Origin: Calditrichia bacterium
GTDB taxonomy: Bacteria > Calditrichota > Calditrichia > RBG-13-44-9 > J075
Length of the DNA: 64,000 nucleotides
Reading direction: 5' to 3'
Assembly (NCBI GenBank): GCA_028284905.1
Contig: JANQQU010000086.1
Span: forward strand, 39,788-103,787
The stretch's first letter is position 1; each line of letters begins with the position of its first letter. The position numbers were made by a program, and so were the translations under genes. Positions 1-64,000 of the stretch are shown here, in pieces. The notes under the pieces are model-generated. The model was not told the origin of the DNA, did no database searches, and saw only the letters and a list, made by a program, of their open reading frames with translations.

Positions 1-681
1 GATGGTGGGAAAGAAAATGTCGACGGCGCTTATGGCGATTATGTTCAGAAGTTCTCCGGCGGTTTGACGCTGGGAATGACCGTGCTGCAGACGCTGTTTA
101 TGGTTTGGTTTCTGGCCACATTGCCACAACCTGCCAAGTCCTATGACGTATACATCACCGGGATCCTCGCAATGGGTGTTCTCTGGTTGATTTGCTACTT
201 TGCATTCTCTTTACTGCATGATAGTAAAGTATCACTGGGCAAGATCATTTTTCCCCTATTGATGGTATTCTGTTTGTTCGTGCTGGTTGATGAACATTTT
301 GCCCGGGAAAATTCTTTAGCCTACCAAAATTACAAACTCACTAAAATGTCTGACAAATTCTTAGCCGAAGTTGAGCAACTCCGTGCTGAACGCAGTGGTA
401 GTGCCACGCCATCTCTGGCGGTCGGAGAAGAAATTTTTACTGCGAAATGTTCTATCTGCCACCAGTTTGACGTTCGGATCGTTGGACCAGCCTATAATGA
501 TGTGATGTCCAAATATGAAAATGACCTTGAGGCGTTGAAGACATTTATCCTCAATCCACAACCAGTCAATCCGAATGATTATCCCGGTGGTATGCCGAAT
601 CAGGGATTAAAACCCTATGAAGCAGAATCTGCCGCGATGTATTTGATGGAAGAATATCAGAAGCAGCAAAACGCACAGTAA
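1..681 (+). CDS. Membrane-anchored monohaem cytochrome c (5'-truncated)
   Basis: The reading frame is open from the first base of the window, so the true start lies upstream; a TTG at 64 is only the first possible internal start. The visible part has about three hydrophobic segments (after the GGLTLGMTVLQ stretch, near ITGILAMGVL and near IIFPLLMVF). These are followed by a charged linker and a class I cytochrome c domain with one CSICH haem motif and a plausible distal Met in the PGGMPNQGL stretch. The last residues are polar. The gene sits 58 bases upstream of actA on the same strand, so the haem domain probably exchanges electrons with alternative complex III. It may stand in for the monohaem subunit ActE, which is absent between actD and actF. 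The membrane part is not identified; a cytochrome bd-like or other quinol-oxidising module is possible but cannot be judged from the fragment. Confidence 0.75.
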   Translation, partial: DGGKENVDGAYGDYVQKFSGGLTLGMTVLQTLFMVWFLATLPQPAKSYDVYITGILAMGVLWLICYFAFSLLHDSKVSLGKIIFPLLMVFCLFVLVDEHFARENSLAYQNYKLTKMSDKFLAEVEQLRAERSGSATPSLAVGEEIFTAKCSICHQFDVRIVGPAYNDVMSKYENDLEALKTFILNPQPVNPNDYPGGMPNQGLKPYEAESAAMYLMEEYQKQQNAQ

Positions 682-739
682 ATGACAATTGATTGAATGA
701 ACCGTTGAACTTGATTTATTAAGAATATCGGAGAGATCA

Positions 740-1249
740 ATGCGCACCATTGTTCCTATAATTTTAGCTGGATTTTTCGGCACCATGGCCCTCGCAACTT
801 TTGCGATGAGCGCTTACTGGGAAACTTACGAGAAAGTGCCGGATCAGCCGATTGCATTTCCCCATGATATCCATGCCGGGGATTTGAATATTGCTTGTAC
901 CCATTGCCATCAATATGTAGAAGTTGGCAAGCAGGCAACCGTGCCGGCATTATCTATTTGTATGGACTGCCACGCTGGCATGCAATCGGATAAACCGGAA
1001 ATTATCAAGCTCCAGGGGTATTGGGAGAGACAGGAAGAAGTTGCCTGGCAACGAATTCACACGATGCCCGATCACGTATACTTTTCACATAAACGGCATA
1101 TCAAGGCAGGCGTAGATTGCGCGGAATGCCATGGAGATATGACCGTTGTAAATACAGTTAAACAGGTGCGAACCTTTCAAATGGGATTTTGTGTGTCTTG
1201 CCACCGTGCAAACGCGGCATCACAAGATTGCTGGACCTGTCATAAGTAA
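740..1249 (+). CDS. actA: Alternative complex III subunit ActA, pentahaem cytochrome c
   Basis: This 169-residue protein has one N-terminal membrane anchor (about residues 4-24) and a periplasmic domain with exactly five CxxCH haem-binding motifs: CTHCH, CMDCH, CAECH, CVSCH and CWTCH. Additional His residues in FPHDIH and FSHKRH fit sixth ligands of a cytochrome c7/c3-like fold. Five haems and this length match ActA, which carries electrons from the iron-sulfur subunit ActB to the exit cytochrome. A GGAGAG ribosome-binding site lies just before the ATG. It is the first gene of the act set, directly before actB. Confidence is high from the combination of haem count and gene order. Confidence 0.93.
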   Translation: MRTIVPIILAGFFGTMALATFAMSAYWETYEKVPDQPIAFPHDIHAGDLNIACTHCHQYVEVGKQATVPALSICMDCHAGMQSDKPEIIKLQGYWERQEEVAWQRIHTMPDHVYFSHKRHIKAGVDCAECHGDMTVVNTVKQVRTFQMGFCVSCHRANAASQDCWTCHK

Positions 1250-1274
1250 AGTTTGAATAAGCGGAGATCGCTCA

Positions 1275-4160
1275 ATGAAAAGACGAGACTTTCTAAAGTT
1301 TGTCGGAGTTGCTTCCAGTGCGACAGTACTGTCTTCCTGCGGTGTCGAAAAGGCCAGCGATAAGATAGTTTCGAAGCTCATCCCGGAAAAGGACATCATT
1401 CCCGGGGAAGCATACTTTAAAAATTCAACCTGTGCGGAATGTGCTGTTGGTTGCGGTGTTTCCGTAAAAACAGTTGATCATAATGCAATAAAACTGGAAG
1501 GAATGACTGGCCATCCTCTCAATGACGGGGCACTCTGTTTACGTGGCCAGGCTTCTTTAACCAGGTTGTATCATCCCAATCGTTTAACCAACCCGGTTGT
1601 TCCCAGAAAAAGTGATTTGAACCTGGAAAGAATGACCGGCAGTGTTATGGAACCGGTTTCCTGGGAAGATGCCTTCAAAATGATCGCCGAAAATCTTGGC
1701 GGTGCCTCAGCAAATAATACTAGTAATGTATACCTCTCCGGCAGAACCACCGGGTCGCTCTCCGCGATGATCGATGATTTCTGCGGCCGCACTGGTGTGC
1801 AGCGTTTACCGGAGTATGAGACTTATTCGTACGCGAACATTCGCGCTGCTTACCAGGCGCTCTTCGGCAGAAATGAAGTGCCGGATTACAAGATTGCCGA
1901 TGCAGACCTGTTAGTGACAGTTGGTGCTGATATTCTCGAAACGTTTGTAAATCCGGTGGGATTTGCCAAACAAGTAGAAGCCGCCCGGAGTAACAATCAG
2001 CTTAAATGGACGCATTTTGAGCCGCATGTTTCGCTGACCGGATTTAAAGCTAGCGAACGGCAATCTGTGCAGCCGGGTGGGGAAGCATACTTATTGCTCT
2101 TCCTGGCGCGTTATTTTGATGCAAATTCTGTTACCAATCGCTCCATGCCGGCAGCTTTGAAAAATAGTCTGCCGAATGTTTCCGACAATGATATTGCTGC
2201 AAATACCGGCCTGTCCGTTGATGAATTGAATCAACTGGCACAGAATCTCGCTTCTGCCCGTAACCCGCTGCTGATTGTTGGTGGTGTTTCTACTCAACAG
2301 GCCAATGGTTACGAAGCAGCATTGCTGGCTGGTCTGGTGCAGTGGTTGTCCGGAATGGTTGGCAACACAATCGATTTTGCTGCTGGCAGCGATTACAGCA
2401 AAGTCGGTAGCCTGAAAGATATTAAAAACCTTGTTGCAATGCTGGATAGCAAACGTGTCCATGCGGCTTTCGTGACCAGAACGGATCCGCTCTTCCGCAC
2501 GGTGCCGGCTAGCATGCAAGTGACTGATAAGATTAAAAACGCTGCTTTCAAAGTCGCTTTTGTCGAGACAATCGACCCGGCGGACGAAAAAGCTTATGCG
2601 GAAATTTATGATTTGATTTTACCGCTGTCCCACGCTTATGAATCCTGGGGAGATGTTGAATCTCGCAAAGGATTAACCAGCGTCGTTCAGCCGACCCTGA
2701 AAGAAACTATTTTCGATACACATACTGAAGGCGACATCCTGATGAATATCGCTGCTGCCGTTAGCGGTGCAGCTGTAGAAGGCACTTATGAAGATTGGTT
2801 GAAAGCTCGCTGGGATGCCAGTGGCGCTACCGATTATCTCATGGATGCCGGTTACTATCAGGCGGATGTCTCCGATGGCCGCGTAGCCTTAAGTGGCGGC
2901 GCAGCGCGTGCTTTCAGTGATGCAAACATCGCTGCTGCCAGCTCTGGTAACACACTCTATGTGGTTCCTTCCATTCGTAAACTGGATGGACGGAGCGGTG
3001 ACCTGCAGCTAATGAGCGAGATTCCGGATCCGCTCTCAACGGTTAGTTACGGTAGCTGGGTATCGGTTTCAAAAGCCGATGCGGATAGCCTTTCCTTCGA
3101 AAGAGCTGAATCGTTGATTCAAAAATATCGTGATGAGGTGGCCGTAGAAAGTGCCGGTGTTTCCATGAATCTGCCTGCCTGGGTACAACCGGGACTGGCA
3201 CAGGGGATCGCCGTTATTCAAAGAGAGCAGATCGATGGTTCGATGCTCGCTTATGACGATCGCACCGGTGAAGAATATGCCCGGATTGATAATGTTAATA
3301 TTTCCCGCACTGGTAACGTTGTGCCGCTGGCAGCATTAGCCGGTGGTATCGAACAGGGCGAGCGAAGCATTATCCCTGAACCGGGCGGTGGCCATGGTCA
3401 TCATGGTAAAGTTCATTTCGAAGGAGACGAAACACTCTATCCCGATCCTTACGATCGTTATACGGAATATCGCTGGGGATTGTCGGTTGATATGGATAGT
3501 TGTACCGGCTGTGGTGCTTGTGTCTCCGCATGTTATATCGAAAATAATATTCCCTGTGTTGGGGAAGAAGAAGTCTTCAACGGACGTGAAATGTCCTGGA
3601 TCCGTGTGCAGCCGTATTATAACGACCAGGGCGGCATGGATAGTTTGGTGATGATGTGCCAGCAATGCGATTTCGCACCTTGCGAAAATGTTTGCCCGGT
3701 ATATGCCACTTACCACAATGAAGAAGGGTTGAACGTGATGGTTTATAACCGCTGCGTTGGTACCCGTTATTGCCACAACAACTGCCCTTATAAAGTACGC
3801 CGTTTCAACTGGTTCGATTGGGCCGACGAAGGCTACTGGGATGGCCCGATGGCGCGGATGCAAAACCCGGACATCTGGGTGCGCCCGAAAGGGGTTATGG
3901 AAAAATGTACTTTCTGTATCCAGCGTATCCGTGTGGCAAAAGATCACGCCAAAGACGAAGGCCGATTGGTGCAGGATGGGGAAGTGCTGGCAGCATGTCA
4001 GCAAACTTGCCCGACCAACGCTATCTCCTTTGGAAATATGTTAGATAAAAACTCTGAAGTATACACACGAACATCGCAATCCGAAGGCAAGTTCCGGGTC
4101 CTTGATATACTTGGAACAGGTCCTGCAGTTCATTACCTGCGTAAGGAGGAAGAAGCATGA
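1275..4160 (+). CDS. actB: Alternative complex III subunit ActB (molybdopterin-oxidoreductase-like plus iron-sulfur fusion)
   Basis: The protein has 961 residues. It begins with a Tat-type MKRRDFLK signal followed by a lipobox-like LSSC, as expected for an exported, folded Fe-S protein. The N-terminal two thirds resemble molybdopterin oxidoreductases; in characterised ActB this part carries no molybdenum. Residues C53, C56, C60 and C88 form a CxxCxxxC-x27-C pattern like the 4Fe-4S site of Mo-bisPGD enzymes. The C-terminal third (from about residue 738) is an NrfC-like ferredoxin domain with CTGCGAC, CQQCDFAPC, CVGTRYC and CTFC/CQQTC motifs. Thr replaces one Cys in the third motif, which fits a 3Fe-4S cluster. 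The two halves are fused, as is usual for ActB. The last four bases overlap actC, suggesting translational coupling. Confidence 0.93.
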   Translation: MKRRDFLKFVGVASSATVLSSCGVEKASDKIVSKLIPEKDIIPGEAYFKNSTCAECAVGCGVSVKTVDHNAIKLEGMTGHPLNDGALCLRGQASLTRLYHPNRLTNPVVPRKSDLNLERMTGSVMEPVSWEDAFKMIAENLGGASANNTSNVYLSGRTTGSLSAMIDDFCGRTGVQRLPEYETYSYANIRAAYQALFGRNEVPDYKIADADLLVTVGADILETFVNPVGFAKQVEAARSNNQLKWTHFEPHVSLTGFKASERQSVQPGGEAYLLLFLARYFDANSVTNRSMPAALKNSLPNVSDNDIAANTGLSVDELNQLAQNLASARNPLLIVGGVSTQQANGYEAALLAGLVQWLSGMVGNTIDFAAGSDYSKVGSLKDIKNLVAMLDSKRVHAAFVTRTDPLFRTVPASMQVTDKIKNAAFKVAFVETIDPADEKAYAEIYDLILPLSHAYESWGDVESRKGLTSVVQPTLKETIFDTHTEGDILMNIAAAVSGAAVEGTYEDWLKARWDASGATDYLMDAGYYQADVSDGRVALSGGAARAFSDANIAAASSGNTLYVVPSIRKLDGRSGDLQLMSEIPDPLSTVSYGSWVSVSKADADSLSFERAESLIQKYRDEVAVESAGVSMNLPAWVQPGLAQGIAVIQREQIDGSMLAYDDRTGEEYARIDNVNISRTGNVVPLAALAGGIEQGERSIIPEPGGGHGHHGKVHFEGDETLYPDPYDRYTEYRWGLSVDMDSCTGCGACVSACYIENNIPCVGEEEVFNGREMSWIRVQPYYNDQGGMDSLVMMCQQCDFAPCENVCPVYATYHNEEGLNVMVYNRCVGTRYCHNNCPYKVRRFNWFDWADEGYWDGPMARMQNPDIWVRPKGVMEKCTFCIQRIRVAKDHAKDEGRLVQDGEVLAACQQTCPTNAISFGNMLDKNSEVYTRTSQSEGKFRVLDILGTGPAVHYLRKEEEA

Positions 4161-5518
4161 GTTCACACGCACCTAATGTGAATGCTGAAAATGCCCCGGA
4201 GCGAGACCAGACTTATGCTTATAATTACAAAGAGCAGATGGAACAGGATGTTTTCGCCGCCATCAGCAAACCTAAGCCTATGTTTTTTGTTGCCCTGTTG
4301 ATTTCACTCGGATGTGTTGGGATCGGCGCTTACAGTTGGACGCAGCAGATTGTATATGGACTTGGAGAGGCCGGTATTACCAACCCGGTCGGCTGGGGGG
4401 TCTACATTACAGACTTCGTGTTCTGGGTCGGTATCGCTCACTCTGGTACCTTAATCTCGGCAATCCTTTTTCTGTTCCGGGCTCAGTTCCGTAATCGCTT
4501 TAACCGTACCGCGGAAGCAATGACCGTCTTTGCGGTTTTGACGGCGGGTTTATTCCCGTTGATTCACCTCGGGCGTGTCTGGTTTGCCTACTGGCTATTC
4601 CCTTATCCCAATCAGCGCCTGCTCTGGGTAAACTTTAAATCGCCGCTGGTCTGGGACGTTTTCGCGGTAAGTACCTACCTGACTGTGAGTGTGGTATTCT
4701 GGTATATCGGCCTGGTGCCGGACCTTGCCATTGCCCGCCGCATCAAGGAAAGTAAACTGCAGAAGACGATTTATGGTATCTTCTCCCTTGGATGGACCGG
4801 TACTTTTAAAGAATGGCAGCATTATAATCAGTTATACAAATTCCTGGCTGCACTGGCAACCCCGCTGGTATTATCGGTTCACTCCGTTGTATCCTGGGAC
4901 TTTGCGATGGGCGTTGTTTACGGTTGGCATACAACTATTTTTGCACCCTACTTCGTTGCAGGTGCGATCTTCTCCGGCTGTGCGATGGTAATCACCCTGA
5001 TGGTGCCGATGCGGAAGATCTTCAGTCTGGAAAAATATATTACCGTTGATGACTTCGAAAAACTGGCCAAGTTATTAATGTTAACGGGGCTAATCGTCTC
5101 CTATGCATACATCATCGAGCTGGCATTGGCGATGTATGTCGGGCATGGTAATATCTATGAATATGAACAGTTCATGTATCGTATGACCGGGGATTATGCC
5201 TGGGCTTATTGGATAATGATCGGCTGTAACGTCATATCGCCACTAGCCCTCTTTATCCGGGGATTAAGGAGGAACCTGCTCTTTCTCTTCTTCTTGTCGA
5301 TCCCGATCAATATCGGTATGTGGTTCGAACGTTTTAACATTATCGTGATTTCACTGGCGAAAGACTTTGATCCTTATTCCTTCGGCTATTATACACCGTC
5401 GATGATCGAATGGGGCATCACGATTGGTAGTTTTGGATGGTTCTTCACCTTCTTCTTGTTATTCACTAAAACAATTCCGGTTATCCCTGTAACCGAGTTG
5501 AAGGAGGAAGTCGAATAA
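4157..5518 (+). CDS. actC: Alternative complex III subunit ActC, NrfD-like quinol-binding membrane protein
   Basis: This 453-residue integral membrane protein has about ten hydrophobic segments and a polar cytoplasmic N-terminus of about 40 residues. It belongs to the NrfD/PsrC family. In alternative complex III, ActC holds the quinol-oxidising site close to the Fe-S domain of ActB. Conserved-looking polar residues within membrane segments include the HSGTLISA stretch and the SVVSWDFAMG stretch. The start overlaps the actB stop (ATGA) with an AAGGAGG Shine-Dalgarno sequence upstream, and the end overlaps actD by one base (TAATG). The length is typical of the family. Confidence 0.93.
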   Translation: MSSHAPNVNAENAPERDQTYAYNYKEQMEQDVFAAISKPKPMFFVALLISLGCVGIGAYSWTQQIVYGLGEAGITNPVGWGVYITDFVFWVGIAHSGTLISAILFLFRAQFRNRFNRTAEAMTVFAVLTAGLFPLIHLGRVWFAYWLFPYPNQRLLWVNFKSPLVWDVFAVSTYLTVSVVFWYIGLVPDLAIARRIKESKLQKTIYGIFSLGWTGTFKEWQHYNQLYKFLAALATPLVLSVHSVVSWDFAMGVVYGWHTTIFAPYFVAGAIFSGCAMVITLMVPMRKIFSLEKYITVDDFEKLAKLLMLTGLIVSYAYIIELALAMYVGHGNIYEYEQFMYRMTGDYAWAYWIMIGCNVISPLALFIRGLRRNLLFLFFLSIPINIGMWFERFNIIVISLAKDFDPYSFGYYTPSMIEWGITIGSFGWFFTFFLLFTKTIPVIPVTELKEEVE

Positions 5519-5949
5519 TGGAATACAGATTTAAGAACAAAGCGGAATTCATGGAAAAACTGGAAGCGTTGCTGGAAAGCGGCATCAATCCGGATGACAT
5601 GAAAATAGTGATCCCCAATCCCGATCATGATATTGAGCATCTCGTCGAGCATTACAAGTCGCCGAGTAAGCTGAAATATTTTACCCTGATTGGCGGGTTA
5701 ACCGGTTGTTTCACTGGTTTCTTTATTACTGCCTGGACCTCTCTGGACTGGGAATTGGTTACCGGTGGAAAGCCATTCTTATCCTGGCCGGCTTACATCG
5801 TTATCGCATTCGAATTAACGATTCTGCTGGGAGCGCTCAGTTCCTTTGCCGGATTACTTATTCTGGGCAAATTGCCCCAATTCAGCAAAATGCTGAATCC
5901 CGAAAATTATGGAAATGAGTTTGTAATTATTACCGAAGACGAGGAATAG
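5518..5949 (+). CDS. actD: Alternative complex III subunit ActD (DUF3341)
   Basis: This 143-residue protein has a soluble N-terminal region of about 60 residues and a helical hairpin of two membrane segments, with the conserved-looking SLDWELVTGGKPFLSWP connection between them. This is the hallmark layout of ActD (DUF3341), a structural membrane subunit of alternative complex III. It is shorter than many homologues, with almost nothing after the second helix but a 30-residue tail. It starts within the actC stop codon and ends two bases before actF, so the whole set is clearly one operon. Unlike in most act operons, no small cytochrome gene follows it. Confidence 0.88.
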   Translation: MEYRFKNKAEFMEKLEALLESGINPDDMKIVIPNPDHDIEHLVEHYKSPSKLKYFTLIGGLTGCFTGFFITAWTSLDWELVTGGKPFLSWPAYIVIAFELTILLGALSSFAGLLILGKLPQFSKMLNPENYGNEFVIITEDEE

Positions 5950-5951
5950 CG

Positions 5952-7004
5952 ATGTTTCCAAAGATGCAAGTACTGATCGCTTTTTTAGCCGGCGCTGTAG
6001 TGATTGGCGGACTGGAACTGACCTTCGAAGGCGGCTCTCTGCTATATTGCATGCTTTTCTTTGCTGCCGTGTCCATGGGCCCAATTGCTGTTGTTGCGGG
6101 TGCGGACATTTCCGGTGGAAAATGGATAAAACCTTACAAAGAAACCATGTTCAGCGTGCGTCACATGATCCTGTTTGTGCTGATTCTTTTTCTGGTATTC
6201 ATCGGCTTAAAGCGTCATGAGCTGATTTATTTCTGGGCGGAAGAAGGTACTGAGTTTCATCATACCTGGCTGGAAAAGAACTTTTATATTCTGAGAAATG
6301 TGCTGTTGCTGGCAATTTCCTGGGTAGTTGCAAATGTTTATGCGAAAGCTTCCCTGCAGGAAAAAGACAGTAAAGCGTTCTGGGCAATCATGTGGGTGTT
6401 CTCCTTTGTTATTACACAAACAATTATTGCCTTTGATTGGGTAATGTCTCTGGAATTCCCCTGGATTAGCACCCTGTTCGGCGCATATTTTTTTGTAGAA
6501 GCCTTTTACTGTGGTTTGGCATTCGCCGCCATTTATACCAGTCTGCGTTACCAGCATCTGCTGGAAGTACACGACGAAAAAACATTTAAGAAATCCATGA
6601 TGGACATGATGACCATGTTCTTCGGATTCAGCATCTTCTGGGCATATCAGTTCTTCTCACAATATATTGTTATCTGGTATGGTAATATCCCGGAAGAGGT
6701 ATCCTACTTTACCCGCCGCCTCGATGAGTTTGGCGGATGGCTGTACATTATTCCGGTGATTCTCTTCGTAACGCCTTTCTGGATTCTGATCTCCCGGAAG
6801 ATGAAAGCGAATCCGAAAGTCATTATCTGGGTTGGATTACTGGTGTGGGCAGGTATTCTGGTAGAGCGTTTCTTTATGTTGGGCACACATCATGATATTC
6901 ATCTTAGCCCGATTATCACAACAGCCGAAGTATTGGTCGCTGCCGGTGTATTCTTCTGGGTCGTAAAGAATCAGGATGATACTGCTTTGAGAACCGACCC
7001 GTAA
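5952..7004 (+). CDS. actF: Alternative complex III subunit ActF, second NrfD-like membrane subunit
   Basis: This 350-residue membrane protein has about ten hydrophobic segments and belongs to the ActF branch of NrfD-like proteins. The ITQTIIAFDWVMSLE stretch, the FFSQYIVIWYGNIPEE stretch and the ERFFMLG stretch resemble those of ActF in Rhodothermus and Bacteroidota complexes. ActF is proposed to help with quinone chemistry or proton translocation. It begins two bases after actD and is the last gene of the operon, with a strong terminator 27 bases downstream. It is somewhat shorter than typical ActF (about 400 residues), so the N-terminus may be reduced. Confidence 0.88.
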   Translation: MFPKMQVLIAFLAGAVVIGGLELTFEGGSLLYCMLFFAAVSMGPIAVVAGADISGGKWIKPYKETMFSVRHMILFVLILFLVFIGLKRHELIYFWAEEGTEFHHTWLEKNFYILRNVLLLAISWVVANVYAKASLQEKDSKAFWAIMWVFSFVITQTIIAFDWVMSLEFPWISTLFGAYFFVEAFYCGLAFAAIYTSLRYQHLLEVHDEKTFKKSMMDMMTMFFGFSIFWAYQFFSQYIVIWYGNIPEEVSYFTRRLDEFGGWLYIIPVILFVTPFWILISRKMKANPKVIIWVGLLVWAGILVERFFMLGTHHDIHLSPIITTAEVLVAAGVFFWVVKNQDDTALRTDP

Positions 7005-7030
7005 AGCTGAGAAAACAAATTTTACTTTTA

Positions 7031-7059
7031 AAAGCCCCTTCCATTCGAAGGGGCTTTTT
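7031..7059 (+). terminator. Rho-independent terminator of the act operon
   Basis: A perfect 11-bp stem (AAAGCCCCTTC at 7031-7041 with its complement at 7047-7057) has a 5-base loop and ends in a T run. It lies just after the actF stop codon. Confidence 0.92.
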
Positions 7060-7103
7060 GTATATAGGACGAATGGAAATAATTGCTGCATATTGACTGG
7101 AAT

Positions 7104-7619
7104 TTATCCCCTCAGGTTTTGCATTGCTGCTAACTTATCAGAAAAGAGATGGGTTGCTTTTTCCCATAAATGCAGGGGAGAAGCCCATTCCCGATCCTGC
7201 GCTCGCCGCAAATAGACAATCTGCGCCAGGTGGTAGAGATAATGCTGTGCCATATGGATAATATCCTCGCCAAGTGTTTCGTGCGGCTTTGCATCAGGCT
7301 TTTCGCTTGGGCGGAATAACGCCTGATCATTTTGGCATTGTCTTAATATCTCTCCAATTTCTTCGTTGAGGGCGAGAAAAGCCGCGCTAATGTTTTCCGG
7401 GGAAGTTTTTCCGGGATCTTGAGTGGTCAGATTAATTCCCATTCTCTCCATAAACCAGAGATCCACCCGGATAAGGTGGCGAACGATTTCTCCGATTGAA
7501 CGGGAATCCGGCGCAGGCCGCCAGTTTAATTCTGATTCGGAAATCCCTGCCAGGGCAGCGGGAATCGTTTTCGCACTCGCCTCATAAAGGTCTAAGATAA
7601 TCTGGGCATTCTTATGCAT
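7104..7619 (-). CDS. DinB/YfiT-like four-helix-bundle protein
   Basis: This 171-residue helical protein fits the DinB superfamily, a four-helix bundle with a metal-binding His triad. The candidate ligands are H48 (in GEIVRHLI) and the pair H126 and H130 (in HYLYHLAQI), spaced as in the family. Some members are bacillithiol- or mycothiol-dependent transferases or hydrolases, but most have no known function and the substrate cannot be read from the sequence. It is a single gene, transcribed away from the following + strand cluster; the 110-base divergent spacer probably holds both promoters. Confidence 0.8.
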   Translation of the reverse strand: MHKNAQIILDLYEASAKTIPAALAGISESELNWRPAPDSRSIGEIVRHLIRVDLWFMERMGINLTTQDPGKTSPENISAAFLALNEEIGEILRQCQNDQALFRPSEKPDAKPHETLGEDIIHMAQHYLYHLAQIVYLRRAQDREWASPLHLWEKATHLFSDKLAAMQNLRG

Positions 7620-7729
7620 ATGTACTCCTTCGAATTTGCAGGAAAAAATTTACATTGTGTGAGAAAACTACCATTATATAAATGAATTGTTTAATATTTT
7701 ATCTCAAGGTCTTGCTTCAGGAATAAAGT

Positions 7730-8941
7730 ATGGATGCCAGTCGGCAGGAAAAGTTAGCGGATAAATTCCGCGGATCGCAATTAACGGGTAGATTAGCAAT
7801 TAGTCACCTGATTGTTATTATGCTGATCGCGGGAATACTCCTGATCTTCTATCCAATTGAGTGGGTGCTGCAGTGGGCCGGGCTCGCCGGATTATTTCTC
7901 ATCATTGAATTACGCCAATTTTATATTGCCGTACGGGCAATGGCAGTGCCGCCGGAAAAGATTGGAGTTGCAAATACGATCACCCTTTCCCGGGGAATCT
8001 TGATTGCATTACTCGGCGGCATGCTGATATTTCCGGAAATCGGTACTGCTTTACAAGTTGCCGTAGGCGTCGCCTATTCGCTTGCGGCAATTGCAGACTT
8101 TGTCGATGGATTTGTTGCCCGCAAGCTCGGGGAAACTTCTCCGCTAGGGGAGAAGCTGGATGGGGATTTTGATGCATTAGGCATTGCTATTACGCCGCTG
8201 CTCGGCATTAAGCTGGGACAATTGCCCTGGCTATATCTTCTGGTAGGTGTTGCATATTATCTCTTCCTGTTTGGATTGTATTATCGCCGCAAAAATGGAA
8301 AGCCGATTCAGGATTTAGTGGAAAGCCAATTCCGGAGAACTATCGCCGGTTTTCAGATGGGTTTTTTAGCGGTGATCCTCTATCCGGTTTATGGACCGCC
8401 GGAAACGATTCTCGCTGCATATATCTTCATGACGCCATTTTTAGCGATGTTTCTTTTCGACTGGCTCTGTGTCAGTGGTCGTATTAATCCGGAGAACGCA
8501 CGCTATCAGCAATTTGCAGGAAAAGCCGAAAAGTTATTTTTCCACTGGCTGCCCCTTCTTTTTCGAATTGTAATTATTTTTATCGTTATTACGCCAGCTT
8601 TCAGTAAATTAATCAGGTATCCGGAAGCCGTTGCGACGTTCAGCGGGCTGGGCGTACCCGGAGCCAAATGGATGGTCGGCCTTGTCGGCTTGTTGGAAGT
8701 GCTCTCGCTGTTGATGATTTTGCTCGGCATTGCCGGACGCTATGCCGCTTTTTGCCTGATGTTTATTATGGGCGCAGCGATCAACTATGCGGGGCTCGAT
8801 TGGCAGAATGGTGCAGTGCTGTTTTCAGCGATTTATATTGAAATGTTCGATACCGGCCGCTACTCTCTGGGATTTTCCGGAGCAGCTGTTTTTACTGACC
8901 GACTGGGTAAACGATCCCGGAAGAAAATAGAAACCTTGTAA
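7730..8941 (+). CDS. CDP-alcohol phosphatidyltransferase with DoxX-like C-terminal domain
   Basis: This 403-residue membrane protein carries the full CDP-alcohol phosphotransferase signature: D123, D126, G127, A130, R131, G140, D144 and D148, with exact spacing DxxDGxxAR-x8-GxxxDxxxD. This family uses the aspartates with a divalent metal to join a CDP-linked lipid or alcohol to an acceptor hydroxyl. After about residue 265 the protein continues into a second set of four hydrophobic segments resembling the DoxX/DoxD fold, making it roughly twice the usual family length. It is the first gene of a + strand run that includes a flippase-like protein, a reductase, a pterin synthase homologue, a glycosyltransferase and a methyltransferase, so its acceptor may be an unusual lipid head group. 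Substrate unknown. Confidence 0.85.
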   Translation: MDASRQEKLADKFRGSQLTGRLAISHLIVIMLIAGILLIFYPIEWVLQWAGLAGLFLIIELRQFYIAVRAMAVPPEKIGVANTITLSRGILIALLGGMLIFPEIGTALQVAVGVAYSLAAIADFVDGFVARKLGETSPLGEKLDGDFDALGIAITPLLGIKLGQLPWLYLLVGVAYYLFLFGLYYRRKNGKPIQDLVESQFRRTIAGFQMGFLAVILYPVYGPPETILAAYIFMTPFLAMFLFDWLCVSGRINPENARYQQFAGKAEKLFFHWLPLLFRIVIIFIVITPAFSKLIRYPEAVATFSGLGVPGAKWMVGLVGLLEVLSLLMILLGIAGRYAAFCLMFIMGAAINYAGLDWQNGAVLFSAIYIEMFDTGRYSLGFSGAAVFTDRLGKRSRKKIETL

Positions 8942-9017
8942 TCTTTAGCGAATCGATCTGAAGGAAAGTCGAATTAAGAAGTATGATAGTGCTAAACATG
9001 TTATGCTTTTCAATCTT

Positions 9018-9125
9018 GTCATTGCGAGGCGTTTTTTGCCGAAGCAATCTCAAAAGTGCAAGGAGCATGGAGATCGCTTCGTCGCTGCCCCGTAGGGATC
9101 CCTTTGGGGCACTCCTCGCGATGAC
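9018..9125. repeat. Dispersed palindromic repeat (GTCATTGCGAGG family)
   Basis: The element begins with GTCATTGCGAGG and ends with its near-complement CCTCGCGATGAC (one mismatch). Inside, GAAGCAATCTC (9041-9051) is mirrored by GAGATCGCTTC (9070-9080), again with one mismatch. The same left half recurs at 63947. Elements of this kind are scattered between genes in many bacterial genomes. It fills most of the 243-base gap between two cluster genes. Confidence 0.8.
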
Positions 9126-9184
9126 AGTTATCAGCTTGCTTCTTTAGCACTATCTCAAATATTTTTCAGCGAAACGAGGCATGA

Positions 9185-10231
9185 ATGAATTTGCCGAAAG
9201 AAATTAGTAGGCACTTATTGCAGCGCTGGCCGGCGTTATTGCTGGTTGGTGTGATGCTCTATTTTTTTGTAAATGCGATATCCAGTGTGGATTTAGGAGA
9301 AGTCGCTAATATTCTGACGGGTTTGTTATGGTGGCAAGTAGCGATACTTATCGCAATCAACTTTTTTATCACCATTGCGCTAAGCGGCAGATGGTGGTGG
9401 ATTCTGAAAAAGATGGAGCAGCAAGTTTCCTTTATATCGATTTACACCTGTCGACTCGCGGCTTTTGCCTTTAGCTATTTATCACCGGGCGCCCACTTTG
9501 GCGGTGAACCGCTCCAGGTGCTTTGGCTGCAACAAAAGCATAATATTCGGCCAGCTGTAAGTGCAGGTAGTATTCTGATCGATCGCAGTTTTGTATTTGT
9601 CTTTAACCTGGTTGTATTACTGGCAGCAGCCGGCGGCATAATATTGCTTCGCCCCAATCCCGGAATAACTCAAGTGAGTGCACTAACAGCCATTTTCCTT
9701 GCGATTGTTGTATTTGCAGCGCTGCTCTTTCTTGCCCTGGATCGCCGGCAGCGATTTGCTAATTTGCTGCTGGAAACTTTGCAACGCTGGTCGGATATCA
9801 ACTGGGTTGGTAAGCTTGTCGCGGCGATAGATAAATTCAAACAGGAAATGAATGCAGCGCTGCGAAGGCGTTCCTTGATTTTAATCAGCGGGGGCATCAT
9901 TTCCTGTATTGGCTGGCTGCTGATGGCATTGGAGTTTGGCCTTGCACTGCATTTTCTCGATGGGCAGGTTTCCTTCAATCAAGGCGTTATCGCTTTTGCA
10001 TTTGCCCGAGCGGCAAATTGGGTACCGGTACCGGCAGCGGTCGGCGCATTAGAAAGCGGGCAAACCCTGGCGTTTAACATTGGTGGCACAGAGCTGGCTA
10101 TAGCAGTGGCTTTAACAGCGCTAATTCGCTGCAGGGATTTAGTTCTTGTCCTGATCGGCATTGCCAGCAGTGCCGGATTTTATAAGCATACAACTTCCGA
10201 ATCGGATAACAGAGGACAAGTGGCTGTATGA
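9185..10231 (+). CDS. LPG-synthase-type transmembrane protein (UPF0104 family)
   Basis: This 348-residue integral membrane protein has about eight hydrophobic segments. It belongs to the lysylphosphatidylglycerol-synthase transmembrane family (the flippase half of MprF, without the aminoacyltransferase half). The SPGAHFGGEPLQ stretch followed by GSILIDRSF is typical of the family. Stand-alone members are thought to flip or handle lipids and often sit beside glycolipid or phospholipid biosynthesis genes. It lies after the CDP-alcohol phosphatidyltransferase, separated by a repeat, and overlaps the next gene by four bases (ATGA), linking it to the reductase. A role in moving the cluster's product across the membrane is inference. 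Confidence 0.83.
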   Translation: MNLPKEISRHLLQRWPALLLVGVMLYFFVNAISSVDLGEVANILTGLLWWQVAILIAINFFITIALSGRWWWILKKMEQQVSFISIYTCRLAAFAFSYLSPGAHFGGEPLQVLWLQQKHNIRPAVSAGSILIDRSFVFVFNLVVLLAAAGGIILLRPNPGITQVSALTAIFLAIVVFAALLFLALDRRQRFANLLLETLQRWSDINWVGKLVAAIDKFKQEMNAALRRRSLILISGGIISCIGWLLMALEFGLALHFLDGQVSFNQGVIAFAFARAANWVPVPAAVGALESGQTLAFNIGGTELAIAVALTALIRCRDLVLVLIGIASSAGFYKHTTSESDNRGQVAV

Positions 10232-10977
10232 TGTTCCCGGTAAAGGCGTTCGTTGGGGAAAAGGAGATCATGGGGGAAATATCCGAGCGCATCGACAATG
10301 CTACACGTTTTCTGCATGAAAAAGAACGTCCCTACATCACCCTTACTTATGCGCAGGCGCTGGATGGCAGTATTGCCGGTAAAAGGGGAGAACCACTCAC
10401 TATCAGTTGCCCGGAAACCCTGGTGCTTGCACATCAATTGCGAGCCTGGCACGATGCAATTCTGGTTGGCATCGGCACCGTCTTATCAGATAACCCCCGC
10501 TTAACGGTTCGGCTGGTGCAGGGCGCAAGTCCGCAGCCGGTTGTCGTGGACAGTCGATTGCGTTTTCCGCGGGACGCGCATCTCTTGGACAATGAACAAA
10601 CTCCCTGGATCGCCACCACGACCACAGCTCCGGAAGCACACCTGTTGGGGCTAAAAGATGCTGGTGCCCGTATTCTCCAAATCCAAAGTTGTTCGGAGGG
10701 CCTGGTGGACTTTCAGGCATTGTTTAAAAAATTGGGAAGGCTGGGGGTTCGGAGCATAATGGTCGAAGGAGGCGCACGGGTAATTAGCCGTTTATTACAG
10801 CTAGGGTTGGTCGACCAGATCGTGATTACCATCGCCCCGCTGATGATCGGGGGATTGAGAGCAATTGACCCGATTGCCTGCCAAACCGCTGAAAATATTG
10901 CGATCACTTTTGACAATCTTCATTACGGACAATTCGGGATGGATATTGTGCTGCGCGGCGATTTAAAACAGGAATGA
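10228..10977 (+). CDS. RibD C-terminal-domain reductase (DHFR-fold)
   Basis: This 249-residue protein consists of a RibD_C/DHFR-like NADPH-dependent reductase domain alone, without the RibD deaminase. Family features are ITLTYAQALDGSIAG, WHDAILVGIGTVLSDNP, VVVDSRLRFP and the IMVEGGARV cofactor-binding segment. Relatives reduce the ribosylamino side chain of diaminopyrimidine intermediates in riboflavin and archaeal (methano)pterin synthesis. No ribA, ribE or ribH lies nearby, so a dedicated role in this cluster seems more likely than riboflavin synthesis. The start at 10228 overlaps the preceding gene by four bases; an ATG at 10270 is an alternative, and the first 30 residues are not conserved-looking. 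It overlaps the dehydrogenase gene by four bases. Confidence 0.85.
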   Translation: MMFPVKAFVGEKEIMGEISERIDNATRFLHEKERPYITLTYAQALDGSIAGKRGEPLTISCPETLVLAHQLRAWHDAILVGIGTVLSDNPRLTVRLVQGASPQPVVVDSRLRFPRDAHLLDNEQTPWIATTTTAPEAHLLGLKDAGARILQIQSCSEGLVDFQALFKKLGRLGVRSIMVEGGARVISRLLQLGLVDQIVITIAPLMIGGLRAIDPIACQTAENIAITFDNLHYGQFGMDIVLRGDLKQE

Positions 10978-12002
10978 TAATGGTCAACGAAGCTTTGTTC
11001 TTTAACGGGGATTCAACAGTCTCGTTAAAATCAGAAGAATTGCGCCCGTTAAAGCCGGGGGAAATGCGGATTCAAGCATTGTATTCTGCAATCAGTGCCG
11101 GTACAGAGCTCTTACTCTATCGTGGCCAAATTCCTGCCGGTATGTCCCTTGATGCTGCTTTTCCCGATGCCCGGGAAAAAATTGCCTATCCTGTTAAATA
11201 TGGCTACTCGATGGTCGGTGAAGTCGTGGAAACCGCTTCTGATCTGACTGCCTGGATGGGAAAGAGAATATTTGCATTCCATTCCCACGAACGATGCTTC
11301 ATAACAACCCCGGCGCAGGTCTACCCTTTACCAGATGAGATTCCTGCGGAAATCTCTACCTTATTACCCAATATGGAAACTGCCATCAACCTTGTCATGG
11401 ATGGTCAACCGTTGATTGGGGAGGAAGTCGTTGTGCTTGGTCAGGGAATCGTTGGACTATTGACGGCGCAGCTGTTATCCCGCTTTCCATTACATCGTTT
11501 AACCGCTGCGGATCTTTATCCCAGGCGTCGAAAATTAGCGCAGAAAGCCGGTGTGGAAAATGTATTCGATCCCAGCGACGATAAAGCTGTTAGCCAACTG
11601 AAAGCTGAATTAAGGTCTGAAGAAATCCGTGGTGCAGACTTGATCTTCGAACTAAGCGGTAATCCGCACGCATTGAACCTAGCATTGTCGCTTTGTGGAT
11701 TTCACAGTCGGATCGTCGTTGGCTCCTGGTATGGAAACAAAACGGCGCCGCTAGCGCTCGGGGCAGAATTCCATCGGGATCGGGTTAAAATCATTAGCAG
11801 CCAGGTGAGCAGTTTAGCTCCGCATTTAAGCGGACGCTGGACTAAAAAAAGAAGGCTCGATCGGGCCATTCAGCATTTACAGGAAAGTGATCTCAGCTGG
11901 CTGATTACCCACCGTTTCCCTTTTGCGAAAGCGGAGGAGGCCTATCAGCTACTGGACAAGACGCCCTGGGAAGTCGGGCAGATCATTTTAACTTATGATT
12001 GA
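10974..12002 (+). CDS. Medium-chain (zinc-type) alcohol dehydrogenase family protein, BchC-like
   Basis: This 342-residue MDR-family oxidoreductase has a GroES-like N-terminal part and a Rossmann domain with VVLGQGIVGLLTAQ as the nucleotide-binding glycine motif. The catalytic-zinc Cys normally in the N-terminal domain is replaced in SAISAGTELLLYRG, a pattern that recalls BchC and other reductase-like members. Zinc chemistry is therefore doubtful. The substrate is unknown. It overlaps the reductase gene by four bases and precedes the pterin-synthase homologue by 31 bases, so all three are probably co-translated or co-transcribed. Confidence 0.83.
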   Translation: MIMVNEALFFNGDSTVSLKSEELRPLKPGEMRIQALYSAISAGTELLLYRGQIPAGMSLDAAFPDAREKIAYPVKYGYSMVGEVVETASDLTAWMGKRIFAFHSHERCFITTPAQVYPLPDEIPAEISTLLPNMETAINLVMDGQPLIGEEVVVLGQGIVGLLTAQLLSRFPLHRLTAADLYPRRRKLAQKAGVENVFDPSDDKAVSQLKAELRSEEIRGADLIFELSGNPHALNLALSLCGFHSRIVVGSWYGNKTAPLALGAEFHRDRVKIISSQVSSLAPHLSGRWTKKRRLDRAIQHLQESDLSWLITHRFPFAKAEEAYQLLDKTPWEVGQIILTYD

Positions 12003-12033
12003 TACGAACAAGCAATTCAATTGGAGATAATCA

Positions 12034-12420
12034 ATGTATACTCTGGCAGTTAAACGGGATTTCGTCGCCCAGCACTTTTTGATCGGCGGTGATTGGGGGG
12101 AAGAGAACTCCTGGCACTCTCATCATTATGCCCTGGAGGTGATTATGGAAGCGGAAAGTTTGGATAAACATGGATACCTGGTTGATATTGTTGATGTGGA
12201 AAAAGCATTGGAAGCGGTAGTCGCCTATTTTAAGGATAAAACCCTGAATGAATTACCGGAATTTGCCGGCCTTAATCCCAGTGTGGAACACTTTACGCGC
12301 ATCTGCTGCGAAAAGCTCGTTGCCGCAATCGGTCCGGCGCACCTCGCGGCAATGACGGTAAAGATCTGGGAGAATGATATCGCCTGGGCAGCATACCGCC
12401 ACGAGAACAAGAATGCTTAA
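12034..12420 (+). CDS. 6-pyruvoyl/6-carboxy-tetrahydropterin synthase homologue with Glu at the Cys position
   Basis: This 128-residue protein belongs to the PTPS/QueD family. Zinc ligands H14, H28 and H30 are visible (FVAQHF and WHSHHY). The catalytic Cys that in QueD lies four residues before the first His of HGH is replaced by Glu (E24, with E23 next to it), and HGH is HSH. NPSVEHFTR and KIWEND match the family's later motifs. A Cys-to-Glu change is known from PTPS-III enzymes that cleave dihydroneopterin triphosphate to 6-hydroxymethyl-dihydropterin, so a side-chain-cleaving activity is possible. The motif is not identical, and a new substrate is equally plausible. A GGAGATAATCA ribosome-binding region precedes the ATG. 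Confidence 0.85.
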   Translation: MYTLAVKRDFVAQHFLIGGDWGEENSWHSHHYALEVIMEAESLDKHGYLVDIVDVEKALEAVVAYFKDKTLNELPEFAGLNPSVEHFTRICCEKLVAAIGPAHLAAMTVKIWENDIAWAAYRHENKNA

Positions 12421-12425
12421 ATGCC

Positions 12426-13529
12426 ATGAAGATTGGCCTGATTATCTATGGTAGTCTTTATACTGTCTCCGGTGGATATCTATATGATCGTATGTTAGTA
12501 GAGCACCTGCGCAGCCAGGGAGATTCCGTTGAAATAATCTCCCTTCCCTGGCGAAACTATTGTCGGCACCTTGCAGATAATTTTCATTCAACGGTATTGG
12601 ATGCTGTTGCTCATAAATCATTTGATTTATTATTGCAGGATGAATTGAACCACCCGTCATTAATCCGATTCAACCAACGGCTTCAGCAGCACAAAAGCTA
12701 TCCCATCGTTTCAATCGTGCATCATTTGCGTTCGGATGAAGCGCATCCTCCCTGGCAGAATGCCATTTACCGGGCAGTTGAGCAGCGATATTTAGCAACA
12801 GTTGATGGCTTTATCTTTAACAGCCAGTCGACCCGCGAAAATACTTTCGCATTGCTGAATGAACAGCGGCCTTCAGTAGTTTGCCCGCCTGCAGCGGATC
12901 ATGTTTTTAAAAAGGAGAAGCTTTTACCGTCCAGCGAAAAGCCTCGCGATGAGGGCCCTTTTAAGCTGCTTTTCCTGGGTAATGTTATTGCCCGCAAGGG
13001 GATATTAGTCTTGCTGGAAGCTTTGCAAAAGCTGAGAAATATTGACTGGCGGCTAACAATTGCCGGAGATTTAACCGTTGATCCGAAAGTGGTAAGAAAA
13101 GCCCGGCAATTAGCTGATGCTTCCGGTATGATGCAGCGAATATCCTGGCTTGGGAAAGTGCCTGGAGATGAAATACAAACCCTCTATCGCAGTCATGATC
13201 TCTTTGTATTGCCATCCTTTTTTGAAGGATTTGGAATTGTTTACCTGGAAGCAATGGGCGCGGGGCTACCGGTGATTGCCAGTGCGGCCGGTGGAGCCGG
13301 GGATTTTGTCCGTCATGGGGAAAATGGTTTCCTTTTACCACCGGGTGATAGTGAAATGCTCTGTCAGTTCATGCGTTCTCTTGCTGTAGACCGGGAATTA
13401 CAGCGGCGCATGAGTTTGGCCGCCCGGGAGACTTACCGGAAACAACCGGGATGGGAGAATAGTATGGGAAATGCGCGGGACTTTCTATTCGAAATGATAA
13501 ATACAGGGAATAAAAATGAACACAGGTGA
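12426..13529 (+). CDS. GT4-type glycosyltransferase
   Basis: This 367-residue GT-B glycosyltransferase has a GT1/GT4 C-terminal domain. The glycine-rich N-terminus (YTVSGGYLYDR) is the acceptor-side start, LLFLGNVIARKG marks the nucleotide-sugar domain, and EGFGIVYLEAMGAGLPVIAS gives the E-x7-E retaining-enzyme motif. It follows the pterin-synthase homologue by five bases and overlaps the methyltransferase gene by 14 bases. It probably transfers a sugar to the product of the cluster; donor and acceptor cannot be deduced. Confidence 0.88.
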   Translation: MKIGLIIYGSLYTVSGGYLYDRMLVEHLRSQGDSVEIISLPWRNYCRHLADNFHSTVLDAVAHKSFDLLLQDELNHPSLIRFNQRLQQHKSYPIVSIVHHLRSDEAHPPWQNAIYRAVEQRYLATVDGFIFNSQSTRENTFALLNEQRPSVVCPPAADHVFKKEKLLPSSEKPRDEGPFKLLFLGNVIARKGILVLLEALQKLRNIDWRLTIAGDLTVDPKVVRKARQLADASGMMQRISWLGKVPGDEIQTLYRSHDLFVLPSFFEGFGIVYLEAMGAGLPVIASAAGGAGDFVRHGENGFLLPPGDSEMLCQFMRSLAVDRELQRRMSLAARETYRKQPGWENSMGNARDFLFEMINTGNKNEHR

Positions 13530-14442
13530 GTATACATATCCACGCTATCTGGCCGCGAAAAAAACGGTTGATGACCGTGCGCTGAACTCGCGTGTTTTTC
13601 AGCATGTTCAGGAATATTTGTCGGAAGAACGTGAAGAGGGCTTAAACATTTTGGAAATAGCCACTGGGATAGGCACAATGATTCCGAGAATACTTTCCCT
13701 GCCGTTAACCGGTAAAGTCTATTACCACGCTATCGATTTATCTCCGGATAACATTGCCAGTGCCCGTGAGTATTTAGCTGGCTGGGCAGCCGAAAACTGT
13801 GAAGATTTTCGCCCTTTCGGTGATAACCAATTTAAATTGAAAGTAAATGCAGCCGAGATTACAGTAAAACTGGAATGCGCGGATATCTTTAGCTGGATCG
13901 CTGATAATATGAACCTAAGGCAGTGGGATCTGTTGATTGCCAATGCTTTCCTGGATTTGATCGACCTCAATCGTCAACTGCCATTATTAGCCGATTTACT
14001 AAAGCCCGCAGGGGCATTTTATTTCACAATCAATTTTGATGGCGAGACAATTTTTCAACCGGTATCCGACCCGGCGTTTGAAAAAAAGCTGATGGATGCT
14101 TATCATAAAACCATGGATGCCCGAATCACCGCTGGCATGCCGTCTGGCGATAGTCGTACGGGAAGGCATCTCTTTACAGCTTTGCCGGCGGCTGGTTTCG
14201 ATATCCTTAGTGCAGGCAGCTCGGATTGGATCGTTTTTCCGAAAGCAGGGAAGTATGAAGCCGAGGAAGGCTATTTCCTGCATTTCATTGTGCAGACAGT
14301 AACCGGGGCTTTGCAAGAATCCAGCGTAATAGATTCCGGGCGATTGCAGCAGTGGGGGAGTGAGCGGCATCAGCAAATTAAAAACGGGCAATTGACGTAT
14401 ATTGCCCATCAACTGGATTTTTATGGTGAAAGAAACAAATAA
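13516..14442 (+). CDS. Class I SAM-dependent methyltransferase
   Basis: This 308-residue protein has a Rossmann methyltransferase core. Motif I is LNILEIATGIGTMIPRI (about residues 43-59), followed by the acidic YHAIDLSPDNIASARE motif II and the WDLLIANAFLDLIDLN motif IV region. The first 40 residues (RYLAAKKTVDDRALN) form an N-terminal helix pair. The start overlaps the glycosyltransferase gene by 14 bases. It is the last gene of the + strand cluster; a large palindromic element follows. The methyl acceptor is unknown. Confidence 0.85.
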   Translation: MNTGEYTYPRYLAAKKTVDDRALNSRVFQHVQEYLSEEREEGLNILEIATGIGTMIPRILSLPLTGKVYYHAIDLSPDNIASAREYLAGWAAENCEDFRPFGDNQFKLKVNAAEITVKLECADIFSWIADNMNLRQWDLLIANAFLDLIDLNRQLPLLADLLKPAGAFYFTINFDGETIFQPVSDPAFEKKLMDAYHKTMDARITAGMPSGDSRTGRHLFTALPAAGFDILSAGSSDWIVFPKAGKYEAEEGYFLHFIVQTVTGALQESSVIDSGRLQQWGSERHQQIKNGQLTYIAHQLDFYGERNK

Positions 14443-14524
14443 TCGTATAGTTGTACCTATCGATCATTAAAAAAAGATTGGTTCTATGACATATTTTGTG
14501 ATTCAGTATTATTTGTAGTACCTC

Positions 14525-14736
14525 TTCTGTAACCCCTTCAGGGTTTGTAAAAATTATCTCAACCGTGGGGCGCGAAAAAACAACGCCCCACGGTTGAGGT
14601 CTGTTACGCCTTTGGCGTATTTTTACCGCAAAGCCCCGAAGGGAGAGCCGGTTACAGGTTTTAACCGTGGGCTGATAGTTTTTTCAGCCCACGGATAAAA
14701 CCCCCAAATAAACTTTACCCTGAAGGGGTTACAGAA
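14525..14736. repeat. 212-bp nested palindromic element with perfect 19-bp terminal inverted repeats
   Basis: TTCTGTAACCCCTTCAGGG at 14525-14543 is exactly mirrored at 14718-14736. Inside are a perfect 15-bp hairpin (14558-14572 with 14584-14598), a 6-bp hairpin (14605-14619) and an 11-bp hairpin (14665-14675 with 14684-14694). The two long hairpins share the ACCGTGGG core. No open reading frame is present. It fills the middle of a 380-base gap. It looks like a non-autonomous mobile element or a structured intergenic repeat; it could also terminate transcription of the cluster. Confidence 0.85.
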
Positions 14737-14822
14737 TTCTTCATCTTAAATATTGTCAGTAAATACATTTTCACAAAATATCTCAGGGAACCAAAAGATT
14801 TTTAATTTTACAGGAGCCGGAA

Positions 14823-16043
14823 ATGAAATCTGAAAGACTATTTTTTGATAATGGCCGCGGGGAAAAGTTGGCTGCAAGGCTGGATTTACCGCTAGACGGC
14901 GCACCGCTCGCTTACGCTCTTTTTGCCCATTGTTTTACCTGTTCGAAAAACCTTAAAGCGGTGGGAAATATTAGTCAGGCATTGGTGATGGAGAAGATCG
15001 CTGTGCTCAGATTTGATTTTACCGGCTTGGGGGAAAGTGCCGGAGATTTTGCCGATACTAATTTCTCATCCAATGTTGAAGATCTTGTTGCTGCGGCAAA
15101 TTTTTTGAAAGAAAACTATGGTGGCCCGGAAATCTTGATTGGCCACTCACTTGGCGGCGCGGCGGTTTTGCAGGCTGCCGGGGAAATAGAAGCCTGCAAA
15201 GCGGTTTGCACAATTGGTGCGCCGGCAGATCCGGTTCATGTCACGCATCTGTTGGCGAGTAAACGGGCAGAAATCGAAGCCGAAGGTGAGGCGCGAGTGA
15301 TTCTTGCCGGTCGTCAATTTACAATCAAAAAGCAATTCCTTGATGATCTGGAAATGAGTGGCATGGAGCGAAAAATACATAAATTGAAACGATCTTTACT
15401 GATATTCCATTCCCCGGTTGATAACACTGTCGGAATCGAAAATGCCGGGCGGATTTATGAATTTGCCCAACATCCGAAGAGTTTTGTTTCGCTGGACCGG
15501 GCAGATCATTTGCTCAGCGACGAACGGGATTCCCGCTATGTTGGCACGGTTCTCGCCGCCTGGGCGGGCAAGTATATCGACGCTGATAAAAAAGCAGAAG
15601 CACTTTCCCTGCAGCCGGAAGTTGATAAAGTGGTTGTGCGGACAGCAGAGGGCTATTATACGGAGATTATGGCGAACGGGCATCCGCTGGTTGTCGACGA
15701 GCCGGTTTCCGTTGGTGGGACGAATTTAGGACCGTCTCCCTACGAGCTGCTCAGTGCAGCGCTGGGCGCGTGTACCACGTTGACGCTGCGCATGTATGCC
15801 AATCGCAAGCAATGGCCGGTAGATGCAATTACAGTGCGGGTGCAACATGGGAAAATTCATGCTAAAGACTGTGATGAATGCGAGACCGCCAGCGGTAAAA
15901 TAGATCAATTCCGGAAAGAAATCGAAATCAGTGGCCCCCTGGACGACACACAGCGGAACCGAATGTTGGAAATCGCCGACCGCTGCCCGGTACACCGCAC
16001 CTTACATAATGAAGTAAAGATAGAAAGCCAACTGAAGAAATGA
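14823..16043 (+). CDS. Alpha/beta hydrolase-OsmC fusion protein
   Basis: This 406-residue fusion has two parts. Residues 1-255 form a serine alpha/beta hydrolase with the GHSLGG nucleophile elbow, an HCFTCSKN oxyanion region and a late DRADHLL histidine. Residues 275-406 form an OsmC/Ohr-like peroxidase domain with its two reactive cysteines in ALGACTTLTLR and DRCPVHRTL. This two-domain architecture is known in many bacteria. The OsmC half probably reduces organic hydroperoxides and the hydrolase half may release acyl groups. It stands alone between a palindromic element and secreted-protein genes, with an ACAGGAG ribosome-binding site. Confidence 0.9.
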   Translation: MKSERLFFDNGRGEKLAARLDLPLDGAPLAYALFAHCFTCSKNLKAVGNISQALVMEKIAVLRFDFTGLGESAGDFADTNFSSNVEDLVAAANFLKENYGGPEILIGHSLGGAAVLQAAGEIEACKAVCTIGAPADPVHVTHLLASKRAEIEAEGEARVILAGRQFTIKKQFLDDLEMSGMERKIHKLKRSLLIFHSPVDNTVGIENAGRIYEFAQHPKSFVSLDRADHLLSDERDSRYVGTVLAAWAGKYIDADKKAEALSLQPEVDKVVVRTAEGYYTEIMANGHPLVVDEPVSVGGTNLGPSPYELLSAALGACTTLTLRMYANRKQWPVDAITVRVQHGKIHAKDCDECETASGKIDQFRKEIEISGPLDDTQRNRMLEIADRCPVHRTLHNEVKIESQLKK

Positions 16044-16045
16044 CA

Positions 16046-16077
<32 letters not shown>

Positions 16078-16275
16078 TGTTTCTCCTCCGCCTTCCCAAA
16101 CACATATAAATTGCTAATCAAAAAATAGCATATTTCATATCATGCTTTTAATCACAAGCCTTCCTGCGTGATCGCCTATTATTAAAAGAAATTCTTAATC
16201 TTTGATAGCTACTGTCAAATCTTTCAAGTTCCATTGAATTGACTGTTATTACGCTCTTTTTTGGAGGTTTTTTGC

Positions 16276-17670
16276 ATGAAGAAGCTTCATTTATGCAACA
16301 TACTCGTGGCACTTTTAATATTTAGCGCCACCCACATTTTCGCACAAGACTATGATCTGCAATTTCGTGTAGACCGCGATGACGATGTCGCTGCCGGCTT
16401 TTATGATGTTACCATACAGTTGGCAGCCAGCAGCGCCAATTTCAAAATGGGCAGCGCGAATTTGGTCTTCGATTTTAATACCGCTGCTTTAAGCGCGCCA
16501 TCAACAATTGGCCCGGGTCCGGATTCTTTGCAAATCCAGACTATTCATAACTTTAGCAATGGCGGTAAATACCAAAAAATTCGTTTGACTTCTCCGGCTT
16601 CCGGAAGGCTTTCCTTAAATATAGAGCTGAATACACCCGGTAGTGGCGATACGCTACTGCAGGCTTACACAGACGTGGCCACTGTTCGTTTTACCATCGT
16701 TAACGCGAGTGAAACAGCAGACCTGGCCTGGCGGACCAGCTCTCCCAACGCAACCATCGTGTTTGATGATACTGAATCCAGCATGGTCGCTTCGGACGAA
16801 TTAAACGGCCCGGCGACGCTTGCAAACCTTCGGGTGTTCCTCGAAGGACCGTATGTATCTGGTGGCGATTCGATGACTACTTCTTTATTACAAAATTCGG
16901 CTATACCGCTCTCCCATCCATACGGGGGCGCCCCCTGGAATTATGCTGGTACGGATACTGTAAAAGCTGTTCCGGATAGCATTGTCGATTGGCTCTTAGT
17001 CGAGCTGCGCAGCAACCAAACAACAGTATCCGCCCAACGTACTGCTTTTCTGAAAAGGGATGGCTCTATTGTGGATTTGAACGGTACTAGTCCGGTGACC
17101 TTTAATGTCGCGGACGGTTTTTATTATGTTGTGATTTATCATCGTAACCATTTGGCGATTATGACTGCAGATTCAATCTCGCTGGCCGATACGGTTAGTG
17201 CATCCGGACAATATAATTTTACCGATGCTCAGGCGAAGGCGTTTGGTGCCAGTCCCATGAAAGTTGCCGCTGATGGTAATTTTGCGCTGAAAACCGGTGA
17301 TGCTGACGGTGATGGCCAGATTCAGAATGACGATAAAAATACTAACTGGACTAATCAGGTGGGACAGTCAGGATATAGAGATGCTGATTTTAATATGAAT
17401 AACCAAGTGCAGAATGATGACAAAAACACTTATTGGACCGGAAATGTCGGTAATGGTACTCAGGTACCGGATGTAGCAACAAAAATGGCACCCGGTGGAA
17501 AAGGAGCTAGCGGCGGAGGTAATGCAGTTGTTGCAGGAGTTGGAAATGGCTCTGGGACAGACCAGGTAGTGAAAAGTAACAATAGCAAAAATCGCAAAAA
17601 AGCAAAAGTCAAAAGCGGTCGGAAGCTACGTGATTTTCCCAAAAAGAAAAAAGAAGTTGAGGATCAGTAA
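16276..17670 (+). CDS. Secreted cohesin-like protein with dockerin-like calcium repeats
   Basis: The start is set at the ATG at 16276, eight bases after a GGAGG ribosome-binding site; the frame is open a little further upstream. A signal peptide ends near HIFAQ. Next comes a beta-rich domain like cohesin or other adhesion modules (YDLQFRVDRDDD to about residue 160) and a second beta domain. Two calcium-loop repeats follow: DADGDGQIQNDDKNTNW and DADFNMNNQVQNDDKNTYW, which resemble dockerin type repeats. The C-terminus is a Gly-rich, then Lys/Arg-rich tail (KNRKKAKVK) with no sorting domain. The two next genes are also cohesin-like and do carry sorting domains, so they may bind one another at the cell surface; that is inference. 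Confidence 0.7.
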   Translation: MKKLHLCNILVALLIFSATHIFAQDYDLQFRVDRDDDVAAGFYDVTIQLAASSANFKMGSANLVFDFNTAALSAPSTIGPGPDSLQIQTIHNFSNGGKYQKIRLTSPASGRLSLNIELNTPGSGDTLLQAYTDVATVRFTIVNASETADLAWRTSSPNATIVFDDTESSMVASDELNGPATLANLRVFLEGPYVSGGDSMTTSLLQNSAIPLSHPYGGAPWNYAGTDTVKAVPDSIVDWLLVELRSNQTTVSAQRTAFLKRDGSIVDLNGTSPVTFNVADGFYYVVIYHRNHLAIMTADSISLADTVSASGQYNFTDAQAKAFGASPMKVAADGNFALKTGDADGDGQIQNDDKNTNWTNQVGQSGYRDADFNMNNQVQNDDKNTYWTGNVGNGTQVPDVATKMAPGGKGASGGGNAVVAGVGNGSGTDQVVKSNNSKNRKKAKVKSGRKLRDFPKKKKEVEDQ

Positions 17671-17831
17671 TTTCATTTCCTTGCTTAGTTTCTAATCAGG
17701 GATTATATGATACCTGTCACGATATATTCTGAATGAATATACAATATTTAGTGAAGTTATTGCGTTTTATGCTTATATTTATACTTTAAAAATAAATGAT
17801 GTAGATTCTCTGTGCATTTAAGGAGTTAATA

Positions 17832-19019
17832 ATGAAAAAAATTGTCACAAAAGTGATATTACTTCTCACACTTTTCCTGAGTAGCGCTGGCTTTTCTCAG
17901 GAGATCATTTTCACTCTTGCAAATCCCACTTTAAGTGGCGGTAGTCCTCCTACCACTTTTGAATTTGATGTGATGATTCAAGGTGATGTATCAGGCACAT
18001 TTTATGGTGATTTACTAATTTATATCGATTATAATACCGCCGCTTTTGGCACGGAAGTCGCCGCAAATTCAAATATCAATATCACTGCTGGTGGTCAAAT
18101 CGATGGGTTTATATATTCCCTGGTAGGCGGTGTTAATGGTACTGGCGCAAATGATAATGATGAAAATACATTTTCTGTGGCAATAGATTATGCGCTTGAT
18201 GGGAATACAGCTTTTGCAAATCCGCTTCCCACCTCACCAGTTCAATTGTTTAAAGTTTCACTCACAATTGATGATGATTCTCAAACTTCCGGACTAACAT
18301 TTAATGGCGGTTTAATGAGCGGTCAGCAGTATCAAGCCACAGGGACTCTTCCTGAGGATAGATATCCAAGTGTAGATACTAGTGACGACCTGGACAGCGC
18401 ATTACCGGTGGAATTAAATGTGCTGGAAGCATTGGTACAAGACGCACAAGTTGTTGTCCAGTGGTCGACCCAAAGTGAAGTAAACAACCTGGGCTTTGAA
18501 GTCTATCGTTCCACTGAGGAGAATGGTCTGTTCGACTTGATTTCTTCCTATGAAAATAATAGTGACCTGGAAGGCTCCGGAAACTCCAACACCTTGCGCG
18601 AATACAGTTATGTAGACGCACAGGCTGCCGGTGGCACCACTTACTGGTATCAAATTGCTGATGTCGATTTTGACGGTATTCGTACTTTCCACGGCCCGGT
18701 ATCGGTTGATGCGCCGGAGTTGTTGCCGGATGTGTTCAGCTTACATCAGAACTATCCCAATCCTTTTAATCCTTCTACGACAGTGCGCTACGATGTGCCT
18801 TCGAATCTGGATGGCCGCAGCCGTGTTTCCCTGGTGATTTATAACAGCCTCGGTATGAAGGTGAAAACTCTCTATAATGGCTACAAAGCTCCGGGTTTCC
18901 ACACAGAAGTGTGGGACGGCACCAATGATAATGGTGTGCGCACTGCATCTGGTATTTACTTCCTGCGTATGGTCGCTGATCGCTTTGTAAGCACGAAAAA
19001 GATGATTCTCTTGAAATAA
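17832..19019 (+). CDS. Secreted cohesin-like protein with fibronectin-like and C-terminal sorting domains
   Basis: This 395-residue protein has a signal peptide ending near SAGFSQ and a beta domain of about 170 residues resembling cohesins (SGGSPPTTFEFDVMIQG, DLLIYIDYNTAAFG). A fibronectin-like module follows (PVELNVLEALVQD to about residue 295), and then a C-terminal sorting domain with QNYPNPFNPSTTVRYDVP, SGIYFLRMVA and MILLK. Such endings direct export by a type IX-like system in Bacteroidota relatives and are common in Calditrichota. Its N-terminal domain is closely related to that of the next gene, so the pair arose by tandem duplication. An AAGGAG ribosome-binding site precedes the start. 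Confidence 0.8.
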   Translation: MKKIVTKVILLLTLFLSSAGFSQEIIFTLANPTLSGGSPPTTFEFDVMIQGDVSGTFYGDLLIYIDYNTAAFGTEVAANSNINITAGGQIDGFIYSLVGGVNGTGANDNDENTFSVAIDYALDGNTAFANPLPTSPVQLFKVSLTIDDDSQTSGLTFNGGLMSGQQYQATGTLPEDRYPSVDTSDDLDSALPVELNVLEALVQDAQVVVQWSTQSEVNNLGFEVYRSTEENGLFDLISSYENNSDLEGSGNSNTLREYSYVDAQAAGGTTYWYQIADVDFDGIRTFHGPVSVDAPELLPDVFSLHQNYPNPFNPSTTVRYDVPSNLDGRSRVSLVIYNSLGMKVKTLYNGYKAPGFHTEVWDGTNDNGVRTASGIYFLRMVADRFVSTKKMILLK

Positions 19020-19047
19020 TTTTTATACAAATATTTTAATATTTATA

Positions 19048-19083
19048 AACTGCCGGTAGTATTACTGCCGGCAGTTTTTTTTA
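19048..19083 (+). terminator. Rho-independent terminator
   Basis: A 9-bp stem (AACTGCCGG at 19048-19056 with CCGGCAGTT at 19068-19076) is followed by a run of eight or more T. It follows the first of the two paralogous secreted-protein genes. Confidence 0.9.
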
Positions 19084-19102
19084 GTATACTGAGGATGCTA
19101 AT

Positions 19103-19984
19103 ATGTCCGGAAGACGTCATTTCATTAATCATTGCCATTCTTTTCTATTCTTGCTTTTAGTAGGTTGGTCCCAAATAGTAAATGCCCAGGAAGACATCAC
19201 TTTCACTTTTTCCGATCCAGAGCTTGTCGGGGGAAGCCCACCGACGCAATTGGATTTTAATGTAATGATTCAGGGAAGCAATGGGGATACCCGTTATGGG
19301 GATATGCAGGTATATATAGAATATAACCCTGCTGTGTTTGGTAGCAATGTTGTTGAGAACGAAAAGATTAACGTAACACCTGGCAGTGCTTTGCCTTCAC
19401 CGTTTTACTCAATCGTCAATATCGTTGACAATACTGACAACATTTTCTCAATTACCCTTGATTATGTACCTGATGGTCTGACTGATTTTGCCGAAATTTT
19501 ACCGGATTCCCAAATCCAATTACTACAAATCTCGTTGGATATTTCTAATCACTCCCATTCCCCTGCCATTCGTTTTAATGAAGGATTAATGAGTGATCAG
19601 CAATTTCAGTATGATGGTAGTACATTATATGATCCGGTAGATGCCAGTGATGTGCTGGATATTGCCCTGGCGATTGGGGAGGAGACCGGGGCGATTGGCC
19701 CTTATGAAGGATTTTATCTTTCTCCGAATTATCCCAATCCGTTTAACCCGGTGACGCAAATCGTATTTCAGATTGCCGATGTCGAATTTACCTCCCTGAA
19801 AGTACATGATTTGTTAGGGCGGGAGGTTGCCACATTAATTCTTGAAAATTTATTACCCGGTAGTTACCAGACGCAATGGGATGGCCGTGATGACAGCGGA
19901 AAGCTGGTGGCCGGCGGTATGTATTTTTATCGTATGGTGAGCGGCGAGTTTTCCCAAACCCGGCGAATGATTTTACTGCGTTAA
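19103..19984 (+). CDS. Secreted cohesin-like protein with sorting domain (short paralogue)
   Basis: This 293-residue paralogue of the preceding protein shares the GGSPPTxxxFxVMIQG opening, the YIEYNPAVFG strand and the FNEGLMSDQQFQYDG segment. It lacks the fibronectin-like middle domain and passes directly to the sorting domain (SPNYPNPFNPVTQIVF, GGMYFYRMVS, MILLR). A signal peptide ends near VNAQ. The gene follows a strong terminator, so it probably has its own promoter in the short spacer. The function is unknown; the layout suggests a surface or matrix protein. Confidence 0.8.
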   Translation: MSGRRHFINHCHSFLFLLLVGWSQIVNAQEDITFTFSDPELVGGSPPTQLDFNVMIQGSNGDTRYGDMQVYIEYNPAVFGSNVVENEKINVTPGSALPSPFYSIVNIVDNTDNIFSITLDYVPDGLTDFAEILPDSQIQLLQISLDISNHSHSPAIRFNEGLMSDQQFQYDGSTLYDPVDASDVLDIALAIGEETGAIGPYEGFYLSPNYPNPFNPVTQIVFQIADVEFTSLKVHDLLGREVATLILENLLPGSYQTQWDGRDDSGKLVAGGMYFYRMVSGEFSQTRRMILLR

Positions 19985-20009
19985 AGAATATGCAAATATG
20001 CAAATGGGC

Positions 20010-20043
20010 AAATGGGCAAGTATGCATGCATATTTGCCCATTT
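20010..20043. terminator. Perfect intergenic palindrome between convergent genes
   Basis: AAATGGGCAA at 20010-20019 and its complement at 20034-20043 flank the self-complementary TATGCATGCATA. Repeats of TGCAAATGGGCA precede it. Its place between two convergent genes suggests a bidirectional terminator, although no clear T run follows on the + strand. Confidence 0.6.
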
Positions 20044-23000
20044 CTATTTTTCACTGACCTTCACATCCATCCCTGCCTTCGTTGCTTTGTAATCATCATT
20101 ATACATCGCTTCTACAACGGTAGGGGGCAGATGGAATTCTCCGACAGTTACCGCGCTGAGCTTAACAACAAAATCGTAGCTGCGTTGCCAGTTCCGTAAA
20201 TCGAAGAACCACATAATACGATCATCGCGAATATCGACATATTCTTCCCGGTTCAAGCGCCAATTGCGCATCCACCCGGGTCGGTCTTCCCCGGAAAGGC
20301 GAGTGTTAACGATTTCCCAACCGGAAGGCAGTACCTGCACCAATGCAATTTCGTCGATACGAATATTGGCGGGATTTTTAACCGAGAAATGTCCCCAGAA
20401 AGTGGTCCCTTGCTGAATGTCTGCCGGGGAAATCGGCTGTCCGTCGTCATTGAGCCAGCTGACATTCAAGGAGAGATTCTTCGCTTCATCCTGAACATCG
20501 CTGCGCAGCGGAACACCATCCCAGGCCAAAGTGGCAAAGGCGCGGGCGAGGTTGCTGGAGGAGGCTAAATCCAGGGTAAGATTTTCGCCAAAGCCTTCAT
20601 TGATCGAAAGTGTAAAACTACGTCCTTCGGTGTCGAAAGGAACTTTCTCGCCATTTGGCAATGTAATCGTTCCCTTCATACTTGGTGGCGTTTCGCTGTT
20701 GCCTTCCAAAGCTTTCAGATATTTCCCCAGGGAAAGCATCATGAACGCACTGGTTTGGGTAGAATACCAGAATCTGCTGGAAAGCGCCGTTGTTAATTCA
20801 TTCGCCAGTTGATCGGCCGCGCCCCAGTTTTCGAAAACGACCAGTTGCTCCAAAATAATTGCTTTATCGCGCAGGGTAGAGCCGTAGGTGCCGCTAAATT
20901 CGCTGTATTCCCGAACATCCATTCCCAGGTTACGGGTAATTTGGGTCGCAGTGCGATTGACACCAGCGAGCTGGTAGGCGCCGGCGAGCATCCACTTTTC
21001 GGCATTATCCATATCCGACATGCTGTTTTCCCGCAGTAAATTCATCGTGCCAATGGCCGGATCGCCGGCAAGGGCAAGCAGGTAGGCGCCGTATGCACGG
21101 CTTTTCAGACCGGGCCGTGTATCCATCGCTTTACTTTGCATATATCGCATCCAGCTGTTGTAGAGATCATCCGGGACGCTGTAGCCAAGCTTTTTCGCTT
21201 CAATCAGAAAATGCCCGGCATATAAGGTGCCCCATTCGGATGGATCATTATTGCCCGGCCAGTAGGCAAAAGCACCGGATGGCAGCTGGAAGCGCCGTAA
21301 TCGTTTAATTGCCCGATTGATATTGCGGTCCACTTCCCGTTGAATTTCCCGGGGATTGCTAAAGCGGTCATCACGCATCATATCGGTGAGATACAGCTGT
21401 GGAAAGACGGATGAGGTCGTCTGTTCAATACAGCCGTAGGGATAACGTACCAGCGACATCAGGCGATTCCCGAAATTCATACTCGGGCGGCGGCGTAAGC
21501 TGAGCTCCGCAAAATTGGAACCGGGGATACCGCGGTCGGGAATTTTGAATGTAATTGTCTTGCCTGGCTCAACCACCTTTTCTTCATCATCATAAATGCG
21601 CGGGGAGGAGGGACGCACGCTGATATCCGTTTCCGAAAAACTACTGAAAGCATCAGATTCGGCACGAATGGTAATTTTCGCCTGTCCAACAGCAGCATTG
21701 GCATTTATTTGAAAGAGCACATCCTGTTCGCCGACTTTCTCGAAATTGAGTGTTTGTTGCGTCGTGGTTGTTTGCAATGGCCCTTCCAGCGCCAGAGATA
21801 CATCCACATCGCCGATCTCCTCTTCCATGGCAAATACCGTTACCGGCACAGTAAATTGATCTGCAGGGCCAATTACGCGCGGCAGTGACGGCACTACCAT
21901 CAACTCGGTTTTGACCGGCACAGTCTTTTCCGCTTTGCCATACCGGCTGTTCTGTGCATTTACGACCATCACACGTACGGCACCGACATAATTCGGCATG
22001 GTAAACTCTATGGACGCTTTCCCATCGTCATCGGTCATCGTTGGTCCCTGGAAGAGCGCCACCGGTTTGAAGCGCTTCTTCTTGTCATTATCAAGTTGTG
22101 ATTGACGGTATTCTTCCGCGATGCCGCCACCAATTGAGAAGACATTTAATACATCGCCTTTATTTGCACCGATGATATCTGCAAAGAGGTCAAATGTTTG
22201 CACACCTAGGCGGAGCTTGCGGAAATAATGAGACCAGGGATCCGGTGTTTTGAAGCCGGTTAAATCCAGCAAGCCTTCGTCGACAACCGCTACGGTAAAC
22301 TGAGTCGGCTTCCTGTCCGTGGTGGCAAGATCAATCCTGAAATTTTCTCCAGAGCGAAGCTGCTCCGGCATGGTGATTTGCATCTGCTGATGCGTCGCCG
22401 GATTCTCGACATTGATCGGCACCACACCATACATGCGAATCGGGCGATCATTCAACGTTTGCGCATGCGGCTGAATGATTGATACCGAGACATAGGCGGT
22501 CGGCGCCATTTCCGCGGTAGTCGGAATGGGAATTGTCAATTCTTCATCCCCCGGGGAATAGGAATACCAGCGGGAACTAAGCACTTTCTGACCTTTTTCT
22601 ACCGAAAGGAGAATTGCCCCTTCCTGCGGAGCGGGGAAGCTGACCTGGACGGTTTCGCCAATCAGATAGCTGTCTTTGTCACTGCGCAGCGCCATCACGC
22701 CGGCATCTTTACTGCCACCGCCTTCTCCCCAGGGATAGGCCCGCATGAAAATACCGGCGGTATGTCCGGAGCTGCCATCCTGCACTTCGATAAAATAAGT
22801 GCCGCGATTCTCCGGAATAAAAGCGATTTGCTGCGGGGTAGCGGTGGAAACGACAGTGCCTTCACTAACCAGTTCCGTGCTGGCATCGCTTTTAAAGCGC
22901 AGGTAATAATCGCGAGAATTGTCATATTCCCACCACCAATAATAGGTGCCGCGATAGATGCGATAATTCAGTGATTTCCCCGGCACTGGGCGCCCTTCCT

Positions 23001-25605
23001 GATCAACCAGGATTGCCGGAATGCTCGCTTCCGCGCCGACCTTGGCATACCCATAGGCAAAATCCGGTTTTTGCAGACCAACATAATTTTCGAATGGTTC
23101 GATGGCAATTTGAGCGCGACCCGTGTTGGGTCGGCCTCCTTTTTCATAAACGCGCGCTTCCAACCGGGCACTGAGGGAGGAAGGCACATTTCGTAATGAA
23201 GGCAGTTGCCAGCTGATATTCGCATTACCGTTTAAATCCAGTTTGCCATCGTAGATCGTTTTTTCGATTTCGCGAAAGTCCATGGTCTGATTATCGAAAA
23301 CGAAATTTCGATATGCCGGGAAGGATTTCGGACGTTTTTGCAGCGTCAGGCGTACATCAGCATCGAGATTTGCGGCGGGATTGCCAAAAAGGTAATTACT
23401 TTGAAGCGTTGCATTCAGTTGCCGATCGGCGGCGCTTAGCGGCGTTTTTTCCGGGGTGACATTCACTTTCAGGCGAAAGGGGACGACGGTTTCAATCTTC
23501 AGGTTGTGATAAAAGGTGCTGCTGCCAACCAGCACTTCTACCCGCCAGTTGCCGGTCGGATCGTCAATGCCGCTGGTGAAATTGAAGTTATAAAAACCGT
23601 TCTTGCCATCGGTTGTCGTTTGTTCAAACGCTTTCCGGTTTCGTGGATTGTAAATCTTCATAGTAACCGGATGAGCGTCCGGGAAGGAGTTCTCGTCATT
23701 GCGCGCAATGACGGAGAGATTCACCGCATCGCCGGGCCGGTAAACACCTCGTTCGCTGTAAATGAAGGCGCGGGTGCCGCCGGGGACATCGGAGACCCCT
23801 TCCGTATCAAATGTGGAAAGGTTCCAGGCCATCTCGCCCGGCTTAACGACGCTGCGTTGCCCATCTTTACTGGCCTCGACATAAAAGACATCTTCATCAC
23901 CATCGACGGTAAATGAGACATAGCCATCACCATCGGTGCGCTTGCTGTCGATTTCCTGATTCTGATATGTTTTCAGGGTAATGTTTACCCCACTGAGCGG
24001 CCGGGCGGTTTCGATATCGGTGGTATAAATAATGTGCTCTTTATGAGCGCGTTTGTAAGTCAAGCCAATATCACTGACAGTCAGCGGCTTGTAAATATTC
24101 CCGTGGGCATAAAGATATCCGTGTGAGTACGGATTGGAATAGTAGTCTTCCCCATAATAATAGCGACTACGCCGTTCCTCAAACTCGGCCGGATCTCCGT
24201 ACATCATATCTTCGTGACGAAAATTTATGTGCACGAGATAAAGGCTGTTATCGCCCCGGGTGATCACCTGGGAAAGATCGAGTTCATTTTGCACCCACTC
24301 ATTCTGCGGAGCGCCAATAACCAGTGTATCGGTATGGACAACAACGCCAACCCGGTGTGTATAGCTATAATCAAAAGCTTCATTGCGGGTTTCGTTGCTG
24401 CTGAGCCGTTCCGTCTGAATAAATTGCCCGAGATTATTTTCAAAAACCTTTTTCACCTCGATGCGGACCCGGCTGAGATTAACGGTATGAAAACGAATTC
24501 TCCGATCGTTCACTGAGGGCAGAATAAAACCATCGCTGGCAAATTTCAATTGTGGCTTCAATTCTGCAAATTGCACCGCTTTGCTGTAGTTTTCTGATGT
24601 TTCGGTGCTCCAGCGGCTTTTCAGTCCCTGACTGACATTGACGTCATAACTGGTGCCATTTTTGAAATCGCCGGTAAGGTAAACTTTTTTCCCAACGGTT
24701 TTCATTTTGAAGTCGACAGCCGGGCTTACCGAAATCAATCCGGTAATGTCCTGCCGGGTATCGAGTTCATCGGAAAAATCGACCACAATCGTTGATTTTC
24801 CGGCGCTTTCTTCACGCTGGGAAATACTTTGCACGGCCAAATCGGAAATAGGGGAGAGGCTGAATTTCGATTGGTAATCCTCGGAAATTTCCAGCACATC
24901 TTTATCGATAGCGATATTAAAATTTTGTGTTTTGTCGCCGCGTTGGAATGCGGCGCTTGTAAAAGTAAAGCGCTTACCGGGATCTTCTCCCTGCCAGTTT
25001 AATGTTAACGCACGACTATCTCTTTGCAGGCTGGTTGCGTGGCGGATATTGTCCAGAGAAACATTCTCGGTAAATTCTACAGTGCCGATTACCTGCATGC
25101 TTTTAGGGTCACCATCGGTTTCCAATTGAAAATCGGTATCGACGCGGGTTATTTCCCGTCCGGCGGTTTCGAAACGGAATTGGAATGATTCCAGGGCATC
25201 TTTATGAAGCGGTAGCAGTTTGGGAAGATCGAGGGTCGCTTCGTAGGACTGTCGCAATGGTAACTTATTAACCGGTTTAAAAACGAGGGTGCGGGTATCT
25301 TTCCAGCTGGTTACCCCGTCAATTGCCGGTGAGAAGGAAAACACTTCGCTCTTTATCTGTTCCCCGGAGAGGTTGTCCTTTATGACCGGCGAGACAAATT
25401 TTACCTGAATATCTCCATCTGCAGAGATAATTCCGGAGGTTGCATGGCTGATCAAGCGGGCAGTTTCCAGCGGATAGGAAAGTTCCGGATCTTTTTCACC
25501 ACATCCCATTACCAGCGCTAAAACGATAACTGTAAATATTCTGAAACTGATTTTTGGGAGGATGTTGGAATGATGCCGTTGTTTAAGAGTATTTGTACGG
25601 AACAT
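20044..25605 (-). CDS. Bacterial alpha-2-macroglobulin-like lipoprotein with thioester
   Basis: This 1853-residue protein begins with a signal peptide and lipobox (LVMGC, C35), so it is a membrane-anchored lipoprotein. It has the bacterial alpha-2-macroglobulin (YfhM-like) architecture: repeated beta macroglobulin domains, a bait-region segment with KGDVLNVFSIGGG, an MPNYVGAVRVMVV A2M segment and the helical thioester domain with YPYGCIEQTTS. The Cys and Gln of CIEQ (near residue 1390) can form the internal thioester that traps attacking proteases. Family length is usually 1500-2000. Many homologues are paired with penicillin-binding protein 1C (pbpC); none is adjacent here. It probably protects the periplasm or envelope from foreign proteases. 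It is convergent with the secreted-protein genes. Confidence 0.9.
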   Translation of the reverse strand: MFRTNTLKQRHHSNILPKISFRIFTVIVLALVMGCGEKDPELSYPLETARLISHATSGIISADGDIQVKFVSPVIKDNLSGEQIKSEVFSFSPAIDGVTSWKDTRTLVFKPVNKLPLRQSYEATLDLPKLLPLHKDALESFQFRFETAGREITRVDTDFQLETDGDPKSMQVIGTVEFTENVSLDNIRHATSLQRDSRALTLNWQGEDPGKRFTFTSAAFQRGDKTQNFNIAIDKDVLEISEDYQSKFSLSPISDLAVQSISQREESAGKSTIVVDFSDELDTRQDITGLISVSPAVDFKMKTVGKKVYLTGDFKNGTSYDVNVSQGLKSRWSTETSENYSKAVQFAELKPQLKFASDGFILPSVNDRRIRFHTVNLSRVRIEVKKVFENNLGQFIQTERLSSNETRNEAFDYSYTHRVGVVVHTDTLVIGAPQNEWVQNELDLSQVITRGDNSLYLVHINFRHEDMMYGDPAEFEERRSRYYYGEDYYSNPYSHGYLYAHGNIYKPLTVSDIGLTYKRAHKEHIIYTTDIETARPLSGVNITLKTYQNQEIDSKRTDGDGYVSFTVDGDEDVFYVEASKDGQRSVVKPGEMAWNLSTFDTEGVSDVPGGTRAFIYSERGVYRPGDAVNLSVIARNDENSFPDAHPVTMKIYNPRNRKAFEQTTTDGKNGFYNFNFTSGIDDPTGNWRVEVLVGSSTFYHNLKIETVVPFRLKVNVTPEKTPLSAADRQLNATLQSNYLFGNPAANLDADVRLTLQKRPKSFPAYRNFVFDNQTMDFREIEKTIYDGKLDLNGNANISWQLPSLRNVPSSLSARLEARVYEKGGRPNTGRAQIAIEPFENYVGLQKPDFAYGYAKVGAEASIPAILVDQEGRPVPGKSLNYRIYRGTYYWWWEYDNSRDYYLRFKSDASTELVSEGTVVSTATPQQIAFIPENRGTYFIEVQDGSSGHTAGIFMRAYPWGEGGGSKDAGVMALRSDKDSYLIGETVQVSFPAPQEGAILLSVEKGQKVLSSRWYSYSPGDEELTIPIPTTAEMAPTAYVSVSIIQPHAQTLNDRPIRMYGVVPINVENPATHQQMQITMPEQLRSGENFRIDLATTDRKPTQFTVAVVDEGLLDLTGFKTPDPWSHYFRKLRLGVQTFDLFADIIGANKGDVLNVFSIGGGIAEEYRQSQLDNDKKKRFKPVALFQGPTMTDDDGKASIEFTMPNYVGAVRVMVVNAQNSRYGKAEKTVPVKTELMVVPSLPRVIGPADQFTVPVTVFAMEEEIGDVDVSLALEGPLQTTTTQQTLNFEKVGEQDVLFQINANAAVGQAKITIRAESDAFSSFSETDISVRPSSPRIYDDEEKVVEPGKTITFKIPDRGIPGSNFAELSLRRRPSMNFGNRLMSLVRYPYGCIEQTTSSVFPQLYLTDMMRDDRFSNPREIQREVDRNINRAIKRLRRFQLPSGAFAYWPGNNDPSEWGTLYAGHFLIEAKKLGYSVPDDLYNSWMRYMQSKAMDTRPGLKSRAYGAYLLALAGDPAIGTMNLLRENSMSDMDNAEKWMLAGAYQLAGVNRTATQITRNLGMDVREYSEFSGTYGSTLRDKAIILEQLVVFENWGAADQLANELTTALSSRFWYSTQTSAFMMLSLGKYLKALEGNSETPPSMKGTITLPNGEKVPFDTEGRSFTLSINEGFGENLTLDLASSSNLARAFATLAWDGVPLRSDVQDEAKNLSLNVSWLNDDGQPISPADIQQGTTFWGHFSVKNPANIRIDEIALVQVLPSGWEIVNTRLSGEDRPGWMRNWRLNREEYVDIRDDRIMWFFDLRNWQRSYDFVVKLSAVTVGEFHLPPTVVEAMYNDDYKATKAGMDVKVSEK

Positions 25606-25783
25606 GGCAACCTCTAAATGCTAACAATGAAAGGGCGATTTGCTATAAATTGAAAGTGTGGTGACTGGTCATATGATCAATATGTTGCGGGAGGCAAGAT
25701 AAAGAATAATTTCAGAAAAATAAAGTGCTTAATATCAGGAATAGGGATAACAGAAAGGTCGGTTGGGATTTCATCCGGAGAGA

Positions 25784-25815
25784 TTTCCTCCCCAAAGATG
25801 ACTTCGGGGAGGAAA
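25784..25815 (-). terminator. Hairpin downstream of the PfkB kinase gene
   Basis: A perfect 10-bp stem (TTTCCTCCCC at 25784-25793 with its complement at 25806-25815) lies 14 bases past the kinase stop. The T run after it on the - strand is weak, so termination is only likely. The rest of the 25606-25828 spacer shows no gene. Confidence 0.5.
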
Positions 25816-25828
25816 AGAAAAATTGATA

Positions 25829-26728
25829 TCAGAATGTCGTCATATCTCTGATGCGTTCAATGCGTTTATCGAGATCTTCACGCTGAATATTCTTCAGGCG
25901 ATTGTAACTGAAATCTTCGACCGTGAAAGAAGCGACAACGGTGCCATACACAATTGCCTTGCGCAGGTTCTGGTCATTAATTTCATCACAGCTGGATAGA
26001 TAGCCGAGAAATCCTCCGGCAAAACTATCGCCGGCGCCAGTGGGATCAACGACTTTTTCTACCGGAAAAGCCGGAACAATGAAGTAACCATCATTGTCGA
26101 CAAGCAAAGCGCCATGCTCTCCCTTTTTGACAACCAGTGCCCGCAGCCCCTCATTTAGAAGGATGTTGGCCGCCCGGTAAATGTTGTGTACTTCAGTCAG
26201 TTCAAAGAGTTCTTCGTCGTTCAGGATCATCACGTCAACTTTTTTCACCAGCGCCATCAAGGCATCTTTCTTACGATTAATCCAGAAATTCATCGTGTCC
26301 AAAACGCTTAAGCGAGGCTTATCCATTTGGTTGAGGACGTCCAGCTGCAGTTCCGGATCGATATTCGCGAGAAAAATAAACGGATCGTTGCGATAATGAT
26401 CAGGGATGGTTGGCTTGAAATTTTCGAAGACATTCAATTCGGTATAAAGCGTATCTCTTTTGTTGACGTTCAGGTGATAGCGTCCGCCCCAGCGAAATGT
26501 TTTCCCCTTTTCGACGGAAGTACCGGAAAGGTCCACATTGCGCGCTTTCAGAAACGTCAGATTATCCAGATTGAAATCTTCGCCGATAACGCCGACGACA
26601 TTCACTGGTGAAAAGAAGCTGGCTGCAGCGCCAAAATAAAGTGCGGAACCACCGATTGAATCATTAGCCTTTCCATAGGGAGTTTCCACATCATCCAGTG
26701 CAATCGAACCTACTACGAGTATTGACAT
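25829..26728 (-). CDS. PfkB-family sugar/nucleoside kinase
   Basis: This 299-residue kinase of the ribokinase/PfkB family has the N-terminal GSIALDD strand, the substrate-side GG pair (G26, G27) and the second signature DPTGAGDSFAGGF at residues 228-240, with D234 as the expected catalytic base. It transfers phosphate from ATP to a hydroxyl of a sugar or nucleoside; sequence alone does not tell which. It lies downstream of argS on the same strand, after a 197-base spacer containing a hairpin. Confidence 0.88.
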   Translation of the reverse strand: MSILVVGSIALDDVETPYGKANDSIGGSALYFGAAASFFSPVNVVGVIGEDFNLDNLTFLKARNVDLSGTSVEKGKTFRWGGRYHLNVNKRDTLYTELNVFENFKPTIPDHYRNDPFIFLANIDPELQLDVLNQMDKPRLSVLDTMNFWINRKKDALMALVKKVDVMILNDEELFELTEVHNIYRAANILLNEGLRALVVKKGEHGALLVDNDGYFIVPAFPVEKVVDPTGAGDSFAGGFLGYLSSCDEINDQNLRKAIVYGTVVASFTVEDFSYNRLKNIQREDLDKRIERIRDMTTF

Positions 26729-26820
26729 TTTATATCTCTCTCAACAATTTTAAATTCAGTCAATTAATGTATTTAACAGCCGTAAATCATTCGTCGAAAA
26801 CGGTTTGCCTGCGAACAAGA

Positions 26821-26869
26821 TTTACCCCTCTTCAATGTTTGCTGTGCTGCAAAACTAAAGAGGGGTAAA
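26821..26869 (-). other. Hairpin between argS and the kinase gene
   Basis: TTTACCCCTCTT at 26821-26832 pairs perfectly with AAGAGGGGTAAA at 26858-26869, around a 25-base loop. It could be a weak terminator or a processing site after argS; there is no T run on the correct side for a classical terminator. Confidence 0.5.
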
Positions 26870-26925
26870 AAAAATAAACGAAAATCTAACACTGCTGATT
26901 ATCCTGCAGCAATGCCTAAAAGCTA

Positions 26926-28563
26926 CTACATTTGTTCCGGCGCAGAAACACCAAGAACTTTAAAACCGTTCCCTAAAACGGTTTTTGTCGCCAGGCAGAG
27001 CCCCAGGCGTGCCCGGGAAAGATCATGATCATCCGTAATAACCCAGCAATCGGTATAGAAGCGGTGGAATGCGGTTGATAAATCCGACATATACTGAGTT
27101 AACAGATGTGGCTCAAAATCAGTGCCGGTCTTCAAAAGCATTTTCGGAAATTCCATCAGCTTCTTAATCAGGGCAAATTCGCTGGCATGCTCAAGATGGC
27201 GAAAATCGCTGCTGTCTTTGTAGGACAAATCTTTCTCGGCCGCTTTGCGAAGAATGCTGCAGATCCGGGCATGGGCGTATTGGTTGTAATAAACCGGGTT
27301 TTCATCCGATTGGGTTTTTGCCAGCTGGATATCAAAGTTGAGATGACTTTGCATGCTGCGCATCAGGAAAAACCAACGAGTAACGTCTCCGGATACATCC
27401 TCCACCAATTCGTCCAGCGTTACAAAGTTCGCCTTCCGGGTAGACATCTTTACGACCTCTTTCCCCTCATAAAGGGTAACGAACTGGTGAATAAGCACTT
27501 TAACTTTCTCGCTGTCAAAACCGAGGGCTTTGACGCCGGCAAGCACATCGGGAAAGGTCGCGATATGATCGGATCCGAAGATATCGACCAGTCGCTCAAA
27601 TCCCCGCTGAAATTTATTGCGGTGATAAGCCATATCCGGTAAACGATAAGTTGGTTCACCACTGCTTTTTACAATGACCGGATCTTTTTCCAGTCCGAGT
27701 TTTGTCGCCCGGAACCAGACCGCGCCGTCTTTATCGTAAGCGAGGTCTTTTTCCCGAAAAGTTTCCAGAACAGCGTCAATATCACCATTATCATATAGAT
27801 CAGATTCATTAAAGAACGAATCGAAATAGATGTTCAGAGCGGCCAGTGTTTGTTTGATATCAGCAAAAATTTCGCTTTCGGCGGTATCTTTAAAAACGGT
27901 CAAGTCATCATTCTCTTTGAAAACTTCACCGTGTTCATCGAGAATTTTCTGGGCGATATCGCGGATGTATTCACCCTGGTAATGTTCTTCGCCCAGCTCA
28001 ACGTTCTCGCCCAGTATTTGGAGATAACGGCAGCGTACCGATTCCGCCAATACCCGCATCTGGCGCCCGGCGTTGTTGAAATAGTATTCGCGGGTAACGT
28101 CATATCCCAGCCATTCCAGCATGGTCGCAACGGTATCGCCAATCACTGCCTGACGGCCATGCCCTACAGTCAGGGGACCGGTGGGATTCGCGCTGACAAA
28201 TTCGACCATCGCTTTCTGGTTTTTCCCAACATCAGAACGGCCAAAGTTCTCACCGGCGGAAAGAATCCCTTCCACGGCGTTGCGTAAATAGTCTTTTGCG
28301 ATGAAAAAATTAATAAATCCCGGTCCGGCAATATCGGTCTTTTCAATGATTGCCGGATCAAGCGTCAATGCCTCAACGATTTGTGTGGCGATCTGACGCG
28401 GATTTTGTTTCAACGGCCGCGCGAGCAGCATGGCAACATTAATACTGACGTCCCCATGGGCATCCATCTTGGGGCGGTCCATCTGATACTCTGCTGTCGG
28501 GAAATTTAAAGATTGAAGGGCCTGTTGAATCTGATCATTCAGGTATGATTCCAGTTGTTGCAT
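26926..28563 (-). CDS. argS: Arginyl-tRNA synthetase
   Basis: This 545-residue class I aminoacyl-tRNA synthetase joins arginine to tRNA-Arg in the cytoplasm. The N-terminal additional domain is followed by SANPTGPLTVGHGRQ, where TVGH (132-135) is the HIGH motif, and VVKMSTRKANF, the KMSKS equivalent. YNQYAHARICSILRKA begins the DALR-type anticodon-binding domain. The length is typical. The start codon lies 29 bases inside the 3' end of rsfS, indicating translational coupling. Confidence 0.97.
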   Translation of the reverse strand: MQQLESYLNDQIQQALQSLNFPTAEYQMDRPKMDAHGDVSINVAMLLARPLKQNPRQIATQIVEALTLDPAIIEKTDIAGPGFINFFIAKDYLRNAVEGILSAGENFGRSDVGKNQKAMVEFVSANPTGPLTVGHGRQAVIGDTVATMLEWLGYDVTREYYFNNAGRQMRVLAESVRCRYLQILGENVELGEEHYQGEYIRDIAQKILDEHGEVFKENDDLTVFKDTAESEIFADIKQTLAALNIYFDSFFNESDLYDNGDIDAVLETFREKDLAYDKDGAVWFRATKLGLEKDPVIVKSSGEPTYRLPDMAYHRNKFQRGFERLVDIFGSDHIATFPDVLAGVKALGFDSEKVKVLIHQFVTLYEGKEVVKMSTRKANFVTLDELVEDVSGDVTRWFFLMRSMQSHLNFDIQLAKTQSDENPVYYNQYAHARICSILRKAAEKDLSYKDSSDFRHLEHASEFALIKKLMEFPKMLLKTGTDFEPHLLTQYMSDLSTAFHRFYTDCWVITDDHDLSRARLGLCLATKTVLGNGFKVLGVSAPEQM

Positions 28564-28906
28564 CGTCTGTCACTTTCGTTATTTTAGCATCTGCCCACAG
28601 CTTTTCCAGTGCAAAATATTCCCGGGTTTCCGGCCGGAAAATGTGCACTACTACATCAATATAATCCAGTAATACCCAGTTCAGGCGATTAAAGCCTTCG
28701 CGATGGGCAGCGCGGATTTTCTCACCTTTCAACTCCCGCTCAATATGATTCGCCAACGTTTTCACATGAACGTCTGATTCTCCGCTGAGAATGATAAAAT
28801 AATCGGCAACATCGCTAATGCCGATTAAATCCATAACAGTGATATCAGTGGCTTTTTTATCCAGGGCAAGTTGGGTGATCTTCTCGGTTAATGCTTGTGT
28901 CGTCAT
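28535..28906 (-). CDS. rsfS: Ribosomal silencing factor RsfS (Iojap)
   Basis: This 123-residue protein of the RsfS/YbeB/Iojap family binds ribosomal protein uL14 and blocks subunit joining when nutrients are scarce. Typical features are DITVMDL, ADYFIILSG, REGFNRLNWVLLDYIDVVVHIF and REYFALEKLWADA. The usual length is about 110 residues; here a short extra tail overlaps the argS start. It follows the LytR_C-domain gene on the same strand, an order seen in other bacteria too. Confidence 0.95.
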   Translation of the reverse strand: MTTQALTEKITQLALDKKATDITVMDLIGISDVADYFIILSGESDVHVKTLANHIERELKGEKIRAAHREGFNRLNWVLLDYIDVVVHIFRPETREYFALEKLWADAKITKVTDDATTGIIPE

Positions 28907-28960
28907 AATTCTCTTTAACTTTTATGGATATAACTTCTTCAAATTCAAAGATTTGTAGAT

Positions 28961-29656
28961 TTACTTAAAAGGTTTTAACTGCTTGTAATCTTTTCCAATT
29001 ACGATTGTTGCATCTAGTTGCAGATTCGGATCTCTTTCTACCTGAACGTAATTTTTGCTCAGTCCAAGTAAAGATGCCAGTCTGTCTGAACGTTCTGTTT
29101 TACCGACTCTATCCAGCACCGTCGTTTTCGGGACGTTAAAATGCTCATAATTTCCGCGGGAAACGACATCAACGTTATGCCCGCGCAGATAGTTGGTTAT
29201 TTTCTCTGCAAGTCCATTTTCTCCGCAGCCATTCAATACTTCAACCTGAATTCGCCTTGCCAGGGATTCATTGTTGCTTGTTGTGCTGTTGCTGTTATCC
29301 CGACCCGTTTCGCCAGTGTTTGCCGGCGTCGTATTACCAGTTTCATTCGGCGGATTATTATCCTCGCTGGTATTTTGTGTATCCTGAACCGGTTGGTTCG
29401 CAGCAGTTACCGGAGGATTATTCGTATTATCGCCAAATCCCAGTTGCGGACCCAGTTGATCCCAGCGGGTAAAAACGTAGGTGCCTAAAGCGACCATGAT
29501 GGCGATAATTGTAAAGATCAAAAACAACCGAAACGTTGGCGGCCCAGCGTCCTGCACCTGATACTTGGATGAAGAGGGGTTGTTTTTACCGGTTTGTGCT
29601 TTAACGATTTTTTTGATCCGCGGATCGGATAAATCTCTGCGTGTCCTTTTGGCCAA
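28961..29656 (-). CDS. Membrane-anchored LytR C-terminal domain protein
   Basis: This 231-residue protein has a basic cytoplasmic N-terminus, one membrane helix (about residues 43-64), a long Asn/Thr/Gly-rich disordered linker (about 75-132) and a C-terminal LytR_C domain starting at IQVEVLNGCGENGLAEKI. In LCP proteins this domain follows the catalytic domain, but here it stands alone. It lies directly upstream of rsfS in the same operon. A cell-envelope role is likely; no enzyme activity is expected. Confidence 0.85.
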   Translation of the reverse strand: MAKRTRRDLSDPRIKKIVKAQTGKNNPSSSKYQVQDAGPPTFRLFLIFTIIAIMVALGTYVFTRWDQLGPQLGFGDNTNNPPVTAANQPVQDTQNTSEDNNPPNETGNTTPANTGETGRDNSNSTTSNNESLARRIQVEVLNGCGENGLAEKITNYLRGHNVDVVSRGNYEHFNVPKTTVLDRVGKTERSDRLASLLGLSKNYVQVERDPNLQLDATIVIGKDYKQLKPFK

Positions 29657-29684
29657 GTGTTACTACTCCTTTAGTGTCCGCAAC

Positions 29685-30152
29685 TTATTTCTTAAGGCGG
29701 TAGGGCTGATAGTAATAGTTATAGCCCGGCCGCACATCGACTCCCAGCGTTACTGCGGTATTTTCACTTGGACGGTACATCAGCTCCGCGCCTCCAAATA
29801 ACCGGGTCGAGTTCAGGTCCAGTGCATTGCTAAGGCCCGGTTGCGTATTGAAAGAACTGTAGGGAGTATTCATCAACCCCAGGTTAAGCCTGAGAGAAAG
29901 TGGCGCGCTGAATTGGTAATTGATTGTATTCACGTAGCTGTTGACCATCATACTGTTTCCGCCGAAAGTAACAAATGATGCGGAAAATGAATGGTTCATA
30001 GAGAATTTCTCCGGATCCAGAAAACCTAAAACCAGGCCGGACGCCGGGGATGACAATGCTTCCTTAATTGTTGGTTGATGTTTATACTGCGCCGATAAAA
30101 CAGCTGGAAAACATACCAAAAACAGTATAAATGCAATGCCAAAACGCTTCAT
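29685..30152 (-). CDS. Small secreted, probably outer-membrane, protein
   Basis: This 155-residue protein has a signal peptide (cleavage near VLSAQ). The remainder is rich in alternating hydrophobic and aromatic strands (SASFVTFGG, LRLNLGLMNTP, AVTLGVDVRPG) and ends in aromatic and basic residues. The pattern resembles a short beta-barrel or barrel fragment. It lies 28 bases upstream of the LytR_C gene and is probably part of that operon. I do not recognise a named family. Confidence 0.65.
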   Translation of the reverse strand: MKRFGIAFILFLVCFPAVLSAQYKHQPTIKEALSSPASGLVLGFLDPEKFSMNHSFSASFVTFGGNSMMVNSYVNTINYQFSAPLSLRLNLGLMNTPYSSFNTQPGLSNALDLNSTRLFGGAELMYRPSENTAVTLGVDVRPGYNYYYQPYRLKK

Positions 30153-30262
30153 AAAATTCTCCGGAATTATTTTTTATCTGGCATTTACTAAATGCACAGA
30201 CCCGCCAAATTAAACAATTCTGTAGCGAAAATAAAGTAATAATTGGTTAAATTGGGTTAGCG

Positions 30263-31096
30263 CTATTCGTTTAGTGCGATTCCGTTTTTCTCAATGGATA
30301 TCAAACGTTTTTTGTATAACGCGCCGACGGCCTTCTTAAACACTTTTTTACTAACGCCGAAAATACGATATATTTCGTTCGGGGAACTTTTGTCCGTCAA
30401 TGGCAAAAAGCCGCCCTGCATTGTCAACATTTCCAGTACTCTTTCGGAAAAATCATCTACTTTTTGATGACCCGGTTGATAAAGGGATAAATCAATCTTA
30501 CCGTCTTCGCGAATCTTGTTAATATACGCATTCGTTTTTTGCCCATAGCGGAGCGGCCGAAAAACCTCGTTTTCATAGATTAACCCGGTGTGGGCATGAT
30601 TGATAATTGCTGTGTGCCCCAGGTCAGTACGTTTGGAGATGATAATATCGACCGCCTGCCCAACTTCATATGCCGCCGGTATTTTATCTAAAAAACGGTC
30701 CAGCCGGGAAGAGCCGACGATTCGGTTGGTTTTCTCATCAAGATAGACATAAACGATATAAGACCTGGCCGGCGCCATGCGCGTTTTCTGTTCCCGAAAA
30801 GGCACGAGTAAGTCCTTTGGCAGTCCCCAATGCATAAAAGCACCGACATCACTGATAGCGGCGACATGGAGCAGGGCAAATTGATTGCATTCAACACTGG
30901 GCAGCTTTGCGGAGGCAATCGGGCGCCCTTTGGCATCACAATAGATAAATACTTCAATACTGTCGCCGGGGGAGATGCCTTCCGGTGCCTGACTGATTGG
31001 CAAGAGAATTTCTCCGAGTGCGCCGCCATCCAGGCGGAATCCTATTTCCAGACTGCGTAAAACCGTCAGTTGCTGCGTTTTTCCAATTTCTGCCAC
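30263..31096 (-). CDS. cvfB: CvfB-type S1 RNA-binding protein
   Basis: This 277-residue protein has the CvfB/YitL layout: two or three S1-like OB domains (VLRSLEIGFRLDG, VAAISDVGAFMHWGLPKDLLVPF and GLIYENEVFRPLRYGQ) and a C-terminal winged-helix segment (YRIFGVSKKVFKKAVGALYKK). The MHWGLPKDLLVP stretch is highly characteristic. Members bind RNA and influence gene expression and virulence in staphylococci; the exact target here is unknown. It is the first gene of the - strand run. Confidence 0.88.
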   Translation of the reverse strand: MAEIGKTQQLTVLRSLEIGFRLDGGALGEILLPISQAPEGISPGDSIEVFIYCDAKGRPIASAKLPSVECNQFALLHVAAISDVGAFMHWGLPKDLLVPFREQKTRMAPARSYIVYVYLDEKTNRIVGSSRLDRFLDKIPAAYEVGQAVDIIISKRTDLGHTAIINHAHTGLIYENEVFRPLRYGQKTNAYINKIREDGKIDLSLYQPGHQKVDDFSERVLEMLTMQGGFLPLTDKSSPNEIYRIFGVSKKVFKKAVGALYKKRLISIEKNGIALNE

Positions 31097-31405
31097 TGCT
31101 ATTCACTCACTTAATTACTGGTTAGATTCGTTCTCGTTGATAATAACCGTCGAAATTTAATATTTCATCAGGCATTAAATATGATATTAAAGCGTTTCAG
31201 AAACAAGCCATCATTCTTTATGATCGCCCCTGCTAATAACCGATTCATCCAGTCCTTTGGGTTGGATGATAAAATTGAACGGGAAACATTATTGCAATAA
31301 CGGATTAAATTTTGTATATCTGCTGGGTATTTTGATTGAAATTTTTATCTTATTAGTCATGAATAATGATTAAGTGAAATCACCAAAGTTGAGAAGGATT
31401 TACAA
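31097..31405. other. Divergent intergenic region
   Basis: This 309-base AT-rich spacer lies between cvfB and a + strand lipoprotein gene. It must contain both promoters. I see no RNA gene, strong hairpin or repeat in it. GAGAAGGATTTACAA just before 31406 is a plausible ribosome-binding region. Confidence 0.5.
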
Positions 31406-32002
31406 ATGAAAAAAAATGCTGTTTCGATGAAAATAAGTGCTTTCCTGTGCTGCATCCTCATTATTTTTATTGCGGGCTGTAGCGAAGATAGTGTCATTAC
31501 CCCCGAGCTTGAGTCCGGCGAGGCATTTCTAAATTATGATGCGGATAATCTTTCATCGCCGAATCTTGAGGCAGATACATATGAGGCAGCCGCCCGCTTT
31601 ACCTCCGCAGCAACTGGGAATACTGCAAATGCGCGCTTGTTGGAAGTTTATTACTATGTGGTGCAAATGCCGGCAACCTGCCGTGTAAAAGTCTACGGCC
31701 CCAATAACGCCGGCGAACCCGGTGAGCTGCTTTATAGCGCCGATGTGCTTTCGAATACCAGTTCACAAGGATGGAATGTGCACGAGTTATCCAGTCCGCT
31801 GACCTTATCCGGGGATGATCTCTGGATTAGCATCGAATTTTCCCATAGCGATACCCGGGCAGTGCTTGGCTGCGATCCCGGACCGGCAGCACCGGATGGC
31901 GATTGGCTCTTTGCAAATTCTGACAACAACTGGATTCCCCTGAACACCCGCACCAATATTGATATCAACTGGAATATCCGCGGCGTTGTGGCACTGCCAT
32001 AA
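31406..32002 (+). CDS. Lipoprotein with jelly-roll beta-sandwich domain
   Basis: This 198-residue protein has a lipoprotein signal (FIAGC, C25). The remaining 170 residues form a beta-sandwich module of the kind often attached to secreted peptidases and surface proteins: RVKVYGPNNAGEPGELLYS, GWNVHELSSPLTLSGDDLWISIEF and DGDWLFANS. No catalytic residues are evident. It is alone on the + strand and convergent with the fucosidase gene. It could bind a ligand or glycan at the surface; that is inference. Confidence 0.7.
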   Translation: MKKNAVSMKISAFLCCILIIFIAGCSEDSVITPELESGEAFLNYDADNLSSPNLEADTYEAAARFTSAATGNTANARLLEVYYYVVQMPATCRVKVYGPNNAGEPGELLYSADVLSNTSSQGWNVHELSSPLTLSGDDLWISIEFSHSDTRAVLGCDPGPAAPDGDWLFANSDNNWIPLNTRTNIDINWNIRGVVALP

Positions 32003-32046
32003 GCAGAAAATGCTGAAATGGCAGTTCAGATCTTCGAATTCGCGGA

Positions 32047-33879
32047 TTAAGGAAGCAAGCCGCTGTTGCTGATTTTAAATGTCCAGGCAGTATGGCCGGG
32101 CATCTGATTGTATGTGATATCCGAGACATCAATTTTCAGTTTCCCCTGATCGTACTGCCATTTCAGTTTCCCATCCCTGCCGAGTAAGGTGATTTCCGCG
32201 TCCGGGGAAAGGCCGGGTAAATTAAGTTCCAGTGCTGTTTCCGGCCATTCCAGGGCAATTGCGTATAACGCATCATTGTTGACTGTGTAACAAACATATT
32301 GTCCCTGCGAGGAATATTTCCCGGATAGCCCATCACCATTGGTAAGCGTCTCGGCAGTGAAGAGGTTTTTCTGCGGGACAATCTCCTTCTCATGCTTCTT
32401 GCTTTCCCAGAAAAGTTTCGCGCCAGCTTCTACTCGTTTTTCGAAATACTTGATTTTAATCGGATACTTTTTCCCTTTTTTCAGGTGAATTTTACTATCA
32501 GGAGCAGCGCCATCCTGATTTTTCGCTACACCTTCTTCGTCACCATTCTCTTCTTCAAATGATTGATCTATTAAGAGTTTCCCATCAACCCAAACCCGAA
32601 TACCTTCGTCTGCCCAGGCAGAAAACTGATATTCCGTGGAATGATCCGGCTGAATAAAACCGCTCCAGGTGGCGCGAAAATTATCTTCAGAAATTGGTTG
32701 GCCGGGTGTATTTCGCACCCAGTTGAAGCTGATCTCGGGATCGACTCTTTCCAGGGTATAGGTTCGCTCCTCACCGGTTTTTTGCCAGGCACTGCTGCCG
32801 TAAATCGCTTCTCCGTTTATCTCCAGCCATTCCCCTAACTGCAGCAGCCGTTCCTGTTGGAGCAGGGGAATTTGGCCGTCAGCTTTCGGACCGACATTGA
32901 GAGTGATGCCCCCGCCATTTGCCACCGCTTTAATAAAGAAGTGGATGAGTTCTTTCGGGGACATGTAATTATCCAGCGGCTCATTGCGGTTTAGCCCGAA
33001 CGAACGTCCAATCCCCCGGCATTCCGCCCAGGGACGATCGGTTACCGAAATGCCGGCACTATATTCCGGGGTCAGGAAACCAATGTCACTCCCTCCGCCC
33101 CAGCGATTGTTGATGATCGCCTCCGGTCCAACCAGATTGTAATACCAGGAAATCAACTCGGCGGCATGAAATTCATCGGCCTTGTTAAACCATTCGCCAT
33201 CACTGAAAATGAGCGACGGCTTGTAGGTGCCGATCAGGTCCTTAAACTGCGGAATCATGTGGTTTTCCACGTAAGGGCCAATATTCTCATTGGGATCGGT
33301 ATACCAGCGATGCAGGGGGTTATTCCATTCGGTCAGGGAATAATACAATCCCATTTTCAAACCCGCTTCCCGCACTGCCTTACTTAAATCGCCCACTAAA
33401 TCCCGCTTCGGCCCAACATCTACGCTGTTCCATCCCGGCGCCTGTTTGCTCGGCCAGAGGCAATAGCCGTCATGATGCTTCGATACCAGAATGACATAGC
33501 CGGCCCCGGCGCGCTTAAAAAGATTCGCCCATTCCCGGGGATTGAATAATTCCGCCCGAAATAAGGGGGCATATTCGCGATAGTGAAAATCGTCCCCATA
33601 TACCCGATTCTGAAAGCCGTGCCGTAGCGTATCGCCCACTTGCAAGCCGCGTAAGAACCATTCGCCATAGGATTCCTTACTGCCATAGGCCGGCACGGAA
33701 TAAACGCCCCAATGAATGAAAATGCCCAGCTTGACATCAGAAAACCACTGCGGATAAGGCCGGGCCCGCAGGGAATCCCAATCGGCGGGATATTTTTTCC
33801 AGGCAGTATCTTCCCGGGAAAAAGCGGGCAGGATGATGAAGAAAACCAAAATGATGCAGAGGAGTTTAGTGACTTTCAC
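32047..33879 (-). CDS. GH29 alpha-L-fucosidase with inserted PA14 domain
   Basis: This 610-residue secreted enzyme has a signal peptide ending near PAFS. Residues 40-390 are a GH29 catalytic barrel with FIHWGVYSVPAYGSKESYGEW, KHHDGYCLW (134-142) and LIFSDGEWF, whose D227 is the likely catalytic nucleophile. A PA14 domain (about 395-510: FRATWSGFIQPDHS, GIRVWVDGKLLID) is inserted before the usual C-terminal beta domain. PA14 probably binds glycans. The enzyme removes alpha-linked fucose, a common cap on N-glycans, mucins and algal fucans. Sulfatases, GH2, sialidase and a PNGase-like enzyme lie in the same region. Confidence 0.93.
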   Translation of the reverse strand: MKVTKLLCIILVFFIILPAFSREDTAWKKYPADWDSLRARPYPQWFSDVKLGIFIHWGVYSVPAYGSKESYGEWFLRGLQVGDTLRHGFQNRVYGDDFHYREYAPLFRAELFNPREWANLFKRAGAGYVILVSKHHDGYCLWPSKQAPGWNSVDVGPKRDLVGDLSKAVREAGLKMGLYYSLTEWNNPLHRWYTDPNENIGPYVENHMIPQFKDLIGTYKPSLIFSDGEWFNKADEFHAAELISWYYNLVGPEAIINNRWGGGSDIGFLTPEYSAGISVTDRPWAECRGIGRSFGLNRNEPLDNYMSPKELIHFFIKAVANGGGITLNVGPKADGQIPLLQQERLLQLGEWLEINGEAIYGSSAWQKTGEERTYTLERVDPEISFNWVRNTPGQPISEDNFRATWSGFIQPDHSTEYQFSAWADEGIRVWVDGKLLIDQSFEEENGDEEGVAKNQDGAAPDSKIHLKKGKKYPIKIKYFEKRVEAGAKLFWESKKHEKEIVPQKNLFTAETLTNGDGLSGKYSSQGQYVCYTVNNDALYAIALEWPETALELNLPGLSPDAEITLLGRDGKLKWQYDQGKLKIDVSDITYNQMPGHTAWTFKISNSGLLP

Positions 33880-33910
33880 GAGAGTATCTCCATTTTAGGG
33901 TAAAATTTTT

Positions 33911-34018
33911 GAAGTGAACTAAAGTGCCTAAAGTGAGCTAAAGTGCCTAAAGTTGTTTTTCAACTTCAAACTTTAGATCACTTCAAACTTTAGATCACTT
34001 CAAACTTTAGATCACTTA
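33911..34018. repeat. CTAAAGTG-type inverted repeat cluster, copy 1
   Basis: The left half contains repeated AACTAAAGTG/CCTAAAGTG units and the right half repeated CTTTAGATCACTTCAAA units, separated by GTTGTTTTTCAAC. The halves are inverted relative to each other, so a long imperfect hairpin is possible. The last units contain the sulfatase stop codon at 34012. Confidence 0.85.
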
Positions 34019-36087
34019 ACAACAATCTCATCAGCGAATATCCAGGTTTTTCCACCGGCGCCGGGATGCCAGTCCGGGCAGGTCTTTAAATTCCTGGCAT
34101 GAACGCGGATGTAGCGCGCTGTTGTACTTAAATTTTCCAGCGTGAAGGATTCCCGAAAGGCGCCCTTTTTGCGCTGGGGAATTTGGTTCTCGATATTCCC
34201 GATAGGCTGAAAGGATTGACCATCCTCTGAGGCGCTAAACTCTATTGACACCGGGAGAAATATCCAGTCCCGCACATGCTGCAGAAATCCGGCGGAAATT
34301 GAGCGAATGGCAGTATTCTTTCCCAGATCTATGGTTGCGATCAGGTCGTCAGCCTCAAACCCTTGCCAGAGCCGATAATCCGACCCATAATAGATGCGAT
34401 CCGGTGCGCGATTGCCGTCGGTGAGTGCATTGGCTCCACCGCCATTATATTTTGCTGCCGGAGGATGTTCCAGAGCAACCGGCTTTTTCTGAGCGAGATG
34501 GGAAACCAGCACCGGCGCCTGTGGCATATACTTGTCAGTATCGGAATCCTGATATTCTTTGCGGAGCTTTGTCAGTTCTGTTTTTAGTTCATTAATGACC
34601 TCGCTGTAAGCAGGATCGTCGTATAAGTTGTGAATTTCTTCCGGGTCTTTCTCCAGATCAAAAAATTCCCAGCTGTCGATATCATAATAAAAGCGAATCA
34701 ATTTGTAACGATCGGTTCTAACGCCATAATGCCGCTTGACCATATGCGTGGCTGGAAACTCATAGTAATGATAATAGATCGATTGCCGCCAATCGGCAGG
34801 CGCATTGCCGCTCAGGAGATGCTTTAATGAACGCCCCTGAATATCAGTGGGAATATCGACACCGGCATAATCGAGAAAGGTCGGGGCAAAATCGAGATTC
34901 AACGCCATTTGATTGCTGGACGAGGCGGCCTGAATATTCCCCGGATAGCGAACGATTAAGGGCATTTTTAATGAGGGTTCGTACATAAAGCGTTTGTCAA
35001 ACCAGCCATGTTCGCCGAGGTAAAATCCCTGGTCCGATGTGTAAACAACAATGGTGTTTTCGCTGAGACCCGCTTCATCGAGATAATCGAGCACCCGTCC
35101 GATATTATCATCAACGGATGCGATGCAGCGCAGATAATCTTTGACGTAACGCTGATATTTTGCTTCAGCCAGCGCCCGGCCGGTGAGGTTTGCCTGCACA
35201 AACGCTTCATTTCGTGGCCGGTAAACAGCGTCCCAGGCCTGTTGCTGTTCGCCAGTCATACGTGCATACTCACTCTTCCAGAATAACTGGTCTTCCCGCA
35301 AGGAGTCCGGATTACTGTTAAGACTGAGCGGCAGTTTTAGATCGGAGCCGGGATAGGCATGCCGGTCGATGCGCATCTCCTGCGTTTGCGCGGCCAGGCG
35401 CTTCTCATAGGTGTCAAAATAGGTGTCCGGTAGCGGGATCTCTTCTCCTTCAAACATGCGGGTGTGCTTTGGTCCGGGCATCCAGTTACGGTGCGGCGCC
35501 TTGTGATGAAGCAGCAGGCAGAAAGGTTTCTCCTGGTCGCGCTGTTGCAGCCAGTTCAGGGCGATGTCGGTGGTTAAATCGGTTACGTATCCTTCCAGGC
35601 GCTTCCGCTGGCCCATTTCGATAAAATCCGGATTGTAATAACTGCCCTGACCAGGCAGCACATTCCAATAGTCAAACCCGGTGGGCTGGCTCCGCAGATG
35701 CCATTTGCCGATCATCGCGGTTTGATATCCAGCTTGCTGCAATAACTTGGGAAAAGTTTGCTGTGTGCTGTCGAAAACAACGCCATTGTTGATCTGGCCA
35801 TTGAGGTGGCTATACTTGCCAGTTAGCAATACCGCCCGGCTCGGTCCGCAGATGGCGTTGGTACAGAAACTGTTTTCGAAACGCATACCCTCATTGGCAA
35901 GGCGATCAATATTCGGGGTGCTGGTAATCTTGCTGCCGTATGCACTGATGGCGCTATTGGCGTGATCGTCAGTCATAATAAAAATGATGTTCGGACGCGT
36001 TGACTCACTTTCGCAGCCGGTTAATGAAAATACCAGGAGAAGAAGTAATGATAGATTTTTTAAGTAATTAATTTTAAATAGTTTCAT
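34012..36087 (-). CDS. S1-family sulfatase lipoprotein with discoidin-like C-terminal module
   Basis: This 691-residue enzyme has a lipobox SLTGC (C25). The sulfatase domain begins at RPNIIFIMTDDHANS (metal ligands D40, D41). C80 in CGPSRAVLLTG is the residue converted to formylglycine. YTSDQGFYLGEHGWFDK and the late DRYKLIRFYYD segment match the family. From about residue 545 a second module (KYNGGGANALTDGNRA, WQGFEADDL, WHPGAGGKTWIFADEI) resembles F5/8 type C domains attached to glycan-degrading enzymes. It hydrolyses sulfate esters, presumably on glycans. The maturation enzyme (FGE or anSME) is not in the window. The stop codon lies in the adjacent repeat. Confidence 0.92.
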   Translation of the reverse strand: MKLFKINYLKNLSLLLLLVFSLTGCESESTRPNIIFIMTDDHANSAISAYGSKITSTPNIDRLANEGMRFENSFCTNAICGPSRAVLLTGKYSHLNGQINNGVVFDSTQQTFPKLLQQAGYQTAMIGKWHLRSQPTGFDYWNVLPGQGSYYNPDFIEMGQRKRLEGYVTDLTTDIALNWLQQRDQEKPFCLLLHHKAPHRNWMPGPKHTRMFEGEEIPLPDTYFDTYEKRLAAQTQEMRIDRHAYPGSDLKLPLSLNSNPDSLREDQLFWKSEYARMTGEQQQAWDAVYRPRNEAFVQANLTGRALAEAKYQRYVKDYLRCIASVDDNIGRVLDYLDEAGLSENTIVVYTSDQGFYLGEHGWFDKRFMYEPSLKMPLIVRYPGNIQAASSSNQMALNLDFAPTFLDYAGVDIPTDIQGRSLKHLLSGNAPADWRQSIYYHYYEFPATHMVKRHYGVRTDRYKLIRFYYDIDSWEFFDLEKDPEEIHNLYDDPAYSEVINELKTELTKLRKEYQDSDTDKYMPQAPVLVSHLAQKKPVALEHPPAAKYNGGGANALTDGNRAPDRIYYGSDYRLWQGFEADDLIATIDLGKNTAIRSISAGFLQHVRDWIFLPVSIEFSASEDGQSFQPIGNIENQIPQRKKGAFRESFTLENLSTTARYIRVHARNLKTCPDWHPGAGGKTWIFADEIVVK

Positions 36088-36148
36088 CTGTTTTCTCTGG
36101 ATTGTATGAATATGCTGTTCTCTTACGCTGCCAGTGCTCAGAAGGCAT

Positions 36149-39100
36149 TTATTTTTCGTCGTTTTTGTTCGTTAAATAGTTGATCAGATTGCTCAATAGT
36201 TTCGCAGCGATCGGATCTTTCGGTGAAGCATTCAACATCATTTCGCTGGCGATAATTTTCCCTTTTCCGATGTTTATTTCCAATAGGGGCGAACCACTCA
36301 TTTCCGGTAGTTGCTCTGCGGGATTCCCCAGGTAAACATGCGGGCGCAGATAGGTTGCCAGCTGCTCAATGCCGTTCTGATGCTTCAGGCGAAAAGAGCG
36401 CCGGCAGGCCAGCGGGGTTTCCCGACCATCCGCTTGCCACCAGCTCAATTCCAGCGGAGCGATATCGTTAAAAACTGGAGACTCCGGAATACGCATGTTG
36501 ACCACCCGGCCGGTGCGTTCATAGAGCGAAGCAATCGTTTCCGGCAGCAGCCATTGCAAATGTTTGCCGGGGTGAATCAATAATACATTGGTGCCGTTCA
36601 CGGCAATATTTCGGACATCCTCCCAGTTGTAAGGAACTTCCCCATCGGTATCAAGATTAGCAACAATCAATAAATCCAGCGCTTGCAGGCGGATGGCTGT
36701 CAGGTCTTTCAACGAAATAATTTTAGCACCGATTTTCGCTAATGCCGGTAGGGATGCACCGCTTAAATCAAAAACGCCGATTTGTGGTGATGAAGGATGC
36801 TTTTCACCCATCGCCCATTCAGGCGAAGTGATAAGAATGTCATATTGATTTTGAGATAAGTCGACATCATTCCGGGTAAGCGTGAGGCGCAGTTGACAAT
36901 GGCTTTTTGCCGCCGGTAAAGATTGCGGTAGTTTAATATTTGCATTAAACCAATGCCGGTCATAATGGGGGACGATCGGTGTTTTGATTTCTCCGGAAGT
37001 GAGTACTTGGTCATTATGGAAAATTTCCCAATGTAAATTGGCCGGCGCTAAATCTTTGCCATCCACAGCGTTATTGACAATGCAGATGCGCGGGGAAATA
37101 ACTTCATTACTATAAAAATGGCGTCCAAACAGTTCCGCGCTTAACAAAATCGGTTGCAGGGCATGATACATCTCTTTCGCAGCAGGGTAGGGGAAGAGGC
37201 GATCGGCTTCAAAAATATTGCCATACCAGCAGAGGTTGGCAAAGAGCAATGCGCCGGCGGTTTCCGGACTGCTGCGGCGGATAACTTCCGTGAGTTCCTT
37301 GGTTAAAAAGGCATGACGCTTCAGGAAAAAGCGGGGATCTTTATCCTCATATGCCCAGTCACCCACCCAGGCCTGGGGAACGTAATGGCCAAAAAGATAT
37401 TTCCGGGTGGGATGCCCGGTGTCGTTATTCGGATAGCCGGTGGAAGTTTCCTGACTAAAAAATGGCCGGTCGGGATTTGCCCCGGGGGACCAGTAAATAC
37501 GTTTCGCCCATTCACCGTCCTTAAACTGAAAAAAATCGCGATTGTACCAACCGGGATAGATGTGCCGGTCATCGATATCACCATCGTCGATGCCATGGGG
37601 TGCGAGCAATTGCTGATAGTCTTCCGGTACACGACTGTAGCCGGAATCTCCACAAATAGGGCGGAAGGGATCAATGCTGCGGATCGCCTTAATCACCTCG
37701 GAAAGGAATCGCCATTTTTCCAGGCGCATCTCCGGCGGTTTGTTATGATTAAACATAGTGAAATACATCTCGTTGTTTATCGTCCAAAGCAACAGCGAGG
37801 GGTGATTGCGGTATTTTTTTACCAGGGAGAGCATCTCTTCCCGCCAGATTTCCAGCAATTCCCGCGAGGGAATTTTGTCAATCATCAGCCAGGGCCAGGA
37901 GCCTTCATAGCTGACGCCAACCCCCTGATGGTCGGCCGCATCCATCCAGGCGCGGGTAAAGGGGCTGCCATGGCTTCGGGTGATCATCTGGTTGTCATCA
38001 TGCATCTGTTTCATAAACTTGTCGGCTAACTGCTTATCATTCGGAGCGATGCCGCAGGGGGGATGATTGGCGCCGCGCAACCAATAGGGATGCCCATTGA
38101 GATAGAATTTGTTGCCCTTAACTTCGAATGTGCGGAATCCTATGGTTGTTTCCCGGGTATCGAACTGCCGATTATTTTGGTAAAGAAACGTCTTCAGCGT
38201 ATATAAATTCGGCGTTTCCGGGGACCATAGCGCCGGGGAGATGTTTCCGCTGGCGATTGTAATTTGGTTGGTATCGCTGGCTTTTACAGCAATTTTTCTG
38301 CGGGGGGAGCGGTATAATACCGATTGATCCGTAGTGGATATCACTTCTATTTGCGCATCGACAGTCTGATCCGTTTGAGCATTGCTGGCGATTGTAATTT
38401 CGAAATCGCCGCCCTGCATATTGACTTTCGCGTAAACATCCTCAATGTAGATTGGATCGACGATACGCAGCGTTACCGGTTGCCAGATGCCGCCTTCGTC
38501 ACCCTGAAACATGCCGTGCGGTAACGAATTGAGCATGTCGTTGGTGATGTCGACAGATACAGCCCGGCCAACGATTTTATCCGCATCGGCCTGGCGCTCG
38601 AACTTCCGCACCTGCACATGGACGGCAATTAAATTTTCTCCTGGCTTCAGCGCTGTGGTGATATCGATTTCAAAATCACCAAACATCCCGATATGGCCAT
38701 CGATGTGCTGGCCGTTTACCCAAACATCGGCGACTTTCGAAACAGCTTCGAAATAGAGTTTGAAGCGCTTGTCGCCAAGATCATTCGGTAAAGTCAGCCA
38801 ATGTCGATACCAGCCGCTGGTTGTTTTTTTGTAATCAAAAGTGTAGTTTTTACAACGACTTAATTCTTTCTCCCGATAGTTATCGGAAACCCCGCTGCCC
38901 CGATGCGGGAATTTGGAATCCTGCAGATGCAGCCAATTACGCACCGGGTTCCAAAAAGCCGGTACCGGAAGAATATGCCAGGAATTATCGGAGAGGGAGG
39001 GCTGTCCCGGTTGATCGGATGCTGCGATCTCGTAGTCCGGTTTAAAGAGCCAATTTCCGTCCAGAGAAACGTCACTGCGGCCCGCGGAAATATCCGGAAT

Positions 39101-39802
39101 TTTCACAGCTTGGTAAGCAGATCGTTGAAGCTGCCGCTTCTCTTCGGTTTCCTCGCCAGAAAGATCACCGGACAAAGGCTGCATTTCTTTTAACTTGGGA
39201 AATTCGGTTTCCGGCAAATTGCGAATGGATAGCTCCTTAAATTCGCATTCGATCCAACCGCCCCCTAAAACGACAGCGCCGGTATTCAGCGGTTGCTTGT
39301 CGGATACCGCAATCCGAGGATATTCCTCCTCGTTTAAATAGATATGAATATTGCCATCCCAAATAACGACCCGAAACTGATACCATTTTCCCGGCTCCGG
39401 ATGAAAATCCAGCGATGCCAGGGCAAGCATTTTGTTGGCGCCATTGGGTGCGTAGCGGCAGAGGTAAAGATCGTCGCTATTGCCGCCTCGTAAACCAAGC
39501 GCATAGCGGGTTTCCCGATCGGAAAAATGAAAGCCGGACCAGATTTGCACATGTTCAGCATCAGCTGCCGATCGGGCCTGAAAACGGATTTCATGGTTTT
39601 GCCAGGTCTGGGATTTCGTGCTAATCAGGCAATCCTTGATTTGCACACTGTTTTTATGAAATGAAACATCGCCCCGCCCGGTAATTTGCCATTGCGCTGG
39701 TTGAAAATTTGGGGAGGTCGCCACGATCTCCTGAGCAACCGACATTAGGCTGGCAGCAATTAAAAGTCCGAGTATGCGTAAGAAAAATTTCGCTTTAATA
39801 AT
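36149..39802 (-). CDS. GH2-family glycoside hydrolase with N-terminal LamG/DUF1080-like domain
   Basis: This very large enzyme is about 1217 residues from the chosen start. A signal peptide (FFLRILGLLIAASLMSVAQ) begins right after an ATT codon at 39802 with a good ribosome-binding site. The only upstream start codons in frame are GTGs inside the repeat (39913, 39904, 39895). Domains in order: a concanavalin-like sandwich resembling DUF1080/LamG (about 170 residues), the GH2 sugar-binding domain (VADVWVNGQHIDGHIGMFG), an Ig-like domain and the TIM barrel. TINNEMYF carries the likely acid/base Glu and FFSQETSTG the likely nucleophile. A C-terminal extension of about 300 residues looks like a glutamine-amidotransferase-like fold (LDLLIVANLDTDGEVPYNWEDV). 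It probably removes beta-galactose, glucuronic acid or a related sugar. Confidence 0.85.
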   Translation of the reverse strand: MIKAKFFLRILGLLIAASLMSVAQEIVATSPNFQPAQWQITGRGDVSFHKNSVQIKDCLISTKSQTWQNHEIRFQARSAADAEHVQIWSGFHFSDRETRYALGLRGGNSDDLYLCRYAPNGANKMLALASLDFHPEPGKWYQFRVVIWDGNIHIYLNEEEYPRIAVSDKQPLNTGAVVLGGGWIECEFKELSIRNLPETEFPKLKEMQPLSGDLSGEETEEKRQLQRSAYQAVKIPDISAGRSDVSLDGNWLFKPDYEIAASDQPGQPSLSDNSWHILPVPAFWNPVRNWLHLQDSKFPHRGSGVSDNYREKELSRCKNYTFDYKKTTSGWYRHWLTLPNDLGDKRFKLYFEAVSKVADVWVNGQHIDGHIGMFGDFEIDITTALKPGENLIAVHVQVRKFERQADADKIVGRAVSVDITNDMLNSLPHGMFQGDEGGIWQPVTLRIVDPIYIEDVYAKVNMQGGDFEITIASNAQTDQTVDAQIEVISTTDQSVLYRSPRRKIAVKASDTNQITIASGNISPALWSPETPNLYTLKTFLYQNNRQFDTRETTIGFRTFEVKGNKFYLNGHPYWLRGANHPPCGIAPNDKQLADKFMKQMHDDNQMITRSHGSPFTRAWMDAADHQGVGVSYEGSWPWLMIDKIPSRELLEIWREEMLSLVKKYRNHPSLLLWTINNEMYFTMFNHNKPPEMRLEKWRFLSEVIKAIRSIDPFRPICGDSGYSRVPEDYQQLLAPHGIDDGDIDDRHIYPGWYNRDFFQFKDGEWAKRIYWSPGANPDRPFFSQETSTGYPNNDTGHPTRKYLFGHYVPQAWVGDWAYEDKDPRFFLKRHAFLTKELTEVIRRSSPETAGALLFANLCWYGNIFEADRLFPYPAAKEMYHALQPILLSAELFGRHFYSNEVISPRICIVNNAVDGKDLAPANLHWEIFHNDQVLTSGEIKTPIVPHYDRHWFNANIKLPQSLPAAKSHCQLRLTLTRNDVDLSQNQYDILITSPEWAMGEKHPSSPQIGVFDLSGASLPALAKIGAKIISLKDLTAIRLQALDLLIVANLDTDGEVPYNWEDVRNIAVNGTNVLLIHPGKHLQWLLPETIASLYERTGRVVNMRIPESPVFNDIAPLELSWWQADGRETPLACRRSFRLKHQNGIEQLATYLRPHVYLGNPAEQLPEMSGSPLLEINIGKGKIIASEMMLNASPKDPIAAKLLSNLINYLTNKNDEK

Positions 39803-39814
39803 GTTGTCCCTCTT
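39803..39814 (-). promoter_or_regulatory. Ribosome-binding site supporting an ATT start for the GH2 gene
   Basis: Read on the - strand, AAGAGGGACAAC precedes ATT. The GAGGG core is five bases from the codon, and the following residues (IIKAKFFLRILGLL) form a proper signal peptide. No ATG, GTG or TTG occurs at a suitable distance. Confidence 0.5.
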
Positions 39815-39822
39815 GTATTTAG

Positions 39823-39958
39823 AGTGCCTAAAGTGATCTAAAGTTGGAAGTGCGCTAAAGTTTAAAGTTAATAAATCATTTTCAACTTTAGGCACTTTAG
39901 GCACTTTAGGCACTTTAGATCACTTCAAACTTTAGATCACTTCAAACTTTAGATCACT
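39823..39958. repeat. CTAAAGTG-type inverted repeat cluster, copy 2
   Basis: This is the longest copy. AGTGCCTAAAGTGATCTAAAG units are followed by inverted CACTTTAGG units in tandem and three CTTTAGATCACTTCAAA-type units. It encodes the stop codon of the second sulfatase (39954-39956) and creates the false N-terminal PKVPKVPKV extension of the GH2 frame. Confidence 0.88.
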
Positions 39959-41876
39959 TAACAATAATCTCATCCACAAATACCCAGGCTTTGCCACCGG
40001 CACCGGGATGCCATTCCGGGCAGCGGCCGACACTTTTGGCGCGAACGCGTAAATAGCGGGTGGTTACATTCTCAAATTCGCTGTGCATTTCACGGATGGC
40101 GCTCCACTCTTCGGTTTCAAAAGCATCGTCAGGAATTTCAGCAATTGTTTGAAAATTTTCTCCGTCATCAGAAATTTCATAAGTGATATATTCGGGCAGA
40201 AATATCCAGGAATAGACGTCTTTCATCAGGCCAATCGTGATACTGTTAATCGGCGTCGCGCTGCCTAAGTCGATGACGGCGAGGAGATCATCTTCTTCGA
40301 ATCCCTGCCAGGAGCCATCGTGAAAATTGGACGTCGCCCGAATGCCATCGACCAATGCATTGTTCCCACCGCCGGTGTATTTCGGACTATAAGGATGCGT
40401 CAATGTTATCGGCTTGCCTAACGCCTGATGTGTCACCTGGCGTTTCTCGGTAATGTAACCGTCGATGAATCCCGGCTTCCGTATTTCGCTGCCGGAAATA
40501 CCTTCGTCGCCAAGTTTCTGCTGCATTTCCGCCGCCAGCTTCGCGAGTCGCCTGGCAACCTCAGGATGCACGTCTTTCACATCAGTAGTTTCGCTAATAT
40601 CATTTTCGAGATCGTAAAGAACTGTATCAGTGCGGGCAATATCGTATGGCACCGGTTTGCCATCCCTTCCGCCTTCCCGGCCGCTTAAGGTTGTGTAGCT
40701 ATGCGGCAGATGCAGTTTCCACTTGCCACTGCGGAGCGCGTTGAGCCGCTGTCCATAGTAGAAATAGTAGGCTTCCTGCGGGGACTGGGCATTTTCATCA
40801 CCACGCAGTAAGGGTAAGATGCTTTTGCCGTCAATGGGATGATCCGGTAATGTGGTGCCGGTAATTTCTGCAATGGTGGGGAGGATGTCAATGGTCATCG
40901 CAGGCGTCGAACAAGTGGTTTGCGCAGGAATTTTTCCCGGCCAACGCATCAGCGTCGGTACTCTTTGCCCACCTTCCCAGGCAGTGCCTTTCCCCTCCCG
41001 CAATGGCAGGGCAGAGCCGCCATGGGTGCCATAACTGAGCCAGGGACCGTTATCCGAGGTAAAGATGACCAGAGTGTTATCGTCGATGCCGAGGCGCTGT
41101 AATGTCTCCATCACTTCGCCCACAGACCAGTCGATTTCCATCACAACATCGCCATAAAGCCCCTGCCCGGATTTCCCTTTAAATTTGTCTGATACAAACA
41201 AAGGCACATGCACCATGCTATGAGCGAGATAAAGGAAAAAAGGGCGCTCCTTGTTCTTCTCAATAAACTTAACGGAACGCTCCGTGAACCAGGTGGTAAG
41301 CATCGATTGTTCTTTAAGGGTCTGAATCGTTTCCGTGCCCTCGATTAGCGGCAGCTCCGGATAGAGTCGTTTCGCGGGATGATCCGGCCACATGTCGTTG
41401 GAGTAGGGGAGACCAAAATATTCGTCAAATCCATGACTGGCCGGAAGGAATTTTTCCCGATGCCCGAGATGCCACTTCCCGAAAATTGCCGTGGCATAGT
41501 CCTTCTGCTTTAAAAGTTCTGCGATCGTCACTTCCGCATCATTAAGGCCGTGCCTGGCATGGGGATTGAGTGCGCCAAGAATACTGACCCGATTCGAGTA
41601 ACAGCCGGTGAGCAAGCTGGCCCGGGAAGCGCTGCAGACGGCCTGGCTGACGTAAAAATCGCTGAACTTCATTCCTTCGCTGGCCATCTTGTCGAGGTGG
41701 GGTGTTTGGTAAGATTCTGCGCCAAAACTGCCAATATCCGCATAGCCCATATCATCGATATAGATCAGGACGATATTCGGCAATACGGATGATTGCTGGC
41801 AGTTAAAGAAAAGAAAGCTTAACAAAGCGAATAGCCCGACAAAGATGCACCTTAAGTTTCGTTGAAAAACCTTCAT
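39954..41876 (-). CDS. S1-family sulfatase lipoprotein, second copy
   Basis: This 640-residue enzyme has a lipobox-like FFNC (C26), the metal-binding LIYIDDMGYADIG (D41, D42) and CSASRASLLTG with C81 as the formylglycine precursor. FTSDNGPWLSYGTHGG and KWHLGHREKF support a classical arylsulfatase or N-acetylgalactosamine/glucosamine-sulfatase subfamily. The C-terminal 140 residues (KYTGGGNNALVDGIRA, WQGFEEDDLLAVIDLG, WHPGAGGKAWVFVDEI) match the module of the first sulfatase, although the catalytic domains belong to different subfamilies. The GH2 gene lies between the two. Substrate inferred to be a sulfated glycan. Confidence 0.92.
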   Translation of the reverse strand: MKVFQRNLRCIFVGLFALLSFLFFNCQQSSVLPNIVLIYIDDMGYADIGSFGAESYQTPHLDKMASEGMKFSDFYVSQAVCSASRASLLTGCYSNRVSILGALNPHARHGLNDAEVTIAELLKQKDYATAIFGKWHLGHREKFLPASHGFDEYFGLPYSNDMWPDHPAKRLYPELPLIEGTETIQTLKEQSMLTTWFTERSVKFIEKNKERPFFLYLAHSMVHVPLFVSDKFKGKSGQGLYGDVVMEIDWSVGEVMETLQRLGIDDNTLVIFTSDNGPWLSYGTHGGSALPLREGKGTAWEGGQRVPTLMRWPGKIPAQTTCSTPAMTIDILPTIAEITGTTLPDHPIDGKSILPLLRGDENAQSPQEAYYFYYGQRLNALRSGKWKLHLPHSYTTLSGREGGRDGKPVPYDIARTDTVLYDLENDISETTDVKDVHPEVARRLAKLAAEMQQKLGDEGISGSEIRKPGFIDGYITEKRQVTHQALGKPITLTHPYSPKYTGGGNNALVDGIRATSNFHDGSWQGFEEDDLLAVIDLGSATPINSITIGLMKDVYSWIFLPEYITYEISDDGENFQTIAEIPDDAFETEEWSAIREMHSEFENVTTRYLRVRAKSVGRCPEWHPGAGGKAWVFVDEIIVK

Positions 41877-41916
41877 AAGCCCTCTGCGTCTTTAGTGGGA
41901 TTTTAGTAACAAGCAA

Positions 41917-41966
41917 ATCGTTGTTCGTTGCCCGTTCATCGAACAACAAACAACGAACAACGATTA
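41917..41966. repeat. GTTGTTCG-rich perfect hairpin
   Basis: AATCGTTGTTCGTTG at 41917-41931 is exactly complementary to 41952-41966. The loop also carries GAACAACAAACAACG repeats. It occupies the gap between the GHL10-like gene and the second sulfatase, where the CTAAAGTG repeat is lacking. Confidence 0.8.
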
Positions 41967-41999
41967 TTTAAATATAACCAGTTCTTCTTTCATTGATTC

Positions 42000-43694
42000 T
42001 TACGGCAATGTCGCTTCCCGACGGAATGGCCCTTGCCGCAACGCGTCGATGATTTCTGGCGTTAGCCGGTCATAATTGAATAAGGTTATTCCAGCAACCC
42101 CGGAGGCCTGGGCATTGCTGATTTGCTCCAGCAAAAGCTCCGGGCGAAACCCCATAAAGGGACCGAGGCCAACATAGCCGGGAATGTTATCCGGTAACTT
42201 ATTTGCCAGGTATTGAGACTCCGCCAGGACAGTTTGCGCATCATGAGTGTAGGACATGGTATAGATTTCATCAAGGAATCCATTTTGCAGCCAGTAATCC
42301 CAATTCTGGCATTTACTGGCGATGCTCTCTTCAACTATAGGAAAGACATCTGCCGAGAGTGCCACATCCGGGGCAATTGTATCGACTAATTGTCCGGCTT
42401 TCCCGACAAAACGGTTTACCTTATCAACCCGATAATCATACCATTGCTGCCACTTCTCCGAATGATTTTCTGGCGTTATTTCCAGGGGATCGACAGCATA
42501 TTTTGCCTGGAAATCTGTGCGGCAAGTGTCGCAATAACAATATCCTAATTCCGTCGGAAGGCTGACCGGGTAACGAATATAATCCAATTGCAGGCCATCA
42601 ATCTCATACCTCTTTAAGAGATGTGAGTAAACTTCTAACCAGAAGGTTTGCACTTCCTCCCGCGAAGGACAGAGAAAGTGATAGCCTTTTTCCACCTGCG
42701 AGGGATGCTCCTGCTGGCGAGAGAGTGCCAGCCAATCTGTTTTTGTTGCCACTAATGGAGAACGGTCTTTTCTGCCGACATGATAAACCCAAACCCAGGC
42801 AACCAGTTTGATTTCGTATTTTTTGCACAGGCGAACCAGCTCTGCCAGTGGATCCCAGCCTTGAAAGTCCGGGTGTTGCGGTAAGTCCGGATGTGCATTG
42901 GGGTAGATGGCTGTGCCGCCAAAAATAACTTCCGGGCAAATCGCATTAAATCCGATCTCAGCGTACTGGCGAATGGTAGCTTCCAGCTCGGCCGGTGATT
43001 TTTCCTTGAGGCGATACCAGCAGGCGCGTAATTCGCTGCTACGACTGGGAAAGCTCTGATAGTAAGCAGCACGAGCACTTTCCAGCGCTGCCTCAGCGGA
43101 ATTTTTTGCCGTCGCATCCTGATTCGCTGCGATTGCCTGCTGAGATTTTTCAATCTCTCCCCGTCCGATTTCAATCAGTTGAGAAACCGAATCAGCCGAG
43201 ATCGAAATGTGTAGAATATTTTTATTCAGATTTTCCGCTGCTTGCTGTAGAAGATATTTCGCCTTGGTTAACTGGGTAAGTTCTGTCTCCTGAAAAGTTA
43301 ATGTTTTATCAGATATCGTAACTGTTAACCCGGGATAGAGATGCTCGGATATCCAGCGGGACATCTTTCCATGCGCCGAAAGAACAAAGCCGTTCTCGGG
43401 AATTCGGGAGTTGTTGCCGCCTACATTTCGAATGACATTATTCACGACAATTGCCTCAATTCCATACTTGTTGGTGCCAGTGCTATCGCCGAAACGAGCG
43501 GTATAAACAACCAGCTCGTCGGCACCACGGCCACCGGGAAATTCCCGGTCGATCGGATCGACTTTGTCCGCATTAACCGAAAAATCGGCTTGATTATTTT
43601 CCGTTTCAGATGAGTCGACACAACCTGCGAGGCTGATAAAAATGAGAATACCTATACAGAATCGGGCTGTTTGGCGCATTTTGCTTGCCTTCAT
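42000..43694 (-). CDS. GHL10-type putative glycoside hydrolase lipoprotein
   Basis: This 564-residue lipoprotein (SLAGC, C25) has two parts. The N-terminal 220 residues contain a beta region (VVNNVIRNVGGNN) and a helical stretch. From ELRACWYRL (about 227) a TIM-barrel of the GHL10 (DUF187) type follows, with GFNAICPEVIFGGTAIYPN, KLVAWVWVYHV, YEIDGLQLDYIRYP and YCYCDTCRTDFQ. GHL10 members are predicted glycosidases and often occur in polysaccharide loci. A Cys-rich CYCDTC turn may bind metal. Its neighbours are sulfatases and a sugar dehydrogenase-like protein; the substrate is unknown. Confidence 0.8.
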   Translation of the reverse strand: MKASKMRQTARFCIGILIFISLAGCVDSSETENNQADFSVNADKVDPIDREFPGGRGADELVVYTARFGDSTGTNKYGIEAIVVNNVIRNVGGNNSRIPENGFVLSAHGKMSRWISEHLYPGLTVTISDKTLTFQETELTQLTKAKYLLQQAAENLNKNILHISISADSVSQLIEIGRGEIEKSQQAIAANQDATAKNSAEAALESARAAYYQSFPSRSSELRACWYRLKEKSPAELEATIRQYAEIGFNAICPEVIFGGTAIYPNAHPDLPQHPDFQGWDPLAELVRLCKKYEIKLVAWVWVYHVGRKDRSPLVATKTDWLALSRQQEHPSQVEKGYHFLCPSREEVQTFWLEVYSHLLKRYEIDGLQLDYIRYPVSLPTELGYCYCDTCRTDFQAKYAVDPLEITPENHSEKWQQWYDYRVDKVNRFVGKAGQLVDTIAPDVALSADVFPIVEESIASKCQNWDYWLQNGFLDEIYTMSYTHDAQTVLAESQYLANKLPDNIPGYVGLGPFMGFRPELLLEQISNAQASGVAGITLFNYDRLTPEIIDALRQGPFRREATLP

Positions 43695-43702
43695 TGTTTA
43701 AT

Positions 43703-43778
43703 AAAGTGACTAAAGTGATCTAAAGTGCCTAAAGTGATCTAAAGTTGTTTTTACCTTCAAACTTTAGCTCACTTCAAT
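43703..43778. repeat. CTAAAGTG-type inverted repeat cluster, copy 3
   Basis: AAAGTGACTAAAGTGATCTAAAG units face the inverted CTTCAAACTTTAGCTCACTT units across GTTGTTTTTACC. It ends at the stop codon of the sugar dehydrogenase-like gene. Confidence 0.82.
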
Positions 43779-45260
43779 TCATTTAACCAAAATCATTTTT
43801 CGAATCGCTTCGAAATTTTCGGTGCGAATTTTATAGATGTAAATGCCGCTGGAAAAACGGCTGCCATCGAAAGTAACTTCGTGGCATCCCGGTTGCCGGA
43901 CGTCATTCACCAGTGTCGCGACTGCTTTCCCGCGGGTGTCATATACTTTCAGCTGTACAGTTTGTGCTTCATCCAGCTCGAAATGGATGGTTGTTTTCGG
44001 GTTAAATGGATTCGGATAATTCTGGGAAAGGGTGAATCCCAATGGCCGCTCCCAGGAGGGATTGCCCTGAAAAATACCGTCATCCCCGGTGTAGCGAATC
44101 CGGTAAACATTGGCGTTGGTTAAGCCATTTTCATCGAAGCCATCTTCACCATAAAGATCGGTGAAATAAAGGCCATCCGCCCCGAAAGCGAGGCCAACAA
44201 CAGTGCTGAATTCCTGCCCGCTGTAAATGGTAAAATTTTGAGTGCCGAGTAAAACCCCATCTTCTGAGATGTTAAATACGCCAATGCGTTTTCCACGGGG
44301 GGTATGTCCACGGTGGTAGGTCGGGCCGGACTGCGCCACGAACAGCCTGCCTTGATATCGTTCCGGAAATCCGGCGCCATTGCAAAAATCCATAGCAGTT
44401 GGAGCAACGGTAGGATTCCAGAGGTGAACGGCTCCCGGGCGCATATTAAAAGGCCAGCCATGATTGCCGCCGGCTTCTACCCGGACAATGCGATCGTCGC
44501 TGGTAAAGCCATTATCGGTGATGTAGAGGCGCTCTTCCGGGTAATGCCAGGCGCCGCCAAATGGATTTCGAAATCCTTTCGCATAAACATAGCTGCCGGG
44601 ACGCGGATTATCATCCGGAATGGAGCCATCGAGATTCATTCGCAGGATTTTCCCGCGCAGGTCATTATCATCCTGGGCGGAAAGATCTACGAATGCATCC
44701 CCGACCTGCACGTAGAGCAATTTATCCGGACCGATGGTCAATTGCTGTATCTGGTGCGCATTAGGGGTGGATGGGATGTCGTCAATGATCGTCTTCATAC
44801 GGCTCATTGTTAGCCCGCCATCCTCACTAAACATTCTGACAACTTTGTTCTTGAGTAAATCATTATCCATATAAACCATACTGACAAATAGATCTCCGCT
44901 ACAGGGATCGACAACCAATCCGGTAACGCCGGATTCTCCGCTACCGGGAAAATCGATCACTGGAGAGAAATTCAATAAATTATCTGCAAAGATTCCCACC
45001 TGAAAATTGCGGGAGACAACTTTGACTGTCCCGTACAATTCCGAGATGTAAAAATACGGCGCATCCAGATCGGATAGGGGAGTGGGAACAAAAGCCAGGT
45101 TGACAGGAAGGTAGAGATCGGTGACGACAGCGTCGATCTCAAAATCATTCGGAATAAACCAGGGTGATGATTGTGAGAAGGCTAGATTGTTGAAAGTAAA
45201 AAATAAGATAAAGAGCCAGCTGGCAGCTGGTTGAGAGTTGTTTTGTCGCAGCTTTTTCAC
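43779..45260 (-). CDS. Secreted PQQ-type glucose/sorbosone dehydrogenase-like protein with sorting domain
   Basis: This 493-residue protein has a signal peptide ending near LAFSQ. Residues 30-390 resemble the soluble glucose dehydrogenase/sorbosone dehydrogenase beta-propeller: GESGVTGLVVDP, HQIQQLTIGPDKLLYVQVGD, GKILRMNLDGSIP, KGFRNPFGGAW and EAGGNHGWPFN. Such enzymes oxidise aldoses using PQQ. A C-terminal sorting domain follows (SQNYPNPFNPKTTIHF, SGIYIYKIRT, MILVK), so it is exported and anchored or released by a type IX-like route. Activity on sugars freed by neighbouring glycosidases is plausible but unproven. Confidence 0.85.
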   Translation of the reverse strand: MKKLRQNNSQPAASWLFILFFTFNNLAFSQSSPWFIPNDFEIDAVVTDLYLPVNLAFVPTPLSDLDAPYFYISELYGTVKVVSRNFQVGIFADNLLNFSPVIDFPGSGESGVTGLVVDPCSGDLFVSMVYMDNDLLKNKVVRMFSEDGGLTMSRMKTIIDDIPSTPNAHQIQQLTIGPDKLLYVQVGDAFVDLSAQDDNDLRGKILRMNLDGSIPDDNPRPGSYVYAKGFRNPFGGAWHYPEERLYITDNGFTSDDRIVRVEAGGNHGWPFNMRPGAVHLWNPTVAPTAMDFCNGAGFPERYQGRLFVAQSGPTYHRGHTPRGKRIGVFNISEDGVLLGTQNFTIYSGQEFSTVVGLAFGADGLYFTDLYGEDGFDENGLTNANVYRIRYTGDDGIFQGNPSWERPLGFTLSQNYPNPFNPKTTIHFELDEAQTVQLKVYDTRGKAVATLVNDVRQPGCHEVTFDGSRFSSGIYIYKIRTENFEAIRKMILVK

Positions 45261-45302
45261 GATTGCTCCCGATGGTTACAAATGCTGCACAATAATTTTT
45301 CC

Positions 45303-45334
45303 AAAAAAAACGGGGCTAAGCATGCTTAGCCCCG
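45303..45334 (-). terminator. Rho-independent terminator of the Asp-box protein gene
   Basis: CGGGGCTAAGCA at 45311-45322 pairs with the following 12 bases as a perfect palindrome. On the - strand it is followed by a run of eight T (45303-45310). Confidence 0.9.
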
Positions 45335-45362
45335 ATATAAAAAAGCGTCGCAAGCAAAAAGA

Positions 45363-47225
45363 TTAGCGCATCAGGACCATCTTCTTGGATTGCTTGCCAA
45401 AGTCACCAGAGATTTCATAGATGTAAACACCACTGGTTACTGCAAAACCATCATCGTTAGTGCCATCCCACTGTGCTACATGGGTGCCCGGCTGAACAGC
45501 GCTGTTAACGAGAGTCTTGATCTTCTGACCAAGAACGTTGTAGATATTCAGCTGAACATCGCTAAGAGAACTAACGGTATATTTAATGCTGGTAGTCGGG
45601 TTGAACGGATTCGGATAATTCTGCTCAAGCTCGAACTCTTTTGCAATCGGATTCAGATCGCCAATGCTCAAAATCGGGTTTACATCAGCTGCATGATAGT
45701 ATGCTGCACTACCATTGGTGCTGCCATTGTTAAACTGTAAACCAGCGTCTGCATCACCGCGATAATAGATATGAAGTTGACCATTTACAACTTCGTTATT
45801 TACTACAGGATCGCTTTCGCCAAAGTTCGGAGTGTTTGTCAAATTATCCGGCTTAGACCAGGTTGCACCACCATCAGTACTAGCAGTGGCGTAAATCTCA
45901 CCATGACCTAAGAAATGGGGATATGTAAAACCGGAATTAGTTGAATCATACCATGTTCCCCAGTTTTCACTGAATTGGTTATAAACAACATACAGATGGT
46001 CGTTGTCTGCATCATATGCGAAAGTCGGCATGTGCATCAAACTAGTCGGGCGGCGAACGCCGATATGGGTATAGGAACTATCCAGATCGCTATTCGGCCA
46101 GGGAGATACTGCGATAACGGTTTCGCCAGTTGCTGCACTCCAGTGGTGCAATGCAGGCTTGTAAGCTGCCGGATAAGGCATATCGCCGGAGCCTTCGCCA
46201 AACCAGGGGAAACGCTCGAACCAGGGCTGGCCGCTCAGGTAGTAAACGGCTTCGTAAACCACGTGGAGGTTACCGTCTGCATCGTAAATAGCATCTGCAT
46301 TACGATTCGGACGACGCTCGCCGGGGTTTCCAGCCAAAGTATCAACCGGAGGATTCGCTACGATAATGGATGCAGTAGTGTCAGTTGCACCATTAAAAGT
46401 TGCGCCACCATCGAAAGATTCGATTAGATAAACATTGCCACCTTCATCCGGAACGGCGATTGCAACATTGTCGCCATTTGTAGCAAAACCAAAACCGGCA
46501 ACATTGTTGGCAGTACCTGCATTCGCAAGAATACCTTCGCAATAGAAAGTCTGATCACCAATATTCTGCTCAGTAACATTGTCACCAATCGCAATTGTCG
46601 GACCAAAAGTAAAACCACCATCTTCGGAACGCTTGTAGTTGATATTCAGACCAAAACCATCATAAGTAGCCATGTGGATGACACCATTCGGGTCAGTCAG
46701 AACATAACCGGACAAGTTAAAATTGGCGTCGTTGGAGCCCGGGGCGCCATCAAAGAAATAAAGAGAGTCGAAAGTCGCTGTACCAACGCCAGTCTCAATC
46801 CATAATGCTACACCGTAAGTCCATGCGCCAACATAAAACCAGCCCTGACCACCAACACAGGCTTGCATTACCATGCTGCCATTGTTCAGCATGCCAATAC
46901 CCGGGTTGCCATATCTTGTGTTACCACTAACGCCGCGAACATCACTGTGTGCCCAGGTTGCGCCACCATCAGTTGAGGTAGCATAACGTGCAGACATATC
47001 TTCCATGTCAGTCGTATCAGCCTGGAATTCTAATCCCGAATAGGTATAAGAAATGTGAACTTTACCTGAACTGGGATCTACATAAATATGATTTGCCGGA
47101 ACGGAGTACCAGTTTTCCACTTCGATGGAAGTCTGGCCGACCATTTTGGCATCTGCGTTCTGCGCAAACAGTGCGCCGCTAAAACATACTGCAATTAATA
47201 ATACCAGCACATAACAATGCTTCAT
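45363..47225 (-). CDS. Secreted Asp-box (sialidase-like) propeller protein with sorting domain
   Basis: This 620-residue protein has a signal peptide (cleavage near LFAQN). Several Asp-box repeats are visible: TSTDGGATWAH, RSEDGGFTFG, ESFDGGATFNG and ASTDGGATWSK. These mark a six- or seven-bladed propeller as in sialidases and other BNR proteins. The RIP arginine motif of true GH33 sialidases is not evident, so catalytic activity is uncertain. It ends in a sorting domain (EQNYPNPFNPTTSIKY, SGVYIYEISG, MVLMR). It has its own strong terminator and is probably well expressed on its own. Role may be carbohydrate binding. Confidence 0.82.
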   Translation of the reverse strand: MKHCYVLVLLIAVCFSGALFAQNADAKMVGQTSIEVENWYSVPANHIYVDPSSGKVHISYTYSGLEFQADTTDMEDMSARYATSTDGGATWAHSDVRGVSGNTRYGNPGIGMLNNGSMVMQACVGGQGWFYVGAWTYGVALWIETGVGTATFDSLYFFDGAPGSNDANFNLSGYVLTDPNGVIHMATYDGFGLNINYKRSEDGGFTFGPTIAIGDNVTEQNIGDQTFYCEGILANAGTANNVAGFGFATNGDNVAIAVPDEGGNVYLIESFDGGATFNGATDTTASIIVANPPVDTLAGNPGERRPNRNADAIYDADGNLHVVYEAVYYLSGQPWFERFPWFGEGSGDMPYPAAYKPALHHWSAATGETVIAVSPWPNSDLDSSYTHIGVRRPTSLMHMPTFAYDADNDHLYVVYNQFSENWGTWYDSTNSGFTYPHFLGHGEIYATASTDGGATWSKPDNLTNTPNFGESDPVVNNEVVNGQLHIYYRGDADAGLQFNNGSTNGSAAYYHAADVNPILSIGDLNPIAKEFELEQNYPNPFNPTTSIKYTVSSLSDVQLNIYNVLGQKIKTLVNSAVQPGTHVAQWDGTNDDGFAVTSGVYIYEISGDFGKQSKKMVLMR

Positions 47226-47497
47226 GCTTTCTCCTTTTGTTTGGTTAAGATGAATTAAAAAAGCGTATTACCTTGTCCTGATGCTTGCTTTACCACCCCC
47301 TCTCGTTGGTACCGCTGAGTTAATAAAGAAAGAAGGTAATGCAATGATAAGTGAAGCTAAAATTTGTTACCAGATGTGTCTGCTAGTCCCCGTAAGCGGT
47401 AGAATTATCGTCGCTTTTTGAATGGTTTCTTTTTAAAAGAAACAAACTGAATTTATAGAACGCATGCCTATTTGTCAATAATTATTTTCAGTAATTT

Positions 47498-49018
47498 TTA
47501 GTTTGTTTTTCGGCCATAATCCAGCTGATGATCGGTTGTAATAATCGGAAAAGCAGGGACGACAATGGCAAAAGGAGCTTGCGGTTGCGTAACAACCATT
47601 GGTGTTTTCGTCAGGGTGATTTCGTCAAACGCATCTGTGTCAATTTCTATATCATTGCTATACTTCTTTTGAAGATTATCCACATAACTGTTCAGATACT
47701 CTTCGATGACCGGAATGTAGTTTTTGCGGTAAAGACTATCGACGCCAAGCGTCTGTAATAACTCGAACTTATGGTTTAAAGCGTTAATGTTATCCTTCCA
47801 CATATTATTATTGCTTTTCACAATTGCCTTCTGATCATATCCACTTTCATAAGCAGCCTGGGTAAGATGTTGATCGCGGATCAGATCGATGATTGCCAGT
47901 TGCAATTGGGCGCCAAATTCCTGGTTTTTCATCTTGTTTTTCCGAAAAACCAATGGGTGCTGGCGGGTTGCCTGCCAAAATCTTTCAACGGTCCAGACAT
48001 CACCGTCAATCTGAAAAAGTGGTTCCGGGAAAAGCGTCGTCAGCTGATCGCTTGCATTTGACCAGTCTATGTCACTCTCATTCTGTAAATTCCAGTAATT
48101 CTCCTTGACGATCTCATTCTTTTCGGAAGCGGTTCTCAGGTAAATCGGGCCGAGGAGATCCGCCAGCGCAAAAAGATTGTCACGCAGAAAGCGAATCTCT
48201 TTGCCGCTCATAATTTCCCGGATGTATGTTTCGTAATGACGCTTGGCAATTCGGCCCGTGTAGTAATCGGTGATGTCGTTGACCCGCCGTTCGATTTGCT
48301 GATTGGTGATTGCCGGTTGATTGATCCAGCCGTTAATTTTGAAATACATATAATGATCTTTTTGAAATTGAACCGGGCCGATGACAGCATCTTTTTCCAA
48401 CGGCTTCGTATAAAAAAGATCGAGAATTGCGTCTGTCTCTTGCTTCCCCCAGGACACTTCCCTTTCCGGAATTGCCTCAAGTTGATAATCTACGAGGCAG
48501 ATTTCTTCAAAGCTTTTGTCCCCGGCATCAAGCTTGGCTTTAAATTCCTGTGCCTTGGTATAGTCATCAATGCTGACATAATTGATGTTATATTTTCGAC
48601 CCATCAGGTGAACCGTATTGGCAAGCAACTGGGTATCCAGTTCAACTTTCTGGTGTGCTTCCTGAAAATATTGCCATTGGCGCATCGCCTGTTCCTTGCG
48701 GCCCAGTAAATAGGTTTCCACATCTTCGCTGTTGAGAAATTCATTATCTTCGCCAGCTTCCAGTGCAAACAGCTTTTCTGCGATGAGCGAGTTCAGCACA
48801 ATTTTTTTATGGAGCGGTAAATCGGTGTTGCAGTAGGGGGGACGCACGGTATACTCCGCCCGTCGAATAAACTCATCGACAGTGATGGTTTTGTCGCGAA
48901 TTTTTACGAGGACTTTTTCCGGAATCGTTACTTCAGGAGGTTTTTCTTCGCCGCAACTGAGCGAGAGTAAAATTATGAGGATTAAAATGTTTAAAGTGTG
49001 AAATGAAAAATATCTCAT
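47498..49018 (-). CDS. SurA/PpiC-like chaperone lipoprotein
   Basis: This 506-residue lipoprotein (LSLSC, C22) has a helical N-terminal SurA-like segment (VTIPEKVLVKIRDKTITVDEFIRRAEYTV type) and a central region resembling parvulin (FKAKLDAGDKSFEEICLVDYQ, VSWGKQETDAILDLFY, AVIGPVQFQKDHYMYFKI). A long helical C-terminus follows. Parvulin active-site residues are not fully recognisable, so it may act only as a chaperone. It sits beside a very large exported protein, a PorV-like barrel and a TonB receptor, so it likely helps fold outer-membrane or exported proteins. Confidence 0.75.
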   Translation of the reverse strand: MRYFSFHTLNILILIILLSLSCGEEKPPEVTIPEKVLVKIRDKTITVDEFIRRAEYTVRPPYCNTDLPLHKKIVLNSLIAEKLFALEAGEDNEFLNSEDVETYLLGRKEQAMRQWQYFQEAHQKVELDTQLLANTVHLMGRKYNINYVSIDDYTKAQEFKAKLDAGDKSFEEICLVDYQLEAIPEREVSWGKQETDAILDLFYTKPLEKDAVIGPVQFQKDHYMYFKINGWINQPAITNQQIERRVNDITDYYTGRIAKRHYETYIREIMSGKEIRFLRDNLFALADLLGPIYLRTASEKNEIVKENYWNLQNESDIDWSNASDQLTTLFPEPLFQIDGDVWTVERFWQATRQHPLVFRKNKMKNQEFGAQLQLAIIDLIRDQHLTQAAYESGYDQKAIVKSNNNMWKDNINALNHKFELLQTLGVDSLYRKNYIPVIEEYLNSYVDNLQKKYSNDIEIDTDAFDEITLTKTPMVVTQPQAPFAIVVPAFPIITTDHQLDYGRKTN

Positions 49019-49043
49019 AGGGAATTCTGAAGCGGCTGAAATT

Positions 49044-49135
49044 GGAAGTGAACTAAAGTGTCTAAAGTGAACTAAAGTGCCTAAAGTTTATTTTTAATTT
49101 CAAACTTTAGGCACTTCAAATTATAGACACTTTAA
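49044..49135. repeat. CTAAAGTG-type inverted repeat cluster, copy 4
   Basis: GGAAGTGAACTAAAGTGTCTAA units face inverted ACTTTAGGCACTTCAAA and ACACTTTAA units. It lies between the SurA-like gene and the stop codon of the 1196-residue protein gene. Confidence 0.82.
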
Positions 49136-52100
49136 TTATTTAATAACTGCAAATTTACCCATTACCTCTTTACCGGTAACTGTGGACTTGATATGATAAA
49201 TATAATAGCCAGCAGCAATATCAAGATCTTCATATGTTTTTAAATCCCAGAAAGCAGTGCCATTGGCTTCCGAGTTTAGATCCCAACTTGATGTGCGGTT
49301 TACTTCGGCATTATCCACATTAATTTGATCCACGAAGACACCACTAATTGTAAAGATTTTGATGGTGCACTGCGCCGGGAGATGAGTGAACATCAGGCGG
49401 CGGCGTTGATCCAGCTGGGTATTCGAAAATGACGGTTCAAAAGCATTGGTCGCAACGTAGGGATTCGGCACGACTTTGATATTATCCATGTCTTCATCGA
49501 GTTCTGCCTGATCAACTTCCAGGTTGCTAATGGGCACTGTGAATGTCAGTGTATCGGTTTCCACGAAGCCCCGCTTCCATTTCACCCGGTATACATCGCC
49601 CGGCTGCGGAAGCTCCGCTGCGGAAGATGCGTTGGAGAAATCTAGAATAAATGCGGTACGTGTCCAGCGACCGCGGCGGAAAGTCTGCGATGCGTCATAT
49701 CCGACAATCACCCGGTCTTCCAGCCAATCGAATTCACCATTCTCATTAACATCTTCCACAACCATATCCAATACATCGTTATAGCCAGTGGTATCTACTA
49801 ATTCAAGATTCTTCACATAGAAACTGAATGGCTGATTATAGAGTAGACGGAAATTCGGCACAGTTTCATTCAATTCATTTTTGACTGTTGCCGGAGGAGT
49901 GCGTCCGACCATTGCCGAATCGTCATCAGTGAAAACAATGTCGTATTCGAACGGGAAATATCTTTCGAATGCCGGGTTAGCCTCTCTTCGTCCCGGTATA
50001 TCGGAAAATTCGATAATGTTTACATCTGGCTGATTTCCGGTGACCCACCCGGACGCATCGGGATCAAATACCGGAAACATCGTCGGTACCTGGAAGCGGA
50101 AGATTAGGCCGTCAAACTGACTGGTCGTTAATTCCTCTCCGGTTACCAGGCGATATTCACCGGGATCGTTAGCATTTAGTTGATAGAAAAAGAAATTTTG
50201 ACCACTGAAGTCTTCGGTGTTCTCTTCATAAATTTTTTGCAAGCCATTGGTGGCATCAAACACGCGCAGACCAGCATTTCGATAAGTAACACCATAATGC
50301 AAGGTTTGGTCCATGGCGTTCAGCGTATCGACAATAAACGCGACTTTGTAGGTATTTCCCTGGTTCACGGTTTGTGGGACCAAAATTTCCGGCTCACCGA
50401 AACCGCTACCAAAAATTTTCAGGTCTTCATCCAAACTAACAGTTAATGGCTGAAACCCTGCGGCAAGTTGGTGCGGTTTCACAACAGCCACGTTCTTGGA
50501 GACCCGGCGAATGTCTTCTTTTTCATCCAACTCGAGAACAAAGGTATTTTCCGACGGAGTGATACCATCATCCTCGATACCATAGTCGTAGGCGACGAGA
50601 ACGTAGTAGTAAGTTCTGCCGTTTTGGACATTTTCATCAACATAAAAATGCTGCAATCCACTTTCACTGCCTAAATAATAGCCGGCGCCGTTTAACAATC
50701 CGTAATCGGCAAAGCCTTCAATGCCGTCAATCAGATCGCACTGAAAAATTGGCTTTTTGAAGACCGGAGAGCCAAATCCATCCGTAATCAATTCAGCGTC
50801 CGCTAATTTTTTATCTGTGGCCCGGTATAATTTATAACCTTCGAAATCATTCCGGTTTGCCAGCAATGGTTCGCGGGTTTTTGTATCGGCAATATCATCC
50901 CAGCTTAAAATCACTTTGCCATCACTGGGATACGCGCTGAGTGTCGGTTGCAGCGGAGGCTGGGCAAAACGGTAATCCGATTCGTATACAATCTGAACGA
51001 TTTTCTTAAGGCGGAATAGTGACGGCGCCACCGGGTTGCTGCCGGTTAAACCGGAGAGGGGATCGTAAGAGTGTAACTCGGACATCGAAACACGTTCGGT
51101 GCGCCCTTTAAACAGGGGGAAACGTCCGGAAGCAAATACTTCCAGGAAGTTGCGCGGTTCCGGCTGAAATTCATCAAAAACGCCCCGGTCGAGGAAGCTG
51201 AACATCGCTTCGTCGTTACACATAACGTTGCCGAAACAGGTGCCCCATTGCAATAAGTAGCGGAAAGAGGTTAAACCGAGCATGTCCGATTCATTGATAT
51301 CCGTTGCGGCAAAGTTTGGCTCGGAGCCCAGTCCCTCAACAAAATCCGGGCGATGGTTACCTTCGGAGCCATCCGCATCGGGACCATTGTAGTTTAAGTC
51401 GAAAGGACCAACACCGTCCAGACCCACGTCATCACCGGGGTCTTCACCTGGCTCTACTGTCCAGATGCCGGTTTCATCGTCAAAGGTTGCATAGACGCCG
51501 TTGCCGTTCAGATCGATGCCATCCTGCCAGTCCTGATCTTCGTCTGCATCCCAGTGGTCGCGTAAATCTTCCATGGTCAGTTCGTAGAAATCCAGGAAGG
51601 CGTTTACATCATCAATGCCATCGGTAGGACCGACAAAACTGACCGCAACATTATCGCGGCGTTCATCGATAATTCCATCGGAATCATTATCTTCACCATC
51701 AAATGGGATCCCGGCACTTTCCAGAAATGTAAACCCTAGAATGCCCGGCTCTCTACCGCCGCCAACCGGAACAAAGTCGATGTCCCAGGAAAAAACCATC
51801 TGCAGATCGGTGCGATAGTAACCGACATCATCGCCTTCGCCTTCTTCACCACCGACGGCATTATCCAGCAAGTAACCGAAAAAACATTCCGGCAAATCAT
51901 ATTCGGAAGTATTGGAGATGTTGTACTCCCAGAAAATTGCATCAGCAGCCTGCGGGTTGCTCCACTGGAATCCACGGGTCTCTACGCGTACACCGATGCC
52001 GCCCCAGGGTTCTCCCTTCTGGATACTAACATTGGGATTCTTATCACCGATTTTTACACCGGGACGGGGATAGTAGGCGGTTGGTAAAGCATCACGAAAA

Positions 52101-52726
52101 TATTCGAGATCATGGGCATCATTAGCGACGAAATAAGATTCCTGATCGGCTTTCATAATGCCACGGCCAAAACGGCCATTCCATTCGCCCGGCCATTTCA
52201 GGGTACCACCACGCGCCGGCCAGCCTGCGGGCGGCCAGGAAGATTCGATGTTACTCATTGCCGGCGTTTCCCCGAGCTCGTTAAAATAACCCGGTACCGG
52301 ATAGAGCGCCCATTCGATAGTGCGGTTCGGATTGGCATCCATAAATTCCCGGTAACTACTTTGCACGTAAAAAAGCGAGTCCAGCCCGGGACGGCCAAAT
52401 TCATTCGGATCGGTTACCGGAATGGAGTCGTTTTCCAGAACAACCTTTGCCCCCACTAAAACGGCGATTCCGTCATGCATCTTTGTGCCGTCAAAGTTAT
52501 TTGGCCATTTTGATACATCGTATCCGAGTCCGCAGCAATCTCCCAGTTCGGTAGAATTACGAAAGAAGAGCAGCACCCGGTTTCCGGACATCCAGCCGGC
52601 TCTTTCTGCGGCGATGTCACTGGCCGGATCGTCCGGACCTTCATAGGGACGGCCCTGCGCAAATAGGGCTGCGCTCGATGTGATCAACATTATTAAGAAA
52701 AAGAAGAATGTCTTCTTTAAGAACAT
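49136..52726 (-). CDS. Large secreted multidomain protein with C-terminal sorting-like domain
   Basis: This 1196-residue protein has a signal peptide ending near ALFAQG. It has acidic calcium-type loops (DNDSDGIIDERRDN, DEDQDWQDGIDLNGNG), a fibronectin-like domain (PPLQPTLSAYPSDGKVILSWDD to FVLELDEKED) and a C-terminal beta domain with VVPNPYVATNAFEPSF and AAGYYIYHIKS. This ending is like sorting domains but with PNPY in place of NYPNPFNP. I do not recognise a catalytic domain. Proteins of this type with PorV and TonB-receptor neighbours are common in Calditrichota and relatives; the trio here has the order receptor, PorV-like, large protein. It may be a cell-surface or S-layer-like or substrate-binding component. 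Confidence 0.7.
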   Translation of the reverse strand: MFLKKTFFFFLIMLITSSAALFAQGRPYEGPDDPASDIAAERAGWMSGNRVLLFFRNSTELGDCCGLGYDVSKWPNNFDGTKMHDGIAVLVGAKVVLENDSIPVTDPNEFGRPGLDSLFYVQSSYREFMDANPNRTIEWALYPVPGYFNELGETPAMSNIESSWPPAGWPARGGTLKWPGEWNGRFGRGIMKADQESYFVANDAHDLEYFRDALPTAYYPRPGVKIGDKNPNVSIQKGEPWGGIGVRVETRGFQWSNPQAADAIFWEYNISNTSEYDLPECFFGYLLDNAVGGEEGEGDDVGYYRTDLQMVFSWDIDFVPVGGGREPGILGFTFLESAGIPFDGEDNDSDGIIDERRDNVAVSFVGPTDGIDDVNAFLDFYELTMEDLRDHWDADEDQDWQDGIDLNGNGVYATFDDETGIWTVEPGEDPGDDVGLDGVGPFDLNYNGPDADGSEGNHRPDFVEGLGSEPNFAATDINESDMLGLTSFRYLLQWGTCFGNVMCNDEAMFSFLDRGVFDEFQPEPRNFLEVFASGRFPLFKGRTERVSMSELHSYDPLSGLTGSNPVAPSLFRLKKIVQIVYESDYRFAQPPLQPTLSAYPSDGKVILSWDDIADTKTREPLLANRNDFEGYKLYRATDKKLADAELITDGFGSPVFKKPIFQCDLIDGIEGFADYGLLNGAGYYLGSESGLQHFYVDENVQNGRTYYYVLVAYDYGIEDDGITPSENTFVLELDEKEDIRRVSKNVAVVKPHQLAAGFQPLTVSLDEDLKIFGSGFGEPEILVPQTVNQGNTYKVAFIVDTLNAMDQTLHYGVTYRNAGLRVFDATNGLQKIYEENTEDFSGQNFFFYQLNANDPGEYRLVTGEELTTSQFDGLIFRFQVPTMFPVFDPDASGWVTGNQPDVNIIEFSDIPGRREANPAFERYFPFEYDIVFTDDDSAMVGRTPPATVKNELNETVPNFRLLYNQPFSFYVKNLELVDTTGYNDVLDMVVEDVNENGEFDWLEDRVIVGYDASQTFRRGRWTRTAFILDFSNASSAAELPQPGDVYRVKWKRGFVETDTLTFTVPISNLEVDQAELDEDMDNIKVVPNPYVATNAFEPSFSNTQLDQRRRLMFTHLPAQCTIKIFTISGVFVDQINVDNAEVNRTSSWDLNSEANGTAFWDLKTYEDLDIAAGYYIYHIKSTVTGKEVMGKFAVIK

Positions 52727-52739
52727 GATTTCCTCCTGA

Positions 52740-52805
52740 TGTGGCTAAAGCGATCTAATTTTCGGTCATTGTTCATGAAAGCAATTTTTTTGCTTTAGCC
52801 CACTT
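52740..52805. repeat. Degenerate CTAAAG-type inverted repeat, copy 5
   Basis: TGTGGCTAAAGC at one end and GCTTTAGCCCACTTA at the other are inverted, with one bulge. It is the weakest member of the family and overlaps the stop codon of the PorV-like gene. Confidence 0.6.
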
Positions 52806-53865
52806 AAAACACTATGCCTAATGTGTATGCGTGAATACCGCCCAGAATTTCTGTATTTCTAAAAGCGTAGTCAAATTTAAGTGCCCGGTTATTCATATAG
52901 AACAGTTCCAGGCCAAAACCTAAGGTCCAGCTGTAAGTTTCATCAGAGTTCTTCAGGAATATACCCTTGTAGCCTCCGCGCAGATTGAATGCACCAAAAC
53001 CGGGAAGCAGCCACTGATATTCGGCCCCAAAGTTGATCGCTTCACTATTGTTGTTCGGGTGCAAAGCGTCGATTGAGGTGGTCAATTTCTGGTTTTTGAA
53101 TTTGATTGGATTAAAGGAAACGCCGATCCGGAAAAGGAGCGGTAATTCCCAGCTCTTTAACTCGAAACGGGCGGGCACTTCACTGTAATTACCATCTTCA
53201 TCTTCGATGATGTCGATCGGGCGTCTCAGGTCGATGCCATCATAACGCATGCGAGTGCCATAATTGGAAATGCTCATACCAATTTTCAGGCCGTCGGATG
53301 GTGTGCCGCTCCAGGAGAGAAAGGAGGTGTTGACGATGACGCCAAGATCCATCGCCACAGCACTGGCGGATGTGTGCCAGATGCGCGAATTGACATATTT
53401 CATGGTAGCGCCGAATGAAAACCAGTCGACCAGTCGCCGGCCATAGGAAAGACCGAATGCGATATCCTGCCCGTCAAAATTTTCCCCGGTACCCTCCTGT
53501 TGATCAACAGTGGTTACTTCTTCTTCCCCATAACCGGTGTGGAGAAGGGATATTGCAAATGTGCCGGAATTTCCGGTAACATAACCGAGGCCAACAAAAG
53601 AAGTGTTGATATCCACATACCACGGTTGGCTCATTACCTGAAATTCAGCTTTTTGCATATACCCGAGCCCGGCAGGATTCCAGTATGTCGCGGAGACATC
53701 GTTTACCATACTGACGTAGGCGTCTCCCAGCGAGCTGGCCCGGCTGCCATATCCTACTTCCAGGAAATTCCCGGTAGTCGTCCCGACTCTAAACGGTTCC
53801 TGGGCAACTAGCGTCGACATGCCAAGGATAGAAATGAATAGCACAGTAAATTTAAAGTTCATCAA
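52804..53865 (-). CDS. PorV/PorQ-family outer-membrane protein
   Basis: This 353-residue beta-barrel protein has a signal peptide ending near LVAQE and the PorV-type opening GNFLEVGYGSRASSLGDAYVSMVNDVSATYWNPAGLGYM. Alternating strands continue to the C-terminal aromatic YTLGIVF. In type IX secretion, PorV shuttles cargo from the translocon to the attachment complex; other family members serve as general FadL-like channels. It lies between a TonB receptor and a large exported protein, suggesting help in export or uptake. No other secretion component is in the window. Confidence 0.85.
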   Translation of the reverse strand: MMNFKFTVLFISILGMSTLVAQEPFRVGTTTGNFLEVGYGSRASSLGDAYVSMVNDVSATYWNPAGLGYMQKAEFQVMSQPWYVDINTSFVGLGYVTGNSGTFAISLLHTGYGEEEVTTVDQQEGTGENFDGQDIAFGLSYGRRLVDWFSFGATMKYVNSRIWHTSASAVAMDLGVIVNTSFLSWSGTPSDGLKIGMSISNYGTRMRYDGIDLRRPIDIIEDEDGNYSEVPARFELKSWELPLLFRIGVSFNPIKFKNQKLTTSIDALHPNNNSEAINFGAEYQWLLPGFGAFNLRGGYKGIFLKNSDETYSWTLGFGLELFYMNNRALKFDYAFRNTEILGGIHAYTLGIVF

Positions 53866-53887
53866 ACGCTCCTTTTATATGAGCTGT

Positions 53888-53965
53888 ATAAGTGTCTAAA
53901 GTTGAAAGTGCCTAAAGTGATCTAAAGTTTGAATCTGCTTGTTTGGCGAACTTCAGATCACTCCA
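53888..53965. repeat. CTAAAGTG-type inverted repeat cluster, copy 6
   Basis: AAGTGTCTAAAGTTGAAAGTGCCTAAAGTGATCTAAAG precedes a GAACTTCAGATCACTCC arm. It separates the PorV-like gene from the TonB-receptor stop codon. Confidence 0.78.
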
Positions 53966-53968
53966 AAA

Positions 53969-56791
53969 TTAGAAAGAGAAACCAACGCCCAGCTTAACTT
54001 CCCGTGGTACTGCATACATACCGGGGTTCTCAATACTGTCGAATAAATTGTTATAATTGCTGCGGAAGGTTAACTCTTCCGTGGGATTCAGAATTCGGGT
54101 ATAGGCCCGGCCGGTAGTGCTGTAGACAGTTTCCTCATTCAAACGATCGAGAAGGTTGTACACCGATAATGACAGGCGAATCTTCTTATTCCCACCCATT
54201 GGGAAATCATAATAGCCGGTTAAGTCCATATCGATCGAACTGGGGCGAACGCCGTTATTGGGGTCGATCGATTGTTTTGCCAGCGGATTTTGAGAAATGA
54301 ATCCAATGGTGTAGGGGAGACCGGAATTGTAATAGGTCGTCAAACTGGTGCCCCATCTTTGTTGATGATAACCGGTGGTAACATTCGCGGTATGACGCTG
54401 ATCCCAGGCCAACGGCACCAGGCGGGTAATCGGGTCCTGATTATTCCCGGCACGGTCGAAGCCGGAATTGGGCGTGTCTGCATTGCCGCGGGTAAACTGC
54501 AGCGTATAGTTAAGATATGCGGAAAAGGGGCCGCGGTTAAAATCAAACTTTACTTCCAGTCCTTTGGCGTTTCCATAATCCTTATTACTGTATACACCGT
54601 ATTTGATCTGATTATAGGTCGTTGCGATAATCGCTGTTTGCAGGTCGTAAATATCCCGGTAATAGACCGAAACTTCCAGGGAGAGGCCATCCATGAACTC
54701 CTGCCATAATCCCATTTCATACTGCACAGTGCGCTCGGCCTTAATTTGCGGATTACCGTTGATGACGCTAAAATCATTCGGCGGCACCAGGAACTTGTAA
54801 TTCTGAAACATCGCAAAAAACGGGGGCATCTGGAAGAAATGACCGTAGCTGAAACGCAATACTGCCCGGTTACCCACTTTGTAGGACAAGCCGAATCTGG
54901 GGCTGACCTGAATTTGCGGATCCGCATCGGGATATTCGGACATCCTTTCCGGATTATTCGGGAAGCTTAACTGGTTGGCCGGGTTACGCAGCTGGGTCGG
55001 ATATACCGTATTGGCATTAAAATAATCATAGCGAACACCGAGGTTGATAACCATATCGGTGAACTCCATCTTGTCCTGCAGATAAGCTGCAAACTCGTAT
55101 GGCTTACGGGTATACTGATCAACTCCAACCACAGTTTGCGGATCAAAGAGTTCCGGCTGATATTCATTAAATACGACTCTCTCCAACACCGGATCGTAAT
55201 AAAAATCCGTTGCATCCGGCGTGCCTTCCAGGGAATTACGAACAATTTGCTCATCCCGGTAAATCTCATGTGTCGTGTAAATAAATCCACTCTTGAGGCT
55301 ATGTTGCTTATTTACCTGCCAGGTAATATCATATTTAAAATTATAGTTTTTCTGATCGGTATCGGTGCGGCCGCGATCCTGTCCACCGGCCCGAAAACCA
55401 CCGGCGCTGCTGCGATTGTAATTATCAGAAATATAGCGGGGATCGAGTGGATCTTCGTATAAATAGCGAGCGCTGGCATTATTAGTATAAGAAACCTTGA
55501 AATCATGAAACATACTTCTGCTGATCAGGTGATTCAGTTGAAACAGGTAAAAATCGGTATTCGCATGGGTGATTGCTCTTCCCAGCGGCTTGTATTTATA
55601 AGAGTGATCATAACCATGGTTACCGCCACCGCGCGGTGTTTCGATATTATCCCGGGAGAATAAGACAGAGAATTTTAAACGGGTAAACGGTTTGAAGGTT
55701 AATTTGCCCAAAAAGGAATATTCTTTTTGCCAGGTGAGCGGTATAAAGGAGTTATCGCCGGTATTCTCGGAATAGTACCGCTCCTCGTTATCTCCGACAT
55801 TGGCGTAAAAATCCCAGGGAGTAACCGATTCGCCAATTTGATTAGTATCAATCGGGGCGTTCAGATCCGAATAATTGTCCGGTAAAAAGCGGTTGATGCC
55901 GTTTAAATGTCCTTTGGTATCCTGGTAACGGTAGTTAACCAGAAAATAGACATTTTTCATCAGCAACGGGCCGGTCAGCTGCATTTTGAAATCCTGATTA
56001 CGATCAAAGTCGGATGATGAATTGCCGATGAAGATATCATCGTTGGCGGTCAGATAATTAGAGGCGTGTCCGGATACGCTGCCATGGAATTTATCCGATC
56101 CGTCTTTGGTGACCACATTAACAATACCACTCAGTGCCCGGCCATACTCGGCATTAAAAGTTCCGGTAATTACTTCCAGATCCTGCACCGCTTCTGTTTC
56201 TACTTCCAAAGAGTTTGACTGGCCGCTAAAACCTTCGTCAATCTGCACGCCATCAACCAGGTAAGAGACATCGGTCAAGCGTCCGCCGCGGAAGTGGCCT
56301 TCAACAACACCGGCCTGCATCTGAATAACATCGTCCACTGTTTCTACCGGCAGTGCGGCAATTTGTTCTGCAGAGACGTTCTTCACCGAAGCGGTTTGGT
56401 CTTTTTTCAGGGAAATCTTTTCCGCGACAACGACCACTTCCTGCCCTTCCACAACAGCTTCTTTCATTTTAATCGGAATTGAAGCCGTACGGTTGACAGA
56501 AACCTGTACATCTGCAACAATGACAGATTGATAGCCGATATATTCTGCGCGAACTTCGTATTTCGCCGGAGGGACATTGATTATGAAGAATTCGCCGCTT
56601 CCATCGGTGGATGCACCCATGCCAGTGCCTTCTATGAGAATGTTCACACCGATGAGCGGATCGCCGCTATTGGCATCCGTAACAATACCAAATATTTTTC
56701 CGGTTGTCTGGGCGAACAGAAAGTTCCCGGCAATCAACAGATAGAGAATCGAAATTAATTTCAGGGGGATAGATGGTAACCTACTAAACAT
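53969..56791 (-). CDS. TonB-dependent receptor with carboxypeptidase-regulatory-like domain
   Basis: This 940-residue outer-membrane receptor has a signal peptide ending near LFAQT. A regulatory-like Ig domain follows (GKIFGIVTDANSGDPLIGVNI, about residues 30-105), then a plug (QIQAALPVETVDDVIQMQAGV region, RGGRLTDVSYLVDGVQID, NAEYGRALSGIVNVVTKDG). The rest is the 22-strand barrel, ending in an aromatic residue (VGFSF). It is SusC-like in build, but no SusD partner is present. It probably imports oligosaccharides or another nutrient using TonB energy, matching the glycosidases nearby, but the ligand is not known. It is the first gene of the - strand run and is followed by the PorV-like gene. 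Confidence 0.9.
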   Translation of the reverse strand: MFSRLPSIPLKLISILYLLIAGNFLFAQTTGKIFGIVTDANSGDPLIGVNILIEGTGMGASTDGSGEFFIINVPPAKYEVRAEYIGYQSVIVADVQVSVNRTASIPIKMKEAVVEGQEVVVVAEKISLKKDQTASVKNVSAEQIAALPVETVDDVIQMQAGVVEGHFRGGRLTDVSYLVDGVQIDEGFSGQSNSLEVETEAVQDLEVITGTFNAEYGRALSGIVNVVTKDGSDKFHGSVSGHASNYLTANDDIFIGNSSSDFDRNQDFKMQLTGPLLMKNVYFLVNYRYQDTKGHLNGINRFLPDNYSDLNAPIDTNQIGESVTPWDFYANVGDNEERYYSENTGDNSFIPLTWQKEYSFLGKLTFKPFTRLKFSVLFSRDNIETPRGGGNHGYDHSYKYKPLGRAITHANTDFYLFQLNHLISRSMFHDFKVSYTNNASARYLYEDPLDPRYISDNYNRSSAGGFRAGGQDRGRTDTDQKNYNFKYDITWQVNKQHSLKSGFIYTTHEIYRDEQIVRNSLEGTPDATDFYYDPVLERVVFNEYQPELFDPQTVVGVDQYTRKPYEFAAYLQDKMEFTDMVINLGVRYDYFNANTVYPTQLRNPANQLSFPNNPERMSEYPDADPQIQVSPRFGLSYKVGNRAVLRFSYGHFFQMPPFFAMFQNYKFLVPPNDFSVINGNPQIKAERTVQYEMGLWQEFMDGLSLEVSVYYRDIYDLQTAIIATTYNQIKYGVYSNKDYGNAKGLEVKFDFNRGPFSAYLNYTLQFTRGNADTPNSGFDRAGNNQDPITRLVPLAWDQRHTANVTTGYHQQRWGTSLTTYYNSGLPYTIGFISQNPLAKQSIDPNNGVRPSSIDMDLTGYYDFPMGGNKKIRLSLSVYNLLDRLNEETVYSTTGRAYTRILNPTEELTFRSNYNNLFDSIENPGMYAVPREVKLGVGFSF

Positions 56792-57243
56792 AATTGTTCC
56801 TTTAGATTTACCTCGGTCTGTCTTGTGAATTATTAGCGTGCAGGATATTATCCGGCTGCTGAAAACTAAATGATTAGGTAGAAATTGCCCGCTGCTTTAA
56901 AAAGAGATGTTACAAAGAGATTTTAGTTTGTTTTGAGCTAAACGAAACTGAGGCATAATATTTCGATTTTTTATTTTAAAGTCAAGACCCCAAGTGAAAT
57001 TCGCTGAAAAATATTCGCTAAAAATTGATATTTTTGATCGGGTTTCCCCTTGCAGCTTCAAATCTTTTATTGCAAGGAAGTAAAAGCAGTATTAAATGGC
57101 AGAGAAATATTAACCAGCTCATTTCCCGGCCATATATTATTCTTGCATATAATTTTTCGGTTAGTTACTTTTGAGCCCTAATAAACTAAATCACATATCA
57201 TGGTCCCAGATCGGGGCGCTTAAAACAACTCTCCGCGATAGAA
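56792..57243. other. Divergent intergenic region
   Basis: This 452-base AT-rich spacer separates the TonB-receptor gene from the CRTAC1 gene. It must hold divergent promoters. A TATAAT at 57148-57153 lacks a convincing -35 box. I see no RNA gene or strong hairpin. Confidence 0.4.
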
Positions 57244-58959
57244 ATGAATTTTCCCATTAATAAAATTGTTCAATTTGTTTTTTTATCTCTCTTTATTGGG
57301 CTTTTTTCCGCTTGTAATAACGATGGCGACGTCCCTGTTAGTGAGAATGCTAAAAGTAAAAAAGGCGCATTTCCGGATGTCGCCAAAGAGCTGGGGCTGG
57401 TCTTTCAGCATGAGCCCGGTGTAGATACCACTTATTTTATGCCGGAATATGTTGGCCCGGGCAGTGCATTCCTGGATTATGATAATGATGGTGATCTCGA
57501 TATTTATCTGATCAATAGTGGATTTTATAATACCAGGTACGCATCGACTAAAATCGTTACCAATCAGCTCTTCCGACAGGAAGAAAATGGTCAATTTAGC
57601 AATGTAACATTGGAAAGCGGCCTGGGGGACGATGGATTCGGCATGGGCGTTGCCGTTGCCGATATCGATAATGACGGGGACCTTGATGTTTACATTACCA
57701 ATTTCGAGGGGGACAAACTTTACAGAAATATGGGAGATGGCACATTTCAGGATGTGACCAGTAAAAGTGGCATCAGTAACAGTTTGTGGAGTACTTCCGC
57801 AGCTTTCTTCGATTTTGACCTCGATGGGTACCTGGATCTTTACGTCGTTAATTATGTCGACTATGATCATTCTTTGCGCTGCACCGATTACTCCGGGCGT
57901 CAGGATTATTGCGGGCCGGAATCCTTTCATGGTGTTCCCGATGCTATCTATCATAATAATGGTGACGGAACCTTCACGGACATATCGAAAAGCAGTGGTA
58001 TTGCCCAATTCCGAAAAAAGGGATTGGGAGTGGTAACCTCGGATGTGAATAATGATGGTTATCCGGACCTCTATGTCGCTAATGATGGTGAAGATAACTT
58101 GCTGTGGATTAATCAGAAAAATGGCACTTTCCGCAATGATGCCGCTATTCTGGGAGCGGCGGTAAACGTCAATGGGCATCCCGAGGCCAGTATGGGAATT
58201 GCCATTGGCGATGTGAACGATGACCTAACCACAGACTTTTTTATTACTCATCTGGCCGGGGAAAGTAATACACTTTATACCAACGAAGGTGCATTGGGAT
58301 ATATGGATAATTCTGCTTCTGCAGGATTCGATCATGTCAAATTGTTACCGTATACCGGATTTGGCACCGGATTTCTGGATTATAATAAAGATGGCTTGCT
58401 GGATCTGGTCATCGTTAACGGCAAGGTGCGGCGCACCGAAAAACTGGTGGCAGGAGATCCCTACTGGAAGCCGTATTGCGAACCGAACCAAATTTTTCTC
58501 GGTGCCGGAAAAGGTAAATTTCGCGATGTTTCCGATGAATTCCCGGAATTTTCTCAATATGTGGAAACCAGCCGGGGAATGGCCCTGGGGGACTATGATA
58601 ACGATGGCGATCTGGATATTTTGGTAAACAATTGTGGCGCACCGGCACGGTTACATCGCAATGATGCCGAGCGAGTGGGGAATTGGATTTCGATCGAAGT
58701 TTTTGATCCGACAGTGAATCGCGCGCCGATCGGCACGAAGATTACTTTGCAAATTGGGGATCAACAGAAAAAGCATGAGATCAATCCGGGATACAGCTAC
58801 CTCAGCAGCAATGATTATCGCTGCTTTTTCGGCCTGGGCAAGGCAACAGCGATCAAGCAGATTGTTGTTGAATGGCCCGGTAAGCAAATGGAAACTTTCT
58901 CAGATATTGCAATCAATCAGCAGATTAAGTTAGTTAAAGGAAGCGGAACAGGAAAGTAA
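57244..58959 (+). CDS. CRTAC1-family lipoprotein (FG-GAP/VCBS propeller plus ASPIC domain)
   Basis: This 571-residue lipoprotein (LFSAC, C24) begins with FPDVAKELGLVFQHEPG and has many calcium-type propeller repeats: DYDNDGDLDIYLINSG, DIDNDGDLDVYITN, DFDLDGYLDLYVVN, DVNNDGYPDLYVAN and DYDNDGDLDILVNN. It ends with an ASPIC/UnbV domain (SNDYRCFFGLG, IKQIVVEWPGKQ). This is the standard CRTAC1 architecture, abundant in Planctomycetota and Acidobacteriota. The function is not established; surface binding is likely. It is the first gene of a + strand group with the TPR lipoprotein, sialidase and PNGase-like genes. Confidence 0.9.
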   Translation: MNFPINKIVQFVFLSLFIGLFSACNNDGDVPVSENAKSKKGAFPDVAKELGLVFQHEPGVDTTYFMPEYVGPGSAFLDYDNDGDLDIYLINSGFYNTRYASTKIVTNQLFRQEENGQFSNVTLESGLGDDGFGMGVAVADIDNDGDLDVYITNFEGDKLYRNMGDGTFQDVTSKSGISNSLWSTSAAFFDFDLDGYLDLYVVNYVDYDHSLRCTDYSGRQDYCGPESFHGVPDAIYHNNGDGTFTDISKSSGIAQFRKKGLGVVTSDVNNDGYPDLYVANDGEDNLLWINQKNGTFRNDAAILGAAVNVNGHPEASMGIAIGDVNDDLTTDFFITHLAGESNTLYTNEGALGYMDNSASAGFDHVKLLPYTGFGTGFLDYNKDGLLDLVIVNGKVRRTEKLVAGDPYWKPYCEPNQIFLGAGKGKFRDVSDEFPEFSQYVETSRGMALGDYDNDGDLDILVNNCGAPARLHRNDAERVGNWISIEVFDPTVNRAPIGTKITLQIGDQQKKHEINPGYSYLSSNDYRCFFGLGKATAIKQIVVEWPGKQMETFSDIAINQQIKLVKGSGTGK

Positions 58960-59064
58960 GGAAATTCGCTTAATCGCTGTAGAAACTTAATAGATTCATC
59001 CTTTCTCGGGCATTCCCCTAATTGATAGTTCGATGGTGGATGAATGGAGGTCGATTATTTGATA

Positions 59065-60516
59065 ATGAATACCATGAAAAAAATATTACCGCTTTTTTTC
59101 GCGCTGTTTCTTTTGCAATGCACACCCGGTGGAGATTTATCCCAAATGCCTGCAACGGACTTGAGCAATGCCGAACCGCAGGTGAAAACAAAAATAGAAG
59201 GTTTGATGCAACTATTGCGGGAAAATCCTGATGAGTCGAATAATTGGGGAAGATTGGGAATTAATTTGTTTGTGCACGGATTTGAATCTGATGCCTTGCC
59301 ATGCCTGCAGGAGGCAAACCGGCTCGACCCCGAGAATTTCCGCTGGGCATATCTGAGCGCATTCGCCTACGGAGAAAAGGGCGATGAAAGAGCGCTGGAC
59401 TGGTACCAAAAAGCACAGGTGTTAGATCCTAATTATGCGCCGCTCTATATTAAAATCGGGAGAATGCAGTTAATCCGCGATCAGCATGATGCTGCACAAC
59501 GGGCGTTTTATCAGGCGTTGGAAGCAGATCCGAATCTTTCGCATGGGTATGTTGGCCTGGGCGAAATCGCTTTCGAGCGGGAAGAAATTGACGAGGCAAT
59601 CAATCATTTACAAAAGGCGATCAGTCTGAATCCGGAACATCGGGAGGCCTATGCGCTGCTGGTATCCTGCTATCGGAAAAATGGTGACTTGCAGAAAGCG
59701 CGCCTCTATGCTGCACAAATGGAAGGACTGCCCAAAGTGACTAGCCTCCCGGAACCATTGGTGAACGAAATTGCCAAAGAAGGTGTCAGCGCCTATTGGT
59801 ACCAACTGCGCGGCAAGCAATACGTTGATGCCGGATTGCCGCAGGCAGCTGTGAAGGAGTTGGAAGCCGCGCTAAAAATCCAGGAGTCCGCAGAGACTCA
59901 TAACAATCTTGGTATCGCCTATGCGGGCCTCAATAAGCCCCGTGAAGCCCTAAGACATTTGCGCAAGGCGGCTGCAATGAAACCGGACAAGGTTGACTTC
60001 CTTAGTAATCTCGGGGCGATGTTGTTTGAAAACGGCAATCATGAAGAAGGGGTCGCCTATATCCGGGATGCGTTTAATTTAGATCCGGGTTTCAATGAGT
60101 CGACCTTGAATCTCGCCAACTATTACCAAAAAAAGGGCCAATGGAAAGATGCGATTGCGGTTTACCGAAAAGGAATAATTGCCGATCAGAATAACCGCTT
60201 TTTTCTTTACAACCTTGCCTGGCTGCTGGTTACGGTGCCGGTAAAGGCTTTACGGGACAGTGAAGAAGCGATGGGGATTGCCAGATTCATTGGTACGAAG
60301 TCGGATTTTAAGGACCCGGAGGCGGTGGATTTATTAGCCGCGGTTTATGCCGAAGCCGGCAACTTTAAAGCGGCCAGCGATCTGATTAAAGATGCGTTAA
60401 AGCTTGCGGAGGGCAATGACGATGTATTGATGGTTAATCGCCTGAAGCAACGGGAAAGCCGCTATGCCCAAAAACGCCCCTGGCGCCTGCAAGCCGATCC
60501 CTATTTCTCCGGCTAA
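59065..60516 (+). CDS. TPR-repeat lipoprotein
   Basis: The start is placed at the ATG at 59065, which gives a clean lipoprotein signal (ILPLFFALFLLQC). The ATG at 59044 overlaps the GGAGG ribosome-binding sequence and is less likely. The protein has at least eight tetratricopeptide repeats, e.g. YAPLYIKIGRMQLIRDQHDAA, HGYVGLGEIAFEREEIDEA and THNNLGIAYAGLNKPREAL. These form a helical scaffold for protein-protein contacts. CRTAC1 and TPR proteins often lie side by side, as here, which suggests that they work together on the outer surface or in the periplasm. Confidence 0.88.
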   Translation: MNTMKKILPLFFALFLLQCTPGGDLSQMPATDLSNAEPQVKTKIEGLMQLLRENPDESNNWGRLGINLFVHGFESDALPCLQEANRLDPENFRWAYLSAFAYGEKGDERALDWYQKAQVLDPNYAPLYIKIGRMQLIRDQHDAAQRAFYQALEADPNLSHGYVGLGEIAFEREEIDEAINHLQKAISLNPEHREAYALLVSCYRKNGDLQKARLYAAQMEGLPKVTSLPEPLVNEIAKEGVSAYWYQLRGKQYVDAGLPQAAVKELEAALKIQESAETHNNLGIAYAGLNKPREALRHLRKAAAMKPDKVDFLSNLGAMLFENGNHEEGVAYIRDAFNLDPGFNESTLNLANYYQKKGQWKDAIAVYRKGIIADQNNRFFLYNLAWLLVTVPVKALRDSEEAMGIARFIGTKSDFKDPEAVDLLAAVYAEAGNFKAASDLIKDALKLAEGNDDVLMVNRLKQRESRYAQKRPWRLQADPYFSG

Positions 60517-60572
60517 GGCCAACCCATGGTAGCTTTATAAATCCTTACAAGCATAAAAAATGGCCATTTACT

Positions 60573-61685
60573 ATGAAATTTTTCTTTCCTTTTATTTTTA
60601 TTGGCCTGGCCTTTTTGGCTTGTAAGGGGCAACAAGCAGCTGATTCAAAAATCGAAGCGCCACAACTCCAAAACCTTGTTGATAACACGGATCGCCCTGA
60701 TGTCGCCTGTTATCGCATCCCTGCCCTAATAACCACACCGAATGGAAATTTGGTTGCCGCGATTGACGAGCGGGTAGAAACCTGTGGCGATTTACGCGCC
60801 AACCGGGATATCAACATCGTCATCCGTCGCAGCAGCGATAATGGTGTAAATTGGTCCGAGATTGAAACGATTGTCGATTTCCCCGATGGGCAATCTGCTT
60901 CCGATCCCTCAATGATTGTCGACCGGGAAACGAACGAAATCTTCCTCTTTTACAATTTTATGGACCTCGATAAGGCGCCCAATGTTTATTCTCTCCATCT
61001 TATTAAAAGCAGCGATCATGGGGAGACCTGGAGTGCGCCGGAAGATATCACTTTACAAATTAGCAAAGCGGGTTGGGAGAAAAATTTTAAGTTCATTACT
61101 TCCGGTAGGGGAATACAGACTGACGCCGGTTTATTATTACATACGCTGGTCAATCTCGAAAGCGGATTGCACCTGTTTGGCAGTAATGATCATGGGAAAA
61201 GCTGGTTTTTGTATGATACGGCAATTTCGCCCGGTGATGAATCCAAGGTGATAGAGTTGGCTGATGGCAGCTGGATGATTAATAGCCGGATCAATAAAGG
61301 CCCGGAACGTTATGTGCACCGGTCTGATGATTTCGGGAAAACCTGGCAATCCGAGCCTGCAGTGGATTTGCAAGATCCCGGGTGCAATGCCAGCCTGATT
61401 CGCTATTCCTCTCTTAAGAATGGTGACAGGAAAAATCGACTGCTATTTGCCAATGCGAATACAATCGATAAACGGGAAAATATGACCGTACGACTCAGTT
61501 ATGACGAGGGTAAAACCTGGCCCGTGGCGAAAACTATTTATCCGGGGAGCGCTGCATATTCTTCTCTGACGGTTCTGAATAACGGAGATATTGGATTGTT
61601 CTTCGAGAAGGATGATTATTCGCGGAATGTGTTTGTCCGCTTCTCATTGGCCTGGCTGACGGACGGAAAAGATTCCCTCAAATAG
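60573..61685 (+). CDS. GH33 exo-alpha-sialidase lipoprotein
   Basis: This 370-residue lipoprotein (AFLAC, C17) has the sialidase hallmarks. CYRIPAL holds the first Arg of the triad (R48, the RIP motif). Five Asp boxes follow: RSSDNGVNWS, KSSDHGETWS, GSNDHGKSWF, RSDDFGKTWQ and LSYDEGKTWP. Arg residues in MINSRINKGPER and NMTVRLSYD are candidates for the other triad members. It cleaves terminal sialic acids from glycoproteins or glycolipids. It is separated from the PNGase-like gene by 77 bases, so the two may act in sequence on N-glycans. Confidence 0.92.
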   Translation: MKFFFPFIFIGLAFLACKGQQAADSKIEAPQLQNLVDNTDRPDVACYRIPALITTPNGNLVAAIDERVETCGDLRANRDINIVIRRSSDNGVNWSEIETIVDFPDGQSASDPSMIVDRETNEIFLFYNFMDLDKAPNVYSLHLIKSSDHGETWSAPEDITLQISKAGWEKNFKFITSGRGIQTDAGLLLHTLVNLESGLHLFGSNDHGKSWFLYDTAISPGDESKVIELADGSWMINSRINKGPERYVHRSDDFGKTWQSEPAVDLQDPGCNASLIRYSSLKNGDRKNRLLFANANTIDKRENMTVRLSYDEGKTWPVAKTIYPGSAAYSSLTVLNNGDIGLFFEKDDYSRNVFVRFSLAWLTDGKDSLK

Positions 61686-61762
61686 CAGTATTTTCCGGGT
61701 GAGGTTATTCATTAAACCCTGACAAATTTGATTTATACAATATAAAAAGTTGAGGTCCTGTT

Positions 61763-63901
61763 ATGAGAGGATGTGTTTCTTTGAATTCCGTTGACTTTTT
61801 CGAGAAGTATATTAAAAAGGGGAAGATACTCCGGGTTGGATTAATTGTCCTGCTCTGGCTTGCTACCTTCTCGACAGCACATGCCGGTGATGGCGATACT
61901 ACCATTGTGCAGGTTTTCGGAAATAACGGTATTCACTTTGGTGATCAGAGTGTGTTTGCTAACGACTCTGTTACCGTGCTGGCCAATGGGCGGGTTATCG
62001 AGCGAACCCTGGTTTTGCCGACGTTTGAGAACCCTGTGCGCATAACTGCCGAGGTGGAAATTATTCCCGATGATAATGGCAATACCTGTAGTGCGGACCC
62101 CTGGGACCGCGGGGGAAATGTTACTTTACACCTCCCATTTCATTATCCGATAGAGCTGATAAAATATATTACCGGGTATGGTGGGCATACGACGCATGAA
62201 GAGGATGTTTCCGCCTTAGCGTCGGTTTTACAGGGAGAAAAATCTATTCAGGTATTTATTGATACCTGGACGAGCCCGGCCTGGAAGGTAAACTTGAAAT
62301 TAATTTATGTAGAGGATGTGAATTATGTAAATCCAGCCTGGGTGGCGCCGGTTTATTATGAGCAGTGGTTAATGCGGGAAGATGTTACCAATACGGCACC
62401 GGCAACCACCTTAGACGTACCGGCTGGACTTGATAGTTTCAATATTGCCTATTTCACCTCCGGGCATAGCCTGGTCGGCAGTGGGGGAGATGAGTTTATT
62501 ACCAAAGCGAATGTGATTTATGTGAATGAAACGGAAGTCTTCCGGCAAAGCCCCTGGCGTAGCAACTGTACCAGCTTCGCTTCGGTAAATCCCTGCGGTA
62601 ATTATCCTCCCTCTCGAAGCGGATGGTGCCCCGGTGATGGCGTGCATCCAAATCTCGTCGATGTTAGCAGTAACATTTCTGTGGGAGAGCAGGTGATCCG
62701 TCATTCTGTGGAAAACATTCGTGCTGAGCATGGTTATTGGCGGGTATCCTCCTATCTGGCCGGCTGGGATAGCGGCGAGCAAATTGCGCCGCAGTCCATT
62801 AGCCTCGATCCGATGGAAGGCACGGATATCTTTACCAATCAGCAGGTGGCATTGCGCGTTCGCCTGCGGGATAGCAATGGTAACTGGGTGCATAATGGAA
62901 ATGCGACGGTTCGTTTACAGTCGGATAGCGCCGGCGTTACATTCCGCGATAGCCAGGGCATCTGGTCGAACCCGATGGATGTTGATGTTAGCAATGGGGA
63001 AATATTGGTCTGGATGCAGGCGGACGTTTCCAGCCCGGAGGTAAATGTCTGGGCGACGGATGCTGCCGGTAGCCTGACAACTTCCGATACCCTAAGCTTT
63101 AGTGTCATTCTCAACTATGCGATTACCGCATCTGCGGTGGCTGATTTTGAATGCAATTCCACCTCGGAAGCTGCCGAGCATGCTATTGATGGCACCACCG
63201 CGACGAAGTGGTGTGCCAATGATGCCTTGCCGCACTGGCTGACTATTACATTTCCGGACAGCACGCCGATCAATTATATCGTGATTAAACATGCCGGCAC
63301 CACTACGGCACCTTCCGGCGATCCCGGGGCAAATGATCATTCCGGAATGAACACAACTAATTTTCTGATCCAGCATCGGGTGGATGGTGCCTGGGAAACA
63401 CTCTTTGATGTTGTCGGCAATCCCGGCACTGCAGAAGGGGACATCACCGAACATGGCCTGGCAGAAGCGGTCACGATTAAGGATTTACGACTCTACATCA
63501 CTGATCCCGGCGAAGATAATGCTGCCCGCATTTATGAGATAGAAGTTTACAACTTGCCGAACCCGCCGCTCAGCATTGACGATAATCGTTGGGAATTGCC
63601 GATTGCCGAGCAGTTTCAGCTGAAGCAAAACTATCCGAACCCGTTTAATGGAGAAACGATTATCGAGATGAGTGTCCCGCAGGCTGGTGATATGGTTGCG
63701 ACCGTGGTTAATTCCCTGGGGCAGATCGTTGCCCGTCTGCATAATGGCAGTATTGCCTCCGGCGATTATTCTCTGCGCTGGGATGGGCGGGATGGTAACA
63801 ATGTTGCTGTTGCTTCGGGTGTCTATTATCTGAATATACGTTATACCGATAATTATGGACGCTTTACCAGTAAGACAATTGTAATGAACTATTTAAAGTA
63901 A
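61763..63901 (+). CDS. PNGase F-like secreted amidase with discoidin and sorting domains
   Basis: This 712-residue secreted protein has a signal peptide ending near STAHA. Residues 45-350 resemble the two jelly-roll domains of peptide-N-glycosidase F. CSADPWDRGGNV carries D115, matching the catalytic Asp of its WDR motif. SGHSLVGSGGDEFITKANV carries E244, matching the second acidic residue. SRSGWCPGDGVHP is typical of the C-terminal PNGase domain. An Ig-like stretch follows (about 365-450), then an F5/8 type C domain (about 455-610, including ATKWCAND), then a sorting domain (KQNYPNPFNGETIIEM, SGVYYLNIRY). It is expected to release whole N-glycans by cleaving the Asn-GlcNAc amide. Copper-monooxygenase-like proteins share the fold, so activity needs testing. 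Confidence 0.85.
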   Translation: MRGCVSLNSVDFFEKYIKKGKILRVGLIVLLWLATFSTAHAGDGDTTIVQVFGNNGIHFGDQSVFANDSVTVLANGRVIERTLVLPTFENPVRITAEVEIIPDDNGNTCSADPWDRGGNVTLHLPFHYPIELIKYITGYGGHTTHEEDVSALASVLQGEKSIQVFIDTWTSPAWKVNLKLIYVEDVNYVNPAWVAPVYYEQWLMREDVTNTAPATTLDVPAGLDSFNIAYFTSGHSLVGSGGDEFITKANVIYVNETEVFRQSPWRSNCTSFASVNPCGNYPPSRSGWCPGDGVHPNLVDVSSNISVGEQVIRHSVENIRAEHGYWRVSSYLAGWDSGEQIAPQSISLDPMEGTDIFTNQQVALRVRLRDSNGNWVHNGNATVRLQSDSAGVTFRDSQGIWSNPMDVDVSNGEILVWMQADVSSPEVNVWATDAAGSLTTSDTLSFSVILNYAITASAVADFECNSTSEAAEHAIDGTTATKWCANDALPHWLTITFPDSTPINYIVIKHAGTTTAPSGDPGANDHSGMNTTNFLIQHRVDGAWETLFDVVGNPGTAEGDITEHGLAEAVTIKDLRLYITDPGEDNAARIYEIEVYNLPNPPLSIDDNRWELPIAEQFQLKQNYPNPFNGETIIEMSVPQAGDMVATVVNSLGQIVARLHNGSIASGDYSLRWDGRDGNNVAVASGVYYLNIRYTDNYGRFTSKTIVMNYLK

Positions 63902-63946
63902 AAGTGATTATTTGATATTGTTAAAAATGAGATGATAATTAATCCC

Positions 63947-64000
63947 GTCATTGCGAGGCGCCCTTTGCCGAAGCAATCTCAAAAGTGCATGCACCCGTGA
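63947..64000. repeat. Dispersed palindromic repeat, partial second copy
   Basis: GTCATTGCGAGGCG, then TTTGCCGAAGCAATCTCAAA, match the left half of the 9018-9125 element almost base for base. The element is cut by the window end. Confidence 0.8.

Follow-up and report, generated by a model that had tools for sequence, protein, structure and literature searches.

The seven genes at positions 7730 to 14442 on the + strand of the window, a 64,000-nucleotide stretch of a Calditrichia bacterium genome, belong to a gene set that is conserved across bacteria and haloarchaea. The set is read here, with a probability of roughly 55%, as making from GTP a pterin-type compound that is methylated, glycosylated and likely lipid-linked, with a ribityl-diaminopyrimidine phosphate as intermediate. 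If true, this would place a new branch on the central vitamin (B2) pathway and reveal, in both Bacteria and Archaea, membrane molecules of a new class; both would so far have been masked by gene names such as '6-carboxytetrahydropterin synthase' or 'zinc-binding alcohol dehydrogenase'.

Organization and conservation of the gene set

An earlier note on this DNA described seven same-strand genes and named their families, and all seven assignments are confirmed. The first gene (7730..8941) encodes a 403 aa CDP-alcohol phosphatidyltransferase (PF01066, 56.6 bits) with a C-terminal DoxX domain (PF07681, 35.5 bits), and is followed by a flippase-like membrane protein of the LPG_synthase_TM family (9185..10231; 348 aa; PF03706, 105.3 bits; TIGR00374, 67.5 bits). 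Next are a 249 aa RibD_C reductase lacking a deaminase domain (10228..10977; PF01872 as sole domain, 159.1 bits) and a 342 aa BchC-like medium-chain dehydrogenase (MDR) lacking the GHE zinc motif (10974..12002; PF00107, 46.2 bits). The PTPS/COG0720 homologue is small at 128 aa (12034..12420; PF01242, 90.2 bits) and precedes a 367 aa GT4 glycosyltransferase (12426..13529; PF00534, 129.9 bits) with an E-x7-E motif, EGFGIVYLE; the last gene is a 308 aa class I SAM-dependent methyltransferase (MT) whose family has no curated model (13516..14442). A terminator-like hairpin and T run lie 3' of it (14605..14619, + strand), a consensus match only and a weak call, since 18 such sites are found across the region where 8.6 are expected from shuffles; a promoter scan of the region was uninformative (16 found, 11.0 expected, sd 3.8).

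Conservation was surveyed at 80 loci that encode a protein closely related to the window PTPS; most of these loci come from Chloroflexota MAGs and are not independent of one another. GT4 lies directly downstream of PTPS in 62 of 74 loci and MDR no more than 2.7 kb upstream in 54 of 67, while RibD_C is found within 4.5 kb in 38 of 57 (49/80 overall), GTP cyclohydrolase II (GCH II) nearby in 37 of 57 (41/80 overall) and MT nearby in 42 of 65. PTPS, MDR, RibD_C, GCH II, GT4 and MT occur all together in 27 of the 80 loci, and in 11 of the 80 these six families are joined by the CDP-alcohol transferase and the flippase. Versions of the set are also found at nine haloarchaeal and two Streptomyces plasmid loci; both of the latter have MDR, PTPS, GT4, CDP-alcohol transferase, a creatininase-family gene and GCH II, with MT in the annotated one. 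DUF7475, otherwise common to the bacterial and haloarchaeal loci, was not found in the host genome.

The set also stays together where it is divided. Twenty-two loci have no MDR, and in 13 of the 14 genomes searched from among these an orthologue is found elsewhere (265-350 bits), with RibD_C adjacent in 11 of the 13 and GCH II in 8; RibD_C is missing from two of the 13 regions, and one of the 14 genomes has no MDR orthologue at all. In a mirror-tree test all 28 family pairs correlate (r 0.34-0.90, with none of 200 shuffles as high), a result that shared ancestry alone could produce. A chance neighbourhood, in which envelope-polysaccharide genes happen to lie beside stray pterin genes, has in its favor that GT4, MT and MDR are common families; it is rejected, with hardly any probability left to it, on a gene order conserved in several phyla and two domains, on gene fusions and on split modules that stay together. 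Loss of the set in related genomes would have spoken against the earlier note's proposal, and it is instead kept in other phyla and in archaea.

Predicted entry from GTP

The earlier note called for a check for GTP cyclohydrolase genes beside homologous clusters, and one is present in 41 of the 80 loci; it is of type II or, in three haloarchaeal loci, of type III, and not of the pterin-forming type I. GCH II is fused to RibD_C in 22 of the 80 loci, and the single fusion gene examined in Pfam carries both domains. In 40 of the 41 cluster copies of GCH II from the 80 loci the zinc cysteines are kept as HSEC-x10-CDC (L070 is the exception), and in 40 of 41 the Tyr of KxxAY is present (L045 is unreadable). 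This Tyr is a catalytic-position residue and marks enzymes that produce the deformylated nucleotide. Three of the nine haloarchaeal loci encode GTP cyclohydrolase III (PF05165, 272.6 bits), a non-homologous replacement of the first enzyme, and no haloarchaeal locus read holds it together with a creatininase gene. Both Streptomyces GCH II copies have Met at the position of the KxxAY Tyr, and a creatininase-family gene adjoins each; SCO6655, a GTP cyclohydrolase II with Met at the same position, reportedly makes the formyl compound. The creatininase family includes a demonstrated formamidase for the formyl intermediate (PMC9478397).

The RibD_C protein scores 180.2 bits against TIGR00227, above its cut-off of 150.15, and 144.3 bits against TIGR01508, below its cut-off of 186.45; its best solved relative is the reductase 2azn (111 bits). 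It is predicted to reduce ribosylaminopyrimidine phosphate to the ribityl form. Taken together, the GCH II, GCH III and RibD_C neighbourhoods, the fusions and the Streptomyces creatininase pairing make entry through GTP-derived ribityl-diaminopyrimidine phosphate well supported. In the proposed route GCH II, encoded elsewhere in the host, would open GTP to 2,5-diamino-6-ribosylamino-pyrimidinone 5'-phosphate, a step well supported by context, and haloarchaea and Streptomyces may reach the same compound via a formyl intermediate and a creatininase-family formamidase. The RibD_C protein would then reduce ribosyl to ribityl, also well supported, and as it has no deaminase the 2-amino group would be retained. 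These first two reactions are predicted to be identical to the early steps of the riboflavin pathway (RibA or ArfA plus ArfB/BrbF; RibD_C or ArfC), archaeal and creatininase-type variants included.

There is no GCH II gene within the window. The host has three copies, all on other contigs, and none is tied to the gene set by its context; two are stand-alone (C85, C39), with no cluster genes adjacent within the 16 kb read around each. The C39 copy adjoins photolyase-like genes.

Relation to riboflavin, queuosine and F420 synthesis

The window set differs from the riboflavin pathway in lacking a deaminase, lumazine synthase and riboflavin synthase, which the host encodes elsewhere. Its riboflavin operon is separate (RibD 342.7, RibE 220.5, RibBA 573.1 and RibH 184.8 bits), as is its queuosine operon of FolE2, QueD (105.8 bits), QueE and QueC, with QueC and QueE flanking QueD at L094. 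A riboflavin or queuosine role is thus rejected for the host genome, and with it the dependence of an ordinary pathway on the set that would have undone the earlier proposal.

The same genes could be read as a spare or regulated riboflavin or F420 branch, in which GCH II, RibD_C and PTPS supply 5-amino-6-ribitylaminouracil for a flavin or deazaflavin. GCH II and RibD_C are riboflavin enzymes, and one paper assigns PTPS-IV to archaeal F420 synthesis on unpublished data (PMC5041015). CofH was searched for in 23 carriers, a sample covering carriers other than the haloarchaeal ones, and two gave strong matches (G048, 358.9 bits; G061, 334.1 bits); none of the 23, genomes whose completeness is mostly not stated, exceeded the cut-off of 374.1. 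Many haloarchaea make F420. Against such a branch, the remaining 21 carriers, host included, have nothing above 21 bits (four at 19-21 bits and 17 with no match), the host's riboflavin genes form one operon of their own, the RibD_C protein has no deaminase domain, and GT4, MT and the CDP-alcohol transferase would have no place, all of which makes this reading improbable. F420 synthesis as the role of the set is not supported in the 21 carriers with no clear CofH match. The F420 assignment of PTPS-IV-like proteins is thus unsupported by most of the bacterial carriers tested, and the pathway proposed here makes the role of these proteins testable.

The PTPS homologue and the dehydrogenase

The altered active site that the earlier note ascribed to the PTPS/QueD homologue is borne out. 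The window protein shares with QueD (PTPS-I) the fold family, the zinc histidines and the anchoring Glu; His14, His28, His30 and Glu113 are present in all 81 sequences, whereas the catalytic Cys and Asp-His dyad of QueD are replaced. Where PTPS-I/QueD proteins have CxxxHGH, the window protein carries EENSWHSHH and no Cys; it reaches 43.7 bits against the QueD model TIGR03367 (cut-off 89.25), and none of QueC, QueE and QueF is present in the window set. The ExxHGH motif that marks PTPS-III (PMC5041015) is also missing, as an Asn lies three residues before the first His and HSH is found rather than HGH. PTPS-IV is defined by the signature FGPAQ (PMC5445326); the window protein has WGEEN at this site, and FGPAQ is present in L130, L131, L133 and SCO6650. 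The PTPS-IV neighbourhood of PF00925 and PF01872 is found at the level of the related loci (GCH II 41/80, RibD_C 49/80), and the window itself holds RibD_C alone. The nearest solved structure is 3d7j, SCO6650 (45 bits), a PTPS-IV protein with HGA and FGPAQ, and the PTPS proteins of the two Streptomyces plasmid loci described above are SCO6650-like. Since it lacks FGPAQ and keeps HxH where SCO6650 has HGA, the window PTPS is assigned, by its motifs, to a zinc-keeping sister group of SCO6650-type PTPS-IV.

The MDR scores 81.3 bits against the bchC model (cut-off 291.25), and a BchC function is rejected on this score. GYS replaces the GHE zinc motif, and G77 and Y78 do not vary among 30 aligned sequences; solved relatives of MDR include dehydrogenases of galactitol-1-phosphate (49 bits) and sorbitol (27.6 bits). 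Together, MDR and the PTPS homologue may act on the ribityl side chain by oxidation and rearrangement and so probably close the pterin ring, with Glu113 gripping the 2-amino-4-oxo edge and zinc gripping the side-chain hydroxyls. Reduction of the ribose followed by re-oxidation looks wasteful and is a point against the proposed pathway.

The same two proteins could instead provide an ordinary pterin independent of GTP cyclohydrolase I, with MDR oxidising the ribityl C2', the 5-amino group closing the ring and PTPS finishing a neopterin-type cofactor. The invariant ring-holding Glu and zinc-ligand positions of PTPS and the polyol dehydrogenase relatives of MDR would suit such a route; it is nevertheless improbable, as MDR lacks the zinc motif, the route costs a reduction and an oxidation for what GCH I yields directly (and FolE2 is present in the host), and GT4, MT and the CDP-alcohol transferase are left unexplained.

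Proposed sugar, methyl and lipid transfer

In the reading preferred here, a methylated, glycosylated and likely lipid-linked product, GT4 would add a sugar and MT a methyl group. GT4 has matches to the solved tetrahydrobiopterin glucosyltransferases 5ze7 (44.8 bits) and 9v0l (36.4 bits), with several other GT4 chains higher (best 64.7); the protein resembles many glycosyltransferases, and sequence scores do not fix its acceptor. In a fold comparison MT shows a class I fold; the highest-ranking matches, led by 3mgg, for which no function is given, are mostly enzymes that act on small molecules, and they do not indicate an acceptor.

The catalytic motif of the CDP-alcohol transferase, DFVDGFVARKLGETSPLGEKLDGDFD, is complete in the window protein, and DxxDGxxAR-x8-GxxxDxxxD is complete in all 31 cluster homologues longer than 200 aa, consistent with membership of the family. 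The window protein scores 20.3 bits against the PI-phosphate synthase model (cut-off 170). Among the 39 loci that extend 6 kb to either side of PTPS, a CDP-alcohol transferase lies within 10 kb of PTPS in 15 and is absent near it in 24, with the flippase absent in 25; it is near PTPS in 9 of 12 loci on plasmids of haloarchaea, Streptomyces and Thiodictyon, and the transferases of these loci that were checked in Pfam have no DoxX domain. Of 20 further carriers searched, in which no such transferase lies near PTPS, 11 encode a relative of the 403 aa protein at another site, against none of 37 genomes from the host's phylum that lack the gene set. The remaining nine of the 20 have no such protein at all, nor do G037 and G039, the two carriers in that phylum besides the host, so the lipid step is not shared by all carriers. 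In the weakest part of the proposal, CDP-diacylglycerol, or CDP-archaeol in haloarchaea, might be the lipid donor that the transferase links to the phosphoribityl end, and the flippase-like protein might then carry the product across the membrane to give a membrane-bound redox- or light-active glycolipid.

These counts also bear on the main competing explanation, a soluble methylated pterin glycoside, as in cyanobacteria and Chlorobium, made from the same GTP-to-pyrimidine entry while the CDP-alcohol transferase and flippase are mere neighbours serving ordinary lipid metabolism. The tight unit is PTPS-GT4-MT with MDR, the transferase and flippase being near PTPS in only 15 and 14 of 39 loci; the GT4 relatives include the pterin enzymes, and bacterial pterin glycosides exist (PMC13259868; PMC5683033). 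The recurrence of the transferase at plasmid loci, its distribution between carriers and non-carriers and the higher-scoring GT4 chains argue in the other direction, and the soluble product is held to be less probable than the lipid-linked one. Bacterial pterin glycoside systems (tetrahydrobiopterin glucosyltransferase, pteridine glycosyltransferase) likewise use a GT4-related enzyme on a pterin, as in 5ze7. GTP cyclohydrolase I and biopterin are the starting points of these systems, and we know of none with a CDP-alcohol transferase or flippase. Phosphatidylinositol mannosides offer an analogy only: a CDP-alcohol transferase (PIP synthase) makes the phospholipid headgroup and a GT4 enzyme (PimA) then glycosylates it. 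GT4 scores 41.7 bits against a PimA chain, and the headgroup here would instead be a ribityl-pyrimidine or pterin.

A more far-reaching and tentative form of the lipid-linked reading is a third fate of GTP-derived diaminopyrimidine beside riboflavin and F420, common to bacteria and haloarchaea: a phospholipid whose headgroup would be a methylated, glycosylated ribityl-pterin or pyrimidine, flipped to serve as a membrane-bound redox or light-absorbing cofactor. Bacteria and haloarchaea would begin this route with first enzymes that are not homologous, and a PTPS homologue whose active site has been remodelled would close or reshape the ring. The single dedicated pathway envisaged in the earlier note, joining pyrimidine or pterin chemistry to sugar, methyl and lipid transfer, has survived the conservation and separate-operon tests, with a product that we still infer. 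The note's further statement that no described pathway has this set agrees with a literature search, to which most subscription papers were out of reach and which found no description of the pathway or of a pterin lipid; the PTPS-IV subfamily, along with PF00925 and PF01872 as its neighbours, is nevertheless already in print, presented without a pathway in the accessible text, where the network names PF00925 as GTP cyclohydrolase I/FolE2 (PMC5445326). Laboratory work could start from the naturally fused genes or from carriers such as Cellvibrio, Haloarcula and Streptomyces.

Cluster organization and conservation

The cluster is real and conserved across two domains, and it starts, with a probability of roughly 0.8, from a riboflavin-type diaminopyrimidine. 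The seven ORFs described in the earlier note are present at 7730-14442, and its family assignments are those returned by Pfam and NCBIfam; its description did not include the DoxX domain carried by the first protein (the CDP-alcohol transferase) or the absence of the GHE zinc motif from the dehydrogenase (MDR), which has GYS instead and whose G77 and Y78 are invariant (30 aligned sequences). The other six genes form a run (9185-14442) with intergenic spacing of -4, -4, 31, 5 and -14 bases, separated by 243 bases from the end of the CDP-alcohol transferase gene upstream.

A scan of genome contigs for relatives of the window PTPS homologue gave 265 places, the best 80 of which were analysed using profile models derived from the loci themselves, neighbourhood counts being restricted to loci with enough sequence on the relevant side. 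Judged by their record titles, the 80 are mostly Chloroflexota MAGs and are not independent, with some Gammaproteobacteria (including two Cellvibrio records), Deltaproteobacteria/Desulfobacterales and one Binatota record. The gene association that the earlier note read as a biosynthetic cluster recurs in them, as PTPS relatives are accompanied by MDR, RibD_C, GT4 and methyltransferase genes. An MDR gene starts within 2.7 kb upstream of PTPS in 54 of 67 loci, RibD_C lies within 4.5 kb in 38/57, GCH II is found in 37/57, GT4 is immediately downstream in 62/74 (five gammaproteobacterial loci scored as misses have it upstream on the opposite strand), and the methyltransferase is found in 42/65; the CDP-alcohol transferase (within 10 kb) and the flippase occur in 15 and 14 of 39 loci, respectively. 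Irrespective of flank, the counts out of 80 are 49 for RibD_C, 58 for MDR, 72 for GT4, 52 for the methyltransferase, 24 for the CDP-alcohol transferase and 25 for the flippase, and a GTP cyclohydrolase, whose proximity to homologous clusters the earlier note had raised, is present as GCH II in 41. GCH II and RibD_C are fused into one gene in 22 of the 80, both domains being confirmed in the one fusion checked in Pfam (L061). Some 5.5 kb upstream of PTPS, five loci (e.g., L066:4515-6209) encode a large membrane protein that is LTA-synthase/sulfatase-like by eye; the single copy submitted to Pfam gave no match.

MDR is missing from 22 loci, several because of a contig end. Searching 14 of these genomes recovered an orthologue elsewhere in 13 (265-350 bits) and none in G052. 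The displaced MDR gene is adjoined by RibD_C in 11 of the 13 and by GCH II in 8, seven of these GCH II copies being fused; thus, GCH II-RibD_C-MDR and PTPS-GT4-methyltransferase behave as two modules which co-occur even when separated.

Plasmid-borne loci

Matches occurred in 14 plasmid records, 13 of which were examined; the one left out is a second Haloarcula marismortui record. The Rhizobium match, flanked by queE and queC, is a genuine QueD and serves as a negative control; the remaining 12 loci are nine haloarchaeal, two from Streptomyces and one from Thiodictyon. The dehydrogenase adjoins the PTPS match in all 12, GT4 is directly downstream in eight, and a CDP-alcohol transferase, with no DoxX domain in those checked in Pfam, is nearby in nine. 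In three Haloarcula loci the annotated GT4 gene is instead upstream and divergent, and the Halobellus locus has none. In H. marismortui pNG700 the PTPS gene looks broken, since the match (L139:8001-8362) is in two pieces without an annotated gene; MDR, GT4 and the next gene beside it are annotated. DUF7475, a small membrane protein family, occurs in 23 of 80 bacterial and six of nine haloarchaeal loci (e.g., L016:13153-13509 and L128:8705-9070), three of the seven proteins checked in Pfam being above the cut-off, and is absent from the host genome. In Thiodictyon, the methyltransferase and RibD_C genes are separated by a gene annotated as cytochrome b (L131:10528-11085), which would be consistent with a redox role at the membrane.

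Host genome and phylum

The host genome (8.55 Mb, 93 contigs) has a riboflavin operon (RibD, RibE, RibBA, RibH) apart from the set and a second separate operon of FolE2, QueD, QueE and QueC, with three copies of GCH II, four of RibD_C, two of PTPS and seven of CDP-alcohol transferases. Because both pathways have separate operons and the families are present in multiple copies, the window genes are paralogues with another job. Calditrichaeota bacteria supply the closest named relatives of the PTPS homologue, at 76-77% identity. PTPS-family matches occur in 26 of 40 genomes of the phylum searched, close ones (E < 1e-30) in only the host, G037 and G039, all of one order, and the remainder at 20.8-53.8 bits. 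In a tree of 66 dehydrogenases these three form one branch (98/91) nested in a larger Chloroflexota and Pseudomonadota group.

Elsewhere in the host, on contig C39 (L092, 4798-8487), a stand-alone GCH II adjoins two photolyase/cryptochrome-like genes, one reaching 162.8 bits to deoxyribodipyrimidine photolyase, under the cut-off, and the other having no NCBIfam match at 1e-10. This GCH II may supply a ribityllumazine antenna.

Probable entry chemistry

When every window ORF of at least 50 aa was searched with the profiles, no cluster-type homologue of GTP cyclohydrolase II or III, of creatininase or of DUF7475 was detected. At what we take to be the E. coli Tyr105 position, GCH II of the 80 loci has tyrosine in 40 of 41 cases, the 41st (L045) being unreadable; both Streptomyces copies have methionine there, as does SCO6655, which reportedly makes the formyl compound. 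Three Haloarcula loci encode GTP cyclohydrolase III, while two further Haloarcula loci and both Streptomyces loci have a creatininase-family gene. Met-type GCH II and GTP cyclohydrolase III belong to lineages whose loci also include creatininase-family genes; in the nine haloarchaeal loci, GTP cyclohydrolase III and the creatininase-family gene never share one locus. Only L030 among the 80 has such a gene (72 bits, 4 kb away). GCH II yields a deformylated diaminopyrimidine nucleotide and GTP cyclohydrolase III a formyl compound, which is then deformylated by a formamidase, in Sinorhizobium by the creatininase-family BrbF (PMC9478397). This pattern fits a single common intermediate. The window RibD_C protein has no deaminase domain in Pfam and is closest to 2azn (111 bits), an archaeal reductase acting before deamination.

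The PTPS homologue

His14, His28, His30 and Glu113 are kept in 81/81 sequences (the 80 loci and the window) and align with the zinc ligands and ring-holding glutamate of QueD; the QueD cysteine has no aligned counterpart, and the window protein has Lys-Asp in place of the Asp-His pair. The homologue is therefore likely to bind a 2-amino-4-oxo pyrimidine or pterin, and QueD chemistry is unlikely. All 81 sequences also share Glu24 and Asn25, and 80 of them share Asp68. FGPAQ and HGA characterize SCO6650 and its counterparts in Streptomyces and Thiodictyon; unlike the window protein, this branch (L130, L131, L133) has lost the second zinc histidine, with a neighbourhood that is much alike.

CofH is needed for F420. 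Among 23 bacterial carriers searched for it, 21 had nothing exceeding 21 bits, the exceptions G048 and G061 having strong matches. A role of PTPS-IV in archaeal F420 synthesis is stated, as unpublished data, in PMC5041015. In a neighbourhood network study, PTPS-IV (561 sequences) is listed with PF00925 and PF01872, the former named as GTP cyclohydrolase I (PMC5445326); Pfam's own name for it is GTP_cyclohydro2. The literature searched yielded no description of this pathway or of a pterin lipid.

Predicted late steps and flanking genes

The remaining genes would most plausibly serve to make a decorated product linked to the membrane. The methyltransferase has a class I fold by fold comparison, and its family (34-53% identity to the window protein) extends into haloarchaea. 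The GT4 E-x7-E motif is kept in 71/72, and similarity does not single out an acceptor. All 31 CDP-alcohol transferases compared have the full motif of that family. For the 56 loci without this gene, 20 genomes were searched, and 11 of them encode a relative of the window transferase at another site; in the host phylum the window type occurs in one of three carriers and none of 37 non-carriers, an imperfect control as most carriers are from a different phylum. A lipid step is thus likely for many carriers, the host included, though not for all.

Around the cluster, same-strand genes at 1275-7004 resemble, by eye, alternative complex III respiratory subunits, and an alpha/beta hydrolase-OsmC domain fusion (14823-16043) lies 380 bases past its end. 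Three secreted-looking proteins follow at 16261-19984, two with NYPNPFNP, seen by eye, in a C-terminal sorting-type region.
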